Shown here piece after piece: positions 1-64,000 of a DNA stretch of 64,000 nucleotides. Origin of the DNA: Achromobacter pulmonis (GTDB lineage Bacteria > Pseudomonadota > Gammaproteobacteria > Burkholderiales > Burkholderiaceae_B); NCBI RefSeq assembly GCF_902859765.1, contig NZ_CADIJV010000021.1, positions 1 to 64,000 on the forward strand. The letters run 5' to 3'. Each line of letters begins with the position of its first letter. The stretch's first letter is position 1. The translations under genes were made by a program, and so were the position numbers. A model generated the notes under the pieces. The model saw only the letters and a program-made list of their open reading frames with translations. It made no database searches and was not told the DNA's origin.

Positions 1-120
1 CGCAGCGATGCGCGTCCGGCGCAGAACCACCGCCGTCCCGACGGCAACGCGCGTCCCGCCGGCAACGGCGGCAACGGGCGCCCGGCCGGCGCCCCGCGCG
101 CGGCGCTGCTCTCCAAGTAA
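1..120 (+). CDS. C-terminal tail of an Arg/Gly/Asn/Pro-rich protein (partial), possibly a DEAD-box RNA helicase
   Basis: An open frame runs from the first base of the window to a TAA at 118-120. It encodes 39 residues that are almost all Arg, Gly, Asn, Pro and Ala and ends in LLSK. Low-complexity basic tails of this kind are typical of RhlE-type DEAD-box RNA helicases, where they help bind RNA, but no helicase motif lies inside the window. The assignment is therefore an inference from composition. The gene is cut by the window edge. Confidence 0.45.
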   Translation, partial: RSDARPAQNHRRPDGNARPAGNGGNGRPAGAPRAALLSK

Positions 121-165
121 TATCAGCGGCATACCTGTTACTGCGACCCACGGACCCGCGCCATC

Positions 166-795
166 ATGCCTCTTTCCACCTGGTTGACGTTCTTCCTGGC
201 CTCCTGGGCCATTTCGTTCTCGCCTGGCGCGGGGGCCATCTCGGCGATGTCCTCCGGACTGAAGTACGGGTTCGCCCGCGGCTACTGGAACACGGCCGGC
301 CTGATCCTGGGCATCCTGTTCCAGTTCGTGGTGGTCGCGGTCGGCCTGGGCGCGGTGCTGGCCACTTCCGAAATGGCCTTCAACGTGGTCAAGTACCTGG
401 GCGTGGCCTACCTGATCTACCTGGGTGTGCGCCAGATCCGCACCGACGCCGCGCCCGTCGCGGTCGATGCCGGCGATCCCAAGCAGGCCACGATCCGCGA
501 GCTGGTGATGCGCGGCTTCCTGATCAACACCATGAACCCCAAGGGCACGGTGTTCCTGCTGGCGGTGGTGCCTCAGTTCGTCGACACCGCCTTGCCGCTG
601 ACGCCGCAGTACGCGGCGCTGGCCGGCACGCTGGCATTCACCGACCTGGTGGCGATGGGCATCTACACGCTGCTGGCGGCGCGCGTGCTGCGCCTGCTGC
701 GCAGCGCCAGGCACATCCGCTGGATGAACCGCACCTTCGGTTCGCTGTTCATCCTGGCGGGCGTGTTCCTGGCCTCGTTCCGCCGCCATTCCTGA
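166..795 (+). CDS. LysE/RhtB family amino-acid exporter
   Basis: This 209-residue protein is likely an inner-membrane exporter of amino acids or related small metabolites. It has the family length and about six hydrophobic segments. Near the N-terminus it has the characteristic FSPGAGAISAMSSGLKYG segment, and further on MNPKGTVFLLAVVPQF, the conserved N-P-K motif of LysE/RhtB exporters. The ATG at 166 begins directly with a hydrophobic segment. It stands alone between the Arg/Gly-rich gene and prfC, and a strong hairpin follows it. The substrate cannot be read from the sequence. Confidence 0.85.
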   Translation: MPLSTWLTFFLASWAISFSPGAGAISAMSSGLKYGFARGYWNTAGLILGILFQFVVVAVGLGAVLATSEMAFNVVKYLGVAYLIYLGVRQIRTDAAPVAVDAGDPKQATIRELVMRGFLINTMNPKGTVFLLAVVPQFVDTALPLTPQYAALAGTLAFTDLVAMGIYTLLAARVLRLLRSARHIRWMNRTFGSLFILAGVFLASFRRHS

Positions 796-805
796 ATTTC
801 CACGC

Positions 806-846
806 GCGGGGCACGCGCCGGCAACGGCGCGTGCCCCGCTTGTTTC
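806..846 (+). terminator. Strong intrinsic-terminator-like hairpin after the LysE gene
   Basis: A perfect 14-bp inverted repeat (806-819 with 826-839) has a 6-base loop and is followed by a short T-rich stretch. It lies just after the LysE stop codon and about 60 bases before prfC, so it probably separates the two transcription units. Confidence 0.7.
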
Positions 847-906
847 GATGCACCATACCGGACCGCGCCGGGCTGAATCCGCGGCGTCAGGTTGAATCCT
901 CCGATC

Positions 907-2514
907 ATGAACATCCCACAAGAAGTAGCGCGGCGCCGTACCTTCGCCATCATTTCCCACCCCGACGCGGGCAAGACCACGCTGACCGAAAAGCTGCTGC
1001 TGTTCGCGGGCGCGATCCAGATCGCCGGCAGCGTCAAGGCGCGCAAGGCCTCGCGCCACGCGTCCTCCGACTGGATGGAAATCGAAAAGCAGCGCGGCAT
1101 TTCGGTGGCCTCGTCGGTGATGCAGATGGAATACCGCGACTGCGTCATCAACCTGCTCGACACCCCGGGCCACCAGGACTTCTCGGAAGACACCTACCGC
1201 GTGCTGACGGCGGTCGATGCCGCGCTGATGGTGATCGACGCCGCCAACGGCGTCGAGCCCCAGACCATCCGCCTGCTGCAGGTCTGCCGCGCGCGCAACA
1301 CGCCCATCATCACATTCATCAACAAGATGGACCGTGAAGTGCGCGAACCGCTCGAACTGCTGTCGGAAATCGAAGGCCACCTGGGCATGGACGCGGTGCC
1401 GTTCTCGTGGCCGGTGGGCATGGGCAAGGCCTTCGGCGGCGTGTTCGACATCCGCCGCGACCGCATGCGCGTGTTCCGCCCCGGCCAGGAGCGCCGCGCG
1501 GACAACGACGACTTCATCGAAGGCCTGACCAACCCCGAGATCGCGCGCCGCTTCGGCGCGGCCTTCGAGCAGGCCAGCGGCGAAATCGAACTGATCAACG
1601 AGGCCGCCCCAGCCTTCGACCGCGACCAGTTCCTGGCCGGCAAGCAGACCCCGGTGTTTTTCGGCTCGGCCATCAACAACTTCGGCGTGCAGGAAGTGCT
1701 GGACGCGCTGGTCGAACAGGCTCCCCCGCCCGGCCCGCGCGTGGCGCTGCAACGCGAGGTGCAGCCCGAGGAACCCAAGTTCACCGGCGTGGTGTTCAAG
1801 GTGCAAGCCAACATGGACCCGGCGCACCGCGACCGCGTCGCCTTCGTGCGCGTCAGCTCCGGCCGCTTCGAGCGCGGCATGCGCCTGAAGGTCGCCCGCA
1901 CCAACAAGGAAATGCGCCCCAACAACGTGGTGTCGTTCCTGTCGCAACGCCGCGAGCTGCTGGACGAGGCCTATGCCGGCGACGTCATCGGCATTCCCAA
2001 CCACGGCGTGCTGCAACTGGGCGACGTGCTGACCGAAGGCGAAACGCTGCAGTTCACCGGCCTGCCGTTCTTCGCGCCGGAACTGTTCCAGGCCGTCGAA
2101 GTGAAAGACCCGCTGCGCACCAAGCAGTTGCGCACCGGCCTGACACAACTGGGCGAAGAGGGCGCCATCCAGGTGTTCCGCCCCGAGGCCGCCGGCGGCT
2201 CGCTGCTGCTCGGCGCGGTCGGCCAGCTGCAGTTCGAAGTGGTCGCGCACCGCCTCAAGACCGAGTACGGCGTGGACGCGCGCATGATGCCTTCGCGCTA
2301 CACAATGGCACGTTGGATTACTTCCGATAACCCCAAGGCGCTGCGCAAGTTCATGGATGCCAATGCTGCCCATATCGCCTATGATGTGGTCGATGCGGCG
2401 GCGTTTTTGATCGGTTCGCCCGCGCAGTTGCGCGTGGCCGAGGAACTGTATCCGGATGTGAAATTCCACGCGATGCGAGAGCATGGCGGCAAGGTTTTCG
2501 GAGACAAGGCGTAG
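907..2514 (+). CDS. prfC: Peptide chain release factor 3 (RF3), GTPase
   Basis: RF3 is the GTPase that recycles RF1 and RF2 from the ribosome after peptide release. The 535-residue product begins MNIPQEVARRRTFAIISHPD, followed by the P-loop DAGKTTLTEK (G1), the switch segment RGISVASSVM, the G3 motif DTPGHQDF and the G4 motif NKMD. The C-terminal half has the usual RF3 beta-barrel and EF-G-like domains, and the length matches the family. A TTG 15 bases upstream is in frame, but the ATG at 907 gives the family N-terminus. No clear Shine-Dalgarno sequence precedes it. Confidence 0.97.
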   Translation: MNIPQEVARRRTFAIISHPDAGKTTLTEKLLLFAGAIQIAGSVKARKASRHASSDWMEIEKQRGISVASSVMQMEYRDCVINLLDTPGHQDFSEDTYRVLTAVDAALMVIDAANGVEPQTIRLLQVCRARNTPIITFINKMDREVREPLELLSEIEGHLGMDAVPFSWPVGMGKAFGGVFDIRRDRMRVFRPGQERRADNDDFIEGLTNPEIARRFGAAFEQASGEIELINEAAPAFDRDQFLAGKQTPVFFGSAINNFGVQEVLDALVEQAPPPGPRVALQREVQPEEPKFTGVVFKVQANMDPAHRDRVAFVRVSSGRFERGMRLKVARTNKEMRPNNVVSFLSQRRELLDEAYAGDVIGIPNHGVLQLGDVLTEGETLQFTGLPFFAPELFQAVEVKDPLRTKQLRTGLTQLGEEGAIQVFRPEAAGGSLLLGAVGQLQFEVVAHRLKTEYGVDARMMPSRYTMARWITSDNPKALRKFMDANAAHIAYDVVDAAAFLIGSPAQLRVAEELYPDVKFHAMREHGGKVFGDKA

Positions 2515-2552
2515 ACCCGTTCGGGTACCGCACGGCAGATTTGAGGGTAGCA

Positions 2553-3233
2553 ATGTCTTGGCGTTTATTATTCGCAACGCTTCTGCTGGCGCTTGGCGCG
2601 TCGGCCTGGGGCGGCATTCAACTGGGTGATTGGCTGGTGGCGCACGCGCCACAGGCCGCGCCTGCACCCGGCCAGGATGCGGCCGCGTCGCAACAACCCG
2701 TGCTCGACGCCAACGGGCGTCCCTACGTGGCGCAGCCCCCGCAACCGCGCATCGACGGCACGCTCGGCGTGCCCGACAAACCGGCCGACCACGAATGGAC
2801 CATCAACACGGTCTCGCTGTTCGACACCCTCAGCGATCCGGCTGTGCAGATTTCGCGCGAGCGCATCAGCCAGGACCAGGCGCGCGAAATCGCCGCGGCC
2901 TCGCAGGTGCCGCTGCCGCAAGGCACCTCTGACGTCAGCACGCTCGACCTGCAGGCGCCGGGCACCGGCACCGCCATCAACGGCGGCCAGGCACCGGCCC
3001 AACAGGCCGCCGGCTACGGCAACACGCCCATGGTGCAGGCGCCGCCCCCGCCGAATTCGTCACCGGCGCCGGGCGCGCCCGGCTGGCAGGACGCGCTCAA
3101 GCGCGAACTGGCGCACTGCGCCACGCAGGGCTTCTTCGAACGCCCCTCGTGCTCGTGGGCGGCCCGCAACAAGTACTGCGGCCCCAACCGGGCCTGGGGC
3201 ACGATGGCCGAATGCCCGGCCCGCCCGCAGTAA
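2553..3233 (+). CDS. Putative membrane-anchored periplasmic protein with Cys-rich C-terminus, function unknown
   Basis: This 226-residue protein is not recognised. Residues 1-22 form a hydrophobic signal or anchor segment. A long linker rich in Pro, Ala and Gln follows, with PPPPN and similar runs. The last 45 residues form a compact tail with four cysteines (CATQGFF, PSCSW, KYCGP, AECPA), which could make two disulfides in the periplasm. The ATG at 2553 has GAGG about seven bases upstream and gives the cleaner signal sequence; a TTG at 2541 is the alternative. A bidirectional terminator follows. Confidence 0.7.
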   Translation: MSWRLLFATLLLALGASAWGGIQLGDWLVAHAPQAAPAPGQDAAASQQPVLDANGRPYVAQPPQPRIDGTLGVPDKPADHEWTINTVSLFDTLSDPAVQISRERISQDQAREIAAASQVPLPQGTSDVSTLDLQAPGTGTAINGGQAPAQQAAGYGNTPMVQAPPPPNSSPAPGAPGWQDALKRELAHCATQGFFERPSCSWAARNKYCGPNRAWGTMAECPARPQ

Positions 3234-3273
3234 ATCCGATCCCACGGCTCGCGCCAGACGCGAGCACTGCAAG

Positions 3274-3301
3274 AAAATGGCGCCCCGAGGGGCGCCATTT
3301 T
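3274..3301. terminator. Bidirectional intrinsic terminator
   Basis: A perfect 13-bp inverted repeat (3274-3286 with 3289-3301) begins with AAAA and ends with TTTT, so it can work on both strands. It sits between the convergent genes ending at 3233 (+) and 3321 (-). Confidence 0.85.
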
Positions 3302-3320
3302 GCATGCCGCGGCAAGCGCC

Positions 3321-3797
3321 TCAGTCGGGCACGGACATCTGGCTTTGCAGGTAGTTCTGCAGGCCCACCTTGTCGATCAGGTCGATCTGGGTTTCCAGGT
3401 AATCGATATGCTCTTCGGTGTCGTCCAGGATGTCCTGGAACAGATCGCGCGAGACGTAGTCGCGCACCGATTCGCAATAAGCCATGGCTTCCTTCACGGT
3501 GGCCTGGGCGCCTTGCTCCAGCTTCAGGTCACAGGCCAGCAGTTCCGGCACGTCTTCGCCGATCAGCAGCTTGTGCAGGTCTTGCAGGTTGGGCAGGCCG
3601 TCGAGCATGAAGATGCGCGCGATCAGGCGATCCGCATGCTTCATTTCGCCGATGGATTCCTCGTACTCGTGCTTGCCGAGCTTGTCGAAACCCCAATGAT
3701 TCAACATGCGCGCATGCAGGAAGTATTGGTTGATCGCCGTCAACTCGTTGGTCAGCTGCTTGTTCAAGAATTGGATGACGGTTTTATCGCCTTTCAT
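3321..3797 (-). CDS. bfr: Bacterioferritin
   Basis: Bacterioferritin is a 24-subunit haem-containing iron-storage shell with ferroxidase activity. The 158-residue protein has the expected length and active-site residues: Glu18, Glu51 and His54 for the diiron centre, and Met52 as the inter-subunit haem ligand (segment [12 protein letters not shown]). C-terminal acidic residues lie in [13 protein letters not shown]. The ATG at 3797 is preceded by AGGAG at good spacing; a much longer in-frame extension upstream has no family similarity. The partner ferredoxin bfd is on the same strand 1.6 kb away, separated by an exporter gene. Confidence 0.97.
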
Positions 3798-4161
3798 AAC
3801 GGACTCCTTGCAGTCAGGCGCGACGCGCACTGCATCGCGACAAGAAGCGCACGATGCCGCGAGTACGCAACCCCGGCAGACTAACATCGGCCGCGGGGCC
3901 GCGCCTAGCCTTGGCGCGCATCTGGTAAACCGCTTTACGAGCGCAACCGGAAAGCGATACATAAATGAGAATGAGTATGCATGCTTGATGATTTGCATCC
4001 GACCGCAAGGCATGGCGCGGGCTGCACGGGCATGCATCAGGCCAATTCGCAGGCATTCCGGGGGTCGCGCGGCGGCGCAAGCGGCACGATACGGCCCTGA
4101 ATTTCTAGGACCACTCCCCGAGCGCGCCACGTTGTGCGCGAACAACCGCTGAAACGCGGCC
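3798..4161. other. Intergenic region upstream of bfr with no gene
   Basis: These 364 bases separate bfr from the end of the exporter gene on the same strand. I see no convincing coding sequence or RNA gene. It probably carries the bfr promoter; the only notable element is the Fur-box-like AT-rich stretch listed separately. Confidence 0.6.
3961..3979. promoter_or_regulatory. Possible Fur-box-like site upstream of bfr
   Basis: The 19 bases at 3961-3979 match the canonical Fur box at 12 of 19 positions, with an AATGAGAATGAGTAT core. It lies about 165 bases upstream of the bfr start. Direct Fur activation of bfr from a distant site is known in other betaproteobacteria, but the match here is only moderate. 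Confidence 0.35.
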
Positions 4162-5076
4162 CTACGGCGCGCGCCGCGTCGCCAGCCAGATGCCGAACGC
4201 GATCGGCACAATGCCCAACAGGTCGAGCCACGATACCGGCTCGCGCAGCACCGCCCAACCGAACAACAGGCCCAGCGGCGGCATCAGGAAATGCAGCGCG
4301 CTGGCGGCCGTGGCGCTGGCCCGGCTCAGGATCATGAACCACAGGTAATAGCCGCCGATCGATACCGCGACGATCATGTATGCCATGCTCCAGAACAGAC
4401 TGGCCGTCATGCGTGCATCGCCCATGCTCTCGTGCAGCAGCGCCACCGGCAGGAGCGCCGCCGCGCCGGCCAGCGACTGGATCCCCGTCGCCATCCACAG
4501 GCCCGCGGCCGGCTTGAGGCGCTTGTAGAGCAGCGTACCCGCGACCAGCGCCACCAGCCCGCCGGTCACCAGCAGCGTGCCGTGCGTATCTTCCTGCATG
4601 CCGGACAGTCGCGAGCGCAGCACCAGCGCCACGCCCCCCAGCCCCAGGCACAGCCCGAACATCTTGCGCCAGCCCAGCCGCTCGCCCAGCACTGGCCCGG
4701 CCAACACGCCGATCAGCAGGGGATTGGTGCTGATCAGCACCGCCGTGAACGCCGACGAGACCGTGGTCATGCCGCTCCAGCTCAAACCCAGATACGCGGC
4801 GTTGTTCAACACGCCCAGCAGGATCAGCGCCGCCAGGTCGCGGCCGCCGGGCCGCGACCAGCGCCCGCTGGCCGCCGCCACCCCCAGCATCAGGGCGCCA
4901 GCGATCAGGAAGCGGATCGTCAGCAGGGTCAGCGGCGGACAATCGCGCACCGCGATCTTGGCCGCGGCGAAGGCCGAACTCCACAGGAAACAGAACGCCG
5001 CGATGGGCGCCCAGGTCACGCCCATCGGCGCGTCGGCAGGCAAGGCGGCAACGGGCACGGCTGATGACACCTTCAT
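4162..5076 (-). CDS. EamA/DMT-superfamily exporter
   Basis: This is a 304-residue inner-membrane protein of the drug/metabolite transporter superfamily. It has about ten hydrophobic helices arranged as two EamA repeats. The first begins [19 protein letters not shown], and [11 protein letters not shown] near the middle is typical of the family, which exports amino acids, metabolites or drugs. The start at 5076 gives the usual short cytoplasmic N-terminus. An in-frame ATG at 5139 would add 21 residues without obvious function. The substrate is unknown. Confidence 0.85.
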
Positions 5077-5335
5077 GGCACATCCGATCCAGGCAGGAAA
5101 CGAGGAGCCCATTCTGGGCGCCGCCTCATTCATTGACAAACGATTTATTCGGAGAGAGTCCCAACCTCATGGGGTTGCAGGCCGCATTGACAGGAGGGCT
5201 GGGCGTGGCATTGCAGGCATGCCGCGGCATCGCGCGCCGGGCCACCGCCTGGTGGGCGCGGCGCAGCCGGCGGTACCGTCGACGGAATCGGCGCTACGCC
5301 TACTGGCGTCGGGGATCAGGGAATTCTGTGAAGCG

Positions 5336-5373
5336 GAAACAAAACGGCTTGCAGGGCTGGGCCTGCAAGCCGT
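5336..5373 (-). terminator. Intrinsic terminator of bfd
   Basis: A perfect 12-bp stem (5344-5355 with 5362-5373) has a 6-base loop and, on the minus strand, is followed by a TTTTGTTT run. It lies about 20 bases beyond the bfd stop. The rest of the 315-base gap between bfd and the exporter (5077-5391) shows no gene. Confidence 0.85.
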
Positions 5374-5391
5374 GGCAGGTGGCGGCGCCGC

Positions 5392-5673
5392 TCAGGCGAC
5401 GGCGACCTGGATGACCGGATAGCTGCTGTTCGCCGCGGTCGCGCCCGCGTCGGCCAGGGGGGCCGGCGGATTGACCGGAACGGCGATCGAGCGCACGTCG
5501 CACACGCTGGAGCAGCGGCCGCCAGGCAGGTATTCGGCGGCGGTGGCCGCGCAGCAACCGCAACACGTGGCCACGCCCAACTCGAACTGCAGGTCGGAAA
5601 GCGACGTCGCGCCCGCGTCCACGCTGGCGCGGACTTGGCGTTCGGTGATGGCATTACATACGCAAATGTACAT
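5392..5673 (-). CDS. bfd: Bacterioferritin-associated ferredoxin (2Fe-2S)
   Basis: Bfd docks on bacterioferritin and passes electrons to its haem to release stored iron. The 93-residue protein starts MYICVCNAITERQV and has CCGCC around residues 37-41. Together these give the Bfd/BFD-like 2Fe-2S ligand set: C-x-C near the start and C-x2-C in the second half. The C-terminal 30 residues, rich in Ala, Val and Pro, exceed the roughly 64-residue E. coli protein and may be a flexible tail. A good promoter with an overlapping Fur-like box precedes it, consistent with expression under iron starvation. Confidence 0.93.
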   Translation of the reverse strand: MYICVCNAITERQVRASVDAGATSLSDLQFELGVATCCGCCAATAAEYLPGGRCSSVCDVRSIAVPVNPPAPLADAGATAANSSYPVIQVAVA

Positions 5674-5686
5674 GAGAATAATTATC
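5668..5686. promoter_or_regulatory. Fur-box-like operator over the bfd start and -10 region
   Basis: Positions 5668-5686 match the 19-bp Fur consensus at 14 of 19 positions, including the whole distal ATTATC half. The site covers both the bfd -10 hexamer and the start codon, so iron-loaded Fur would block transcription, as expected for an iron-release ferredoxin. Confidence 0.65.
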
Positions 5687-5709
5687 GGGATTTATTCCTG
5701 CAATGGCAA
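5681..5709 (-). promoter_or_regulatory. bfd promoter, apparently giving a leaderless mRNA
   Basis: On the minus strand, TTGCCA (5704-5709) and GATAAT (5681-5686) are separated by exactly 17 bases. Only seven bases then separate the -10 box from the bfd ATG, so transcription should start at or next to the start codon. No Shine-Dalgarno sequence is present, which agrees with a leaderless message. Confidence 0.65.
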
Positions 5710-5848
5710 GTACCCTGCGTAAATAATTTGCAACCACGTACGCCTCTAACCCCTTGAAATAAGGGACGTTTTATTGCTGCGGCGCCACACACAGGCAGGC
5801 GCCACGGACGCGGTCCGGCGCCCGACGCCACCCCGTTTGCAGGCGGAT

Positions 5849-7276
5849 TCAGCGCGCCGCGGCCTGCGCCTTGCGCAACGCGGCGGGCGCGATCCGCAGC
5901 GCCTCGCGATACTTGGCGACGGTGCGGCGGGCAATGACGATGCCCTGGTCCGCCAACTTTTCCATGATCTGGCTGTCGGATAGCGGCTTGGCCCGGTTCT
6001 CCTCGGCCACCATCTGGCGGATGAAGGTCTGCACTGCGGTGGCCGACGTGGCATCGCCGCCATCGGTCGACACCCCCGCCCCGAAGAAGCGCTTGAGCTC
6101 CAGCGTGCCGAACGGAGTGAGCATGTACTTCTGGGTGGTGGCGCGCGAAATCGTCGACTCATGCAAGCCGAGTTCCCCGGCGATGTCCTTCAGGATGAGC
6201 GGCCGCATGGCCGCGGGCCCCTGGCTGAAAAAGGCGGTCTGGCGATCGACGATGGCCTGCGCCACCCGCAGGATGGTGTCGAAGCGCTGCTCGACGTTGC
6301 GGATCATCCACTTGGCCTGTTGCAGTTGCGACTGCAGGCCGGCGTGGGCCGATTCCTTCTGGTTGGCCAGCATCTGCGCGTACAGGCCGTTGATCTGCAG
6401 GCGCGGCATGGCGGCGCTGTTGAGCGTCACCTGCCAACCACGGCGCGTCTTGCGCACGATGACATCCGGCACCGCATAGTCCGCCGCCGGCACCGTCCAG
6501 GCCCGGCCCGGACGCGGCTCCAGACGCAGGATCAGGGCATGGGCGGCGCGCAGTGTGGCCTCGTCGCAACCGGCCGCCGCGCACAGCCTGGCGTGGTTGC
6601 CCGTCGCCAGCAGCGCCAGATGCTGGGCACAGACCTGGCGGGCGCAGGCCAGCACTGCCGGGTCGGCGGCTTCGGGCAGGCGCGCCAGGTCAGGGTTGCG
6701 CAGTTGCAACAGCAGGCAGTCGGACATGTCGCGGGCGCCGATGCCCGGCGGGTCGAACGATTGCAGCAGCGACAACGCCGCGCGCAGCTCGTCCAGGTCC
6801 GGCTCCATTTCGGCCGGCAGCCAGCCCAGGATTTCCTCCAGCGGCGAGCCCAGGTAACCGTTCTCGTCCAGCTCGTCGATCAGCAACGCCGCCAGCGCGG
6901 CATCGCGCGGCGCGGCGCGGGTCAGCACCAATTGCCCCAGCAGGTGCTCGCGCAGGGTATCGGGCCGGGCCGCCTCGGGCATACCGGAATCGTCGTCGGG
7001 ATAGACCCCGCCGGAACCCGGCATTTCCTCCACCGGCGCGTCGCGCTCGGGCGCGGGCTCGTCGTCCTGGACCGATGATTCGCGCTCGGATTCCGCCTGG
7101 GTCTCGGCCGACGCGGGCTCATCGTCGCGCTCCAGCAACGGATTGTCGGCGAGCACTTGCGAGATCTCCGCTTCGAGCTCGAGCGTGGACAGTTGCAGCA
7201 ATCGGATCGATTGCTGCAATTGAGGGGTCAGCGTCAGATGCTGGCCGGGCCGCAGTTCTAAAATAGGACGGGTCAT
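5849..7276 (-). CDS. rpoN: RNA polymerase sigma-54 factor
   Basis: Sigma-54 directs RNA polymerase to -24/-12 promoters and needs AAA+ activators. The product has the Gln/Leu-rich region I (LTPQLQQSIRLLQLSTLELE), an acidic region II (about residues 50-110), the core-binding domain, an HTH region, and the diagnostic RpoN box ARRTVAKYRE near the C-terminus. The start at 7276 (MTRPILELRPGQ) gives 475 residues. An ATG at 7294 would add six but would overlap the divergent gene. The usual neighbours lptB, hpf and ptsN are absent, so this copy lies outside the common rpoN operon. Confidence 0.95.
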   Translation of the reverse strand: MTRPILELRPGQHLTLTPQLQQSIRLLQLSTLELEAEISQVLADNPLLERDDEPASAETQAESERESSVQDDEPAPERDAPVEEMPGSGGVYPDDDSGMPEAARPDTLREHLLGQLVLTRAAPRDAALAALLIDELDENGYLGSPLEEILGWLPAEMEPDLDELRAALSLLQSFDPPGIGARDMSDCLLLQLRNPDLARLPEAADPAVLACARQVCAQHLALLATGNHARLCAAAGCDEATLRAAHALILRLEPRPGRAWTVPAADYAVPDVIVRKTRRGWQVTLNSAAMPRLQINGLYAQMLANQKESAHAGLQSQLQQAKWMIRNVEQRFDTILRVAQAIVDRQTAFFSQGPAAMRPLILKDIAGELGLHESTISRATTQKYMLTPFGTLELKRFFGAGVSTDGGDATSATAVQTFIRQMVAEENRAKPLSDSQIMEKLADQGIVIARRTVAKYREALRIAPAALRKAQAAAR

Positions 7277-7279
7277 AGG

Positions 7280-7285
7280 TACAAT
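7280..7285 (+). promoter_or_regulatory. Possible -10 box of the 7293 gene (leaderless)
   Basis: TACAAT lies seven bases before the ATG at 7293, the same spacing as the bfd -10 box. A -35 element is weak (TTCTAA at 7256-7261). No Shine-Dalgarno sequence lies between. The hexamer falls inside the extreme 5' end of the divergent rpoN region. Confidence 0.4.
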
Positions 7286-7292
7286 ATTTTGC

Positions 7293-7916
7293 ATGATGAA
7301 TCAGACTTCGCCCGCACGCGTTCGCCAGGATTGCCGACTTATCGGTCAGACCCTGCTAAAACTGGCGCTTCCCCGACTTCTCGTGCGCGCGATCGTGATC
7401 GCCGTGGCCGTGATCGTCTGGTATCTCGCCGCTTCCTGGATCCTGGATTTCGGCAAGCGCGTCAACTATGACTTCCTGCATACGCTGGGCCAGCCCACCA
7501 TGGACATGGTGCAGAAGGTCAACCCCTATATCTGGTGGGTCGCGGCCGGCATCTGGACCCTGATTGTGTTCTTCATCGTACGCGCATGGCTGTCGTCCAG
7601 CCTGGCGTCCGGCCGCGCCACGCCGATTCGCACCGAAGTACTGGCCGACCTGGCGCCGCAGTTGAGCGCGGAATCGGTCGGCGTGCTGCGCTGGGCCTGG
7701 GGCAACCGCGAAGAACCGTTCACCGTCGGCGACCTGTACCGCTCCCTGTCGGAAATCCGCCACAATCGCATCGGCAAGATCGCCATGGTGGCCGAGCAAG
7801 CGGAAATTCTCGACGGCACGGCCGCGCGGGCCTCGGACGGCGGGCGCGACGACCGCCGCCGCGAGGCCCGCGAGCAGCGCTATGTCGAGCCGCGCATCGG
7901 CGATCCGGCGCGCTGA
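7293..7916 (+). CDS. Inner-membrane protein of unknown function
   Basis: This 207-residue protein is not recognised as a named family. It has two clear membrane helices (about residues 28-50, rich in Val, Ile and Ala, and 80-98, WWVAAGIWTLIVFFIV) with a roughly 30-residue periplasmic loop. The cytoplasmic C-terminal half ends in a charged Arg/Asp-rich tail. The start is uncertain: ATG codons at 7293 and 7296 both lack a ribosome-binding site, and a -10-like box lies seven bases upstream. The gene diverges from rpoN. Confidence 0.7.
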   Translation: MMNQTSPARVRQDCRLIGQTLLKLALPRLLVRAIVIAVAVIVWYLAASWILDFGKRVNYDFLHTLGQPTMDMVQKVNPYIWWVAAGIWTLIVFFIVRAWLSSSLASGRATPIRTEVLADLAPQLSAESVGVLRWAWGNREEPFTVGDLYRSLSEIRHNRIGKIAMVAEQAEILDGTAARASDGGRDDRRREAREQRYVEPRIGDPAR

Positions 7917-7949
7917 GGCGGGACACCCGCCGGTTTGTGCCCCCGACAC

Positions 7950-7971
7950 CAGGCCGCCGCAAGGCGGCCTG
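7950..7971 (+). terminator. Terminator-like hairpin
   Basis: A 9-bp GC-rich stem (7950-7958 with 7963-7971) has a GCAA tetraloop and ends the transcript of the membrane protein. The following T-run is short. Confidence 0.5.
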
Positions 7972-8111
7972 GGCGTTTCAGTCCCGTGCCAGCCGGGCTC
8001 CCCTATACTGGCCCTCCAGGCTCGCGCAACCGCGGCCGCGCCCATACCCTGAAACATAACCGGCAGCCGAGACCTGCCGGATGCGCGGCCAGCCCCTGGA
8101 GTTTGCTTTAC

Positions 8112-9089
8112 ATGTTCCGCACCCCTGTCCGGTATGCCGCCGGCCTCATGCTGGCCTGCTCGGCCGCCTTCGCTGCCGCCCCGGCCTGCGCCGCCTGGCC
8201 CGACAAGCCCATCACGTTCGTCGCGCCCTTCAGCGCCGGCGGCGCCAACGACCTGGTCGCTCGCATCATCGCCAAGGCGGTGGGCAAGACCCTGGACCAG
8301 CCCGTGATCGTCGAAAACCGCCCTGGCGCCGGTGGCGTGGTCGGCGCCGCGCACGTCGCTCGCAGCGCCGCCGACGGCTACACCTACCTGGTGGGCAGCA
8401 ACGGCACGGTCACCAATAGCCTGATCCGCTCGGATCAGCCCTACAAGGACGAAGAACTGACCCCGGTCGCGCTGCTGTCGATCACCCCGTCGGTGATCGT
8501 CGCCAATCCATCCAACCCGGCCAAGGACCTGAAGGACTTCGTCGCCCGCGCCAAACAGGCCAAGACCGACCGCATCACGTTCTCGACCGCCGGCAACGGC
8601 AGTACGCCGCATTTCGTCGCCGAGATGGTCAAGGAAGCCACCGGCCTGCCGATCGAGCCCATCGCCTACAAGAGCGGTTCGGAAGGCGTGACGGCAGTGA
8701 TCGGCAACCAGGTCGTCGCCACGTCGGAAGCCAGCATCGTCACGCTGCCGCTGATACGCAGCGGCAAGCTCAAGGCGCTGGCCACGACCTGGGACAAGCG
8801 CATGGCCAGCGCGCCGGATATCCCCACCACCGCCGAAGAAGGCTTCCCGGGCGTGCGTATCGGCCACTGGGCCGGTCTGTTCGCGCCCGCCGGCACGCCG
8901 GCGGACGTGCTCGACAAGATGAACGCGGCGATCGAGAAGTGCCTGCAGACCAAGGAAGTGCAGGACGCGCTGCGCCAGAGCAGCATCGAGCCGGGCGGCG
9001 GCTCGCGCGCCAGTTTCGTCGCCTTCACCAAGAGCGAGCGCGAACGCTTGGGCAAGGTGGTGCAGAGCGGCCACATGCAGACGCAATAA
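8112..9089 (+). CDS. Bug/TctC-family periplasmic solute-binding protein
   Basis: This 325-residue protein belongs to the Bug receptors (tripartite tricarboxylate transporter substrate-binding family), which are greatly expanded in Bordetella and relatives. A signal peptide covers about residues 1-28 (to PACAAW). The mature protein opens with the family motif WPDKPITFVAPFSAGGANDL, followed by the ligand-contact loop RPGAGGVVGA. The ATG at 8112 gives the proper signal sequence; the longer frame upstream does not. No TctA or TctB membrane genes adjoin it, so it is an orphan receptor of unknown ligand. A good terminator follows. Confidence 0.93.
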   Translation: MFRTPVRYAAGLMLACSAAFAAAPACAAWPDKPITFVAPFSAGGANDLVARIIAKAVGKTLDQPVIVENRPGAGGVVGAAHVARSAADGYTYLVGSNGTVTNSLIRSDQPYKDEELTPVALLSITPSVIVANPSNPAKDLKDFVARAKQAKTDRITFSTAGNGSTPHFVAEMVKEATGLPIEPIAYKSGSEGVTAVIGNQVVATSEASIVTLPLIRSGKLKALATTWDKRMASAPDIPTTAEEGFPGVRIGHWAGLFAPAGTPADVLDKMNAAIEKCLQTKEVQDALRQSSIEPGGGSRASFVAFTKSERERLGKVVQSGHMQTQ

Positions 9090-9127
9090 CGCCCGCCGCG
9101 CCACCCGCCCGCCGGACGCCGGCGGGC

Positions 9128-9157
9128 GCCGGGGACCGATCCGTCCCCGGCTTTTTT
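9128..9157 (+). terminator. Intrinsic terminator after the Bug receptor gene
   Basis: A 9-bp stem (9128-9136 with 9143-9151) is followed directly by six T residues, a canonical rho-independent terminator. Confidence 0.9.
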
Positions 9158-9207
9158 ATCGCCTTTCCAATTGCGCTCGCCGCAAAAGTGTGTTTGACTA
9201 GCAACCT

Positions 9208-9333
9208 ATGGCCGCTTACCGCACCTCCCTCGCGATTGCCACCGGACGCTCCGCCGCTCCGGTCGCCGGCCTGCGCGCTCGTACCGCCTTCATCGCGCTA
9301 TCGCTATACCTACCGATCGGTTGCCGGGCCTAG
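9208..9333 (+). CDS. Possible leucine leader peptide upstream of leuA
   Basis: This 41-codon frame runs from ATG at 9208 to TAG at 9331. Near its end three rare CTA leucine codons occur within five codons (9298, 9304, 9310: Leu-Ser-Leu-Tyr-Leu), in a genome where leucine is overwhelmingly CTG. Clustered rare Leu codons just before competing hairpins are the signature of transcription attenuation, as in E. coli leuL. There is no clear Shine-Dalgarno sequence before the ATG, and the true start could be further in. The link to attenuation is an inference. Confidence 0.4.
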   Translation: MAAYRTSLAIATGRSAAPVAGLRARTAFIALSLYLPIGCRA

Positions 9334-9385
9334 TGTCCCCGTGGTAGCTCGGCAGCCACGCTTGCCACACGCGAATTCCTTTTTT
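9322..9385 (+). promoter_or_regulatory. leuA leader: Possible attenuator structures between leader and leuA
   Basis: Overlapping hairpins are possible here: 9322-9329 with 9347-9354 (8 bp, one G-U pair, overlapping the leader stop codon), 9340-9344 with 9356-9360, and 9351-9355 with 9361-9365. A T-run follows at 9379-9385. The pairings are mutually exclusive, as in attenuators, although the T-run is about 14 bases from the last stem. Nothing else was seen in the 350-base stretch before leuA. Confidence 0.35.
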
Positions 9386-9505
9386 CCAAACTGAATCTTG
9401 TGCCGCCAAACGCGGCCAACCCTGGCATATCAGGCCGCCATCCGGCCGCATGCCGGCCGAGGAAACCGATCCCGGGATTCACAAGAAACCGATCGAGGTG
9501 TAGTG

Positions 9506-11215
9506 ATGATGCTTGCCAACCCCGCCACCAAATACGTCCCTTTCGCGCCCTTTGCCCGCGACTTTTCCGAGCGCACCTGGCCCAGCCGCCGCATCACGCA
9601 GCCGCCCATCTGGATGAGCACGGACCTGCGCGACGGCAACCAGGCCCTGATCGAACCGATGAGCGTCGAGCGCAAGCTCCGTTTCTTCGAGCAACTGGTC
9701 AAGATCGGCTTCAAGGAAATCGAAGTGGGTTTCCCGTCGGCCTCGCAGACCGACTTCGATTTCGTGCGCAAGCTCATCGACGAAAGACGCATCCCCGACG
9801 ACGTCACCATCATCGTGCTGACCCAGTCGCGTGAAGACCTGATCAGCCGCACGGTGGAATCGGCCGCCGGCGCCAAACAGGCCATCGTCCACTTGTACAA
9901 CGCCTGCGCCCCGGCGTTCCGCAAGGTCGTGTTCAACATGACCAAGGACGAAATCAAGAACATCGCCACGACCGGCACGCGCCTGGTCAAGCAGTACATG
10001 GCCAAGCACCCGGAAACGAAGTGGCGCTACCAGTACTCGCCCGAAGTCTTCAGCACGACCGAACCCGAATTCGCGCTGGAGGTCTCGAACGCCGTGGCCG
10101 ACGTATGGGAGCCCACGCCGGACTGCAAGATGGTGCTGAACCTGCCCGCCACCATCGAGGCCACCACGCCCAACCTGTACGCCGACCAGATCGAGTGGAT
10201 GCACAAGAACCTGGCGCGCCGCGACAGCATCGTCCTGAGCGTGCACCCGCACAATGACCGCGGCACCGCCGTGGCCGCCGCCGAGTTCGCCGTGATGGCC
10301 GGCGCCGATCGCATCGAAGGCTGCCTGTTCGGCAGCGGCGAGCGCACTGGCAACGTCGACCTGGTCACGCTGGCCTTGAACCTCTACACCCAAGGCGTGC
10401 ACCCGGGCCTGGACTTCTCCGACATCGACGAAGTGCGCCGCTGCGCCGAGTACTGCAACCAGTTGCCCGTGCACCCGCGCCATCCGTATGCCGGCGACCT
10501 GGTTTTCACGGCCTTCTCCGGTTCGCACCAGGACGCCATCAAGAAGGGCTTCGCGCAACAGCAGCCCGACGCCGTCTGGGAAGTGCCGTACCTGCCGATC
10601 GACCCGGCCGACCTCGGCCGCAGTTATGACGCCGTGATCCGCGTCAACAGCCAGTCGGGCAAGGGCGGCGTGTCGTACCTGCTCGAACAGGAACACGGCC
10701 TGGTGTTGCCGCGCCGCCTGCAGATCGAATTCAGCCGCGCCATCCAGCGCGTCACCGACGAAACCGGCCGCGAAGTCACCGCCGACGACGTGCACACCAT
10801 CTTCAACCGCGAGTACCTGGAACAGAAGGCGCCGTGGAAGCTGGTGCGCCATCGCATCGACGGCAACCCGGCAGCCGGCGAAGGCCAGCACTTCAGCATC
10901 GAGGCCGAACTCGAATACAACGGCGAACGCCGCATCGTGACCGGCAAGGGCGACGGCGCCATCTCGGCCTTCGTGGCCGCGCTGGACGTGCCCGTGCGCA
11001 TCATGGACTACCACGAGCACGCCATCGGCACCGGCACTGACACCCGCGCCGCCTCCTATGTGGAACTGCGCGTCGGTGATTCGGGCACGGGCTTTGGCGT
11101 GGGCATCGACCGCGACATCGTCACGGCCTCGTTCCAGGCCGTGCTGAGCGCCGTGAACCGCCACATCAACGCCGGCGCCATCGCCGCCGAACAGGAAGCC
11201 GCCGAAGCCGCGTGA
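9506..11215 (+). CDS. leuA: 2-isopropylmalate synthase (long form)
   Basis: LeuA condenses acetyl-CoA with 2-ketoisovalerate in the first committed step of leucine synthesis. The 569-residue product has the HMGL-like TIM-barrel with the metal and substrate motif [10 protein letters not shown] (about residues 39-49) and HPHNDRGT with the metal-binding histidines. It ends in a LeuA dimer/allosteric domain ([18 protein letters not shown]) that binds leucine for feedback inhibition. Tandem ATGs at 9506 and 9509 follow GAGGTG; the frame extends further up without family similarity. A candidate attenuation leader precedes it. Confidence 0.95.
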
Positions 11216-11299
11216 TCCGCGCCCCGGCCGCAGGCGCGGGGGTTACCGCCTCCAGCGCCCAGGCCTGCTTCTTACCGTGAAGCGGCCCTGCGTAAAACG

Positions 11300-11327
11300 A
11301 AAAGCCCGATCCATGGATCGGGCTTTT
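11300..11327. terminator. Bidirectional intrinsic terminator
   Basis: A perfect 13-bp inverted repeat (11300-11312 with 11315-11327) has an A-run on one side and a T-run on the other. It lies between the convergent leuA and amidase genes. Confidence 0.88.
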
Positions 11328-11370
11328 CCATGGGCATCGGCGTTGGTCCACGCATGCGTGGCGCGCCGGC

Positions 11371-12699
11371 TCAGCCCCGCGGCCACATGCCGGATGCGCC
11401 GATGTCGGGCTCGCGCGCGGCCAACAGCCGCTCATGCACCCAGGCAGCGATCGCCAGCGTGCGATGGTCGTCGTGCCGCTTGCCGATCAACTGCAGGCCG
11501 ACGGGCAGGCCCTGCGGGCCGGTGGCGAAGGGCAGACTCAGGCAGGGCAGGCCGAACAGGGTCCAGGCGCGCGAGAACTGCGGATCGCCCGTGCCGAGGT
11601 CGGCGAAAGGCGCCTCGCCGCTGGCGGCGGGCGCCAGCAGCACGTCGCACTTGTCGAACCAGCCGTCCACCCGCGCCCGCGATTCGGCGGCTCGCGCCAG
11701 GTTGGCGATGTGTTCCTCGGCGCAGATCCGCGCGCCGGCCTCCAGGATCGCCTGGATCTTGGGGCTGAGCTGCGCGGCGTGTTCCAGCCGCTCGTAGGCC
11801 AGCGCCTGCGACGACTCGAACGCCATGATGTCCGCATGCAACTGCACCAGCAAGCAATGCTCGGGCGGCAGCGGCACTTCTTCGACATGGGCGCCCGCAC
11901 GCGACAGCGTGGCGGCGGCCTGGGCGAAGGCTTCCTTGGTCTCGGCCTGGGCGTGGCGCCATTGCAGGCTGCGATACATGCCGATGCGCGGCTTGGCGTC
12001 ATAGGCGAGGTTCAGCAGGCGTGGATCGCGCATCAGCACCGAGGCGAACAGCGCCACGTCCGGCACCGAGCGGGCGAAACCGCCGACGGTGTCGAGCGAT
12101 TCGGCCAGGCTCTTGACGCCGGCGCGCGAGATGGCGCCGAAGGTCGGCTTGTAGCCGACGATGCCGCAGTACGAGGCGGGACGGATGATGGAACCGGCGG
12201 TTTGCGAGCCCAGGGCAAACGGCACCATGTCGTCGGCAACCGCCGCGGCCGAGCCGCTGGAGGAACCGCCGGGCGTGTAGGCCGCGTTGCGCGGGTTGCG
12301 CGTGGGGCCGGCCTGGTAGGTGGCGAATTCGGTGGTGACGGTCTTGCCGATCACGACGGCGCCGGCATGGCGACACAGTGCCACGGCGGCGGCGTCGAGT
12401 CCGGGCTGGTGGCGCTCGTAGATGGCCGAACCGTAACGCGTGGGCAGGTCGACGGTGTCGAAGAGATCCTTGACGCCGATCGGCAGGCCGTGCAGCAGGC
12501 CGCGCAAGGCGCCTTGGTCGAGGGCTTCCGCGTGTTCGAGGGCGGCCTGCTTTTGCAGCGCCGTCCAGGCATGGATGGTGTTTTCGCGTTGCTCGATGCG
12601 AGCAAAACAGGCCCGCACCAATTGCACTGCCGTCAATTCGCGCCGTTGCAGCTTGTGCGCCGCCTCAAGCGCGCCAAGTCTGTTCAAGGCAGTAGACAT
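11371..12699 (-). CDS. Amidase-signature family hydrolase
   Basis: This 442-residue protein carries the amidase-signature catalytic triad. The lysine is in LPIGVKDLFDT (about residue 77), the cis-serine in PGGSSSGSAAAV (about 146), and the nucleophilic serine in GSQTAGSIIRPAS (about 170). The family hydrolyses amide bonds of many carboxamides, and GatA shares the fold. It is too isolated and too divergent in its C-terminus to be GatA, because no gatB or gatC adjoin it. The ATG at 12699 follows AAAGGAT at correct spacing. The substrate is unknown. Confidence 0.88.
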   Translation of the reverse strand: MSTALNRLGALEAAHKLQRRELTAVQLVRACFARIEQRENTIHAWTALQKQAALEHAEALDQGALRGLLHGLPIGVKDLFDTVDLPTRYGSAIYERHQPGLDAAAVALCRHAGAVVIGKTVTTEFATYQAGPTRNPRNAAYTPGGSSSGSAAAVADDMVPFALGSQTAGSIIRPASYCGIVGYKPTFGAISRAGVKSLAESLDTVGGFARSVPDVALFASVLMRDPRLLNLAYDAKPRIGMYRSLQWRHAQAETKEAFAQAAATLSRAGAHVEEVPLPPEHCLLVQLHADIMAFESSQALAYERLEHAAQLSPKIQAILEAGARICAEEHIANLARAAESRARVDGWFDKCDVLLAPAASGEAPFADLGTGDPQFSRAWTLFGLPCLSLPFATGPQGLPVGLQLIGKRHDDHRTLAIAAWVHERLLAAREPDIGASGMWPRG

Positions 12700-12980
12700 G
12701 ATCCTTTCCTCTATCCCGGTGCCGCGCGAGATACGCGGTACTGACTTACGCACCCGGTCCCCTTGACCCTCGGGTTTATCCTGATCCGGTGCGTCCCATG
12801 ATGCGTGCCGGCCATGACAAACCCAACCATTGGGCGCGCCGCGTCAATTAGGAAAACCACTGAAAAAACCGCGTTTTCGCAGGGATTTCGTGTTGCGCCG
12901 CGCCTTGGCCTTATGTTGTTGCGTTGTTATCAGCATAGCGCAAACGCGTGCAACACAAAGGTCATAATTGTCTTGTAAGA

Positions 12981-12994
12981 TGAAAACGTTTTCA
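12981..12994. promoter_or_regulatory. LacI-type operator, autoregulation of the 13017 regulator
   Basis: TGAAAACGTTTTCA is a perfect 14-bp palindrome with a central CG, the classical form of LacI/GalR-family operators. It lies 23 bases before the regulator start. A nearly identical copy precedes the ABC transporter operon at 14926. The rest of the 317-base gap 12700-13016 shows no gene. Confidence 0.8.
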
Positions 12995-13016
12995 GCAAAT
13001 AAACAGCCACGTAGCC

Positions 13017-14030
13017 ATGGCGTCGCGCGCATCGCCCCGATTCTCCATCATCGAAGTTGCCCGCAAGGCGGGGGTTTCGCCCGCCACGGTGTCGCGCGCG
13101 TTCAACCAGCCCGAGATCGTCCATCCGGAGACGCTGGCGCATATCCGCGCCATCGCCAAGCGCGCGGGCTTCCGGCCCAATCGCGTCGGCCGCAGCCTGC
13201 GCTCCGGCAGCACCCGCACCATCGGGCTGATCCTGCCGACGCTGTCCAACCCGGTATTCGCCGAGTGCTTCGAAGGCGCCGAAAGGCGTGCCCGTGAATC
13301 CGGCTACAGCGTGATGCTGACCGCCACCGGCTACGACCCGGCGGTGGAGTCGGCGGCGGTCCAGGGCCTGATCGACCATCAGGTCGACGGCCTGATCCTG
13401 ACCGTGGCCGATGCCGCCCGCAGCGCCACGCTGGACGACCTGGACAGCGCCGGCGTGCCGTACGTGCTGGTCTACAACGAATCCTCCGACCATCCCTACG
13501 CGTCGGTCGACAACCGCGCCGCCGCCGTCGACATGGTCGCGCACCTGGCCGCGCTGGGACACCGCCGCATCGCCATCGTGACCGGCCCGCTGACCGCCTC
13601 GGACCGCGCCCGCCGCCGCCTGTCGGGCGCGCGCGCCTGCGCCAAGAAGCTGGGCCTGGCGCCGCTCCAGCATATCGCCATGAGCTCGCATACCGGCAGC
13701 GACGCCGACGCCCTCAAGACCGCGCTGCGCGGCAAGCAGGCTCCCACCGCGCTGTTCTGCTCCAACGACCTGCTGGCCACGGCGGTCATCGCCGACCTGG
13801 TGGCGCTGGGGCTGTCGGTGCCTGGCGATATTTCGGTGTGCGGGTTCGACGGCATGCGCTTCGGCGCGCTGTTGACGCCGCCGCTGACCACCGTGGCGCA
13901 ACCCAGCGACGGCATCGGCCAGGCGGCCTGCTCCAACCTGTTGGCGCAGATCCACGGCCAACCGCCGCAATCGAATCGTCTGCCGCATTGCATCGTGGTG
14001 GGCGGCACCGCGGCCCCGGTGCGCCGCTGA
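13017..14030 (+). CDS. LacI/GalR-family transcriptional regulator
   Basis: This 337-residue regulator has an N-terminal HTH with the LacI signature (IIEVARKAGVSPATVSRAFN, about residues 11-30) and hinge, then a periplasmic-binding-protein-like effector domain beginning RTIGLILPTLSNPVF. It probably senses a sugar or polyol phosphate or another ligand of the neighbouring transporter. It is followed after 35 bases by a GpdQ-like phosphodiesterase and then the importer operon. Matching palindromes before itself and before the ABC genes suggest autoregulation and control of uptake. Confidence 0.93.
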   Translation: MASRASPRFSIIEVARKAGVSPATVSRAFNQPEIVHPETLAHIRAIAKRAGFRPNRVGRSLRSGSTRTIGLILPTLSNPVFAECFEGAERRARESGYSVMLTATGYDPAVESAAVQGLIDHQVDGLILTVADAARSATLDDLDSAGVPYVLVYNESSDHPYASVDNRAAAVDMVAHLAALGHRRIAIVTGPLTASDRARRRLSGARACAKKLGLAPLQHIAMSSHTGSDADALKTALRGKQAPTALFCSNDLLATAVIADLVALGLSVPGDISVCGFDGMRFGALLTPPLTTVAQPSDGIGQAACSNLLAQIHGQPPQSNRLPHCIVVGGTAAPVRR

Positions 14031-14065
14031 TTTTTCCAGAATAAGCAAAGACCGAGACACGCTTC

Positions 14066-14863
14066 ATGCTCATCGCACAGATCACCGACCTGCACATGCG
14101 CACCCCCGGCGACAAGGCCTACGGCATCATCGACCCGGCCGCCTTCCTGGGGCCGGCGGTGCGCGCGCTCAACGCCCTGACGCCGCGGCCCGACTGTGTG
14201 CTGATCACGGGCGACCTGACCGACCTGGGCCGGCCGCACGAATACCAGGCGTTACGCGCGCAGTTGCAGGCGCTTGAAATTCCGTATTTCCTGCTGCCCG
14301 GCAACCACGACGACCGCGCGCAGCTGCGCGCCGCCTTTCCGGAACATGGCTATCTGCAAGGGCAGGGGCCGTTCATCCAGTACGCGGTCGAGACCTGGCC
14401 GCTGCGCCTGCTGGCGCTGGACACCGTCGTGCCGATGAAGAGCCACGGCGAATTGTGCGATGTGCGCCTGGGCTGGCTGGCCGCGCGCCTGGCCGAACAG
14501 CCTGGCCGGCCGACGCTGGTGCTGATGCACCATCCGCCGTTCCTGACCGGCATCGAGCACATGGACGACATCGGCCTGCTGGCCGGCGCACCCGAGCTCG
14601 AACGCATCGTGGCACGCTATCCCAACGTCGAACGGGTGCTGTGCGGACACCTGCATCGCACCATCTTCCGCCGCTTCGGCGGCACCATCGCATCGACCTG
14701 TCCCGGGACCGCGCACCAGTTGGCGCTGGAACTGGGCCCACGCCCGACGCTGCAGTACATCATGGAGCCGCCGGGCTACCAGTTGCACTGGTGGCATGAC
14801 GGCGCCCTGGTCACCCACCATGCCGTGATTGGGGAATACCCCGGGCCATATCCCTTCGCCTGA
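14066..14863 (+). CDS. GpdQ-like glycerophosphodiesterase (dinuclear metallophosphoesterase)
   Basis: This 265-residue metallophosphoesterase splits phosphodiesters such as glycerophosphodiesters. The metal ligands fall at the positions I recall for Enterobacter GpdQ: Asp8 and His10 (TDLH), Asp50 (TGDLTD), Asn80 (GNHDD), His156 (MHHPP), His195 and His197 (GHLH). No signal peptide is seen, so it acts in the cytoplasm. It lies between a LacI-type regulator and a Ugp-like importer. This fits uptake of glycerophosphodiesters followed by release of glycerol-3-phosphate, although CpdA-type cyclic nucleotide hydrolysis cannot be excluded. Confidence 0.85.
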   Translation: MLIAQITDLHMRTPGDKAYGIIDPAAFLGPAVRALNALTPRPDCVLITGDLTDLGRPHEYQALRAQLQALEIPYFLLPGNHDDRAQLRAAFPEHGYLQGQGPFIQYAVETWPLRLLALDTVVPMKSHGELCDVRLGWLAARLAEQPGRPTLVLMHHPPFLTGIEHMDDIGLLAGAPELERIVARYPNVERVLCGHLHRTIFRRFGGTIASTCPGTAHQLALELGPRPTLQYIMEPPGYQLHWWHDGALVTHHAVIGEYPGPYPFA

Positions 14864-14925
14864 GCGCCAATCTCGATTACAAACACTAAGCCCTGCCATA
14901 TCTCCGTCATGTTTGCGCTGCACAA

Positions 14926-14939
14926 TGAAAAGGTTTTCA
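14926..14939. promoter_or_regulatory. LacI-type operator before the ABC importer operon
   Basis: TGAAAAGGTTTTCA differs by one central base from the perfect palindrome at 12981-12994. It lies 47 bases before the ATPase start, so the LacI-family protein at 13017 probably controls this operon too. Confidence 0.78.
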
Positions 14940-14985
14940 TCGCACGCGCCGCGGGCGGATCTGAAAATTAGATCTACGAGACAGC

Positions 14986-16041
<1,056 letters not shown>

Positions 16042-16074
16042 AGACGCCCAATCCACAGGAAAGGAAACGCAATC

Positions 16075-17370
16075 ATGCGACGCATCGTACTCAAGACCCT
16101 GGCCGCCAGCCTTGCCGCCGCCTGCCTGTCGCTGCCCGCCCAGGCGCAGCAGAAGCCCGTCGAAGTGGAGTTCTATTACCCGGTCGCCGTGGGCGGCCCG
16201 ATCACCAAGATCGTCGACGACATGGTGACGGACTTCGAGAAGGAAAATCCCAACATCAAGATCAAGCCGATCTATGCCGGTTCGTACCAGGACTCGATCG
16301 CCAAGGCGCTGACCGCGCTCAAGGGCGGCACGCCGCCGCAACTGGCCGTGCTGCTGTCGACCGACATGTTCACGCTGATCGACGAAGACGCCATCGTGCC
16401 GATCGACGGCCTGGCCAAGAGCGATGCCGACAAGAAGTGGCTGGGCGGCTTCTACGATGCCTTCATGCAGAACAGCCGCACCGGCGGCCACACCTGGGGC
16501 GTGCCGTTCCAGCGTTCGACCATCGTGATGTACTACAACAAGGATCTGTTCAAGGCCGCCGGCCTGGATCCCGAGCGCGCGCCCGCCACCTGGGCCGAGC
16601 TGGTCGAGTACGGCAAGAAACTGACCAAGCAGGACGCCAACGGCAACACCACGCAGTGGGGCATCGAGATCCCGTCGGGCGGCGCCTTCGCCTACTGGCT
16701 GTTCCAGGCCCTGACCACGCCCAACGGCGCCATCCTGATGAATGAGGCGGGCAACGAGGTCTACCTGGACAAGCCCGCCGTGGTCGAGGCCGCACAGTTC
16801 TGGCGCGACCTGTCGGCCAAGCACAAGATCATGCCCACCGGCACGATCGACTGGGGCACCACGCCCAAGGACTTCCTGGAAAAGAAGGCCGCCATGGTCT
16901 GGACCACCACCGGCAACCTGACCAACCTCCGCAAGAACGCTGATTTCCCGTTCGGCGTGGCCATGATGCCGCAGCAAAAGCGCGGCGGCAGCCCGACCGG
17001 CGGCGGCAATTTCTACATCTTCAAGAGCGGCACGCCGGAGCAGCAGCAGGCCGCGCTCAAGTTCGCGCAATGGGCCACCACGCCCGAGCGCGCCGCCGAC
17101 TGGAGCATCGCCACGGGCTACGTGGCCGTGACCCCGGCCGCCTGGCAGACCGAGAAGATGAAGAAGTACGCGCAGGAAGTGCCGGCCGCCACGGTGGCGC
17201 GCGATCAGCTGAAGGTGAGCGTGGCGGAATTCTCGACCCACGAAAATCAGCGCGTCACCAAGACCCTGAACGATGCCCTGCAGGCCGCGTTGACGGGTTC
17301 CAAGACGCCGCAGCAGGCGCTGACCGACGCCCAGCGCGAAGCCGACCGCATACTGCGTTCCTACAAGTGA
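16075..17370 (+). CDS. ugpB-like: ABC importer periplasmic binding protein, UgpB-like
   Basis: This 431-residue extracellular solute-binding protein (family 1) has a signal peptide of about 24 residues ending AQAQ. The mature part begins with VEVEFYYPVAVGGP and then FEKENPNIKIKP. Residues such as GVPFQRSTIVMYYNKDLF and GGGNFYIFKSG correspond to the hinge and ligand-cleft motifs of UgpB. The nearby GpdQ-like phosphodiesterase supports a glycerophosphodiester or glycerol-3-phosphate ligand, but a sugar cannot be ruled out. Confidence 0.88.
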   Translation: MRRIVLKTLAASLAAACLSLPAQAQQKPVEVEFYYPVAVGGPITKIVDDMVTDFEKENPNIKIKPIYAGSYQDSIAKALTALKGGTPPQLAVLLSTDMFTLIDEDAIVPIDGLAKSDADKKWLGGFYDAFMQNSRTGGHTWGVPFQRSTIVMYYNKDLFKAAGLDPERAPATWAELVEYGKKLTKQDANGNTTQWGIEIPSGGAFAYWLFQALTTPNGAILMNEAGNEVYLDKPAVVEAAQFWRDLSAKHKIMPTGTIDWGTTPKDFLEKKAAMVWTTTGNLTNLRKNADFPFGVAMMPQQKRGGSPTGGGNFYIFKSGTPEQQQAALKFAQWATTPERAADWSIATGYVAVTPAAWQTEKMKKYAQEVPAATVARDQLKVSVAEFSTHENQRVTKTLNDALQAALTGSKTPQQALTDAQREADRILRSYK

Positions 17371-17383
17371 TCCCGCAAGCACG

Positions 17384-18259
17384 ATGAGCCGCTCTTTGAA
17401 TGCGCTTTATGGCTGGCTGCTGTTGCTGCCAGCCATCGTGCTGCTCGCCGCGTTCACGCATTACCCGGCGCTGGCGACGCTCTGGCACAGTTTCTTTTCC
17501 ACGCCCAAGGGCGCGCGCCCGGCCCGCTTTGTCGGGCTGGAGAACTACGCCGTCATGCGCGACGACCCGGTGTTCTGGCAGTCGCTCTGGAACAACCTGT
17601 GGTTCGCCCTGGGCACCATCCCCACCTCGATCGGCATCGCGCTGATCATGGCGCTGTGGGTCAACCGCAACCTGCGCGGGCGCGGTTTCCTGCGCATGGC
17701 CTACTTCACGCCGACGGTGCTGCCGATGGTGGCGGTGGCCAATATCTGGCTGTTCTTCTACACCCCGCAGTACGGCTTGATCGCGCAGGTGACGCAGCTG
17801 TTCGGCGTGCCCGGACCCAACTGGCTCGGCAACCGCGAAACGGCGCTGCCGGCGCTGATGCTGGTGACGGTGTGGAAGGAATCGGGCTTCTTCATGATCT
17901 TCTACCTGGCCGCGTTGCAGACGGTGTCGCCGTCGCTGCGTGAAGCGGCGATGCTGGAAGGCGCCTCGCGCTGGCAGTACTTCCGGCGCGTGCTGTGGCC
18001 GCTCTTGATGCCGACCACGCTGTTCGTACTGATCAATGCGCTGATCAATGCCTTCCGGCTGGTGGACCACGTGGTGGTCATGACCCGCGGCGGGCCCGAC
18101 AACGCCAGCACGCTGCTGCTGTATTACATCTACCAGGTGGGATTCAGTTTCTGGGACACCGCTTACGCCGCGACGCTGACCGTCGTGCTGCTGGTGGTGC
18201 TGGCGCTGACGGCGCTGGTCAAGTTCCGCTGGCTGGACCGCAGGACGCACTATCAATGA
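17384..18259 (+). CDS. ugpA-like: ABC importer permease, UgpA/MalF type
   Basis: This 291-residue inner-membrane permease has six predicted helices and the EAA loop (LREAAMLEGASRWQYFRRVLWP) that contacts the ATPase. It starts 13 bases after the binding-protein gene and overlaps the second permease by four bases (ATGA), so the two subunits are probably translated together to form the heterodimeric channel. Confidence 0.92.
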   Translation: MSRSLNALYGWLLLLPAIVLLAAFTHYPALATLWHSFFSTPKGARPARFVGLENYAVMRDDPVFWQSLWNNLWFALGTIPTSIGIALIMALWVNRNLRGRGFLRMAYFTPTVLPMVAVANIWLFFYTPQYGLIAQVTQLFGVPGPNWLGNRETALPALMLVTVWKESGFFMIFYLAALQTVSPSLREAAMLEGASRWQYFRRVLWPLLMPTTLFVLINALINAFRLVDHVVVMTRGGPDNASTLLLYYIYQVGFSFWDTAYAATLTVVLLVVLALTALVKFRWLDRRTHYQ

Positions 18260-19056
18260 AAGACAAGCTCGATACCCTGGGCGCGTGGGCGCTGGGCCTC
18301 TTGTGGATCCTGCCGCTGGCCTATGCCGTGTGGGCGGCGTTCCATCCGCCGGCCTACGCCACCCGCTTCGACCTGTTCGCGCCGCTCACGCTCGACAACT
18401 TCGCGCGCGCCTGGCACGCGGCGCCGTTCCCGCGCTATTTCGCCAATACCTTCCTGCTGGTGACGATGGTGCTGGCGGCGCAACTGGTGCTGTCGACCCT
18501 GGCCGGCTACGCCTTCGCGCGCTTCGAGTTCCGTGGCCGCGATTTCGTCTTCATGCTGGTGCTGCTGCAGCTGATGATCATGCCGGACGTGCTGCTGGTG
18601 GAGAACTACCGCTCCATGAGCCTGCTCGGCGTGCGCGACACCGTGTTCGCCATCGGCCTGCCGTATTTCGCCTCGGCCTTCGGCATCTTCCTGCTGCGCC
18701 AGACCTTCAAGACCGTGCCGCGCGAACTGGAAGAGGCGGCCCGCATGGAGGGCGCCAATGCCCTGCAGGTGCTGTGGAAGGTGTACGTGCCCCTGGCCAA
18801 GCCGATCTACGTGGCCTACGGCCTGGTGTCGGTCAGCCACCACTGGAACAATTTCCTGTGGCCGCTGATCATCACCAACTCGGTGGAATCACGGCCGCTG
18901 ACGGTGGGCCTGCAGGTGTTCTCGTCGACCGACCAGGGCATCGACTGGTCGGTCATCACCGCCGCCACGCTGATGTCGGCCGCGCCCCTGCTGATCGCCT
19001 TCCTGCTGTTCCAGCGCCAGTTCGTGCAGTCGTTCATGCGGGCCGGCATCCGCTGA
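18256..19056 (+). CDS. ugpE-like: ABC importer permease, UgpE/MalG type
   Basis: This is a 266-residue inner-membrane permease and the second half of the channel. It has six hydrophobic helices and an EAA motif (PRELEEAARMEGANALQVLW). Its ATG overlaps the stop of the first permease, which fixes the start. The C-terminus reads QRQFVQSFMRAGIR, typical of MalG/UgpE proteins. It is the last gene of the importer operon, and a GC-rich hairpin follows. Confidence 0.92.
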   Translation: MKDKLDTLGAWALGLLWILPLAYAVWAAFHPPAYATRFDLFAPLTLDNFARAWHAAPFPRYFANTFLLVTMVLAAQLVLSTLAGYAFARFEFRGRDFVFMLVLLQLMIMPDVLLVENYRSMSLLGVRDTVFAIGLPYFASAFGIFLLRQTFKTVPRELEEAARMEGANALQVLWKVYVPLAKPIYVAYGLVSVSHHWNNFLWPLIITNSVESRPLTVGLQVFSSTDQGIDWSVITAATLMSAAPLLIAFLLFQRQFVQSFMRAGIR

Positions 19057-19070
19057 TGCCGCCGCGCGCG

Positions 19071-19092
19071 CGGGCCCGGGCCGCCGGGCCCG
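19071..19092. terminator. GC-rich hairpin between convergent genes
   Basis: A perfect 9-bp stem (19071-19079 with 19084-19092) and 4-base loop lie between the importer operon (+) and the effector gene (-). There is no T-run, so termination is only probable. Confidence 0.5.
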
Positions 19093-19096
19093 GCGC

Positions 19097-21526
19097 TCAG
19101 GCGCGCCCGGCCAGGAAGGCCGGGTTCTGCCAGTCCCGCAGGTCACGGACCTGCTGCTGGTCGCCCGCGACCAGCGTGACCTCGCGCTGCAACGCGGCCA
19201 GCAGCGAAGACTGATGCGCCTCCAGCTGTTCGCGTGACCAGCCGGAGAAATCCGCCTGCCGCTCGCCCGGCTGCGCCGGGCTGTGCAAGGCCTGGTACAT
19301 GGCAAGCAAGACGCCATGCTCATTGGCCAACGGCGTGAACACCGGACGCGCGCGGTCGGCAACGAAGCGCACGCGCAGCTCGGCGGCGCCCTGCGCGTCG
19401 AGCGTGGTTTCAAATTGCATGCCGCGCGCGCCGTCCGGAAAACCGCGGCGGTAGTCGTCCAGCGTGAGCCGGCCCGGCTCGCCGCCCGGCTCGCCCGCCA
19501 TGGAACCGGTGTAGACCGAAGGCGCATGCATCAGGAAGCTATAGAGTTTGCGGTCCGGATCGGCCACCGACAGGCTGCCATCGGTGTTGCGGGTGACGGC
19601 CGGTTGCTGGCCGTTGCCGCGCTCGGCCGCATCGGCCGCGCCCGCGAAGTACCAGGCCATGGCGCGCGCCGTGGTCAGGTTGGCGGTGGCGGCGACCTGT
19701 TGCAGGCCCGTGCCCACCGCGATCGCGCCGAACGCGGGGGAGTCATTGTCGCGCAGGGCGTGCGTGAGGTTCTCGCCGATGTACATCTGGCGGCGCACCT
19801 CGGCCAGCCCCTGGGACACGCCGCCGGCATCGACGGCGCGCTGCATGGTCCGCACGTCGACGCCATCGCGCACGATGCCGCCTTCACGCGGCGACGCCAG
19901 AAGATTGAGCGCGGCGCGCCCCGCGCCCCCGACGTAGGCCAGTTCGCTCTTGCCCGCGGCGCGGCGCTCGAGCAGCCGGCCCGGCACATTGGGCAGGTCG
20001 GCCAGGAAGCGGCCGACGCTGGACAGGCCGCGCGCGATCGAGCCGAAGAACGATTGGAATGCCGACTTGGCGCGTTGTGCCAGGCCCAGCGTCTGCGCGC
20101 GAGCCTGACCATCGCCCAGGGCCACAGGATGGCGTGTGGCGGCGCCTTGCAGCGGCGCCGAGGGCGCGGCCTGCAGCGCTTCACCGACCTGCGCCAATTC
20201 GCGCTGCAGCGCTTCCATGCGCGCGCCGCGCTCCAGCGACACCAGCATGGTGCGCTCGGTGGCGGTCTGGCGCGATTGCTCCTGCGCGATCAGGTTGTCC
20301 AGTTCCTGGAACTGCGGCTGCAGCGCCTGCAAGGTGCTCTCGACCAGGCTGAGGGCGGCGCGGTTGCTCGCCAGCTCGGGGAAGTCGCGCAGGGCGGTCA
20401 GGCCCAGATAGGCGCCGCCGAGCGTGGCCGTGGCGTTGATGCCGATGCCGGTCGGCGTCCAGCCCATGGGCGAGGTAATGACACTGGTGGCGGTCGGGAT
20501 GGCGACGGCGGCGGTGGTCCAGCCCAGCGTGGTCAGCCCGGCCGACATGGCGCCGCGCACCTGATGGTTCCAGCGCGACAAGGTGTCCCAGGCCGACAGC
20601 GTGGGGGCGTTCAGGCGTTCGCCATCGGGCACGCGCAGCGCGTCCCCGCCCATGCGCCGCAGTTGCTCATTGAGCTTGGCCATTTCCGCGTCGATCTTGA
20701 CCGCGACCTCGCCGGCGCGCGCCAGATTACGCTCGGAGACGGTCTGGCCGGCGCTGACGCCGGCGCTCCCGGACACCGGCGTGCCGCCGCCCGGCAGGTA
20801 GCTCGCAACCGTGTTCATCACACTCGACGCGGTGCTGGTCACGGTCGCGGTGACCGCGCCCAAGGCATTGCCGCCCATGGCCGCCAGCCGGCCCAAGATG
20901 CCTTGCTGCTGCTGTTGCGTCTGCTGCGCCACCTCCTCGCGCACGGGAGTCGGGTCGGTCTCGACGCCGCCCTGGACCTCCAGTTCGCCGCTCTCGCCCA
21001 GCAAGGACGACAGCGGCAGGACCGGCACGTCGCCCAGGGACGAGGGGCCGGTCGCGCCGCCCGGCATCGCCTGCCGCTCCAGCTGACGGGCGTTATAAGC
21101 GGCGACCCCCTCCTCATCGCAGTCGAAGAACTCGTCGTCGTCGTCGTCCTCGATCTCGGTCAGCGTGGCGTCGTCGTCCTCTACCTCGCTCAGGGTGGCG
21201 TCATCGTCCGTGCGCAGACCGTCACCGGGGCCGCCTTCGGCGCGCACGTCGGTGTCCTCGTCCAGCGGGTCGCCGTGCATGGCGGCGGTGAACGCCTCGG
21301 CCGCCTGCCAGAACGCCGACAGCGCGCCGCTGAACCAACCCCGCGCCTGCGCCGCATCCTCGCGCAACGCGTCGGTGCCGCCTTCGCCGACGGCCACCAA
21401 CGTGCCCTGCAACCCGCCCGCGCCGGGCCGGGGCGCCGTCGCGCCGACCACAGTGCCGGTCGTGTGATCCTGCGCTGGAAGCTGCTCGCCGCCGGGCACG
21501 CGGCCGGCATTGGGATTGATGAACAT
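19097..21526 (-). CDS. Candidate type III secretion effector or translocator, 809 residues
   Basis: No named family is recognised. The N-terminus (MFINPNAGRVPGG) is polar and lacks a Sec signal, as in type III substrates. Two acidic repeats at residues 107-126 (DDDATLSEVE, DDDATLTEIE) lead into a DDDDDE run. A Gln-rich stretch follows at about 201-208. Two hydrophobic segments at about 325-352 and 357-378 look like a membrane hairpin. A probable coiled coil spans about 385-455. The last 350 residues look globular with no recognised catalytic motif. The ATG at 21526 follows GGAG. It is the last gene after three CesT-type chaperones, which is the basis for the secretion call. Confidence 0.6.
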   Translation of the reverse strand: MFINPNAGRVPGGEQLPAQDHTTGTVVGATAPRPGAGGLQGTLVAVGEGGTDALREDAAQARGWFSGALSAFWQAAEAFTAAMHGDPLDEDTDVRAEGGPGDGLRTDDDATLSEVEDDDATLTEIEDDDDDEFFDCDEEGVAAYNARQLERQAMPGGATGPSSLGDVPVLPLSSLLGESGELEVQGGVETDPTPVREEVAQQTQQQQQGILGRLAAMGGNALGAVTATVTSTASSVMNTVASYLPGGGTPVSGSAGVSAGQTVSERNLARAGEVAVKIDAEMAKLNEQLRRMGGDALRVPDGERLNAPTLSAWDTLSRWNHQVRGAMSAGLTTLGWTTAAVAIPTATSVITSPMGWTPTGIGINATATLGGAYLGLTALRDFPELASNRAALSLVESTLQALQPQFQELDNLIAQEQSRQTATERTMLVSLERGARMEALQRELAQVGEALQAAPSAPLQGAATRHPVALGDGQARAQTLGLAQRAKSAFQSFFGSIARGLSSVGRFLADLPNVPGRLLERRAAGKSELAYVGGAGRAALNLLASPREGGIVRDGVDVRTMQRAVDAGGVSQGLAEVRRQMYIGENLTHALRDNDSPAFGAIAVGTGLQQVAATANLTTARAMAWYFAGAADAAERGNGQQPAVTRNTDGSLSVADPDRKLYSFLMHAPSVYTGSMAGEPGGEPGRLTLDDYRRGFPDGARGMQFETTLDAQGAAELRVRFVADRARPVFTPLANEHGVLLAMYQALHSPAQPGERQADFSGWSREQLEAHQSSLLAALQREVTLVAGDQQQVRDLRDWQNPAFLAGRA
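21149..21208 (-). repeat. Tandem acidic repeat inside the candidate effector
   Basis: Two 30-base units encode the ten-residue repeats DDDATLSEVE and DDDATLTEIE, immediately followed by five more aspartates. The block makes residues 107-131 extremely acidic. Confidence 0.85.
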
Positions 21527-21540
21527 GGCGGCGCTCCGGG

Positions 21541-21969
21541 TCAGGCCGCGCGTTGCGGCAATTCGGGGGTGACGCGGCCCTGCACCACCTCGCGCCACAG
21601 CAGTCCGACATCGGCGAACGCATCCAGCGCGGCGGCCAGCGCCGGGGCATCGCACAAGGCCAGCGGCGCCCGGGCGCACAGCAGCACCGCGCCGGTGCCG
21701 GCCTGCAGGCCCAGCGTGCAGCCACCCGTGCCCACCCACAGGGCATTGGCCTCCAGCATCAGCTGCAACAGCGGCTCGCGCGCCACCTGCGGCGCCGGCC
21801 GGCCCAGCGAGGTGAAAAAGGCGATATCGCCACGGTCGGCATCGCCTTCGACCGTCAGGCCGATCACGAGATCGGCGATGACCAGTTCCTGGCTGGCCAG
21901 GAAATCCTCGGCCGGCGCCAGGCCGGCGAGGCGCGCGTAGTCTGCGAGCAATGTTTGATAGCGGGACAT
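21541..21969 (-). CDS. CesT-family type III secretion chaperone (copy 3)
   Basis: This is a small acidic protein of 142 residues. The central segment LLQLMLEANALWVGTGGCTLGLQAGTG and the following VLLCARAPL match the CesT consensus (L-x-x-A-N-x-W-x-G-T-x-G-A-T-L-G-L, then a V-L-x-x-R-x-P-L strand). Class I chaperones of this fold dimerise and keep one or a few effectors secretion-competent. The ATG at 21969 follows AGGAG. It ends 14 bases before the candidate effector, the usual chaperone-effector arrangement. It is paralogous to the two upstream genes. Confidence 0.8.
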   Translation of the reverse strand: MSRYQTLLADYARLAGLAPAEDFLASQELVIADLVIGLTVEGDADRGDIAFFTSLGRPAPQVAREPLLQLMLEANALWVGTGGCTLGLQAGTGAVLLCARAPLALCDAPALAAALDAFADVGLLWREVVQGRVTPELPQRAA

Positions 21970-21994
21970 GGGAAGCTCCTGTCGCGTAGCGGAT

Positions 21995-22417
21995 TCAGCG
22001 GGGGCCGGCGGAGTCGCCCAGCCCTTGATCGATGGCGGTCGCCCATCCGGCCGCAACCTCGGCCAAGTCGCGCCAGGCTTGCGCCAGGCGCTCGGACGGC
22101 TGGTCCAGCGGTTGGCGGCTGGCCAGCACCAGATGGCCCGAGCGCTGCAAGCCCAGGGTGGCGCCGCGGGTGGCGGGGCCCAGCGTATTGGCCTGCAGCA
22201 GCAAGGGCAGCAGGCCCGCCGGCGGCTCGGCCGGCAAGGGCTGCGCGCCGACCCGGCAGGCGCCCTGCATGGCGCCGCCCAGGCCGTCGTCCACAAAGGC
22301 CAGAGCGATGGCGGCGCCATCGATGATGAGTTCCTGGCGGGCGGTCAGCGCGGCTGCGTCCACGCCGATATGGACGGCAAGATCGGCCAGCGCGGTGTGA
22401 TAGCGTGCTTCGGACAT
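21995..22417 (-). CDS. CesT-family type III secretion chaperone (copy 2)
   Basis: This 140-residue acidic protein carries the CesT core LLPLLLQANTLGPATRGATLG followed by the VLASRQPL strand. Its first half, with ARQELIIDGAAIAL, aligns by eye with the other two copies (SQELVIADLVIGL and TQEVVIDGRAISL). The aromatic residue usual in the A-N-x-W position is replaced by Gly here. It lies 25 bases before copy 3 in the same operon. Its client is presumably the 809-residue protein, but this is inferred from position only. Confidence 0.75.
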   Translation of the reverse strand: MSEARYHTALADLAVHIGVDAAALTARQELIIDGAAIALAFVDDGLGGAMQGACRVGAQPLPAEPPAGLLPLLLQANTLGPATRGATLGLQRSGHLVLASRQPLDQPSERLAQAWRDLAEVAAGWATAIDQGLGDSAGPR

Positions 22418-22449
22418 GGGGCTAGGCTCCAGCAGGAGGGCAGGCGGAA

Positions 22450-22908
22450 TCAGGCGCGCAGGTGCAGCATGCCGGCCTCGGCGCCGGCGGCGGGCGGCGC
22501 AGCGCGGCGCGTCAATTGCGCGGCCCAGGTGCAGGCGTCGATGTGCAACTCGACCAGCAGCGTGTCGAGCGTGGCGGCGCTCAGGGAACCGATGCGGCGC
22601 GCCGCGCTGAGCATCACAGTGTCGTGACCGCGCAGGCCCAGCGTGGCGCCATGCGTGCCAGCCCACAGGTTGTTGGCCTGCAACAGCAAGCGGCAGACCG
22701 CGGCGGGCAGGCCCGCGGGAAAGCGCGCCACATCGGTGCGGCACACCAACAGGGCGTCCTCGGCGTCGGCTTCGGCCTCGGCGGGCGCGCACCACAGGCT
22801 GATGGCGCGTCCGTCGATGACGACCTCTTGCGTGCGCGCCACGTCGGCATGGGCCGGACGGCGGCGCGCGTAGGCGTTCAACAGGGCGAGATAGCGATCC
22901 TGGCGCAT
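22450..22908 (-). CDS. CesT-family type III secretion chaperone (copy 1)
   Basis: This 152-residue protein is the first gene of the chaperone-effector operon. It has the CesT-like segment CRLLLQANNLWAGTHGATLG and the strand VMLSAARRI. The ATG at 22908 follows GGAG at eight bases; the frame extends a further 16 codons without a better start. Its C-terminal 20 residues, rich in Ala and Pro, are longer than in the other copies. Three paralogues in a row suggest duplication and perhaps chaperone heterodimers. Confidence 0.75.
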   Translation of the reverse strand: MRQDRYLALLNAYARRRPAHADVARTQEVVIDGRAISLWCAPAEAEADAEDALLVCRTDVARFPAGLPAAVCRLLLQANNLWAGTHGATLGLRGHDTVMLSAARRIGSLSAATLDTLLVELHIDACTWAAQLTRRAAPPAAGAEAGMLHLRA

Positions 22909-23022
22909 GTCACGGGCTCCGCGCAAAGGGGTGATCGGCGGACGGCTCCAGGCCATCCCTGCCCATGAGTAACGGGCGCGCGGGATTGGTTCCGTGGCGG
23001 CGGGCGGCAGGCGCCGCCCCGG

Positions 23023-23340
23023 TCAATAACCGACCGTCAGGCCGGGCAGGTCCACGGTGATGCGCGGGCGCTCCAGCGCCAGCGCCAGGTTCTCGGCGAA
23101 CTCGCGCGCTTCCTTTTCGTCGGTCGACAGGGTGTCATAGCCGAGCGCGTCGGCCACGCCCAGCACCTTGTCCAGCAGCAGCACCTTGCCGCTGGGACGC
23201 AGGGGTTCGCAGCCCAGGGTTTCCCAGGCGCCATCGAACCAGTCGCGGGCCTGGTTCTGGCGCTGCGGGCTGGGCTCGACGTTGGCCGAGAGGTCCAGCG
23301 AGCGCCGGGTATCGAAAACGATGGTGATATCGCTGCGCAT
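23023..23340 (-). CDS. Small protein of unknown function (105 residues)
   Basis: The family is not recognised. The protein is acidic and probably soluble, with an N-terminal strand (SDITIVFDTRRSLDLS), a middle containing WFDGAWETLGCEPL and GKVLLLDKVLGVADAL, and an acidic helix (DEKEAREFAENLALALE). No signal peptide or membrane segment is seen. The ATG at 23340 has AAGGAA ten bases upstream. It lies between DUF1840 and the chaperone operon on the same strand, with gaps of 80 and 114 bases, so its operon membership is open. Confidence 0.6.
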   Translation of the reverse strand: MRSDITIVFDTRRSLDLSANVEPSPQRQNQARDWFDGAWETLGCEPLRPSGKVLLLDKVLGVADALGYDTLSTDEKEAREFAENLALALERPRITVDLPGLTVGY

Positions 23341-23420
23341 GGGGCGGATTCCTTGAAGTGACGTAGCCGCAAAGGGTAGGCAAAAAACGCCGGGCAGATT
23401 GTCGGTCCGGCGACATTGGC

Positions 23421-23765
23421 CTACCAGCCGCGCGACACCTCCCAAGTGACCTCGGCGCCGGCCGCCTGCGACTGGCGCATCATGTCCAGCAACGGAAAGG
23501 CCCGTTCCTTCAGGCCGACCGCGCGCGCCATCGGCGCCACCGGCGCCTTGTCCACGTCTTCCTCGTCCTCGTCGGACTGCCCCTGGGCCTCTTCGATGGC
23601 CCGTTCGATTCCCTGGATGGCCGGGCCGAGCTGGTCGACGGTGAACACGCCGCGCTCGGGGATCTTGTCGCCGAAGGATTTGCCTGCCGCCTGCAGCAGG
23701 GCGCTGGCATGGTCCGTGAGCATCAGGACTTCGGCCACGACCTTGGAATGAAATGTAATCAGCAT
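23421..23765 (-). CDS. DUF1840 domain protein
   Basis: This 114-residue protein of the DUF1840 family is common in betaproteobacteria and has no assigned function. It begins [20 protein letters not shown] and ends with the conserved region [18 protein letters not shown]. Between them lie [19 protein letters not shown] and an acidic linker. The ATG at 23765 follows GGAG at eight bases. It is divergent from argS. Confidence 0.85.
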
Positions 23766-24100
23766 ATTCCGGTCTCCTACGGATTGAATACCTTCCATAC
23801 ACTACCGCAACGCCCAGGGGATGCCAACTGGCCCCCTGGCCCGCCGCGCCCACGGCGGCCCGGCCCCGGGGCGCCCGGCCGGTGATGGCCGCCAAATCAA
23901 GCTATGATTCAGGAGATTCCCGTGACGGCAGGATCCGCGGCGGCCCAGAGCCGGCGTCCGCGCGGTGGTTGTGCTTCCCGACGCGCGCCGGCCAGCCGAT
24001 CCCACCCCCCGGCGCCGCCGGTGGGTCGCCCGCGCGGGCCCGCGGCCCGGCCGCGCCCGCTGCCGCTCTCGTCACCCACCCAGAACTTCTCCAGACGCCC
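23766..24100. other. Divergent intergenic region between DUF1840 and argS
   Basis: These 335 bases are very GC-rich and presumably hold both divergent promoters. Open frames extend the argS frame upstream by 73 codons but lack ArgS similarity. No RNA gene or strong palindrome was seen. Confidence 0.5.
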
Positions 24101-25801
24101 ATGCTCCCCGAGCAACAAAAACAGCTTATCTCCCTGATCCAGGCCGCCGTCGCGCAGAGCCTGCCCGACGCCCAGGCCGATACGGCCCGAGCCAACGTGC
24201 TGTTGGAGCGCCCCAAGGTCGCCTCCCACGGCGACGTCGCCACCAACGTGGCCATGCAACTGGCCAAGCCGGCCAAGCGCAACCCGCGTGAACTGGCCCA
24301 GGCCATCGTCGACGCGCTGCTGGCGCAGCCCGGCGCCCGCGACCTGGTCGAGAGCGCCGAAATCGCCGGTCCCGGTTTCATCAACCTGCGCGTCACCGCC
24401 GCCGCACGCCAGGCCGTCATCAACGCCGTGGCCGAGCAGGGCGAGGCCTTCGGCCGCGCCCCCCGCAGCGGCGAGAAGATCCTGGTGGAATTCGTGTCCG
24501 CCAACCCCACCGGCCCGCTGCACGTCGGCCACGCGCGCCAGGCCGCCCTGGGCGACGCCCTGTGCCGCCTGTACGACGCCATCGGCTGGGACGTGACGCG
24601 CGAGTTCTACTACAACGACGCCGGCAACCAGATCGAGAACCTGGCCATCAGCGTGCAGGCGCGCGCCCGCGGCCTGGACACCGATTCGCCCGACTGGCCC
24701 GCCGACGGCTACAAGGGCGACTACATCCTGGACATCGCCCGCGATTTCCAGGCCGGCAAGACCCTGCAGGCCTCTGACGGCGAACCCGTCACCGCCACTG
24801 GCAACATCGACAGCCTGGAAGACATCCGCGCCTTCGCCGTGGCCTACCTGCGCCGCGAGCAGGACCTGGACCTGCAGGCGTTCGGGCTGAAGTTCGACAA
24901 CTACTACCTGGAAAGCTCGCTGTACACCTCGGGCCGCGTGGAAGCGACCGTCAAGGCGCTGATCGCCGGCGGCCACACCTACGAGGAAGGCGGCGCGCTG
25001 TGGCTGCGCACCACCGAGCTGGGCACCGGCGACGACAAAGACCGCGTCATGCGCAAGAGCGAGGGCGGCTACACCTATTTCGTGCCGGACGTGGCCTACC
25101 ACAAGGCCAAGTGGGAACGCGGTTTCCACCGCGCCGTGAACATCCAGGGCAGCGACCACCACGGCACCGTGGCGCGCGTGCGCGCCGGCCTGCAGGCGCT
25201 GGGAGAGGGCATTCCCAAGGACTACCCGGCCTACGTGCTGCACAAGATGGTCAAGGTGATGCGCGGCGGCCAGGAGGTCAAGATCTCCAAGCGCGCCGGC
25301 AGCTACGTCACCATGCGCGACCTGATCGACTGGGTCGGCCGCGATGCGGTGCGCTATTTCCTGATCCAGCGCCGCGCCGACACCGAATTCGTGTTCGACG
25401 TCGACCTGGCGCTGTCCAAGAGCGACGAAAACCCGGTCTATTACATCCAGTACGCCCACGCGCGCATCTGCTCGGTGATCAATAACGCCGGCATGCCGGC
25501 GGCCGACGTGGCCGCGGCCGACGCGTCCCTGCTGACCGCGCCGAGCGAATTCGCGCTGATGCAGCGCCTGGCCGAGTTCCCCCACGTGGTGGCGCTGGCC
25601 GCCCAGGAACTGGCCCCGCACCACATTGCCTTCTGGCTGCGCGACTGCGCCGCGGATTTCCACGGCTGGTACAACGCCGAGCGCGTGCTGGTCGACGACC
25701 CCGCGCTCAAGCTGGCGCGCCTGCGCCTGGCCGCGACCACGCGCCAGGTGCTGGCCAACGGCCTGGCGCTGTTGGGCGTGTCCGCGCCCGAGCGGATGTA
25801 A
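24101..25801 (+). CDS. argS: Arginyl-tRNA synthetase
   Basis: This class I aminoacyl-tRNA synthetase charges tRNA-Arg. At 566 residues it has the usual length. It has the N-terminal additional domain (about residues 1-110), the HIGH-type motif in [15 protein letters not shown] (HVGH at 141-144), the KMSKS equivalent KISKRAG, and the C-terminal anticodon-binding domain ending [10 protein letters not shown]. The ATG at 24101 gives the canonical start. It is followed nine bases later by a SPOR-domain gene and then dsbA. Confidence 0.97.
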
Positions 25802-25810
25802 CATCGGGTC

Positions 25811-26500
25811 ATGGCCACCAAGCGCAAAACCACCCGCCGGTCGGGCGAAAGCGGCAGCACCCTGTACGGGGCGCTGGCCGGATTGCTCCTCGGCTTGATC
25901 GTCGCCGCCGTCGTGGCGTTCTACGTCACCAAGGCACCTGTGCCCTTCGTCGACCGTGCCTCCCGGCAAGGCGATGCGGGCAAGCTGCCGGATCCACGCC
26001 AGGCGCCGGATCCCAACGCCGGGCTGTACGGCCGCGACGGCGCGGCGGGCTCCTCGCCCACCGGCCCCACCGCCACGGCCCCCGTACCGCTGCCGGGCGC
26101 GGGTGGCGGCGCCGAGCCGTCGCGCAAGTCCGACGACCTGGGCGCGCTGATCGCCACCCTGCCAAGCACCAGCAACGCGCCCGCCGCGGCGCCGGCCGCC
26201 AGCGCGCCGCCCACGCCTATCGCCAAGGCGGCCCCGGCCCCCGCCGCCAAGGCGCCAGCGGCCTCGGCCAACGGCAACTACTACCTGCAGGCCGGCGCGT
26301 TCCGAGGCCAGGACGATGCCGAGTCGCTCAAGGCCCGCATCATCCTGCTGGGACTGCCGGTGGCGGTGCAGAAGGCCGAGGTCAACGGCAAGCCGATCAA
26401 TCGCGTCCGCGTCGGCCCGTTCGCGCGCCTGGACGACATGAACCGCGCCCGCGGCCGGCTGGGCGAGAACAAGATTGAAACGGCGGTGGTGCGCCAGTAA
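25811..26500 (+). CDS. SPOR-domain membrane protein (FtsN-like)
   Basis: This 229-residue protein has a short cytoplasmic basic start (MATKRKTTRR), one membrane helix (about residues 20-43) and a long periplasmic Pro/Ala-rich linker. It ends in a SPOR domain (NYYLQAGAFRGQDDAESLKA to the end), which binds denuded septal peptidoglycan. The topology is that of FtsN and related cell-division proteins. It lies directly behind argS and ahead of dsbA, an order I regard as typical of this family of bacteria. Confidence 0.88.
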   Translation: MATKRKTTRRSGESGSTLYGALAGLLLGLIVAAVVAFYVTKAPVPFVDRASRQGDAGKLPDPRQAPDPNAGLYGRDGAAGSSPTGPTATAPVPLPGAGGGAEPSRKSDDLGALIATLPSTSNAPAAAPAASAPPTPIAKAAPAPAAKAPAASANGNYYLQAGAFRGQDDAESLKARIILLGLPVAVQKAEVNGKPINRVRVGPFARLDDMNRARGRLGENKIETAVVRQ

Positions 26501-26585
26501 CACGGCGCCCGCATCATGGTCTTGATTGAACTAAACCGGGCCTGGCCCTGTCTGTAACCTCTTTGTTCAGGAACCTCATTCCATC

Positions 26586-27218
26586 ATGCTGTCCTCCAAG
26601 CTCATCCGCATCCTGGCAGCCACCGCGCTGACCGCCACCGCGTTCTTCAGCCCGGTCAGCCACGCCCAGGGCGCCCAGGCCTACGTGCCGATCAATCCGC
26701 CGCTGCCGTCGGATACCCCGGGCAAGATCGAGGTTCTGGAATTCTTCGCCTACACCTGCCCGCACTGCGCCGCCATGGAACCCATGGTCGAGGACTGGGC
26801 CAAGACCAAGCCCGACGATGTCGTGCTCAAGCAGGTGCCGATCGCCTTCAACGCCGGCATGCGGCCGCTGCAACAGCTGTACTACACCCTGATGGCCCTG
26901 GATCGCCCCGACCTGCACGCCAAGGTCTTCACCGCCATCCACGGCGAACACAAGCGCCTGATCGACAAGAAGGCCATGGGTGAATGGGCCGCCGCGCAAG
27001 GCGTGGACCGCGCCAAGTTCGACTCGGTGTTCGAGTCGTTCAGCGTGCAGACCCAGGTGCAGCGCGCCAACCAGTTGGCCGACGCCTACCGCATCGACGG
27101 CACGCCGTCGTTCGCCGTCGGCGGCAAGTTCATGACCTCGCCCGTCATGGCCGGCAACAGCTACGAAGGCGCCCTGAAGGAAGTGAACCAGCTGATCCCC
27201 ATGGCCCGCGGTAAATAA
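26586..27218 (+). CDS. dsbA: Thiol:disulfide interchange protein DsbA
   Basis: This is a periplasmic oxidoreductase that introduces disulfides into secreted proteins. The 210-residue precursor has a signal peptide of about 27 residues, the thioredoxin-fold active site CPHC (residues 58-61, in [13 protein letters not shown]) and the cis-proline loop GTPSFAVGG. It would be needed for disulfide-containing virulence factors and perhaps for the Cys-rich protein at 2553. A terminator follows. Confidence 0.96.
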
Positions 27219-27263
27219 TCGCGCCAGACCCGGCATCGAGGCGTCGCGCGCGACGCCGGAACG

Positions 27264-27306
27264 CACCCCAGAGCGTGGATACGGATCCCGCCTCTGGGGT
27301 GTTTTT
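27264..27306 (+). terminator. Intrinsic terminator after dsbA
   Basis: A perfect 10-bp stem (27264-27273 with 27292-27301), an 18-base loop and a run of five Ts directly after it. Confidence 0.88.
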
Positions 27307-27411
27307 CATGGGGTCTTCCCCAGGGCGCGCGCAGGCGGCAAAGCGGACAGCGCGCGCTACACTTCCTCCAATAATTATTCGCCGCCACGCGCGGCCTACA
27401 AGGGGTGGAAG

Positions 27412-28623
27412 ATGAGACAGCAATTCCTGCGCCGCATGGCGCTGGGCGTGAGCCTGGCCCTGGCCGGCATGGCCGCGCATGCCAATGACGCCGACGGCGT
27501 CAAGATCGGCGTCCTCACGGACATGGCCGGGGTCACCGCCGACGCCACCGGGCGCGGCTCGGTCGAGGCCGCCCGCCTGGCGATCGAGGAACTGGGCGGC
27601 AGCGTGCTCGGCAAACCCGTGTCGCTGGTATCCGGCGACCACCAGCACCGGCCCGACATCGGCAGCAGCATGGTGCGCAAGTGGTACGACACCGACGGCG
27701 TCGACGTGGTGGTGGACGTGCCCAATTCGTCGGTGGCCCTGGCGGTCCAGGGCATCGCGCGCGAAAAGAAGAAGCTGGTGCTGTTCTCCAGCCCCGGCAC
27801 CACCGCGCTGACGCAGGCGCAATGCTCGCCCTATGGCGTGCAATGGACCTACACCACCTACGCGCTGTCGCGCGGCACGGCCACCGCCGTGGTCAAGGAA
27901 GGCAACAAACGCTGGTTCATCCTGGCGTCCGACTACGCCTTCGGCAAGCAACTGGCCGCCGATACCGAAACCGTGGTCAAGGCCAACGGCGGCGAGGTCG
28001 TGGGCACGGTGTTCCATCCGCTCAACGCCTCGGATTTCGCCTCGTTCCTACTGCAGGCGCAGGCCTCCAAGGCGCAAATCATCGCGGTCGCCAATGCCGG
28101 CGGCGACACGATCGCGGCGATCAAGCAGGCCGCCGAATTCGGCATCACCAACGCCGGACAGAAGCTGGCGGCGATGCTGTTGCTGCTGACCGACGTGCAC
28201 AGCCTGGGATTGCAGGCGGCGCAGCACACGTACCTGACGGTGCCGTCCTACTGGGACATGAACGATGGCACGCGCGCCTTCAGCAAGAAATTCGAAGCCC
28301 GCCTGGGCCGCCCGCCCACCTTCCTGCAAGCCGGCGTCTACAGCTCGGTGCGCCACTACCTGCGCGCGGTGCAGGCGGCCGGCACCACCGATTCGGATGC
28401 GGTGATGGCGAAGATGAAGTCGATGCCGATCGACGACCCCTTCAGCCTGCACGCGCACATCCGCGCGGACGGCCTGGTGGTGCGCGACATGATGCTGGCG
28501 CAGGTCAAGTCCCCCGACCAGTCCAAGGCGCCCTGGGATTACTACAACGTGGTGCGCACCATTCCCGGCGACTCGCTCGCCTGGCCCCTGTCGGAAAGCC
28601 AATGCCCGCTGGTCAAGAAGTAG
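27412..28623 (+). CDS. Branched-chain amino-acid-type ABC substrate-binding protein
   Basis: This 403-residue periplasmic binding protein of the LivK/Peripla_BP_6 class has a signal peptide to about residue 24 (AAHA). The mature part starts VKIGVLTDMAGVTAD, and the two lobes carry GSVEAARLAIEELGG and ILASDYAFGKQLAADTE, family hallmarks. Members bind amino acids, amides or aromatic acids. No permease or ATPase genes adjoin it. An alpha/beta hydrolase overlaps its end, so its ligand may be an ester or amide processed by that enzyme. Confidence 0.88.
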   Translation: MRQQFLRRMALGVSLALAGMAAHANDADGVKIGVLTDMAGVTADATGRGSVEAARLAIEELGGSVLGKPVSLVSGDHQHRPDIGSSMVRKWYDTDGVDVVVDVPNSSVALAVQGIAREKKKLVLFSSPGTTALTQAQCSPYGVQWTYTTYALSRGTATAVVKEGNKRWFILASDYAFGKQLAADTETVVKANGGEVVGTVFHPLNASDFASFLLQAQASKAQIIAVANAGGDTIAAIKQAAEFGITNAGQKLAAMLLLLTDVHSLGLQAAQHTYLTVPSYWDMNDGTRAFSKKFEARLGRPPTFLQAGVYSSVRHYLRAVQAAGTTDSDAVMAKMKSMPIDDPFSLHAHIRADGLVVRDMMLAQVKSPDQSKAPWDYYNVVRTIPGDSLAWPLSESQCPLVKK

Positions 28624-29561
28624 GCCCCCTGGCGCTGGCCGATTTCGGCAGCTTCTACGCAGGCGGGCGGCAGGCGCGCATCGCCGGCCGCCCGGTGCGC
28701 GAGATCGCCTTCACCAAGACCGCCTCGCTCTCGTACGACCCCAACGGGCTGTACCACGTCGAGCAGGCCTACGTGCAGTACTTCATTCCGGCCGCGCGCC
28801 GCCATCCGCTGCCGCTGGTGCTGCTGCACGGCGGCGGCATGACCGGCGCGATGTGGGAACAGACCCCGGACGGCCGCCACGGCTGGCTGCAGCACTTCGT
28901 GCGGCAGGGCCACGCGGTCTACGTGGTCGACAACGTCGAGCGCGGCCGCGCCGGCTGGACGCCGTTCGAGGAGATCTGGCCGGATGCGCCTATCGTGCGC
29001 AACGCCGAGGAAAGCTGGTCGCTGTTCCGCTTCGGCCGCGCCGAGGACTATGCGCAACGCCGCGCCTTCGACGGGCTGCGCTTTCCGCTGGCGGCCTTCG
29101 ATGAGTTCATCCGCCACGCCGTGCCGCGCTGGCTGGGCAACAACGACGCGGCGCTGGCGGGCTTGTGCGCCGCGCTGGAACGCATCGGGCCGTGCCTGGT
29201 GCTGGCCCACAGCCATGGCGGCGAAGTGGCCTACCGCGCGCAGCAGGCGCGGCCGGACCTGGTGCGCGGGGTCATCGGCATCGAGCCGTCCGGGTTCTCG
29301 CAGGCGGTGGATCCGGCCGCCGTGGCGGGCAAGCCGTTCCTGTTCGTCTATGGCGATTATCTCGACGCCACGCCTCTGTGGGCCAGGCTGGACGCCGCCG
29401 GGCAGGCCTACGCCGACCAGTTGGCGGCGCACGGCGGCCGCGTCACCAGCTGGCGCCTGGCCGCCATGGGCATCCGCGGCAATTCGCATATGCCGATGAT
29501 GGACGACAACAGCGACGATATCGCGGCGCGCATCGGCGCGTGGATCCGCGCCAACGCCTGA
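28602..29561 (+). CDS. Alpha/beta hydrolase, probable esterase
   Basis: This 319-residue alpha/beta-hydrolase fold protein has the oxyanion-hole segment PLVLLHGGGMTGAMWE and the nucleophile elbow in LAHSHGGEVAY (Ser-centred), with a candidate catalytic His in GNSHMPMMDDN near the C-terminus. The ATG at 28602 overlaps the end of the upstream binding-protein gene by 22 bases; a later start would lose little. The overlap suggests one operon. No signal peptide was identified with confidence. Confidence 0.78.
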   Translation: MPAGQEVGPLALADFGSFYAGGRQARIAGRPVREIAFTKTASLSYDPNGLYHVEQAYVQYFIPAARRHPLPLVLLHGGGMTGAMWEQTPDGRHGWLQHFVRQGHAVYVVDNVERGRAGWTPFEEIWPDAPIVRNAEESWSLFRFGRAEDYAQRRAFDGLRFPLAAFDEFIRHAVPRWLGNNDAALAGLCAALERIGPCLVLAHSHGGEVAYRAQQARPDLVRGVIGIEPSGFSQAVDPAAVAGKPFLFVYGDYLDATPLWARLDAAGQAYADQLAAHGGRVTSWRLAAMGIRGNSHMPMMDDNSDDIAARIGAWIRANA

Positions 29562-29586
29562 GGCCGGCCCGGCAGGGAGCCCTGCG

Positions 29587-30783
29587 TCAGCCCTTGACCG
29601 CCGCGGCCTTTTCCAAGGCCTGGGTCAGGTCCGCGATGATGTCCTGTGGCGACTCCAGGCCGATGTGCAGGCGCACCAGTGCGTTCTCGCCTTCGCCCCA
29701 ATAGCGATGGTGCGCCAGGTCCTTGGGCGACACCAGCTGCACCAGGCTTTCGTAGCCGCCCCACGAGAAACCGATGCCGAACAGTTCCAGTTCGTCCACG
29801 AACACGCGCGCGGCCGCTGGCGACAGGCGCAGCTCGATCGACAGCATGCCGTTCGAGCCGGTGCAGTCGCGCTGCCACAGCGCATGGCCCGGATCTTCCG
29901 GCCAGGCCGGATGGAACAGGCGCACGGTCTCGGGCCGATGCTTGAAGAACTCGCACACTTGCAGCGCATGGCGTGCATGCTGCGCCATGCGGATCGGCAT
30001 GGTGCGCACGCCGCGCAACGCCAGCCAGGCGTCGTCGGCGCTGATGGAGTAGCCCATGGCGTACTGGGTCCGGTTCAGCTTCTTGGCGATGGCTTCGTCA
30101 TGGGTGACGACCGCGCCCAGCATCAGGTCGGAATGGCCGCCCACGTACTTGGTGCCGGCGATCACCGACACCTGCGCGCCCAGCGTCAGCGGCCGGTAGA
30201 TGTAGCCCGAGCCCCAGGTATTGTCGGTGGCCAGCACCAGGCCGTGGCGCTGCGCGACGGCGGCCATGGCGCCCATGTCGAGCATCTCGAACAGCAGCGA
30301 GCCGGGCGATTCCACGTACAGCAGCGTGGTGTTGGGCTGCACCAGCGCGTCCAGGTCCTCGCCGGCGGCGAAGTAGGTGACCGAGATGTTCATGCGCTTG
30401 AGCACGGCGTCGTCAAGCTCGCGCATCGGGCCGTAGACGCAATCGGAGATCAGGGCATGGTCGCCGGCCGAGCACAGCGCCAGCATCACCATTGTCATCG
30501 CCGCCATGCCTGACGATGCCAGGTAGGCATGGGTGCCGCCTTCGAGCTGCGCGAACACCTGCTCCAGCGCGGCGTGCGTGTCCATGCCCATGCGGCCATA
30601 AGTGGTGGCGCGGCCGCCGGCGGCCTTGGTGCGCTGGGCCTTTTCCAATGCCGCCAGGTTCTCGAAGCGCACCGTGCTGGCCCGCATCGGCGGCAGCGGC
30701 ACCGGCGCCGTGCCGGTCTCGGGGTTGAACGGGGCGGTGCCCGCGTGCTGCAAAACCGTATCGATGTGTTTGGTGATAGCCAT
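29587..30783 (-). CDS. metC: Cystathionine beta-lyase (PLP enzyme)
   Basis: MetC cleaves cystathionine to homocysteine, pyruvate and ammonia in methionine synthesis. The 398-residue protein has the Cys/Met-metabolism PLP fold, with the PLP-binding lysine in SVIAGTKYVGGHSDL (about residue 212), the ring-stacking region YLASSGMAAM and TTYGRMGMDTH. The start at 30783 matches the family. In Bordetella avium this enzyme is also known as the cell-toxic osteotoxin. No other met genes lie nearby. Confidence 0.92.
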   Translation of the reverse strand: MAITKHIDTVLQHAGTAPFNPETGTAPVPLPPMRASTVRFENLAALEKAQRTKAAGGRATTYGRMGMDTHAALEQVFAQLEGGTHAYLASSGMAAMTMVMLALCSAGDHALISDCVYGPMRELDDAVLKRMNISVTYFAAGEDLDALVQPNTTLLYVESPGSLLFEMLDMGAMAAVAQRHGLVLATDNTWGSGYIYRPLTLGAQVSVIAGTKYVGGHSDLMLGAVVTHDEAIAKKLNRTQYAMGYSISADDAWLALRGVRTMPIRMAQHARHALQVCEFFKHRPETVRLFHPAWPEDPGHALWQRDCTGSNGMLSIELRLSPAAARVFVDELELFGIGFSWGGYESLVQLVSPKDLAHHRYWGEGENALVRLHIGLESPQDIIADLTQALEKAAAVKG

Positions 30784-30869
30784 CTTCTGGAGCCAATGCT
30801 TGCGTATTGTCGGGAATCGGAACCGTAGCAGGAACGCGCGGGAATGTCGCGCCCCAGGCAGGTCCGGTG

Positions 30870-31583
30870 TCAGTCGATCCAGCGCACCGCCGCGTCCAGG
30901 CCGGCGCGGCTGGTGCGGTAGCTGTTGGCCGGATGCGCACGATCGGCATGGCCGAACGAGATCGCGCAGACCACGCGGCGCTCGGCGCCGATGCCCAGCT
31001 GCTCGCGCAGCACTTCGGGATACATCGCCAGCGAGGCCTGGGCCACTGTGGCTACGCCGTTGGCCTGCGCCGCCAGCAGGAAATTGGCGACATAGCCGCC
31101 GCAATCGATGGCGCCGTATTCGCCCAGCGCTTCGTCCGTGGTGATGATGGCCACGTGCGGCGCGTCGAACAACTGGAAGTTGCGCAGCTCCTGGCGGCGG
31201 TAGGCCTCGCGGTCGCCGCGCGCCACGCCCACCGCGCCGTACAGCTGGAAGCCGGATTCGCGACGCCGCGCCAGGTAGTCGCCCTGGTACTCGCGCGGGA
31301 ACGGGAAATCGGGGGTGAAACCGGCCTGCGCCGCGCGTTGCACCAGGGCCCGGCTCAGACGCCGCGCGCCGTCGCCCGACACCACCGTCACCTGCCACGG
31401 CTGGCAGTTGCACCAGGACGCGGTGCGCTGCGCCAGCGTCAGGATGCGTTCGATGGTGGCGCGCGGCACCGGCTCGGGCAGGAAGGCGCGGCAACTGTGA
31501 CGCGCGCGCAGCCAGTCTTCGAGCGCGGCGTCGGGGCGCGCGGCGTCGGGGCGCGCGGCGGGCGCTTGCGGTACGGCGGGCAT
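30870..31583 (-). CDS. Nitroreductase-family FMN oxidoreductase
   Basis: This 237-residue nitroreductase-like flavoprotein uses NAD(P)H to reduce nitro compounds, quinones or similar acceptors. Family motifs are RHSCRAFLPEPVPR (FMN phosphate contact), TASWCNCQPWQVTVV and the C-terminal segment VVCAISFGHAD. The N-terminus has a low-complexity PDAARPDAA stretch from a DNA tandem repeat and may not be folded. It is on the same strand as metC but 86 bases upstream, and the metabolic link is unclear. Confidence 0.85.
   Translation of the reverse strand: MPAVPQAPAARPDAARPDAALEDWLRARHSCRAFLPEPVPRATIERILTLAQRTASWCNCQPWQVTVVSGDGARRLSRALVQRAAQAGFTPDFPFPREYQGDYLARRRESGFQLYGAVGVARGDREAYRRQELRNFQLFDAPHVAIITTDEALGEYGAIDCGGYVANFLLAAQANGVATVAQASLAMYPEVLREQLGIGAERRVVCAISFGHADRAHPANSYRTSRAGLDAAVRWID
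31525..31560. repeat. Short tandem repeat in the nitroreductase N-terminus
   Basis: Two exact 15-base units (31525-31539 and 31540-31554) are followed by six bases of a third. They encode the ARPDA repeat of the nitroreductase. The unit length keeps the reading frame. Confidence 0.85.
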
Positions 31584-31660
31584 GGTGTCTCCTTGGTTTC
31601 CTCGTATGATGCCACTTGATTGCCGGCGCGCAAGGCGCCGCCCGACTCTGGCGAGACCCC

Positions 31661-32287
31661 ATGCTACCTCTCGACGCCCTGATCGCGTTCTTCGGCATTG
31701 CCGTATTGCTGGCCCTCACACCCGGGCCCGACAACCTGTTCGTGCTGATGCAATCGGCCATCTGGGGCCGCAAGGCCGGGCTGTTCGTGGTGCTGGGGCT
31801 GTGCACCGGCCTGCTGGGCCACACGGCCGCCGTGGCGCTGGGGCTGGCCGCGGTGTTCGCCGCCTCGCCGCTGGCCTTCACGCTGCTCAAGCTGATCGGC
31901 GCGGCGTATCTGGCCTACCTGGCGTGGCAGATCCTGCGGGCGCCGGTGCACGCCGAGGACGGCCCCCGGCCCGAGCCGCTGAAGCCGTCGGCGCTGTATC
32001 GCCGCGGCATCGTCATGAACCTGACCAATCCCAAGGTGCTGCTGTTTTTCTTCGCCTTCCTGCCGCAGTTCACCTCGCCCAAGCTGGGGCCGGTGGGCTG
32101 GCAGACGGTGCAGCTGGGCGCGGTGTTCATGCTGGCCACGCTGCTGGTGTTCGGCGCCATCGCCTTTTTCTCGGGCGCGTTCGGCGAACTGCTGCAGCGC
32201 TCGGTCACGGCCAAGCGCTGGCTCAACCGGATCGCGGCGCTGGTGTTCGTGGGTCTGGCCGTGCGGCTGGCGACGGCCACGCGCTGA
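31661..32287 (+). CDS. LysE/RhtB-family exporter
   Basis: This 208-residue inner-membrane exporter has the family motif LALTPGPDNLFVLMQSAIWG near the N-terminus and MNLTNPKVLLFFFAFLPQF around residue 125, with about six helices. It is a second, more canonical LysE/RhtB protein than the one at 166. The ATG at 31661 is chosen because it begins right before the first helix; the frame upstream is short and unrelated. The substrate is unknown. Confidence 0.9.
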   Translation: MLPLDALIAFFGIAVLLALTPGPDNLFVLMQSAIWGRKAGLFVVLGLCTGLLGHTAAVALGLAAVFAASPLAFTLLKLIGAAYLAYLAWQILRAPVHAEDGPRPEPLKPSALYRRGIVMNLTNPKVLLFFFAFLPQFTSPKLGPVGWQTVQLGAVFMLATLLVFGAIAFFSGAFGELLQRSVTAKRWLNRIAALVFVGLAVRLATATR

Positions 32288-32294
32288 AGCGGCC

Positions 32295-33362
32295 TCAGGC
32301 CGCCTTGAAGCGGACGATGCCGTCCGCGCCTTCGCTGCGCGTCAGCTTGCCCTCGAAGTACAGCGCATGCAGATGCGCCAGCGCCTCGCCCATGGCGAAG
32401 GTGAGTTGATGCAGGTCGAGCTTGCGCTTGAACAGCACCGGCACGATGTCCGAGGTCGATTGCGGACCGGCCTTACAGGCCTCCAGCACCTCGGCCAGGC
32501 GGTCGCGGTGGTGTTCGTGCTGCTGCGCGATGCGCTCGTGCAGGCCCTTGAACGGCCGGCCGTGCGACGGCAGCACCAGGGTGTCGCGCGGCACGTCGGC
32601 GTAGCGGTCGAGCGAGCGCAGGTACAACGGCAGCGGATTGGCGTCGGGTTCGTAGTCGAACACGCTGACGTTGGTGGAGATGCGCGGCAGCACCATGTCA
32701 CCGGAAATCAGCACGCCCAGGTCGGGTGAATGCAGCGAGGCGTGCTCGGGCGCGTGGCCGTAGCCGACGATGACGCGCCAGTCGTGCGCGCCGACGCGCA
32801 CCAGGTCGCCATGCATGATGCGCGTGTAACGCGCGGGCACCGCCGGCACCAGGTTGGGGAAATAGTTGGCGCGCTGGCGGATCTGTTCCTGCGCATCCGG
32901 GTCGGTCAAGCCGTGGCGGGCAAAGTGGTCCACGGCCGACTGGCCGCCAGGGCCGGCGCCTGCATCGTTGCGGCGTGACGACCATAGCGATGCGACCATG
33001 AAGTCCGTCATGGTCATCCACAGCCGCGCGTCCCAGCGTTCGCACAGCCAGTAGGCCAGGCCGATGTGGTCGGGGTGCATGTGGGTGACGATGACGCGCA
33101 GCACCGGCAGGCCTTCCAGTTCGTTCTCGAACACCTGCTCCCATAGCGTCTTGACCTCGTCGCGCGAGATGCCGCAATCGACGATGGTCCAGCCGTCGCG
33201 GCCGTCGATGCGGTCACGCAACAGCCAGAGATTGATATGATCCAGCGCGAACGGCAGCGGCATGCGGATCCATTTCACGCCCTCGGCCACCTCATGGGCG
33301 CGGCCGGCTTCGGGCTGGAAATCAGCGAAGGGATACTGCAGCTTCTGTTCGTTGGGGTTCAT
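32295..33362 (-). CDS. MBL-fold metallo-hydrolase, LiuR-linked
   Basis: This 355-residue metallo-beta-lactamase-fold hydrolase has the zinc motif THMHPDHIG (His94, His96, Asp98, His99) with further ligands in GYGHAPEHASLH and LISGDM. Residues from about 260 form a C-terminal winged-helix-like region often found in thioesterase or lactonase-like MBL proteins. It diverges from liuR with a LiuR-type operator between them, so it may hydrolyse a CoA thioester in leucine or isovalerate metabolism. The ATG at 33362 follows GGAGAG. Confidence 0.85.
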   Translation of the reverse strand: MNPNEQKLQYPFADFQPEAGRAHEVAEGVKWIRMPLPFALDHINLWLLRDRIDGRDGWTIVDCGISRDEVKTLWEQVFENELEGLPVLRVIVTHMHPDHIGLAYWLCERWDARLWMTMTDFMVASLWSSRRNDAGAGPGGQSAVDHFARHGLTDPDAQEQIRQRANYFPNLVPAVPARYTRIMHGDLVRVGAHDWRVIVGYGHAPEHASLHSPDLGVLISGDMVLPRISTNVSVFDYEPDANPLPLYLRSLDRYADVPRDTLVLPSHGRPFKGLHERIAQQHEHHRDRLAEVLEACKAGPQSTSDIVPVLFKRKLDLHQLTFAMGEALAHLHALYFEGKLTRSEGADGIVRFKAA

Positions 33363-33405
33363 TGCCTCGCTCTCCACGCTTGACGATCGCGTCAAGTCAT
33401 CATAA

Positions 33406-33422
33406 TTTACGTTTACGTAAAC
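33406..33422. promoter_or_regulatory. LiuR operator between the MBL gene and liuR
   Basis: TTTACGTTTACGTAAAC contains the perfect palindrome GTTTACGTAAAC (33411-33422), also found before ivd. It lies 14 bases before liuR and 44 before the divergent MBL gene, where it could control both. Confidence 0.8.
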
Positions 33423-33435
33423 TGCCACACGTCGC

Positions 33436-33819
33436 ATGTCCCCGTCAACCTGGACCATCTCCGAGCTCGCCCGCGAGTTCGACGTCACGCCCCGCACGAT
33501 CCGCTTCTATGAAGACCAGGGGATCGTGAGCCCGGCGCGCGAGGGCCGCAACCGCATCTTCGGGCCGCGCGACCGCACGCGCCTGAAGCTGGCCCTGCGC
33601 GGCAAGCGCCTGGGGCTGCAGTTGTCGGAGATCCTGACGCTGATCGACATGTACGACGGCCCCGGCGACACCGAGGTGCAGTTGCGCCAGTATCTGGCGG
33701 TGCTGGCCCAGCACCGCGCCACGCTGGAACAGCAGCGCCGCGACATCGAAGATACGCTGCAGGAGATCGCCGTGCAGGAACGCCAGTGCCGCGAGCTGCT
33801 GGCGGCGCAGCAGTCCTGA
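33436..33819 (+). CDS. liuR: MerR-family regulator of leucine/isovalerate degradation
   Basis: This 127-residue MerR-type activator/repressor has an N-terminal winged HTH (TISELAREFDVTPRTIRFYEDQGI, about residues 7-30) and a long dimerising helix rich in Gln and Glu. It lacks a heavy-metal-binding C-terminus. Its position upstream of ivd and the methylcrotonyl-CoA carboxylase genes identifies it as LiuR. Palindromes before itself and before ivd support autoregulation and operon control. Confidence 0.88.
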   Translation: MSPSTWTISELAREFDVTPRTIRFYEDQGIVSPAREGRNRIFGPRDRTRLKLALRGKRLGLQLSEILTLIDMYDGPGDTEVQLRQYLAVLAQHRATLEQQRRDIEDTLQEIAVQERQCRELLAAQQS

Positions 33820-33828
33820 GGCCGTTCC

Positions 33829-34161
33829 ATGGCCATGCTGCAAACGCTTGCGCTGTTCGTCCTGACCGCGCTGGCCGAGATCGTCGGCTGCTATCTGCCG
33901 TACCTGTGGCTGCGCCGCGGCCATTCCATCTGGCTGCTGGCGCCAGCCGCCGTCAGCCTGGCGCTGTTCGCCTGGCTGTTGACGCTGCATCCGACCGCGT
34001 CCGGGCGCGTGTACGCGGCCTATGGCGGCGTGTACATCGGCATGGCCTTGCTGTGGCTGTGGGCCGTCGATGGCGTGCGGCCCAGCGTCAGCGACTATGT
34101 CGGCATGGGGCTGTGCCTGGCGGGGATGCTGGTGATCATGTTCGGGCCCAAAGCCGCCTGA
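33829..34161 (+). CDS. ynfA: UPF0060/YnfA-family membrane protein
   Basis: This 110-residue protein has four membrane helices and is a member of the YnfA family, small proteins related to SMR transporters. Typical features are [18 protein letters not shown] in helix 1 and [12 protein letters not shown] in helix 3. It begins nine bases after liuR and may be co-transcribed with it. A second ATG at 33835 is possible. Its role in this organism is unknown. Confidence 0.9.
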
Positions 34162-34199
34162 CGCCGTTGCCGCGGATAACCGGGAGACGCCCCTCCCGA

Positions 34200-34362
34200 C
34201 ACCCCGCCCGATTCGCCTGGCGCAACCGGCCCGCCCTCGCCGCGCAGCGCGTCGGCTACCCCCCCTTGTGCCGGCGCGGTGCTCTTCGTAGCAGAGCTCG
34301 GGAGGGGCATGCAGGCCGCGCCGCAGCGCCACCATATCGTCGAGATTGGCCAGGTCGGACAC
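34200..34362 (-). pseudogene. Remnant of an M20/hippurate-hydrolase-type amidohydrolase
   Basis: From a GTG at 34362 the minus strand reads LDDMVALRRGLHAPPELCYE and then EHRAG, closely resembling the N-terminus of M20 amidohydrolases. At a seven-C tract (34259-34265) the similarity shifts frame (VADALRGEGG), and soon after it is lost. The rest of the gene is absent, since ynfA follows directly. This is read as a decayed fragment, not a small functional gene. The flanking 34162-34607 gap otherwise holds only the LiuR operator. Confidence 0.5.
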
Positions 34363-34467
34363 CCCTTACTCCGTCCCGCATCTCAAGTGTCAAGGACCGG
34401 GAGGGCATCGTACCCACGGCCATTCCCCGGGGCGCAAACATTTGCCTAGGGAAAACCCGACTCTTAT

Positions 34468-34487
34468 TTACGTTTACGTAAACGTAA
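34468..34487. promoter_or_regulatory. LiuR operator upstream of ivd
   Basis: TTACGTTTACGTAAACGTAA is a perfect 20-bp palindrome sharing the GTTTACGTAAAC core with the site before liuR. It lies about 120 bases before the ivd start and is the likely control point of the whole leucine-degradation operon. Confidence 0.82.
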
Positions 34488-34607
34488 TATTTGCGCTGCA
34501 TCATTGCGTAGCCATCGCCGATCGGCGCATCATGGGCCACGCGGCAAGATCCGGCGCGGCTCCTTGCGCCCATAAGAATGTAAGCACCTACTATCACGGA
34601 GACAGCG

Positions 34608-35786
34608 ATGAACCTTCCTGGCCTGAACTTCGATCTGGGCGAAGACCTGGACATGCTGCGCGACGCCGTGCGCACTTTCGCGCAGGCCGAGATCGCGCCG
34701 CGCGCCGCCGAAGTCGACCGCAGCGACCAGTTCCCCATGGACCTGTGGCGCAAGTTCGGCGACCTGGGCGTGCTGGGCATGACGGCCAGCGAAGAATATG
34801 GCGGCGCCAACATGGGCTACCTGGCCCACATGGTGGCGATGGAGGAAATCTCCCGCGCCAGCGCGTCCATCGGCCTGTCCTATGGCGCGCACTCCAACCT
34901 GTGCGTCAACCAGATCAACCGCAACGGCACCCCGGCGCAGAAGGCCAAGTACCTGCCCAAGCTGATCTCCGGCGAGCACGTGGGCGCGCTGGCCATGAGC
35001 GAACCGGGCGCCGGCTCGGACGTGGTCAGCATGAAGCTGCGCGCCGACAAGAAGGGCGACCGCTACGTGCTCAACGGCACCAAGATGTGGATCACCAACG
35101 GCCCCGACGCCGACACCCTGGTGGTCTACGCCAAGACCGACCCCGAGGCGCACCAGCGCGGCATCACCGCCTTCCTGGTGGAAAAGAGCTTCAAGGGTTT
35201 CTCGGTGGCGCAAAAGCTGGACAAGCTCGGCATGCGCGGCAGCCACACCGGCGAACTGGTGTTCCAGGATTGCGAGATCCCCGAGGAAAACGTGCTGGGT
35301 CAGGTCAACGGCGGCGTCAAGGTGCTGATGAGCGGCCTGGACTACGAACGCGCCGTGCTGTCCGGCGGCCCGGTCGGCATCATGCAGGCCGTCATGGACG
35401 TGGTGGTGCCGTACATCCACGACCGCAAGCAGTTCGGCCAGGCCATCGGCGAATTCCAGCTGATCCAGGGCAAAGTGGCCGACCTGTACACCACGCTGCA
35501 GGCCAGCCGCGCCTTCTGCTACCAGGTCGGCAAGAACCTCGACCGCCTCGGCGCCGAACACGTGCGCCAGGTGCGCAAGGACTGCGCCGCGTTGATCCTC
35601 TACACCGCCGAGAAGGCCACCTGGATGGCCGGCGAAGGCGTGCAGATCCTGGGCGGCAACGGCTACATCAACGAGTACCCGGTGGGCCGCCTGTGGCGCG
35701 ATGCCAAGCTGTATGAAATCGGCGCCGGCACCAGCGAGATCCGCCGCATGCTGATCGGCCGCGAACTGTTCGCCGAGACCCTCTGA
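34608..35786 (+). CDS. liuA: Isovaleryl-CoA dehydrogenase
   Basis: This FAD enzyme oxidises isovaleryl-CoA to 3-methylcrotonyl-CoA in leucine degradation. The 392-residue protein has the acyl-CoA dehydrogenase signatures [14 protein letters not shown] and [20 protein letters not shown]. The segment [10 protein letters not shown] and the YERA region contain the catalytic glutamate area characteristic of isovaleryl-CoA dehydrogenases. It is the first gene of the liu operon behind a LiuR palindrome. Confidence 0.95.
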
Positions 35787-35797
35787 GCGGCCTGGCC

Positions 35798-37663
35798 ATG
35801 ATCCGCACGTCCGACGTCCAGCATATCGAGCAGGCGCCCGTCCAGGGCCCCTCGCCGCTGGACGTCGCGCGCCGCATCCTGGCCGGCTTCGACCGCCACT
35901 ACGCCCTGTTCCGCTACAGCGCGCAGCGTGCCAAGGCGCTGTTCGAATCCGGCGACTGGCACGGCATCCAGCACCTGTCGCGCGAACGCATCGAGTATTA
36001 CGACATGCGCGTGCGCGAATGCGCCAGCCAGCTCGAAGGCGTGCTGCGCGGCCGGCCCGAGGGCGCTGTCGGCGTTCCCGGCGCCGAGGGCGGCAACGGC
36101 GCGGCCAGCCCCGCGCTGACCGCAACCCAGACCGCCTACTGGCAGCAGATCAAGCAGGAATTCGTGGGCCTGCTGGCCGAACACCGCCAGCCGGAATGCG
36201 CCGAGACCTTCTTCAATTCGGTGTCGTGCCGGCTGCTGCACCGCGATTATTTCCACAACGACTTCCTGTTCGTGCGGCCGGCCGTGGCCACCGACTACCT
36301 GGACAGCCGCGTGCCGTCCTACCGCGTCTACTACCCGGTGACCGAAGGCCTGCACAAGAGCCTGATCCGCATGGTGGCCGATTTCGGCCTGGCGCTGCCG
36401 TTCGAAGACCTGCCGCGCGATACCCGCCTGCTGGCGCGCGCCGCGGTCCGGCAACTGCGCCAGCAGCTGCCGCGCCACGTCGGCCGGCGCATCGCCAGCG
36501 ACTGCCAGGTGCATGCGCTGGGTTCGCTGTTCTTTCGCAACAAGGGCGCCTACATCGTCGGCCGCCTGATCAACCAGGGCACCGTTTACCCCTTTGCCGT
36601 GGCGCTGATGCGCAATCCGGCCGGACAGGTGCGGCTCGATGCACTGCTGCTGGGCGCCGACGACCTGAGCACGCTGTTCAGCTTCACGCGGGCGTATTTC
36701 CTGGTGGACATGGAAACGCCGGCCGCGGTGGTCAACTTCCTGGCCAGCCTGTTGCCGCGCAAGCCCAAGGCCGAGCTGTACACCATGATCGGCCTGCAGA
36801 AGCAGGGCAAGACGCTGTTCTACCGCGACTTCCTGCACCACCTGGCGCATTCGCGCGACGCCTTCGACATCGCGCCGGGGATCAAGGGCATGGTGATGTG
36901 CGTGTTCACGCTGCCGTCCTACCCCTATGTGTTCAAGCTGATCAAGGACCATATCGACAAAGACGGCATGGACCACGCCACGGTGCGGCGCAAGTACCAG
37001 ATGGTCAAGCTGCACGACCGCGTCGGCCGCATGGCCGATACCTGGGAGTATTCGCAGGTGGCGCTGCCACGCGCCCGGTTCGCGCCGCCATTGCTGGCGG
37101 AACTGCGGCGCCTGGTGCCGAGCCTGATCGAGGAAACCGGGGACACGGTGGTCATCCGCCACGTCTACATCGAACGGCGCATGACGCCGCTGAACCTGTA
37201 CCTGAGCCAGGCGCCCGACGCGCTGCTGGAACCGGCCGTGCGCGAGTACGGCGATGCCATCCGCCAACTGGCCACGGCCAACATCTTCCCGGGCGACATG
37301 CTCTACAAGAACTTCGGCGTGACGCGGCTGGGCCGGGTGGTGTTCTACGACTACGACGAAATCCAGCGCATGACCGAAATGAATTTCAGACGGATCCCGC
37401 CGGCCCCCAATGAAGAAGCCGAAATGGCGTCGGAACCCTGGTACGCCGTCGGACCCAACGACGTCTTCCCCGAGGAATTCGGCCGTTTCCTGCTGGGCGA
37501 TGCGCGCGTGCGCGCCGCCTTCCTGCGCCACCATGCCGACCTGCTGGAACCGGAATGGTGGCAGGCCTGTCGCGACCAGGTGGCGCAAGGCCGAATTGAA
37601 GAATTTTTCCCTTACGATACAGACAGGCGCCTGCGCCCGGCCATTGCCGCCGCGGCCTCGTAA
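35798..37663 (+). CDS. aceK: Isocitrate dehydrogenase kinase/phosphatase
   Basis: AceK inactivates isocitrate dehydrogenase by phosphorylation and reverses it, steering carbon to the glyoxylate shunt on acetate or fatty acids. At 621 residues it is near the family's usual length. Recognisable segments include SCRLLHRDYFHNDFLFVRP and ALGSLFFRNKGAYIVGRL (ATP-binding region), with the conserved C-terminal kinase lobe FPGDMLYKNFGVTRLGRVVF. It begins 11 bases after ivd, an unusual place: in many proteobacteria aceK follows aceBA. Confidence 0.95.
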   Translation: MIRTSDVQHIEQAPVQGPSPLDVARRILAGFDRHYALFRYSAQRAKALFESGDWHGIQHLSRERIEYYDMRVRECASQLEGVLRGRPEGAVGVPGAEGGNGAASPALTATQTAYWQQIKQEFVGLLAEHRQPECAETFFNSVSCRLLHRDYFHNDFLFVRPAVATDYLDSRVPSYRVYYPVTEGLHKSLIRMVADFGLALPFEDLPRDTRLLARAAVRQLRQQLPRHVGRRIASDCQVHALGSLFFRNKGAYIVGRLINQGTVYPFAVALMRNPAGQVRLDALLLGADDLSTLFSFTRAYFLVDMETPAAVVNFLASLLPRKPKAELYTMIGLQKQGKTLFYRDFLHHLAHSRDAFDIAPGIKGMVMCVFTLPSYPYVFKLIKDHIDKDGMDHATVRRKYQMVKLHDRVGRMADTWEYSQVALPRARFAPPLLAELRRLVPSLIEETGDTVVIRHVYIERRMTPLNLYLSQAPDALLEPAVREYGDAIRQLATANIFPGDMLYKNFGVTRLGRVVFYDYDEIQRMTEMNFRRIPPAPNEEAEMASEPWYAVGPNDVFPEEFGRFLLGDARVRAAFLRHHADLLEPEWWQACRDQVAQGRIEEFFPYDTDRRLRPAIAAAAS

Positions 37664-37696
37664 AAGACGCTGTCCCGATCCTCACAGGAGCTAGTC

Positions 37697-38878
37697 ATGT
37701 CAGATCCCATCGTTATCGTTTCCGTCGCCCGCACGCCCATGGGCGGCATGCTCGGCAGCCTGTCCGGCCTGGCCGCGCACGAACTGGGCTCGGTCGCCAT
37801 CAAGGCGGCCGTCGAACGCGCCGGCCTCAAGCCGGAGCAGATCGAAGAAGTCATCATGGGCAACGTGCTGCAGGCCGGCCAGGGCCAGGCCCCGGCGCGC
37901 CAGGCCGCGCTCGGCGCCGGCCTGCCCCTGGGCGTGGCGTGCACCACCATCCACAAGGTGTGCGGCTCGGGCCTGAAGGCCGCCATGTTCGGCCATGACC
38001 TGCTGGCCGCGGGGTCGGCCAACGTCATCGTCGCCGGCGGCCAGGAAAGCATGAGCAACGCCCCCTACCTGATGCTCAAGGGCCGCCAGGGCTACCGCTA
38101 CGGCCACAGCACCATCTATGACCACATGGCCCTGGACGGCCTGGAAGACGCCTACGACAAGGGCAAGGCCATGGGCGTGTTCGCCGAGGATTGCGCCGCC
38201 AAGTATTCGTTCACCCGCGAACAGCAGGACGCGTTCTCGCTGGAATCGCTGCGCCGCGCCCGCGCCGCCACCGAAGATGGCAGCTTCAAGTGGGAAATCA
38301 CCCCGGTCACGGTGGCCGGCCGCAAGGGCGACACCGTGGTCGACATCGACGAGGCCCCCACCAAGGCCATGCCGGAAAAGATCCCCACCCTCAAGCCGGC
38401 GTTCAAGAAGGACGGCACCGTCACCGCCGCCAACTCGTCGTCGATCTCCGACGGCGCCGCCGCCATGGTGCTGATGCGCGCGTCCACCGCCGAGAAGCTC
38501 GGCGTCAAGCCGCTGGCCCGCATCGTGGCGCACAGCCAGCATTCGCAGGAACCGAGCTGGTTCACCACCGCGCCGGTCGGCGCGCTCAAGAACCTGTTCG
38601 CCAAGACCGGCTGGAAGGCCGAGGACGTGGACCTGTACGAGATCAACGAAGCCTTCGCGGTGGTCACCATGGCCGCCATGACCGACTTCAAGCTGCCGCA
38701 TGACAAGGTCAACATCCACGGCGGCGCCACCGCCCTGGGCCACCCGATCGGCGCCTCCGGCGCGCGCCTGATGACCACGCTGATCGGCGCGCTGCGCAAG
38801 ACCGGCGGCAAGCGCGGCGTGGCCACGCTGTGCATCGGCGGCGGCGAAGCCGTGGCCATGGCGATCGAGATGATCTAA
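37697..38878 (+). CDS. Acetyl-CoA acetyltransferase (thiolase)
   Basis: This 393-residue thiolase has the nucleophilic cysteine in [12 protein letters not shown] (about residue 90), the motif [19 protein letters not shown] and the second active-site cysteine in [11 protein letters not shown]. In the liu context it would cleave acetoacetyl-CoA, the end product of leucine breakdown, to two acetyl-CoA. It is the third gene of the operon, 33 bases after aceK. Confidence 0.93.
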
Positions 38879-38917
38879 GGCTGTATGCGGGAAGCGGGCC
38901 TTGCCCGTTTCCCGCGT

Positions 38918-39000
38918 CGGATTCCGCTGCGCCTTTCTGGTTTGGCGAAGTACGCGACGGGTCGGTCGCGGGCCTTGCCGGAAAGGCGCAACGAAATCCG
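38918..39000. repeat. Imperfect intergenic inverted repeat
   Basis: Arms 38918-38940 and 38978-39000 are 23 bases each and match at 20 positions when one is reverse-complemented. They are separated by 37 bases. The element sits in the 232-base gap between the thiolase and methylcrotonyl-CoA carboxylase genes, which shows no gene of its own. Confidence 0.7.
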
Positions 39001-39110
39001 GATCGAAAACCCGCATCAATGACAAGAATGCCCGGTTCAGCGGGCAGCGAGACAAACCGCTCGACCCCGAGCGCCTTCAACATCCCAATCAGCAGGACGG
39101 GTGGTACCCC

Positions 39111-40718
39111 ATGCCCATCATCGAATCCCGCATCAATCCGCGGTCGCAGGACTACACCGACAACGCGCGCGCCATGCAGGCGCAGCTGGACGACCTGAGC
39201 CGGCAACTGGCGCAGACCGCGCTGGGCGGCAGCGAATCCTCGCGCGCCAAGCACGTGGCGCGCGGCAAGCTGCTGCCGCGCGACCGCGTCGAGCAACTGA
39301 TTGATCCGGGTTCGCCGTTTCTGGAGCTGTCGCCGATGGCGGCGCACGGCATGTACGACGGCGATGCGCCGGGCGCGGGCGTCATCACCGGCATCGGCCG
39401 CATCGCCGGCACCGAATGCGTGATCGTCTGCAACGACGCCACCGTCAAGGGCGGCACCTACTACCCGATGACGGTCAAGAAGCACCTGCGGGCGCAGGAG
39501 ATCGCGGCGCAGAACCGGCTGCCGTGCGTCTACCTGGTCGACTCCGGCGGCGCCAACCTGCCGCAGCAGGACGAGGTCTTTCCCGACCGCGACCATTTCG
39601 GCCGCATCTTCTACAACCAGGCGCAGATGTCGGCGCAGGGCATCGCGCAGATCGCGGTGGTGATGGGCTCGTGCACTGCCGGCGGCGCCTACGTGCCCGC
39701 CATGAGCGACGAGTCCATCATCGTCAAGAACCAGGGCACCATCTTCCTGGGCGGCCCGCCGCTGGTGAAGGCCGCCACTGGCGAGGAAGTCAGCGCCGAG
39801 GACCTGGGCGGCGGCGACGTGCACACGCGCCTGTCGGGCGTGGCCGACCACCTGGCCGCCAACGACATGCACGCGCTGCAACTGGCGCGCGGCGCCGTGG
39901 CGCGCCTGAACCGCAAGAAACCCGCGCCGCTGGCCACCGTGCCGGTGCGCGAGCCGCGCTACGACCCGGCCGAACTGAACGGCATCATCCCCGCCGACAC
40001 GCGCAAGCCGTATGACGTGCGCGAGGTCATCGCCCGCATCGTCGACGGCTCCGAGTTCGACGAATTCAAGGCGCGCTTCGGCCCGACGCTGGTGACCGGC
40101 TTTGCCCACATCCACGGCATGCCGGTGGGCATCGTCGCCAACAACGGCATCCTGTTCTCGGAATCGGCGCAGAAGGGCGCGCACTTCATCGAGCTGTGCG
40201 CGCAGCGCAAGATCCCGCTGGTGTTCCTGCAGAACATCACCGGCTTCATGGTCGGCCGCAAGTACGAAAACGAAGGCATCGCGCGCCACGGCGCCAAGAT
40301 GGTCACCGCGGTGGCCACCGCCAACGTGCCCAAGTTCACCGTGCTGATCGGCGGCTCGTTCGGCGCCGGCAACTATGGCATGTGCGGCCGCGCCTATTCC
40401 CCGCGCCTGCTGTTCATGTGGCCGAATGCGCGCATCTCGGTCATGGGCGGCGAGCAGGCCGCCAGCGTGCTGGCCACGGTCAAGCGCGACGGCATCGAGG
40501 CGCGCGGCGGCCAGTGGTCGGCGGCCGAGGAAGACGCCTTCAAGGCGCCGATCCGCGAGCAGTACGAACGCGAGGGCCATCCGTACTACGCCACCGCGCG
40601 GCTGTGGGACGACGGCATCATCGCGCCGGCCGACACGCGCCGCGTGCTGGGGCTGGCGCTGTCGGCGGCGCTGAATGCGCCGATCGAAGACACGCGCTTC
40701 GGCGTCTTCCGGATGTAG
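39111..40718 (+). CDS. liuB: Methylcrotonyl-CoA carboxylase, carboxyltransferase (beta) subunit
   Basis: This is the carboxyltransferase half of the biotin-dependent enzyme that converts 3-methylcrotonyl-CoA to 3-methylglutaconyl-CoA. The 535-residue protein has the crotonase-like twin domains with [20 protein letters not shown] and [17 protein letters not shown] in the N-half, and [18 protein letters not shown] in the C-half, motifs specific for this subunit. The ATG at 39111 gives the family start; the frame is open much further upstream. It pairs with liuD at 40773. Confidence 0.95.
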
Positions 40719-40772
40719 AGCGCGCTGCGCGCTCCATTTCGGCCCACGAATCATCCCAGTCTGGATAACGCC

Positions 40773-42791
<2,019 letters not shown>

Positions 42792-42916
42792 AGCCGGCCG
42801 CCCCGGGCGGCGCGCAAGACCCCACGGCCGGCGGGCGCTTTAGTTTGGCGTCAGCCGGCTGTTTATAGAATGCGCATTCCGGCGCCATCCGCGCGCCTGC
42901 CGCGCGTTCCGCCCCG

Positions 42917-44149
42917 ATGCCCGCCCCCGACTCGCCCAGTCCGCTTCACCGTGCCGCCTTCCTGCACTTCCTGTTCGCGCGCATCGGCGCCTCGCTGGCC
43001 TTCCAGATCGTCTCGGTGGCGGTGGGCTGGCAGATCTACGCGCTGTCGGGCAGCGCGCTCGACCTGGGCCTGATCGGCCTGGCGCAGTTCCTGCCGATGG
43101 CGGCGCTGACGCTGGTGGTGGGCCACGTCGCCGACCGCTACGACCGCCGCAAGATCGTTGCCGTCTGCATGGCGATCGAAGCGCTGGCCACGCTGCTGCT
43201 GGCCGTCGCCGCGCTGCATGGCGTAGGCGGCAAGACGCTGATCTACGCCACCCTCATCATCATGAGCGCGGCTCGCGCTTTCGAGGCGCCCACGCTGACC
43301 ACCCTGATTCCGGCCATCGTGCCGCGCGAATGGCTGCCGCGCGCCACCGCGCTGTCCTCGTCCGGCGGCCAGATCGCCCAGATCGCCGGCCCGGCGCTGG
43401 GCGGCGTCGGCTACGGGCTGGGGGCCGGCTGGATCTATTGCGTGGCGGCGGCGCTGTACCTGTGCGGCTTTGCCTGCATCGCCAGCATGTCGATCGAGCG
43501 CGCCCTCCCGCGCAGGGAACCCACGACCTGGCGCACGCTGTTCGCCGGCATCACCTTCATCTTCCAGCGCCGCATCCTGCTGGGCACCCTGTCGCTGGAC
43601 CTGTTCGCGGTGTTGCTTGGCGGGGCCACCGCGCTGCTGCCGATCTTCGCCAAGGACATCCTGCACGCCGGCCCCTGGGCGCTGGGCGCGCTGCGCGCCG
43701 CGCCGGCCTGCGGCGCCATGCTGATGTCGCTGACGCTGGCGCGCCTGAGCCTGGGCGAGCACGTCGGCCGCCTGCTGTTCGGCGCGCTGATCCTGTTCGG
43801 CCTGGCCACCACGGTGTTCGGCTTATCCACCTCGATCCCGCTGTCGGTAGGCGCGCTGGTGGTGCTGGGCGCGGCCGATGCCATCAGCGTGGTGGTGCGC
43901 TCGTCGCTGGTGCAGCTCAACACCCCCGACCACATGCTGGGCCGCGTCAGCGCGGTCAACACGCTGTTCGTCGGCGCCTCGAACCAGCTGGGGGAATTCG
44001 AGTCCGGCGTGATGGCGGCGCTGTTCGGCGCGGTGCCGGCGGTGGTGATCGGCGGCGTCGGCACCATTGCGGTGGCGGGGTTGTGGATGCGCTGGTTCCC
44101 GGAGCTGCGCAAGCTGCGTTCGCTGCATCCCGAAACCGAGCCGGCCTGA
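42917..44149 (+). CDS. Major facilitator superfamily transporter
   Basis: This 410-residue inner-membrane protein has about twelve helices and belongs to the MFS_3/DHA3 type, as EntS does. The signature between helices 2 and 3 is GHVADRYDRRKIVAV. The sixth-helix region reads IIIMSAARAFEAPTLTTLIP, as in siderophore or drug exporters. It follows liuD after 125 bases with no obvious link to leucine degradation, so its substrate is open. Confidence 0.88.
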   Translation: MPAPDSPSPLHRAAFLHFLFARIGASLAFQIVSVAVGWQIYALSGSALDLGLIGLAQFLPMAALTLVVGHVADRYDRRKIVAVCMAIEALATLLLAVAALHGVGGKTLIYATLIIMSAARAFEAPTLTTLIPAIVPREWLPRATALSSSGGQIAQIAGPALGGVGYGLGAGWIYCVAAALYLCGFACIASMSIERALPRREPTTWRTLFAGITFIFQRRILLGTLSLDLFAVLLGGATALLPIFAKDILHAGPWALGALRAAPACGAMLMSLTLARLSLGEHVGRLLFGALILFGLATTVFGLSTSIPLSVGALVVLGAADAISVVVRSSLVQLNTPDHMLGRVSAVNTLFVGASNQLGEFESGVMAALFGAVPAVVIGGVGTIAVAGLWMRWFPELRKLRSLHPETEPA

Positions 44150-44198
44150 CCCCGGCCGCATCCCCCGGCAAACCGCGATTGTTGCTGGGCGAAATTTT

Positions 44199-44211
44199 GT
44201 TGCAACGCAAC
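44199..44211. promoter_or_regulatory. Possible IclR-type operator
   Basis: GTTGCAACGCAAC is a perfect 5-bp inverted repeat around three bases. A further direct GTTGC copy lies at 44181-44185. It is 65 bases before the IclR-family gene and could be its autoregulatory site. Confidence 0.35.
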
Positions 44212-44275
44212 TTTACCCCTGCCGCGGCCCTGCCTATCTTGTGACCATGTTCAGCCATCGGGTCCTGCCGCTGCC

Positions 44276-45046
44276 ATGTCTTCACCGGATACAAGCCTTG
44301 TTTCTGCGACGAAAAAGGTCTGCCGCGTTCTCGCCAGCCTGTCGAACCGGCGCGTCCAGCGCCTGACCGACATCGCCCACGCGGCGCAGCTGGACGTGTC
44401 CACGGCGCTGCGTATCCTGAAAGACCTGGAGGCCGAGGATTTCGTGGAGCGAGACCCGGTCAGCAAGCATTACATGCTCGGTCCGCAGGTCTACGCCATG
44501 CATCACGCCATGGTCGACGGCCTCGATCTGCGCGCCCTGGCGCGGCCGGCGCTGATCCGCCTGGCGCGCAAGTTCGGCGACACGGTGATCCTGTCGATAC
44601 CCACCGGCTGGGAGTCCGTCTGCCTGGATCTGTGCTTCGGCGACTATCCGATCCGCGCCAACTACCTGGAGGTCGGCAGCCGCCGACCGCTCGGCATCGG
44701 CGCCGGCAGCCTGGCGCTGCTGGCCGCCATGGACGACAGCGAGGCGCAGGCGGTGCTGCCGCCGGTACGCCAGCGGTTGCAGGAACGCTACCCGCGCTAT
44801 TCCGTGCGCCTGCTGGAACAGATGACGGCGCGCGCCCGCAAGCTCGGCCATGCCATGCTGCTGGACGTGGTGGTGGAAAAGATGGGCGGCCTGGGCGTAG
44901 CCGTGCGCGGCCCCAGCGGCCGCGCCATCGCCGCGCTCAGCGTGGCGGCCCTGAGCGAACGTGTCGAATCGCGTGAACAGGAACTGGCCCAGGCGCTGGC
45001 CGCCGAAGCCCGCGCCATCGAACGCGCCTGGATGCCCCATGCCTGA
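44276..45046 (+). CDS. IclR-family transcriptional regulator
   Basis: This 256-residue regulator has an N-terminal winged HTH (VQRLTDIAHAAQLDVSTALRIL, about residues 22-45) and an IclR effector domain (about 80-250) containing RPALIRLARKFGDTVILS. Family members sense aromatic or other carboxylic acids. Its end overlaps the thiolase-like gene by eight bases and it heads a nine-gene catabolic run, which it presumably controls. Confidence 0.92.
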   Translation: MSSPDTSLVSATKKVCRVLASLSNRRVQRLTDIAHAAQLDVSTALRILKDLEAEDFVERDPVSKHYMLGPQVYAMHHAMVDGLDLRALARPALIRLARKFGDTVILSIPTGWESVCLDLCFGDYPIRANYLEVGSRRPLGIGAGSLALLAAMDDSEAQAVLPPVRQRLQERYPRYSVRLLEQMTARARKLGHAMLLDVVVEKMGGLGVAVRGPSGRAIAALSVAALSERVESREQELAQALAAEARAIERAWMPHA

Positions 45047-46187
45047 TATTCACCACGCCTACCTGCTGGCCGCGGCCACCACGCGCTTCGGCCGCCACGA
45101 AGGCCGCTCGGCCCTGGACCTGATGGCCGAGGCCGCCAACGCCGCGCTGGCGCAGGCCGGCCTGCGGCGCGCCGATATCGACGGCGTGCTGTGCGGCTAC
45201 GCCACCACCTTCCCGCACCTGATGCTGGCCACGCTGCTCAGCGAAAAGCTGGGCCTGGACCCGCACTACGCCCACGGCATGCAGATGGGCGGCGCCACCG
45301 GCGCGGCCATGGCGATGCTGGCGCGCGAACTGGTGCGGGCCGGCCGCTGCCGCCGGGTGCTGGTGGTGGCCGGCGAGAACCGCCTGACCGGGCAGGCCGT
45401 CGATGCCTCGATCCAGACGCTGGCGCAGGTCGGCGAAGCCGATACCGAAGTGCCCAACGGCGCGTCGGTGCCGGCCTACTACGCGCTGCTGGCCAGCGCC
45501 TACATGCACCAGACCGGCACCCGGCGCGAAGACCTGGCCGAATTCGCCGCGCTGATGCGGCGCCACGCCGCCAGCCACCCGCATGCGCATTTGAACGAAG
45601 CCATCAGTGTGGACCAGGTGCTGGCCTCGCGGCCCATTGCCACGCCGCTGCACCTGCTGGACTGCTGCCCGATCTCGGACGGCGCGGTGGCGCTGGTGGT
45701 CGGCGCCGACGAAGGGCCGGTGCGCATCAGCGGCGCCGGGCAGGCGCACCGCCACCAGCACCTGTCGGCGCTGCGCGACATCCTCGACACCGGCGCGGCG
45801 CGCGCGCTCAAGTTGGCCTATGCCGACGCCGGCATCGGCCAGGCCCAGGTCAACTACCTGGGCATCTACGATTCCTTCACCATCACGCTGGCCATGCTGC
45901 TGGAAGAACTGGGCTTCGCGCCGCGCGGCGGCGCGGGCGGACGCGCGCGCCGCGGCCACTTCGATGCGGCCGGGCCGCTGCCGCTGAATACGCACGGAGG
46001 CCTGCTGTCGTTCGGGCATTCCGGCGTGGCGGGCGGCATGGCGCACGTGGCCGAGGCCTGGACGCAACTGGCGGGACAGGCGGGCGCGCGGCAGCGCGGC
46101 GCGCCGCGCTGCGCGCTGGTGCATGCGGACGGCGGCGTGCTGTCCGCCCACGTCAGCCTGGTGCTGCAAGCGGAGACCGCACGATGA
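45039..46187 (+). CDS. Thiolase-like protein (SCP2/nonspecific lipid-transfer thiolase type)
   Basis: This 382-residue thiolase-fold protein resembles the SCPx group: ADIDGVLCGYATTFPHLMLA near the start, then MQMGGATGAAMAMLARELV, and near the C-terminus THGGLLSFGHSGVAGGMAH with a catalytic His. The classical N-terminal thiolase cysteine is not in its usual context. Members often work together with a DUF35 protein, as here. It likely performs the thiolytic step on an unusual beta-ketoacyl-CoA. The start overlaps iclR. Confidence 0.85.
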   Translation: MPDIHHAYLLAAATTRFGRHEGRSALDLMAEAANAALAQAGLRRADIDGVLCGYATTFPHLMLATLLSEKLGLDPHYAHGMQMGGATGAAMAMLARELVRAGRCRRVLVVAGENRLTGQAVDASIQTLAQVGEADTEVPNGASVPAYYALLASAYMHQTGTRREDLAEFAALMRRHAASHPHAHLNEAISVDQVLASRPIATPLHLLDCCPISDGAVALVVGADEGPVRISGAGQAHRHQHLSALRDILDTGAARALKLAYADAGIGQAQVNYLGIYDSFTITLAMLLEELGFAPRGGAGGRARRGHFDAAGPLPLNTHGGLLSFGHSGVAGGMAHVAEAWTQLAGQAGARQRGAPRCALVHADGGVLSAHVSLVLQAETAR

Positions 46188-46525
46188 CGCCACATGACCC
46201 GCTCGACCTGCAGCGCTGCGAAGACTGCGGCGCCTGGTGGGCCCTGCGCCCCTACGCCTGCGCCCATTGCGGCGGCGCCAACCTGGCATGGCAGCGCAGC
46301 GGCGGCGTTGGCCAAGTGCTGGCGCGCACCGAGATCCACCGCGCGCCCGACGCCTTCTGGCGCGCGCACGTGCCGTATGTGCTGGTGCTGGTGCGCCTGC
46401 AAGAGGGCGCGGTGCTGATGGGCCATGCCGACGCCGGCATCGCCATCGGCCAACAGGTCCAGGGCCGCGCGATCACGATCGACGGCCGCGCACTGCTCGG
46501 TTTCGAGGCGCGCCGGCCGCCTTGA
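46184..46525 (+). CDS. DUF35 Zn-ribbon/OB-fold protein
   Basis: This 113-residue partner of thiolase-like proteins starts four bases inside the previous gene (ATGA overlap), so the two are probably translated together. Two CxxC pairs (CEDCGAWW and CAHCGGANL) make a zinc ribbon, and an OB-fold follows (about residues 40-110). DUF35 proteins help bind acyl-CoA to their thiolase partners. Confidence 0.88.
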   Translation: MTPHDPLDLQRCEDCGAWWALRPYACAHCGGANLAWQRSGGVGQVLARTEIHRAPDAFWRAHVPYVLVLVRLQEGAVLMGHADAGIAIGQQVQGRAITIDGRALLGFEARRPP

Positions 46526-46587
46526 AGCGCCGCCGGCAACACCATCCCAAAGCAGAACAACCTATCCGCACGACGGAGGAGACAATC

Positions 46588-47559
46588 ATGCGCGCAATCG
46601 CAGCATGCCGCACGGCCCTGGCCGCGCTTTCCCTGGTGGCAGCCGCCGCCTCGGCCGCCCAGGACTGGCCCGCCAAACCCATCACCCTGGTGGTGCCGTA
46701 CCCGCCGGGCGGCCCCACCGATATCGTGGCCCGCGTGGTCGCGCAGGGCCTGGGCGAAGAACTGAAGCAGACTATCATCGTCGACAACCGTTCCGGCGCC
46801 GGCGGCAACATCGGCGCCGACATGGTGGCCAAGGCCACGCCCGACGGCTATACGCTGCTGCTGGCGACGACGGCCCACGCCATCAACATGTCGCTGTTCA
46901 AGAACCTGAACTACGACACCCGCAAAAGCTTCGCGCCGGTGTCGCTGCTGACCGCCGGCCCGCTGGTGATCGTGGCGCGGCCGGACTTGCCGGCCGCCAA
47001 CGTGGGCGAGTTGATCGCGCTGGCCAAATCGACGCCGGGCAAACTGACCTTCGCCTCATCGGGCAATGGCCAGTCCACGCACCTGGCGGCGGAACTGTTC
47101 GACGCCATGGCCGGCGTGCGCATGGTGCACGTGCCATATCGCGGCAGCGCGCCGGCGCTGACCGACGTCATGGGCGGCCAGGCCGATGTCATGTTCGACA
47201 CCATGCTGTCGTCGATGCCCTACGTCAAGGGCGGCAAGCTCAAGGCGCTGGCCGTGACCGGCGCCAGCCGCTCGCCGGCCGCGCCCGATGTGCCCACCGT
47301 GGCCGAGGCCGGGCTGCCCGGCTACGAAGCCACCGCCTGGAACGGGCTGCTGGCGCCCGCCGGCACGCCGGCCGCGGTGGTGCAACGCCTGAGCAGCGCC
47401 TTGCAGAACGTACTGGGCCGCCCCGACATCCAGCAGAAATTCGCGGCCCAGGGCTTTGCCTCGCAATGGAAGACACCCGCCGACACGGCGCGCTTCCTCG
47501 ATAGCGAGGTCAAGAAATGGGCCGGCGTGGTCAAGACTTCCGGCGCCACGGTCAACTGA
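46588..47559 (+). CDS. Bug/TctC-family periplasmic solute-binding protein
   Basis: This 323-residue Bug receptor has a signal peptide to about residue 24 (ASAAQ) and then the family start WPAKPITLVVPYPPGGPTDI, with the ligand loop RSGAGGNIGADM. The ATG at 46588 follows a strong GGAGGAG. It lies within the IclR operon, so it probably captures or senses the acid that the operon degrades. No TctAB membrane partner is present. Confidence 0.93.
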   Translation: MRAIAACRTALAALSLVAAAASAAQDWPAKPITLVVPYPPGGPTDIVARVVAQGLGEELKQTIIVDNRSGAGGNIGADMVAKATPDGYTLLLATTAHAINMSLFKNLNYDTRKSFAPVSLLTAGPLVIVARPDLPAANVGELIALAKSTPGKLTFASSGNGQSTHLAAELFDAMAGVRMVHVPYRGSAPALTDVMGGQADVMFDTMLSSMPYVKGGKLKALAVTGASRSPAAPDVPTVAEAGLPGYEATAWNGLLAPAGTPAAVVQRLSSALQNVLGRPDIQQKFAAQGFASQWKTPADTARFLDSEVKKWAGVVKTSGATVN

Positions 47560-47597
47560 CCCGGCGCGCCCGCCTTCATCCTATCCAGGGGAGTTCC

Positions 47598-49730
47598 ATG
47601 GCTTCTGTACCCACCGGCGACGCCGGCCTCGCGCGCCTGCTCGATCCGGCCTCGATCGCGATCGTCGGCGCCTCCGACAATCCGGACAAGATCGGCGGCC
47701 GGCCCATCCACTACATGCGGCGCCACGGCTATGCGGGCACGCTGTACCCGATCAACCCGCAACGCGCCGAAGTGCAGGGCGAGCGCGCCTGGCCCAGCTT
47801 GGCCGCGCTGCCGGTGGCGCCGGACCTGGCGATCGTGGCGGTGGCGGGCGAGCAGGCGGTGCGGGCGGTGGATGACTGCGCCGCGCTGGGCGTGGCGGCG
47901 GCCATCGTCATCTCGGCCGGCTTCTCGGAAACCGGCGAGGCCGGCCGCGCCCTGCAGGATGCGATGACCGCGCGCGCCCGCGCCGCCGGCATGCGCATCG
48001 TCGGCCCCAACTCGCAAGGGTTGGCCAACTTCGGCAACGGCGCCATCGCCAGCTTTTCCACCATGTTCCTGGAAGTGGCGCCGGGCGACGGGCCTGTAGC
48101 GGTCATCAGCCAGAGCGGCGGCATGTGCGCCATGGTCTACGGCCTGCTGCGCCAGCGCGGCATCGGCGTGCGCCATGTGCACGCCACCGGCAACGAGGCC
48201 GACGTGTCGGTGGCCGAGCTGGCCTGCGCGACCCTGCGCGATCCGCAAGTCGGCTGCGTGTTGCTGTACCTGGAATCGCTGCGCGAAGCCGGGCCGCTGG
48301 CCGACGCGGCGGCGCTGGCGCGAGCGCGCGGCGTGCCGCTGATCGTGGTGAAGTCGGGCCGCTCCGAGGCCGGCGCCCGCGCGGCCGCCTCGCATACCGG
48401 CGCGCTGGCCAACGAAGACCGCGCCGTCGACGCCTTCTTCGAACACCACGGCATCCTGCGGGCGCGCGATCCGCAGGAACTGGTGCGCTACGCCGAATTG
48501 GCCCTGCGCGCCCCCTTGCCGCAAGGGCCACGCGTGGTGGTGGTCAGCAACTCCGGCGCCAGCTGCGTGCTGGCCTCGGACGCCGCCGCCGAGCGTGGCC
48601 TGGAAATCGCGCCGCTGGCCGATGCCACCCAGCAGGCGCTGGCCGACCGGCTGCCTGGCTACGCCACCACGGTGAACCCGGTGGACATCACCGCCGCGCT
48701 GCTGTCGAACAACGGTCTGTTTGGCCAGGTGCTGCCGGTGATCGGCAGCGACCCGGCGGCCGACATGTTCCTGCTGGACATTCCGGTGGCGGGGCGCGGC
48801 TACGACGTCGCTTCGTTCGCAACGGATGCGGCCAATTTTGCGCGGGCGGCGTCCAAGCCGGTGGCGGTGGTGGCCTGGCAGGACAACGTAGCGGCCACCT
48901 TCCGCGCGCACGGCCTGCCGGTGTACGCCGACGAGATCCAGGCGATGGATGCGCTGTCGGCGCTGTTGCGGCTGCGCCGCTTGCGCGAGCGCGACGGCGG
49001 GGCCCCCGCATCGCACGGCGTCATGGCGGCCGATCCGGCGCCGGAGGCGGCCGGCGGCTTCCTGTCCGAAGCGGCCAGTCTTGCGCTGCTGGCCGGCAAC
49101 GGGCTGGCGGTGATCGAACATGCCCTCTGCCACACGGCCGACGAGGCCGTGGCCGCGTGGCGCCGGATTGGCGCGCCGGTGGCCTTGAAGGCCTGCTCGG
49201 CGCAATTGCCACACAAATCCGAGCACGGACTGGTGGCGCTGGGCCTGGACGACGACGCGTCGCTGCGCGCGGCGTTTTCCCATCAGGCCCAAACCTTGGG
49301 TAAGCTGGGTGTTCGCGACGGCGCCTGGCTGGTGGCGCGGATGCACCGCGGCCTGCACGAATGCGCCTTGGGCGCGCGCGTCGATCCGGTGCTGGGGCCG
49401 GTTGTCATGATCGGCAGCGGCGGCAAGTACGTCGAGGCGCTGCGCGACGTGGCGGTGCTGATGCCGCCGTTCGATGCCGCGCAGGTGGTCGAGAAACTGC
49501 GCGGCCTGCGCGTCGGCGCGCTGCTGCAAGGGGTACGGGGCGATCCGCCAGCCGACGTCGAGGCGCTGGCGCGGCAGGCCGTGGCGTTGGGCGAATACGC
49601 GCGGGCGGCCGGTCCGCGGCTGGCGTCGATCGACATCAACCCGGTGATGGTCGGCGCCGAGGGGCAAGGCGCGGTGGCGGTGGATGCGCTGGTGGAACTG
49701 CATTCCGCCAACGCGCGCGAGGCGGCCTGA
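47598..49730 (+). CDS. ADP-forming acyl-CoA synthetase-type protein (CoA-binding plus ATP-grasp)
   Basis: This 710-residue protein belongs to the acetate-CoA ligase (ADP-forming) family. An N-terminal CoA-binding Rossmann domain carries SIAIVGASDNPDKIGG. Succinyl-CoA-synthetase-like subdomains carry the phosphohistidine motif AASHTGALAN. A C-terminal ATP-grasp domain begins near residue 500 (VALKACSAQLPHKSE). It would activate a carboxylic acid, or recover ATP from an acyl-CoA. The ATG at 47598 follows GGGGAG. Confidence 0.9.
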   Translation: MASVPTGDAGLARLLDPASIAIVGASDNPDKIGGRPIHYMRRHGYAGTLYPINPQRAEVQGERAWPSLAALPVAPDLAIVAVAGEQAVRAVDDCAALGVAAAIVISAGFSETGEAGRALQDAMTARARAAGMRIVGPNSQGLANFGNGAIASFSTMFLEVAPGDGPVAVISQSGGMCAMVYGLLRQRGIGVRHVHATGNEADVSVAELACATLRDPQVGCVLLYLESLREAGPLADAAALARARGVPLIVVKSGRSEAGARAAASHTGALANEDRAVDAFFEHHGILRARDPQELVRYAELALRAPLPQGPRVVVVSNSGASCVLASDAAAERGLEIAPLADATQQALADRLPGYATTVNPVDITAALLSNNGLFGQVLPVIGSDPAADMFLLDIPVAGRGYDVASFATDAANFARAASKPVAVVAWQDNVAATFRAHGLPVYADEIQAMDALSALLRLRRLRERDGGAPASHGVMAADPAPEAAGGFLSEAASLALLAGNGLAVIEHALCHTADEAVAAWRRIGAPVALKACSAQLPHKSEHGLVALGLDDDASLRAAFSHQAQTLGKLGVRDGAWLVARMHRGLHECALGARVDPVLGPVVMIGSGGKYVEALRDVAVLMPPFDAAQVVEKLRGLRVGALLQGVRGDPPADVEALARQAVALGEYARAAGPRLASIDINPVMVGAEGQGAVAVDALVELHSANAREAA

Positions 49731-49763
49731 TGCCGCCCGTATGCAAACAAAGGAGACGCACCG

Positions 49764-50525
49764 ATGTTTGAAGACCTGAAGTCCAAGACCGCGCTGGTCA
49801 CCGGCGCCTACAGCGGCCTGGGCCGCCATTTCGCGCTGCGGCTGGCCGAGGCCGGCGCGCGCGTGGCCTTGTGCGGCCGCAGGACCGAATTGGGCGAGGC
49901 GCTGGCGCAGGAGATCCGCGCCGGTGGCGGCCAGGCCTGCGTCGCGGGCATGGACGTCACCCATCCCGACAGCGTGCAGGCCGCGTTCGCGCAGGCGCAG
50001 CAGGCGCTGGGCCCGGTGGACATCGTCGTCAACAACGCCGGCATCGCCATGACGCGCCCGGCGCTGGAGATCAGCGAGGACGAATGGACCGGCCTGATCG
50101 ACGTCAACCTGAACGGCGCGTGGCGCGTGGCCCAATGCGCCGCGCGCCACTTCCACGGCCACGGCCGGCCCGGCGCCATCATCAACATCGCCTCGATCCT
50201 GGGCCAGCGCGTGGCCTCGCACGTGGCCGCCTACACCGCCGCCAAGGCCGGCCTGCTGCACCTGACCCGCGCGCTGGCGCTGGAATGGGCGCGCCATGGC
50301 ATCCGCGTGAACGCGCTGGCGCCCGGCTACATCGGCACCGACCTCAATCGCGATTTCTTCGCCACGCCCGCCGGCGAGGCCCTGGTCAAACGCATCCCGC
50401 AGCGCCGCCTGGGCACGCCGCAAGACCTGGACGGCCCCTTGCTGCTGCTGGCCTCCGACGCCTCGGCCTACATGACGGGCGCCGTCATCGACGTGGACGG
50501 CGGCCACCTGGCCAGCTCGCTCTGA
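49764..50525 (+). CDS. Short-chain dehydrogenase/reductase (LvaD-like position)
   Basis: This 253-residue classical SDR has the nucleotide motif TGAYSGLGRHFA (about residues 13-24), NNAGIAM, and the catalytic Tyr-x3-Lys in AAYTAAKAGLLHL. Its place beside the acyl-CoA dehydrogenase, APH kinase and acyl-CoA ligase parallels LvaD, the 4-oxoacyl-CoA reductase of levulinate catabolism. Its actual substrate is inferred only from context. Confidence 0.88.
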   Translation: MFEDLKSKTALVTGAYSGLGRHFALRLAEAGARVALCGRRTELGEALAQEIRAGGGQACVAGMDVTHPDSVQAAFAQAQQALGPVDIVVNNAGIAMTRPALEISEDEWTGLIDVNLNGAWRVAQCAARHFHGHGRPGAIINIASILGQRVASHVAAYTAAKAGLLHLTRALALEWARHGIRVNALAPGYIGTDLNRDFFATPAGEALVKRIPQRRLGTPQDLDGPLLLLASDASAYMTGAVIDVDGGHLASSL

Positions 50526-50553
50526 ACCTGCATCCCCATCCGGAGACCCCGCC

Positions 50554-51780
50554 ATGGATTTTTCGCTGCCCCCTGAACTGGAAGACTACCGCCAGCGCGT
50601 GCGCGCCTTCGTCGACCGCGAGCTGATTCCGCTGGAAGCCGACCGCGCCAACTACGACGCCCACGAGAACATCGACGAAGCCCTGCTGGACCGCGTGCGC
50701 GCCAAGGCCCGCGAGGCCGGCCTGTGGGCCTTGCAGATGCCGCGCCAGCGCGGCGGCCAGGGCCTGCCGATGGTGGGCCTGGCCGCCTGCTACGAAGAAA
50801 TGAACCGTTCCATCTTCGGCCCGGCCGCCTTCAACGCCGCCGCCCCCGACGACGGCAACATGCGCGTGCTGGCGCAGGTGGCGCGGCCCGACCAGCAGGA
50901 CCGCTGGCTGCAACCCATCATCGACGGCAAGGTGCGCTCGTCCTTCGTCATGACCGAACCCAATCCGGGCAGCGGCTCGGACCCATCGATGATGCGCACC
51001 ACCGCCACCCGCCAGGGCGACAAATGGCTGATCCATGGCCGCAAGTGGTTCATCACCGGCGCCGGCGCGGCGCAACACTTCATCCTGATCGCGCGCACCT
51101 CGGACGATACGCGCAAGGGCCTGTCGGCCTTTCTGTTCGACGCCGGCCAGCCCGGCTGGCGCATCGTGCGCCGCATTCCCATCATGGGCCCCGAAGAACA
51201 CGGCGGCCATTGTGAACTGGAATTCGACGGCCTGGAGATCCCCGACGAGAACCGCCTGATGGAAGTGGGCGACGGCCTCAAGCTGACGCAGATCCGCCTG
51301 GGCCCGGCGCGCCTGACGCACTGCATGCGCTGGCTGGGCCTGGCGCGGCGCGCCATGGCGGTGGCGGTGGACTACGTCGGCGAACGCAGCAGCTTCGGCC
51401 AGAAGCTGGCCGACCGCGAGGGCGTGCAGTGGCTGCTGGGCGACGCCGCCATGCAGATCGAGATCGGCCGCCTGCTCACCATGCGCGCCGCCGCGCGGCT
51501 GGACCAGGGCGACTTCGCGCGCAAGGAAATCTCCATGGCCAAGATCGTGGTGTCGGAAACCCTGCACAAGGTGGTCGACACTGCCTTGCAGCTGAACGGC
51601 GCGCGCGGCTATTCCAAGGACACACCGCTGGAATGGATCTACCGTTACGCGCGCCAGGCGCGGCTGGTGGATGGCGCCTCCGAAGTGCACAAGATGGTGT
51701 TGGCGCGCTACCTGATGGACCAGGGCGACGCGTTCTGGCATTGGGACGACGCGGACGCCCCGCGCAAGGCGCTGGTATGA
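50554..51780 (+). CDS. Acyl-CoA dehydrogenase family protein (LvaC/ACAD10-11-like)
   Basis: This 408-residue acyl-CoA dehydrogenase-fold flavoprotein has the flavin-domain motifs FVMTEPNPGSGSDPSMM and KWFITGAGAAQHF and the C-terminal LNGARGYSKDTPLEWIYR. The start MDFSLPPELEDYRQRVRAF is typical of the ACAD10/11 branch. The next gene is an APH-type kinase, the same pair fused in mammalian ACAD10/11, where it handles 4-hydroxyacyl-CoAs. It overlaps that kinase gene by four bases. Confidence 0.9.
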   Translation: MDFSLPPELEDYRQRVRAFVDRELIPLEADRANYDAHENIDEALLDRVRAKAREAGLWALQMPRQRGGQGLPMVGLAACYEEMNRSIFGPAAFNAAAPDDGNMRVLAQVARPDQQDRWLQPIIDGKVRSSFVMTEPNPGSGSDPSMMRTTATRQGDKWLIHGRKWFITGAGAAQHFILIARTSDDTRKGLSAFLFDAGQPGWRIVRRIPIMGPEEHGGHCELEFDGLEIPDENRLMEVGDGLKLTQIRLGPARLTHCMRWLGLARRAMAVAVDYVGERSSFGQKLADREGVQWLLGDAAMQIEIGRLLTMRAAARLDQGDFARKEISMAKIVVSETLHKVVDTALQLNGARGYSKDTPLEWIYRYARQARLVDGASEVHKMVLARYLMDQGDAFWHWDDADAPRKALV

Positions 51781-52841
51781 ACGCGCCCGACCATGCGCCG
51801 GACGCCGCCCCTGAATGGCTGCCCGCGCTGGCCGCCTACCTGTCGGCGCAAGGCCTGGGCAGCGCCGACGGCCTGCGCGCGCGGGCGCTGACGGGCGGCC
51901 AGTCCAACCCGACCTTCCTGCTGCAAGACGCCAGCGGCGCGCGCGTGCTGCGCAAGCAGCCGCCCGGCACGCTGCTGCCGTCCGCCCACGCCATCGACCG
52001 CGAATACCGCGTCATGGCCGCGCTGGCCGGCACCGCCGTGCCCGTGCCGGCCATGCTGCACTACTGCGCCGATCCGGCCATCATCGGCACGCCGTTCTAC
52101 CTGATGGGCTACGCCCGCGGCCGGGTCTTCATGGACCCCGCGCTACCCGGCCTGGCGCCCGCCGAACGCGCCGCGTTGTACGCCGAAACCGGCCGCGTGC
52201 TGGCCGCGCTGCATGCGGTGGAACCGGCCACCGTCGGCCTGGCGGACTACGGCAAGGCCGGCGACTACTTCGCGCGGCAGGTAGCGCGCTGGACCCGCCA
52301 GTACCGCGACACCGAGACCACCGCCATCGCCGCCATGGACGCGCTGATCGACTGGTTGCCGCAACATCTGCCGCATGACGACCAGACCCGCCTGGTGCAC
52401 GGCGACTACCGCATCGACAACCTGGTGTTCGCGCCCGACGCACCGCGCGCCATCGCGCTGCTGGACTGGGAGTTGTCCACGCTGGGTCACCCCCTGGCGG
52501 ACCTGGCCTATCACTGCATGTGCTGGCGCATCCCGCCGGCCTTGTGGCGCGGCATCGCCGGCCTGGACCTGGCGGCGCTGGGCATTCCCGACGAAGCCGC
52601 GTTCGTGCGCGCCTATTGCGACACGCGCGGCATCACGCCGCCAGCCAACTGGGATTTCTACCTGGCCTACAGCTTCTTTCGCATCGCCGCGATCCTGCAG
52701 GGCGTGTATGCCCGCGCCCGCGCCGGCAACGCCGCCGCCACGGACGCGCTGGAAATGGGCGCGCGCGTCGCGCCGCTGGCGGCGCTGGGCTGGCAGGCCG
52801 CGCAACGGGAATCCGCACGCCTGGCCGCCGCCGGCCGATAG
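51777..52841 (+). CDS. APH-family phosphotransferase (LvaA-like)
   Basis: This 354-residue kinase-like protein is of the aminoglycoside-phosphotransferase fold. The N-lobe carries LTGGQSNPTFLLQDASGARV and a Lys, the catalytic loop is LVHGDYRIDNLVF, and the Mg-binding segment is ALLDWELSTLGHPLADLAY. In the levulinate pathway the homologous LvaA phosphorylates 4-hydroxyacyl-CoA. The ATGA overlap with the dehydrogenase gene argues that the two act together. This is not an antibiotic-resistance assignment. Confidence 0.9.
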   Translation: MNAPDHAPDAAPEWLPALAAYLSAQGLGSADGLRARALTGGQSNPTFLLQDASGARVLRKQPPGTLLPSAHAIDREYRVMAALAGTAVPVPAMLHYCADPAIIGTPFYLMGYARGRVFMDPALPGLAPAERAALYAETGRVLAALHAVEPATVGLADYGKAGDYFARQVARWTRQYRDTETTAIAAMDALIDWLPQHLPHDDQTRLVHGDYRIDNLVFAPDAPRAIALLDWELSTLGHPLADLAYHCMCWRIPPALWRGIAGLDLAALGIPDEAAFVRAYCDTRGITPPANWDFYLAYSFFRIAAILQGVYARARAGNAAATDALEMGARVAPLAALGWQAAQRESARLAAAGR

Positions 52842-52850
52842 GAGCGCATC

Positions 52851-54494
52851 ATGACCGCATCGCCCCCCGACGCGCTGCCGCGCAACGCCGCCAATCACCA
52901 GCCGCTGACACCGCTGGGCTTTCTGCAATGGGCCGCGGCCGTCTACCCGGAGCGCGCCGCGCTGCTGCACGGCGACCGTAGCCAAAGCTGGCGCGCCACC
53001 TACGCGCGCTGCCGGCAGATGGCCGCGGCGCTCACCGCCTGGGGCGTGCGCCGTGGCGAGGTGGTGGCGGTGCTGGCGCCGAACACGCCGGCCCTGTACG
53101 AAGCGCATTTTGGCGTGCCGATGGCCGGCGCGGTGCTGAACGCGCTCAACACCCGGCTGGACGCGCGCACCCTGGCATTCATCCTGCAACACGGCGGTGC
53201 CACCGTGCTGCTATACGACAGCGAATACGCGCCCCTGGTGCGCGAGGTGCTGGCCCACCTGCCGACCCCGCCGCGCACCGTGCGCATCGAGGACAGCGAG
53301 TACGCCGGCCCCCACGGCGACCTGGGCGATGCGCAATACGAAGCCTGGCTCGCCGCGCAACCGCCCGACGCGCCCTGGGAAGGGCCGCGGGACGAATGGG
53401 ACAACCTCTGCCTGAACTACACCTCGGGCACCACCGGCAACCCCAAAGGCGTGCTCTATCACCATCGCGGCGCCTACCTGAACGCCAGCGGCAACGTGCT
53501 GGCCTGCGGCATGCCGCCGCACGCGGTCTACCTGTGGACCCTGCCCATGTTCCACTGCAACGGCTGGTGCTTCCCGTGGACCATGGCGGCGCTGGCCGGC
53601 ACCAACGTCTGCCTGCGGCGCGTGGAGCCGGCGGCCATCTTCGAGGCCATCCGCCGCCACCAGGTCGGCTTCTTCTGCGCCGCCCCCGTGGTGCTGAACA
53701 TGCTGGTCAACGCCCCGGCCGACGTCCGCCATCGCGCCACCCATCGCGTGCAGGCCATGACCGGCGGCGCCGCGCCGCCCGCCGCCATCATCGAAGCGAT
53801 GGAACAGCTGGGCGTGGGCGTCACGCACCTGTACGGCTTGACCGAAACCTATGGCCCGTCGATCAGCTGCGCCTGGCACGAGGAATGGGACGGCCTGCCG
53901 CTGGCCGAGCGCGCCGCGCTCAAGGCGCGCATCGGCGTGCGCAAGCTCAACGTCGAAGCGGTGCAAGTGATGGACGCCGACCTGCAACCGGTGCCGGCCG
54001 ACGGCGCCACGCTGGGCGAGATCATGCTGCGCGGCAATACGCTGATGAAGGGCTACCTGCACAACCCCGACGCCACCGCCGACGCCTTCGCCGGCGGCTG
54101 GTTCCATTCCGGCGACCTGGCCGTGGTGCATCCCGACGGCTACATCGAGATCAAGGACCGCGCCAAGGACATCATCATCTCGGGCGGCGAAAACATCTCG
54201 ACCGTGGAAATCGAAAGCGTGCTGTACCGCCACCCCGACGTGCTGGAAGCCGCCGTGGTGGCGCGGCCCGACGCGGTATGGGGCGAAACCCCATGCGCCT
54301 TCGTCACGCTGAAAGAGGGCGCGTCGCGCAGCGCCGACGACCTGATCGCCTACTGCCGCGAACACCTGGCGCGCTTCAAGACGCCGCGCACCGTGGTGTT
54401 CGGCGCCCTGCCCAAGACCTCGACCGGCAAGATCCAGAAATTCGTGCTGCGCGAGCAGGCGGCGGCATTGGGGCGCGGCGAGCCTCCCGCATGA
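52851..54494 (+). CDS. AMP-forming acyl-CoA synthetase (LvaE-like position)
   Basis: This 547-residue member of the ANL family activates a carboxylic acid to the acyl-CoA. Motifs are LNYTSGTTGNPKGVLYHHRG (P-loop), YGLTETYG, HSGDLAVVHPDGYIEIKDR and the C-terminal catalytic lysine in PKTSTGKIQK. It is the last gene of the operon. A 14-bp hairpin follows. Confidence 0.93.
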   Translation: MTASPPDALPRNAANHQPLTPLGFLQWAAAVYPERAALLHGDRSQSWRATYARCRQMAAALTAWGVRRGEVVAVLAPNTPALYEAHFGVPMAGAVLNALNTRLDARTLAFILQHGGATVLLYDSEYAPLVREVLAHLPTPPRTVRIEDSEYAGPHGDLGDAQYEAWLAAQPPDAPWEGPRDEWDNLCLNYTSGTTGNPKGVLYHHRGAYLNASGNVLACGMPPHAVYLWTLPMFHCNGWCFPWTMAALAGTNVCLRRVEPAAIFEAIRRHQVGFFCAAPVVLNMLVNAPADVRHRATHRVQAMTGGAAPPAAIIEAMEQLGVGVTHLYGLTETYGPSISCAWHEEWDGLPLAERAALKARIGVRKLNVEAVQVMDADLQPVPADGATLGEIMLRGNTLMKGYLHNPDATADAFAGGWFHSGDLAVVHPDGYIEIKDRAKDIIISGGENISTVEIESVLYRHPDVLEAAVVARPDAVWGETPCAFVTLKEGASRSADDLIAYCREHLARFKTPRTVVFGALPKTSTGKIQKFVLREQAAALGRGEPPA

Positions 54495-54497
54495 GGC

Positions 54498-54531
54498 ACG
54501 GGGCCAGGCGGCCATGCCCGCCTGGCCCCGT
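54498..54531. terminator. Strong hairpin between convergent genes
   Basis: A perfect 14-bp stem (54498-54511 with 54518-54531) has a 6-base loop. It lies right after the ligase stop and before the end of the convergent DUF1963 gene. It lacks a T-run. Confidence 0.65.
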
Positions 54532-54551
54532 AACGGCGCGGGCACAACGCG

Positions 54552-55616
54552 CTAGTCGCATTGATACGTGACACGCGCCAGATCGAACCGGCGCGCCGCG
54601 ATATCCTGTTCGCGCATCAGGACATAGTAGGCGCCGGGCTGCGGAATGCCGGCATGCGGGTCCGCGCCGATCTGCAGCACCAGCCGCCAATCGCGCGCGC
54701 CGGGCAGCAAGGCCTGCGCTGCCTGGCTCTTCCAGGCCGCATGGCCGCCGCAATCCAGGCCGTGCGACACCAGTTGGCAGGTCGCCTGCATGCCGTTCTG
54801 CAACGATTGCGGATAGCCGCCAAGCTGATGGTTGTCGCGGCCGTCCATGTCCGGCGTGCCGAACCGCGAGCGCCAATCCTGGTAGCTTTCGTAGCTATCC
54901 TCATCGTCGAACGCAAATGCATCCCAGCCTGCGTCATCGACGCCGATCGGCGTCAGCACCGTGCGCGCCGAGACCGGGGCCGCTCGGAACACGCAGGTCC
55001 ACTCGTCATCCGACAGCGAGGCCAACGCCCGCGGCACCGGCGCCCGTTGCAGCGCCGCCGCCGGCGTGGTGTCCCACAGCACCCGCCAGCCCACCGAGGC
55101 GGCGGGGGTGAAACTCTCGGCCTGCTCCAGGAAATCGTAGAACACCAGCAGCCGGCCCTCGCGCGGCAATGCGGCGTCGAATCCCGGTTCGCGCGACAGC
55201 GTGGCCAGGTCGAACTGTCCCAGGAACGTCAACGGGAAGGTCGTCTCCACCGCATCCGCCCGGGCGCGGGCATCGGCGCTGAAGCGCTCGCCTTGCGCCG
55301 GCGTCATCCACGACCGTTGCTTCTTCGACTCCGCCAGCAGGCGGTCGGCCTCCCTTCGATGCCCCGCCGCGCGCTCGGCCGCATCCGGATAGGCGGGCCG
55401 CGTCGGCCAGGCCATGCCGGGCGGCAGGTCGGGGCGCCCGCCGATCTTGCTGGCGCCCAACGGAATCGCCGCCTCGTCGGCGGTGGCGGTCGCCAGCACC
55501 AGCGCGGGACGTGCCTGCGCCAGCAAACGCGCAACTACATCGGCCGGCAGATCAATGTCGTCCAGCGATCGGCGCAGGGCGTCCAGATCCGAAGGGAGCG
55601 GGGTGATATCCATCAT
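54552..55616 (-). CDS. DUF1963/YwqG-family protein
   Basis: This 354-residue cytoplasmic protein of the DUF1963 (YwqG-like) family has no established function. Diagnostic segments are ASKIGGRPDLPPGMAWPT in the first third, TFLGQFDLATL and LLVFYDFLEQAESF in the middle, and LLQIGAD-type text (VLQIGADPHAGIPQPGAYYV) near the end. The start follows GGAGG; ATGs at 55616 and 55613 are adjacent. No neighbour explains its role. Confidence 0.85.
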   Translation of the reverse strand: MMDITPLPSDLDALRRSLDDIDLPADVVARLLAQARPALVLATATADEAAIPLGASKIGGRPDLPPGMAWPTRPAYPDAAERAAGHRREADRLLAESKKQRSWMTPAQGERFSADARARADAVETTFPLTFLGQFDLATLSREPGFDAALPREGRLLVFYDFLEQAESFTPAASVGWRVLWDTTPAAALQRAPVPRALASLSDDEWTCVFRAAPVSARTVLTPIGVDDAGWDAFAFDDEDSYESYQDWRSRFGTPDMDGRDNHQLGGYPQSLQNGMQATCQLVSHGLDCGGHAAWKSQAAQALLPGARDWRLVLQIGADPHAGIPQPGAYYVLMREQDIAARRFDLARVTYQCD

Positions 55617-55765
55617 CGGCGAATCCTCCTTGGGTGGGCCGCGCCGCGGCGCGGGCAACGGGCATGCCGTTCAACAGCCCCATTCTAGGACGGCGGCATG
55701 ACATGCCCCTTCGCCCCTCCCGGCCGGCGCATCATCGGCCACCCATACCTACCTACGTCTATCTA

Positions 55766-55792
55766 TTGACGCGCAAAAGCCGTCGATATCAT
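55766..55792 (+). promoter_or_regulatory. Possible promoter of the biosynthetic operon
   Basis: TTGACG (55766-55771) and TATCAT (55787-55792) are 15 bases apart, which is short for sigma-70. A run of ACCTACCTACG and ATCTATC repeats lies just upstream and could be a regulator site. The 235-base gap 55617-55851 holds nothing else. Confidence 0.3.
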
Positions 55793-55851
55793 GGGCACAT
55801 GGAAGGGCATTGCCTGCCGCGATGCCCGTGATCCGCATCAGGAGCTGCCCC

Positions 55852-56736
55852 ATGTCCCATCACCTGTCCAGTGAAGAAGCCGCGGCCTTCGAGAAAGACG
55901 GATTCCTCATCGTCCACGAATTGTTCGACCGTGACGCGGTCGCCTCGATGCGGACCGCCATCGACACGGTCATCGCCGGCGCGCCCGACCTGCGCCAGAT
56001 CGCCGAACTCGAACCCGGCGATGCGCGCATCATCCGCCGCATCTGGCAGCCCTCGAAAAAGCACGAGGCCTTCCGCCGCATCCAGGAAGACGCGCGCCTG
56101 CTCGACCGCCTGGAATCGCTGATCGGGCCCGACATCGTGTTCCACCACAGCAAGCTCAACATGAAGGGGCCACGCATCGGCTCGCCAGTGGAATGGCACC
56201 AGGACTTCTCGTACTACCCGCACACCAATTCCAAGCTGGTGGCCTGCCTGACCTACCTGGACGACGCCACCGAGGACAACGGCTGTCTGCGGCTGCTGGC
56301 CGGTTCGCACAAGGCCAACGTCTACGACCACACCGAAGACGGCGCCTTTCGCGGCAAGGTCAGCCCCGCCAACCTGCCGTCGGGCTGCCAGGAAGTGGTG
56401 GCCGCCGGCAAGGCCGGCACGGTCGTGTTCCTGCACTGCAAAGTGCTGCACCGCTCCGACGCCAACCATTCCGACCAGTACCGCCGCGTCTTCATCCCGG
56501 CCTATCGCGCCGCCGACGCGCTGCCGATCTACTTCGGCCCGCACGCCGCGCACAACGAACCCGACGTCTATCTGCTGCGCGGCCGCCACCGCGCCGAGGT
56601 GACGCTGGAAGGCGGGCGCTACCCGCTGCCGATCGCAGCCAAGGCGTTCAACTCGCTGTACGCGCTGCAGCAGGGCGAGCACCTGCTCAAGGAAGAACTG
56701 CACACCCGCGCCAGCGGCTACGCCACCCACGCCTGA
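55852..56736 (+). CDS. Phytanoyl-CoA dioxygenase-family 2-oxoglutarate/Fe(II) oxygenase
   Basis: This 294-residue PhyH-type dioxygenase has the iron ligands His116 and Asp118 in EWHQDFSYY, the distal His at about 200 (LHCKVLHRSD) and a candidate 2-oxoglutarate-binding Arg at about 211-212 (YRRVFIPAY). Members hydroxylate, desaturate or otherwise oxidise small molecules, often in natural-product pathways. The ATG at 55852 follows AGGAG; an in-frame ATG at 55810 is less likely. It is the first gene of the operon, 27 bases before the ligase. Confidence 0.9.
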   Translation: MSHHLSSEEAAAFEKDGFLIVHELFDRDAVASMRTAIDTVIAGAPDLRQIAELEPGDARIIRRIWQPSKKHEAFRRIQEDARLLDRLESLIGPDIVFHHSKLNMKGPRIGSPVEWHQDFSYYPHTNSKLVACLTYLDDATEDNGCLRLLAGSHKANVYDHTEDGAFRGKVSPANLPSGCQEVVAAGKAGTVVFLHCKVLHRSDANHSDQYRRVFIPAYRAADALPIYFGPHAAHNEPDVYLLRGRHRAEVTLEGGRYPLPIAAKAFNSLYALQQGEHLLKEELHTRASGYATHA

Positions 56737-56763
56737 TGCGCGTCAGCGTCCAAGGAGACTGGC

Positions 56764-58005
56764 GTGAAACCGCATATCCTGGTGCTCAACCGCTGGCCGC
56801 AGCATCGCGGCGGCCCGAAGTGGGACCACGAGCTGTGCCGCTATGACGAGATCATCCCGCCGCACTGCGATGTCTCGTACCTGTGCGACGCGGAAGGCAC
56901 GATCGGACTGCCGGCCTCGGTCGATGGCGCGCGCGTGCGGGTGGCGGACGACATCGGCAACGCCGCCGAAGCGGCATCGCACGCGGCGCGCCTGGCGGCC
57001 CGCCATGGCCCCATCACGCACGTGTTCGCCGGTTCCGAATACCTGCTGGACACGGCGGCGGCGATCCGCGCGCGGCTCGGCATCGCCGGCCATACGCCCG
57101 AACAGGCTGACCGCTTCCGCGACAAGACCATCATGAAGCGCGTCCTGCGCAACGCCGGCCTGCGCGTGCCACGTTGGCACGCCTGTACGGACGCCGCCCA
57201 GCTCACCGAACAGGCCCGCGAACTGGGCTTTCCGCTGATCATCAAGCCGGTGCGTGGCGCCTCCAGCAAAGGCGTGCGGCGGATCGACTCGCCGGATGAA
57301 CTGGCCGCCTTCCTGCGCGCCACGGACCCGGCCGGCCACGAAGTCGAGGAGTTCATCGACGGCGACATCCTGCACGTCGACGGCGTCATCGACCAGGCGG
57401 GCGATTGCCCCTTCCTCTGCGTCAGCCGCTACATCTCGTCCTGCCTGGGCTTCGAGACCGGCGGCCAGCCACTGGGCTCGGTAATCCAGCGCGACACGCC
57501 GCTGGCCACGGATTGCAAGGCCTTCGCGCTGGCCTGCCTGAACGCGCTGGAACTGCGCGGCTCGGCCTTCCACCTGGAACTGTTCCACCGCGACGGCGAA
57601 CTGGTATTCCTGGAGGTGGGCGCGCGCGTGCCGGGCGCCGACGTGCCCTACACCATCCACCGCGCCTACGGCGTCAACCTGTTCCAACTGTGGGTCGAGG
57701 TGATGCTGGGCCAGCCCGCGCGCCCACGCGCGGCCGCCGCGCCGAAGGCGGCCGGCTGGATCACCTTTCCGCGGCCCCGCCCGCTGCCGCGCAAGGTGGT
57801 ATCGGCCAACTCGCTGGTCGGCGTCGTGCCCGGCGTGTATCGCGAGCTGATCCCGGCGCCCGAGCAATACCTGAAGGACACCGGCGGCGGCTACACGCAC
57901 ATGCAGGGCGGCCGCTTCCTGGTCGAAGGGGAAGACGAAAGCCAGGTGCTGGCCGCCCTGGACGCCATCAAGCAGCGCTACGTACTGAAGACCCTGCCCG
58001 CCTGA
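56764..58005 (+). CDS. ATP-grasp carboxylate-amine ligase 1
   Basis: This 413-residue ATP-grasp ligase probably makes an amide or peptide bond. ATP-binding lysines are at about 121 (FRDKTIMKRVL) and 161 (LIIKPVRGASSKG), and the metal ligands are in LELFHRDGELVFLEVGARVPG. The overall layout resembles the L-amino-acid ligase / carnosine-synthase type of ATP-grasp enzyme. It uses a GTG start (56764) with AGGAG six bases before it. It lies directly after the dioxygenase and 34 bases before DUF1611. Confidence 0.88.
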   Translation: MKPHILVLNRWPQHRGGPKWDHELCRYDEIIPPHCDVSYLCDAEGTIGLPASVDGARVRVADDIGNAAEAASHAARLAARHGPITHVFAGSEYLLDTAAAIRARLGIAGHTPEQADRFRDKTIMKRVLRNAGLRVPRWHACTDAAQLTEQARELGFPLIIKPVRGASSKGVRRIDSPDELAAFLRATDPAGHEVEEFIDGDILHVDGVIDQAGDCPFLCVSRYISSCLGFETGGQPLGSVIQRDTPLATDCKAFALACLNALELRGSAFHLELFHRDGELVFLEVGARVPGADVPYTIHRAYGVNLFQLWVEVMLGQPARPRAAAAPKAAGWITFPRPRPLPRKVVSANSLVGVVPGVYRELIPAPEQYLKDTGGGYTHMQGGRFLVEGEDESQVLAALDAIKQRYVLKTLPA

Positions 58006-58039
58006 GCGCCGCTCCGGCAACCACCTTTGGGAGATTTGA

Positions 58040-59131
58040 ATGGACACGCTTTCTCATGCTGAACTGCTTGCCAAGCCTTGCGTGGTGTTCGCCGAAGGCT
58101 GCTTCGGACTGTTCACCAGCAAGGTCGCCGCCTCGTTCCTGCGCTATCGCCCGGAAAACTGCCTGGCCGTTATCGACAGCACGCAGGCGGGCAAGCGGGT
58201 ACAGGACGTGATCGGCTGGGGCGGCGACATCCCCATCGTCAAGGACATCGAAAGCGCGCTGGCGCTCAAGCCCGAGGTGCTGGTGATCGGCAAGGGCCTG
58301 CATTCGGCGCAGTTGCCGCCGGAGTGGAAGGCGCCCATCAAGACCGCCATGCTCAACGGCCTGCACATCATCAACTGCATCCACTTCCGGCTGCGCTCCG
58401 ATCCCGACCTGGCGCGCGCCGCCGACCAGACCGGCATCACCATCTGGGAAACCAAGGAACCGGTGCCGCTGGAACTGAACAAGGCGCGCGTGCTGGAACT
58501 GTCGTGCTTCGTGGCGCATACCTGTGGCAGTGATTCCAACATCGGCAAGAAGACCACCGCCCTGGAAATCACCCGCGAAGCCACGCGCCGCGGCATCGCC
58601 ACGGGCTTCGCCGCCACCGGCCAAAGCGGCATGATGATTTCAGGCACCGGCATCGTGGTGGACTGCATCCCCAGCGACTTCGTCGCCGGCGCAGCCGAAA
58701 AAGCGGTGCTGGACGCGGCCGAGGGCAACGACTGGGTGGTGCTGGAAGGGCAGGGGTCGCTCAACCACATCGGCGCCAGCGGCATCGCCCTGGCCCTGCT
58801 GCACGGCGGCCTGCCGCATGCGCTGGTGTTCTGCCACCGCCTCGGGCTGGAACGCACCAAGGTCTGGAACACCCCGCTGCGGCCGATCCCCGAACTGATC
58901 CGCCTGAATGAGCAACTGACCGTGTTCGAACGTCCCGCCAAGGTGGTGGCCATCAGCGTCAACAGCGCCGGTTTCAGCGACGCCGACTACCGCGCGCAGG
59001 TCAAACAGCTTGAAGCAGAGACCGGCCTGCCGGTGGTGGACCCCTGCCGCGAAGGCGCCGGCATCCTGGTCGATGCGCTGCAGGCCTATCAGCGCAGCTT
59101 GCAGCAGCGCGAACAGCTGGCCGAGGCCTGA
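58040..59131 (+). CDS. DUF1611 (DgcN-like) family protein
   Basis: This 363-residue protein has the DUF1611 architecture: an N-terminal Rossmann-like domain (CVVFAEGCFGLFTSKVAA) and a C-terminal P-loop domain with GSDSNIGKKTTALEI (about residues 163-178) and VVLEGQGSLNHIG. Some members, called DgcN, act on D-glutamate and related amino acids by N-acylation. It lies only two bases before the second ATP-grasp gene. A role in preparing or modifying the amino-acid building block is inferred. Confidence 0.85.
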   Translation: MDTLSHAELLAKPCVVFAEGCFGLFTSKVAASFLRYRPENCLAVIDSTQAGKRVQDVIGWGGDIPIVKDIESALALKPEVLVIGKGLHSAQLPPEWKAPIKTAMLNGLHIINCIHFRLRSDPDLARAADQTGITIWETKEPVPLELNKARVLELSCFVAHTCGSDSNIGKKTTALEITREATRRGIATGFAATGQSGMMISGTGIVVDCIPSDFVAGAAEKAVLDAAEGNDWVVLEGQGSLNHIGASGIALALLHGGLPHALVFCHRLGLERTKVWNTPLRPIPELIRLNEQLTVFERPAKVVAISVNSAGFSDADYRAQVKQLEAETGLPVVDPCREGAGILVDALQAYQRSLQQREQLAEA

Positions 59132-59133
59132 CC

Positions 59134-60468
59134 ATGAAGGAAGCCGTGCTGCTCCTGATGCACCAGGGCAATTCCTTCACCGCCGAGCTGCATGAGCGGC
59201 TGGCCGCGCGCGGCATCGCGCTGGTCGCCATCAGCTCGCGGCCGGCGGACATGGCGGTGCTGGAGCGCAACCAGCCGCTGCTGGACGCCTGGGTGGTGGG
59301 CGCAGGCCCCGAGCTGTCCGACGCCGACGTGCGCGCGGGCGTGGCGCAACTGGCGCAGCGCGGCTACCGCTTCCTGGCCGCCATTGCCACCTTCGAAGGC
59401 TACCGCCTGTTCATGGCGGACCTGAACCACGCCTTCGGCGCGCCCGACGTGCCGCGCGTGGCGCTGGAACGGGCGCTGCACAAGCATCGCTGCCGCGAGT
59501 TCCTGCTGATGCAGGGCCTTAGCGCCGCCACCTGCCGCCTGATCCCGGCCGGCAGCGGCGCCGATGCCGCCGGCCTGGATCCGCAGCGCAAATGGTTCAT
59601 CAAGCCGGTGCGCGGCGCGGCCTCGTTCGGCTGCTTCATCCTGGAAAACCGCGACGACTTGACCGACGTGCCGGCGATGCAGGCGCAGATGCTCAAGGAC
59701 GGCAAGTTGGCGGCGATCTTCATGGGCCGCTATGACTTCTTCGCCGAGGAATACATCGAAGGCCCGGAGTTCAGCTACGAGATCGTGGCGGCGGCGGGCC
59801 GGCCGCGCGTTCTCTGCGTGCATGAAAAGGCGCGGGTCGAACGCCTGCCGCGCACCACCCTGGAAAGCATGTCGATATCGCCGCCGCTCTCGCTGCCGGT
59901 GGACACGCTGCGCGAAGGCGAACGCTTCGTGGCCGAATGCCTGACGCGCATGGGGCTGGGCGAGGGCGCCTACCACGTCGAAATGAAGTACTGGCAGGCC
60001 CGGCGGCGCTGGGAAATCATCGAGATCAACCCGCGCATGGGCGGCAGCCTGATCAACGCCAGCACCACGCGCGCCACCGGCGCATCCATCCTCGACCTGT
60101 GGCTGCGGACGCTGCTGGCGCGCGCGCCGGACGACATCGCCGCCTTCCATGCGCAGGCCGACGCCGTGGCGCAGCTCGATCGCCTGGACCGCGACGACGA
60201 CCGCCGCGCGGTCGTTTTCATCAGCAAGTACGGCAAGAAGGGGGCCACTGTGGATTCCATCGACTACGACACCAGCGGGCATTCGCCGGACCTGCTGGAA
60301 TTCCATGTCAAACCCGGCACGCGGTTGGAGGACTCCGACCGCGCCATCTGCGTCATGGACGCGCTGTGGCAGGTCGACCGCGCCGCGCTGGCGGACGCCG
60401 TTGAATCCATCGACCGCGAATCGGACGAGAACTTCCGCATCACCTATCAGGCCGCCCAGGGCGTGTGA
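59134..60468 (+). CDS. ATP-grasp ligase 2
   Basis: This 444-residue ATP-grasp enzyme is distinct from ligase 1. The N-terminal domain begins VLLLMHQGNSFTAELHERL. The ATP-binding lysine is at about 157 (WFIKPVRGAASFG), and the Mg ligands Glu297 and Asn299 are in EIIEINPRMGGSL. Its C-terminal 110 residues form an extra domain (VVFISKYGKKG to DALWQV) seen in amino-acid ligases. It starts two bases after DUF1611, which points to tight coupling. Two ligases suggest a product built from at least three acid or amine parts. Confidence 0.87.
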   Translation: MKEAVLLLMHQGNSFTAELHERLAARGIALVAISSRPADMAVLERNQPLLDAWVVGAGPELSDADVRAGVAQLAQRGYRFLAAIATFEGYRLFMADLNHAFGAPDVPRVALERALHKHRCREFLLMQGLSAATCRLIPAGSGADAAGLDPQRKWFIKPVRGAASFGCFILENRDDLTDVPAMQAQMLKDGKLAAIFMGRYDFFAEEYIEGPEFSYEIVAAAGRPRVLCVHEKARVERLPRTTLESMSISPPLSLPVDTLREGERFVAECLTRMGLGEGAYHVEMKYWQARRRWEIIEINPRMGGSLINASTTRATGASILDLWLRTLLARAPDDIAAFHAQADAVAQLDRLDRDDDRRAVVFISKYGKKGATVDSIDYDTSGHSPDLLEFHVKPGTRLEDSDRAICVMDALWQVDRAALADAVESIDRESDENFRITYQAAQGV

Positions 60469-60514
60469 CCCGCAAGCGCCATCGCACCCTCCCACCCTCG
60501 CAGAGGCACGATCC

Positions 60515-61678
60515 ATGACCGAAGCACTGCTGGCGCCGCAGGACCTGACCCATCCCGCCTTCGATGTCCACCTGGGCGGCAAGCTGGAAATCCGCGGCCG
60601 CGTCGCCATCGAGTCGCGCGAAGACCTGGCGCGCGCCTACACGCCGGGCTTTGCCTACGTGGCCGCCGCGATCCAGCGCGACCCCGCGCTGCTGGCGCGT
60701 TACACCATGCGCCAGAACACCGTGGCCATTGTCACCGACGGCACGGCGGTGTCCGGCATCGGCGACGTCGGCCCGAAGGCCGCTCTGCCGGTCATGGAGG
60801 GCAAGGCGCTGGTGTTCAAGCGCTTCGCCGGCATCAACGCGATCCCGATCTGCCTGGACACCAAGCACAGTGGCGAGATCATCGACACGGTGCGGCGCAT
60901 CGCGCCGGGCTTCGGCGCCATCATGCTGGAAGACATCTCGGCGCCGCGCTGCTTCGAGATCGAAGACGCGCTGCACCGCGAATTGCAGATTCCCGTGCTG
61001 CACGACGACCAGCATGCCACCGCGATTTCGGCCGGCGCGGCGCTGATCAACGCCCTCAAGCGCGTCGGCAAGCGGCTGGACCAGATCAAGGTGGTGATGG
61101 TGGGCGCGGGCGCCGCCGGCACCGGCTGCGCCAAGATCTTCCTGGCCCTGGGCGTGCAGCGGCTGATCGCCTGCGATCGCGCCGGCGCCATCCACCGCAA
61201 GCGCACCGACCTGAACCCGGCCAAGGCCTGGTTCGCCGCGCATACCAACCCGCTGCAGGAAAGCGGCAGCCTGGGCGAAGTCATGGCCGGCGCCGACGTA
61301 TTCCTGGGCGTCTCCGGCCCCGGCGTCATCACGGTGGCGGACGTGGCGCGCATGGCGCGCGACCCGATCCTGTTCGCGCTGGCCAACCCCACCCCCGAGA
61401 TCCTGCCCAGCGAAGTGGCCGGCCTGGCCGCCATCGTCGCCACCGGCCGCAGCGACCTGCCCAACCAGATCGACGGCGGCCTGGCGTATCCGGGACTGTT
61501 CAAGGGCATCCTGGACAGCGGCGCGCCGCGTTTCACCGATGCGATGAAGTGCGCGGCGGTCTACGCCCTGGCCGGTCTGGTCGACGCGGCGGAACTGGAC
61601 GCCGGCCGCATCATTCCCGACATCTTCGACGAACTGGTGATGCCGTCGGTGGCGGCCGCGGTGGCCGCCGCCGCGTGA
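60515..61678 (+). CDS. Short-form NAD(P)-dependent malic enzyme
   Basis: This 387-residue malic enzyme of the short bacterial type has the catalytic Tyr in LARAYTPGFAYV (about residue 42), the Lys in LPVMEGKALVFKRFAG (about 97), the metal segment IMLEDISAPRCFEIE, and the NAD(P) Rossmann motif VMVGAGAAGTGCAKIF. It would make pyruvate with NADH or NADPH, or act on a malate-like acid in the pathway. It ends the + strand operon. It could be a housekeeping MaeB-like gene caught in the cluster, but the spacing of 46 bases argues for operon membership. Confidence 0.88.
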   Translation: MTEALLAPQDLTHPAFDVHLGGKLEIRGRVAIESREDLARAYTPGFAYVAAAIQRDPALLARYTMRQNTVAIVTDGTAVSGIGDVGPKAALPVMEGKALVFKRFAGINAIPICLDTKHSGEIIDTVRRIAPGFGAIMLEDISAPRCFEIEDALHRELQIPVLHDDQHATAISAGAALINALKRVGKRLDQIKVVMVGAGAAGTGCAKIFLALGVQRLIACDRAGAIHRKRTDLNPAKAWFAAHTNPLQESGSLGEVMAGADVFLGVSGPGVITVADVARMARDPILFALANPTPEILPSEVAGLAAIVATGRSDLPNQIDGGLAYPGLFKGILDSGAPRFTDAMKCAAVYALAGLVDAAELDAGRIIPDIFDELVMPSVAAAVAAAA

Positions 61679-61732
61679 CCCTCGGCCCACCGCCGGGCTC
61701 GCTCGCACCGCCGGCACGGCCCGTGTGCGGCA

Positions 61733-62266
61733 TCATGAACGATCCAGCAGCGCGGCCCGCACCCGCGCCGGCAGGGCGTAATCCGCCGCGCAGGCCCGCG
61801 CCGGGGCGCCGCGATGGCGGCGGCCATGGTGGCGCGAGCCGGCATCGCTCAGCAACTCGACGCCGCGTACCGCCGCCATGGTGCGATTGGTCACGCCGAG
61901 CTTCTTGAACAGCATGCCGACATGCATCTTGACCGTCACCAGCTCGATGCCAAGCAGATCGGCGATGGTCTTGTTCTGATGCCCTTCGATGATGTATTGG
62001 AGGATCTCGTGCTGGCGCGACGACAGGGGAATGAAGGCGGGTTCGGCATCCGCCTCATGCGCGCCGGACCCATGGCCCGGCGCAGCGGTCCGGCCTTCCG
62101 CGTCTTCACGTGCATCGCCGGACTCGGCCGGTTCGGCCGGCGCGTTTTCATGTGTCGCATTCGTGTAGAGCTTGATTTGTCTGGCCACGTATACCTCCCA
62201 CACCGCCTTAACGAAGTTGCGTTCGAATCGCGGGCGCCGGGGCGGCGCCGGCGACGTGCTACTCAT
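61733..62266 (-). CDS. LuxR-type HTH transcriptional regulator
   Basis: This 177-residue protein has a C-terminal LuxR/GerE HTH (about residues 79-140, LSSRQHEILQYIIEGHQNKT then TVKMHVGMLFKKLGVTNRT). No receiver or autoinducer domain is seen in the short N-terminal part, which holds an acidic linker. Its ATG overlaps the stop codon of the AroA-like gene by eight bases, so the two are translationally coupled. It is the likely pathway regulator. A start further in, near IKLYTNATHE, is possible. Confidence 0.85.
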   Translation of the reverse strand: MSSTSPAPPRRPRFERNFVKAVWEVYVARQIKLYTNATHENAPAEPAESGDAREDAEGRTAAPGHGSGAHEADAEPAFIPLSSRQHEILQYIIEGHQNKTIADLLGIELVTVKMHVGMLFKKLGVTNRTMAAVRGVELLSDAGSRHHGRRHRGAPARACAADYALPARVRAALLDRS

Positions 62267-63602
62267 CGGCCGCTTCCAGGTAATACTGCCGGGTCGTGGC
62301 GCAGGACACGCCCAGGCCGCGGAACTGGTCGATGAAATCAGGAAAGGAACAGATCACATCGGCGTAGCCGTCGAGGTGGCAGGCCTCCTCGCAGCGCAGC
62401 GATGCGACGAACAACGACATGAAATTGCGATGGTCGCCACGGCTGCTGAGCGTCACGCCGCCGGCATAGCGTGGCCGTCCGCGCGTCACGAAGCCGTCGA
62501 TGTGGCCATCGACATGCCGCAGCATTTCGATGTCGGCACCCAGCTTGCGCACCTCGCCGATCATCGACTCCACCCGCGACGACTTGTGAAACCGCGTGAC
62601 CGATCCTCCGGTCACCGTGAACGTGCCGCGCACGAACAGACTCAAGGCCACCAGCGTGGGAATCACATTGGGGCCGTTGCGCACGTCGAAGGTGTAGTTG
62701 CCCTCCAGGCGCGCACTGGTGCTGTCGACGTGCAGCATGCCATCGTCGTAGCGCAGCCGCACCCCCAGCGCCTCGACGATGTCGGCGAACAGCTTTTCGC
62801 CCTGCAGCGTCTCTTCTTCGATGCCGCCGATCCGGTAGCGGCCCGGAAACAGCGTACACGCCATCAGCAAGTACGACAGCGAGGTGTAGTCGGCGTTGAT
62901 GCGGGTCTCGAACGGCTGGTACACCCCCGGCGCGACGTGGTAACGCGTGTACTCGGGGTTGACCTGCGCATCGATGCCGCAACAGCGCAGCGTTTCCACC
63001 GTCTGCGCCAGGTAGGACTGCGACAGCACTGGCGGCGTCACCTCCAGGCTGATGCCTTGCCGCGTCAGCGGCGCCGCCATCAGAATCGCGGTGATGAACT
63101 GCGAGCTGATGTCGCCCGCCAGCCGGCAGTGCTTGCCGCTTAGCGACGCGCCCCAGTTGATCACCGGCGCCTTGCCCTCATCGCCCAGGCAGGCGAAGTT
63201 CGCCCCCAGGTGGCGCAGGCCATCCAGCAGCGGTTGCATCACGCGGCGGCGCAGGGTCGCGTCGCCGGTCAGGATGGTGGGGGTCGCCTTCATGCAGCTC
63301 AACGCCATCATGGTGCGGAACACCAGGCCGGATCCCTTGGCGTCGATGACCTCGATGCTCGACGCGAAGCGGCCGCCGGTGCCTGTGATGAACAGCGCCC
63401 CGGCGGCCTCTTCGATCTTCGCGCCGAGTTGGCCGCAGGCGATCTTCATGGTCTCGGTCTCGGTGCAGCGCAGATCGTTGCGGATGATGGACGTGCCGTC
63501 CGCCAGCGTGGCGGCGAGGATGGCGCGTTGCGTTTCGGGCTTGGACGCCGGAACATTCATCCGGGTGCCCAGTTCCTTGATCGGTTCGACGCGTAGATAC
63601 AT
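62259..63602 (-). CDS. EPSP synthase/MurA-fold protein with altered active site
   Basis: This 447-residue protein has the inside-out alpha/beta fold of AroA and MurA. By eye it aligns better with AroA: Lys21/Arg26 (PASKPETQRA), Arg near 120 (GDATLRRRV), the SSQ motif (GDISSQFITAILMA, 166-168) and DHR (390-392) are kept. The acidic Asp of PDAAM/TDMQ becomes Asn312 (GPNVIPTLV). The KETDR-type segment reads FHKSSR and lacks its acid. The C-terminal Lys is Cys418 (ADVICSFPDF). Housekeeping AroA keeps all of these. It is probably an enolpyruvyl transferase on a new acceptor, or a new reaction. Its start follows GGAGAA. Confidence 0.85.
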   Translation of the reverse strand: MYLRVEPIKELGTRMNVPASKPETQRAILAATLADGTSIIRNDLRCTETETMKIACGQLGAKIEEAAGALFITGTGGRFASSIEVIDAKGSGLVFRTMMALSCMKATPTILTGDATLRRRVMQPLLDGLRHLGANFACLGDEGKAPVINWGASLSGKHCRLAGDISSQFITAILMAAPLTRQGISLEVTPPVLSQSYLAQTVETLRCCGIDAQVNPEYTRYHVAPGVYQPFETRINADYTSLSYLLMACTLFPGRYRIGGIEEETLQGEKLFADIVEALGVRLRYDDGMLHVDSTSARLEGNYTFDVRNGPNVIPTLVALSLFVRGTFTVTGGSVTRFHKSSRVESMIGEVRKLGADIEMLRHVDGHIDGFVTRGRPRYAGGVTLSSRGDHRNFMSLFVASLRCEEACHLDGYADVICSFPDFIDQFRGLGVSCATTRQYYLEAADE

Positions 63603-63732
63603 GCTTTCTCCACGTAAGTTGAAGGCTGACAGGCCCCCGCGGGAACAGCGCCCCGCGCGCGCGGGCCGACACCGCCGGCCCCGCGGCCGCGCCTGCCGGG
63701 GCGCGCCGCTCGGGGCCCGGCCAGGCGCCTTA

Positions 63733-64000
63733 TCAGGCGGCCGCCTTTTCGGCCGGCCGCTGCACCGTGTCCTCGTAGATTTCGCGGAAGAACATCGCCA
63801 GGATGGCCTGGACGTCGTCGATGTACTTGAAGACGGCGTTGTAGTCGTCTTCGCTGAGAATCAGCTGGTTCAGGATCTTCCACATCTCCATCGAATGGTC
63901 GTCGCGCGTATCGACCGTCAGATGGGCTTCCTGGCCCTTGACCATGTCATGGCCCAGCGTGGTGCGCAGGTTCTTGACGATGTCGGGCTGCAGCTTGGCC
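63733..64000 (-). CDS. Heme-oxygenase-like / iron-containing redox protein (partial)
   Basis: This is the C-terminal 88 residues of a gene that runs beyond the window edge. It is helical and includes KGQEAHLTVDTRDDHSMEM, which resembles the His/Asp metal-binding helix of heme-oxygenase-like diiron enzymes (SznF, UndA, CADD type), then LILSEDDYNAVFKYIDDVQA. Such enzymes oxidise amines or fatty acids in natural-product pathways. The assignment is tentative because the rest is missing. It lies 130 bases upstream of the AroA-like gene on the same strand. Confidence 0.45.
   Translation of the reverse strand, partial: AKLQPDIVKNLRTTLGHDMVKGQEAHLTVDTRDDHSMEMWKILNQLILSEDDYNAVFKYIDDVQAILAMFFREIYEDTVQRPAEKAAA

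What the first reader, a model, noticed from the sequence alone, without database searches (positions are those of the whole stretch)
55852..64000. Candidate new biosynthetic cluster: dioxygenase, two ATP-grasp ligases, DUF1611, malic enzyme, AroA-fold enzyme, heme-oxygenase-like protein and LuxR regulator
Two convergent units (+ 55852-61678 and - 61733-64000 onward) bring together enzyme types that rarely meet except in small-molecule assembly: a PhyH oxygenase, two different amide-bond-forming ligases, a DgcN-like DUF1611 protein, a source of pyruvate or reducing power, an enolpyruvyl-transferase fold and a possible diiron oxygenase. No NRPS, PKS or peptide precursor is present. The likely product is a small amide-linked amino-acid derivative, perhaps carrying an enolpyruvyl group. 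I do not recognise a described pathway with this set. Genes beyond 64000 (transporter, further tailoring) are not visible.
Basis: partly seen in the sequence, partly recalled or inferred. Interest (0 to 1): 0.88.

Follow-up and report, generated by a model that had tools for sequence, protein, structure and literature searches.

The report
Gene cluster for modified small peptide
A compact, horizontally spread set of eight genes that looks built to make and chemically alter a very short peptide, related to the plant toxin mangotoxin but carrying an unusual offshoot of the glyphosate-target enzyme whose usual catalytic residues have been swapped.

Summary
The gene set is real and at the stated coordinates: PhyH, ATP-grasp, DUF1611, ATP-grasp, malic enzyme (+) and LuxR, AroA-fold protein, diiron heme-oxygenase-like oxidase or HDO (-, running past 64000). 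It is a co-inherited accessory unit. All eight genes recur in Burkholderia singularis and B. multivorans, six were seen in Burkholderia sp. TSV86 before its contig ends, and a diverged operon in another family of the order keeps six. Three congeners inspected lack the eight genes at this locus. The HDO is homologous to MboA, the mangotoxin acetylenase, with every iron ligand and the catalytic Tyr kept but the arginine-binding residues changed. The two ATP-grasp ligases belong to lineages that accompany such HDOs. I read it as a ligase/HDO pathway for a short desaturated peptide, in which the other enzymes supply or cap an unusual residue. The malic enzyme has matching replacements. Product and substrates are unknown. 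New variant of a known kind, with one possibly new enzyme.

The parts
55852..56736 (+). A: PhyH-family Fe(II)/2-oxoglutarate dioxygenase, 294 aa
   Evidence: PF05721 E 1.3e-34; WHQD iron motif; orthologues 74-75% in two Burkholderia, 50% in L071
56764..58005 (+). B: ATP-grasp ligase 1, 413 aa
   Evidence: PF02222/PF02655/PF13535; L-amino acid ligase BL00235 E 6e-14; nearest to the third ligase of the B. stagnalis-type cluster and the second ligase of P. phymatum
58040..59131 (+). C: DUF1611 protein, DgcN-like, with a P-loop, 363 aa
   Evidence: PF07755 E 8.8e-60; DgcN model 197.5 bits against a cut-off of 480; P-loop GSDSNIGKKT
59134..60468 (+). D: ATP-grasp ligase 2, 444 aa
   Evidence: PF13535 E 2.2e-14; BL00235 E 2.1e-13; nearest to the first ligase of the B. 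stagnalis-type cluster
60515..61678 (+). E: short malic enzyme with altered motifs, 387 aa
   Evidence: PF00390/PF03949; HDDQHATA and PNQIDGG in 4 of 4 cluster copies against HDDQHGTA and PNQVNN in the genome's housekeeping copy
61733..62266 (-). F: LuxR-type HTH regulator, 177 aa, overlaps G by 8 nt
   Evidence: PF00196 E 1.7e-15
62259..63602 (-). G: EPSP-synthase-fold protein of a divergent clade, 447 aa
   Evidence: PF00275 E 1.7e-67; D313N, K340H, E341K, K411C, N94G, S23P in 6 of 6 members
63733..64000 (-). H: heme-oxygenase-like diiron oxidase (HDO), continues to contig position 64485
   Evidence: PF14518; MboA 9ypi E 5e-15 alone and 4.5e-23 by profile, six iron ligands aligned

Best explanation
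The unit is a mobile biosynthetic cluster of the ligase/HDO kind. Inferred order of events: G, E, A and C make or protect a non-proteinogenic amino acid. E oxidatively decarboxylates a malate analogue to a 2-oxo acid, and A hydroxylates; the diverged cluster L071 has a HisC-like aminotransferase but no malic enzyme in the stretch fetched. C adds an acyl cap or otherwise activates a carboxylate or amine using its P-loop. G handles an anionic, probably phosphorylated or PEP-like ligand, but not by the EPSP-synthase route. The two ATP-grasp ligases B and D then build a di- or tripeptide. H binds the peptide through its C-terminal carboxylate at one iron and desaturates the C-beta/C-gamma bond of the last residue, whose side chain is not arginine. 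With no dedicated reductase beside it, H more likely stops at the alkene. The EmrB-like transporter exports the product; F regulates. Shown: gene content, co-inheritance, family membership, residue conservation and replacement. Inferred: every reaction, the order of steps, and the product.
For: The set of eight recurs at other loci, six of the eight in L071. HDO homologous to MboA with E86, H89, D90, E143, H172, D176, H181 and base Y82 aligned, and N57/D61/D139 replaced by S/Q/N (positions counted by hand on the alignments; residue roles from PMC13185094). The five AroA-type HDOs form one group, support 94/80, some long branches. Of 53 HDO loci, 3 are of this type, 46 have all three ligases of the other type, and 4 are partial: 3 end at contig ends (L018, L042, L050), while L049 has a truncated first ligase and no match to the other two in the following 9 kb. 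B and D belong to ligase lineages seen beside such HDOs. Patchy: AroA-like clade in 1 of 43 genomes of the genus, own included, 3 of 399 of the order, 1 of 398 of a phylum sample. Three congeners lack A-H at the same locus.
Against: No reaction is tested. The mangotoxin redox partner MboB and the deiminase MboE have no counterpart among the ten genes scanned. The function of C rests on a distant model below its cut-off. The wider relatives carry three ligases, this has two. E was not found in L071, so it is not essential to the core. G323 has the AroA-like protein in a wholly different gene context, so its activity need not be tied to peptide ligation.
Confidence: 0.68

Rival explanations
1. 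The product carries an enolpyruvyl (carboxyvinyl) group put on by G.
For: G has the EPSP-synthase fold family and keeps K22, R27, R124, S169, S170, Q171, S197, Y200, R344 and R386, so an anionic ligand site probably persists. NikO/PolA-type enolpyruvyl transferases occur in other pathways (recalled).
Against: D313, E341 and K411, central to enolpyruvyl transfer (roles recalled), are N, K and C in 6 of 6 members; N94 and K340 are replaced too.
Confidence: 0.12
2. G is a self-resistance copy of AroA (and E perhaps of malic enzyme), so the product would be an EPSP-synthase inhibitor.
For: Clusters often carry a resistant copy of the target (recalled); the genome has a normal AroA as well.
Against: A resistance copy must remain active; the catalytic residues are replaced in all six copies, and the replacements persist although members are only 45-52% identical to the window's in G323 and G295.
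Confidence: 0.05
3. A catabolic island for D-amino acids or unusual dicarboxylates: DgcN-like C, malic enzyme E, PhyH A, with transport by the MFS protein.
For: DgcN is the only curated NCBIfam name matched by C, and dgcN is described as the key gene of a racemisation route for acidic D-amino acids (PMC12363236, passages only).
Against: Two ligases and an MboA-like HDO have no place in it; no DgcA-type racemase among the genes scanned in the unit (an MR_MLE enzyme in L010 is nearer to talarate/galactarate dehydratase); C is far below the DgcN cut-off.
Confidence: 0.08
4. H makes the full alkyne as MboA does, using a host flavin/iron-sulfur reductase encoded elsewhere.
For: Same ligand set, Asp90 and Tyr82 as MboA. 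L071 keeps a 2Fe-2S protein and an FMN reductase next to H, and L010 has a flavin reductase near H.
Against: In mangotoxin synthesis MboB could not be replaced by chemical reductants or mediators (PMC13185094), and no such gene was found in this unit.
Confidence: 0.2

Closest known systems
Mangotoxin operon mboABCDEF (PMC13185094; producer Pseudomonas syringae, recalled)
   Same: MboA-homologous HDO plus two ATP-grasp ligases and no NRPS; iron ligands and Tyr82 kept
   Different: No MboB reductase or MboE deiminase counterpart found; arginine-binding residues replaced; adds PhyH, DUF1611, malic enzyme and AroA-fold protein
HDO + 2Fe-2S + three ATP-grasp clusters (Pseudomonas, Burkholderiaceae, Streptomyces, cyanobacteria and others); product unknown to me
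   Same: HDO 42-48% identical to the window's; two of the three ligases are nearest to B and D
   Different: Third ligase and 2Fe-2S protein absent from the window unit; within the loci held (at most about 20.7 kb) none of the 46 with all three ligases matched the AroA-like protein, DUF1611, PhyH or malic enzyme
Operons predicted in 2010 with an HDO-cupin protein, one or two ATP-grasp ligases and a Rieske 2Fe-2S protein (PMC2922099, passages only)
   Same: HDO and stand-alone peptide ligases
   Different: HDO fused to a cupin; no AroA-like protein named (no EPSP or malic match in the text)
EPSP synthase AroA (E. coli)
   Same: Family and most phosphate- and carboxylate-binding residues; about 28% identity
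   Different: D313N, K340H, E341K, K411C, N94G, S23P in all six clade members
DgcN (DUF1611, annotated N-acetyltransferase)
   Same: Two-domain DUF1611 architecture
   Different: 197.5 bits against the 480-bit cut-off; no DgcA partner found in the unit
Paraburkholderia phymatum pBPHY02 HDO + two ATP-grasp genes (L009)
   Same: Same three-gene core; its second ligase is 33% identical to B
   Different: Lies among nif/nod genes; HDO keeps the MboA N57 and D61 equivalents; no tailoring genes alongside in the stretch shown

Membership tests
HDO (heme-oxygenase-like diiron oxidases), MboA-like | Three His and three Glu/Asp iron ligands | tested here: met
   E86, H89, E143, H172, D176, H181 all aligned
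HDO (heme-oxygenase-like diiron oxidases), MboA-like | Desaturase or acetylenase activity on a peptide | not testable with these tools
   Tyr82 and Asp90 equivalents present; activity needs an assay
Mangotoxin cluster | MboB-like flavin/2Fe-2S reductase in the cluster | tested here: not met
   None among the ten genes of contig 55710-67223 that were scanned
Mangotoxin cluster | Arginine-specific pocket N57/D61/D139 in the HDO | tested here: not met
   S/Q/N in the window (counted by hand)
Mangotoxin cluster | Two ATP-grasp ligase genes | tested here: met
   comparison with the MboC and MboD sequences not done, peptide-ligase activity not tested
EPSP synthase (AroA) | Catalytic D313, E341 and K411 | tested here: not met
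   N, K and C in 6 of 6
EPSP synthase (AroA) | Score above the curated aroA cut-off | tested here: not met
   263.4 bits against 287.25 in the window; the G323 member just passes, 287.8
DgcN | Score above the curated cut-off | tested here: not met
   197.5 against 480 bits
Malic enzyme | Asn pair in PNQxNN, held to bind malate (role recalled) | tested here: not met
   PNQIDGG in 4 of 4
Malic enzyme | YTPG, MEGK, LEDI and HDDQH motifs (catalytic and metal roles recalled) | tested here: met
   all present in the window copy; the Burkholderia copies read MEGKS where the window reads MEGKA
PhyH dioxygenase | HxD iron motif | tested here: met
   WHQD in window, L012 and L071

The most novel reading that the evidence does not exclude
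G founds a new enzyme activity on the EPSP-synthase fold: it still binds a phosphate- and carboxylate-bearing ligand but, with Asn, Lys and Cys where the transferase acid/base groups were, it catalyses something other than enolpyruvyl transfer (for instance a Lys-assisted carbon-carbon bond formation with PEP, or an elimination) to make an unknown amino acid, which two stand-alone ligases and an HDO then turn into a desaturated small peptide.
Probability: 0.4. Interest if true: 0.82.

Novelty: new variant of a known kind. Interest (0 to 1): 0.6.

Why it matters
HDO/ATP-grasp clusters are a recently recognised way to make short modified peptides without NRPS machinery, and few have been worked out. 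This one is compact, its enzymes belong to families that are usually soluble, and it adds a clade of the EPSP-synthase fold that has lost the textbook catalytic residues. Working it out could reveal both a new peptide scaffold and a new reaction on the fold that glyphosate targets, and it would correct automatic annotation of such genes as aroA.

Tried and rejected
Literature: searches for the gene combination in the held PMC library showed no paper describing this set (3 papers, all listed; 91 papers, 25 listed; none). Searches for DgcN/DUF1611 gave nothing on biosynthesis: one search was spoiled by unrelated 'DGCNN' papers (574 papers, 25 listed); two searches gave two papers each. A short look at Dickeya, prompted by one DUF1611 mention, led nowhere. 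One search, for residue roles in EPSP synthase, gave one unsuitable paper (listing only), so those roles are recalled. PMC13108848 was seen in passages only.

Structure: AlphaFold2 models of G and C from four-sequence alignments were poor (mean pLDDT 53.7 and 52.9); no fold search was run on them and nothing is built on them.

Self-resistance AroA and enolpyruvyl transfer were marked down because of the catalytic-residue replacements. A plasmid search with G showed no clade member: 63 records matched, 20 listed, best identity listed 29.3%. No tRNA was found in contig 50000-69999. Promoter and terminator scans were at chance level. The 4-kb insert of the B. singularis unit (MR_MLE, EamA, Lipocalin_5, LysR) was not counted as core; only its Lipocalin_5 protein was compared with L073, just beyond the L071 operon (45% identity).

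Limits: the genome-contig scan is pattern-based and could miss diverged HDOs; the paper's list of at least 25 HDO/ATP-grasp clusters is in supplementary files that I could not open, so this cluster may be among them.

Full report
What is there. The window is the first 64,000 bases of a 100,963-base contig of a 5.67-Mb genome. ORF lists and family scans confirm all eight genes named in the finding. The plus-strand genes are closely spaced (gaps of 27, 34, 2 and 46 nt). On the minus strand F overlaps G by 8 nt and H lies 130 nt upstream of G; the two units converge with a 54-nt gap. H runs to contig position 64485. Next come an EmrB-like MFS transporter and a GntR/FCD regulator.

It is one unit, and it moves. 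A degenerate-pattern scan of a collection of 84,980 species with an HDO alignment gave 53 loci. Three, all Burkholderia, also match the AroA-like protein, DUF1611 and malic enzyme. B. singularis has all eight (A 74, B 62, C 83, D 65, E 76, F 47 over 129 aa, G 73, H 86% identity). B. multivorans WS-FJ9 has all eight plus a 65% identical MFS gene. Burkholderia sp. TSV86 shows C-H before its contig ends. The loci differ: near gyrB in B. singularis, next to G6PD and cytochrome bd genes in B. multivorans, and after a DUF1963 gene in the window. A profile of the AroA-like protein then matched at E <= 1e-90 in 3 of 399 genomes of the order, own included, 1 of 398 of a phylum sample (own), 1 of 43 genomes of the genus (own) and 1 of 43 of G295's family (G295 itself). 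These samples overlap in part. Ligase D alone was found in 1 of 200 genomes of the family, own. G295 carries a diverged single operon: DUF1611 50%, AroA-like 52%, PhyH 50%, a HisC-like aminotransferase, ligases 38 and 37%, HDO 55%, 2Fe-2S, FMN reductase, luciferase-like protein, MFS. No malic enzyme or LuxR match was found in the 20 kb searched there. In G323 only the AroA-like protein matched in the 18 kb searched, in another setting.

Borders. In congener G957 the sequence matching window 46376-55709 is followed after about 419 bp by that matching 67224-70246; in G966 the matches break at the same two points with 3.4 kb of other DNA between; G981 has the MFS/GntR stretch at 89% but nothing matching A-H in the 18 kb taken. 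So A-H is accessory at this locus, and the MFS/GntR pair may be older than the unit in this genus, although B. multivorans also keeps an MFS gene next to H. G+C is 68.0% inside, 70.2% to the left and 63.8% to the right. A 14-bp G+C-rich repeat lies 57 and 71 bp outside the two borders; 1 of 293 random pairs of stretches of the contig share a word that long. It lies in flanks that congeners share, so it need not be a trace of insertion.

The oxidase. The closest solved protein to H is MboA, E 5e-15 alone and 4.5e-23 by profile. According to PMC13185094 (main text read from abstract to discussion; passages), MboA desaturates the C-terminal arginine of Leu-Ala-Arg, made by ATP-grasp ligases MboC and MboD, to an alkyne, and needs its reductase MboB for the second step. 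Converting chain to paper numbering (minus 25), counted by hand on two alignments, the window protein keeps E86, H89, D90, E143, H172, D176, H181 and Tyr82, but has S, Q and N for the guanidinium-binding N57, D61 and D139. In a tree of 59 HDOs the five AroA-type HDOs form one group, support 94/80; some branches are long and the root is arbitrary. Of the other 50 loci, 46 have all three ligases of the B. stagnalis type, three end at contig ends, and L049 has a truncated first ligase without the other two in the following 9 kb. A 2Fe-2S gene was matched in 48 of the 53 loci, but not in the three Burkholderia units or the window unit.

The AroA-fold protein. It is 72-73 and 68% identical in Burkholderia, 52% in G295 and 45% in G323. 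Aligned with E. coli AroA, all six members share S23P, N94G, D313N, K340H, E341K and K411C, and keep K22, R27, R124, S169, S170, Q171, S197, Y200, R344, H385 and R386. The window genome, G295, B. singularis and G323 each have a separate canonical AroA with D313, K340, E341 and K411; in B. multivorans two AroA fragments together show the same residues; TSV86 was not examined. The roles of these residues in EPSP synthase are recalled. I conclude that this clade is not EPSP synthase and not a resistance copy, and that it probably binds an anionic ligand.

The malic enzyme. All four cluster copies read HDDQHATA and PNQIDGG, where the genome's own housekeeping copy reads HDDQHGTA and PNQVNN and the solved enzymes 5cee and 2a9f read HDDQHGTA and NN. 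A changed substrate pocket is inferred; the role of the Asn pair is recalled.

DUF1611 and the ligases. C matches DgcN but far below the cut-off. Its P-loop GSDSNIGKKT resembles the GTDxxVGKT loop of BioD (recalled), and the L071 copy has a weak bioD match below the cut-off. D is nearest to ligase a (30% over 451) and B to ligase c (38% over 265) of the B. stagnalis-type cluster; B is also 33% identical to the second P. phymatum ligase. The HDO of P. phymatum has the MboA-like N57 and D61 (by eye).

Verdict. The evidence supports a ligase/HDO cluster making a short modified peptide, with dedicated precursor enzymes. The reaction sequence and the product are inferences. HDO plus ATP-grasp operons as such are known: predicted in 2010 (PMC2922099, passages) and counted as at least 25 kinds in 2026 (PMC13185094). 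The novelty lies in this combination and in the AroA-like clade. No paper describing this set was seen in the searches (25 of 91 listed), and the supplementary list of clusters in PMC13185094 was not open to me.

Noticed in passing
L009:9893-13143 (Paraburkholderia phymatum pBPHY02): An MboA-like HDO and two ATP-grasp ligases sit between nif and nod genes on a symbiosis plasmid; the HDO keeps the MboA arginine-binding N57 and D61 equivalents, so a mangotoxin-like product in a nodule symbiont is possible.
   Followed up: partly
L013-L062: A widespread cluster of HDO, mostly with a 2Fe-2S protein, and three ATP-grasp ligases in Pseudomonas, Burkholderiaceae, Streptomyces, cyanobacteria and Fluviispira, mostly in the same gene order (L051 differs); product unknown to me.
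   Followed up: partly
L072:7500-8819: An AroA-like protein with the same catalytic replacements scores just above NCBI's curated aroA cut-off (287.8 against 287.25), so such genes may be annotated as aroA.
   Followed up: yes
L012/L093 (B. multivorans WS-FJ9), PhyH gene: The PhyH match is split over two frames near its start: a frameshift or a sequencing error.
   Followed up: no
L003:9486-18248 (contig 73486-82248): A 2920-aa filamentous-haemagglutinin-like exoprotein with a TPS secretion domain lies about 6 kb beyond the cluster.
   Followed up: no
L073:3741-4418 and L010:11532-12308: A Lipocalin_5 protein occurs next to both the G295 operon and the B. singularis unit (45% identity); it may be an accessory part or coincidence.
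   Followed up: partly
55639-55652 and contig 67294-67307: A 14-bp G+C-rich direct repeat just outside both borders of the accessory stretch.
   Followed up: partly
L116, 419-bp gap between the flanks in congener G957: The gap seems to hold the end of an unrelated gene, so the locus is a variable spot rather than a clean empty site (read by eye).
   Followed up: no
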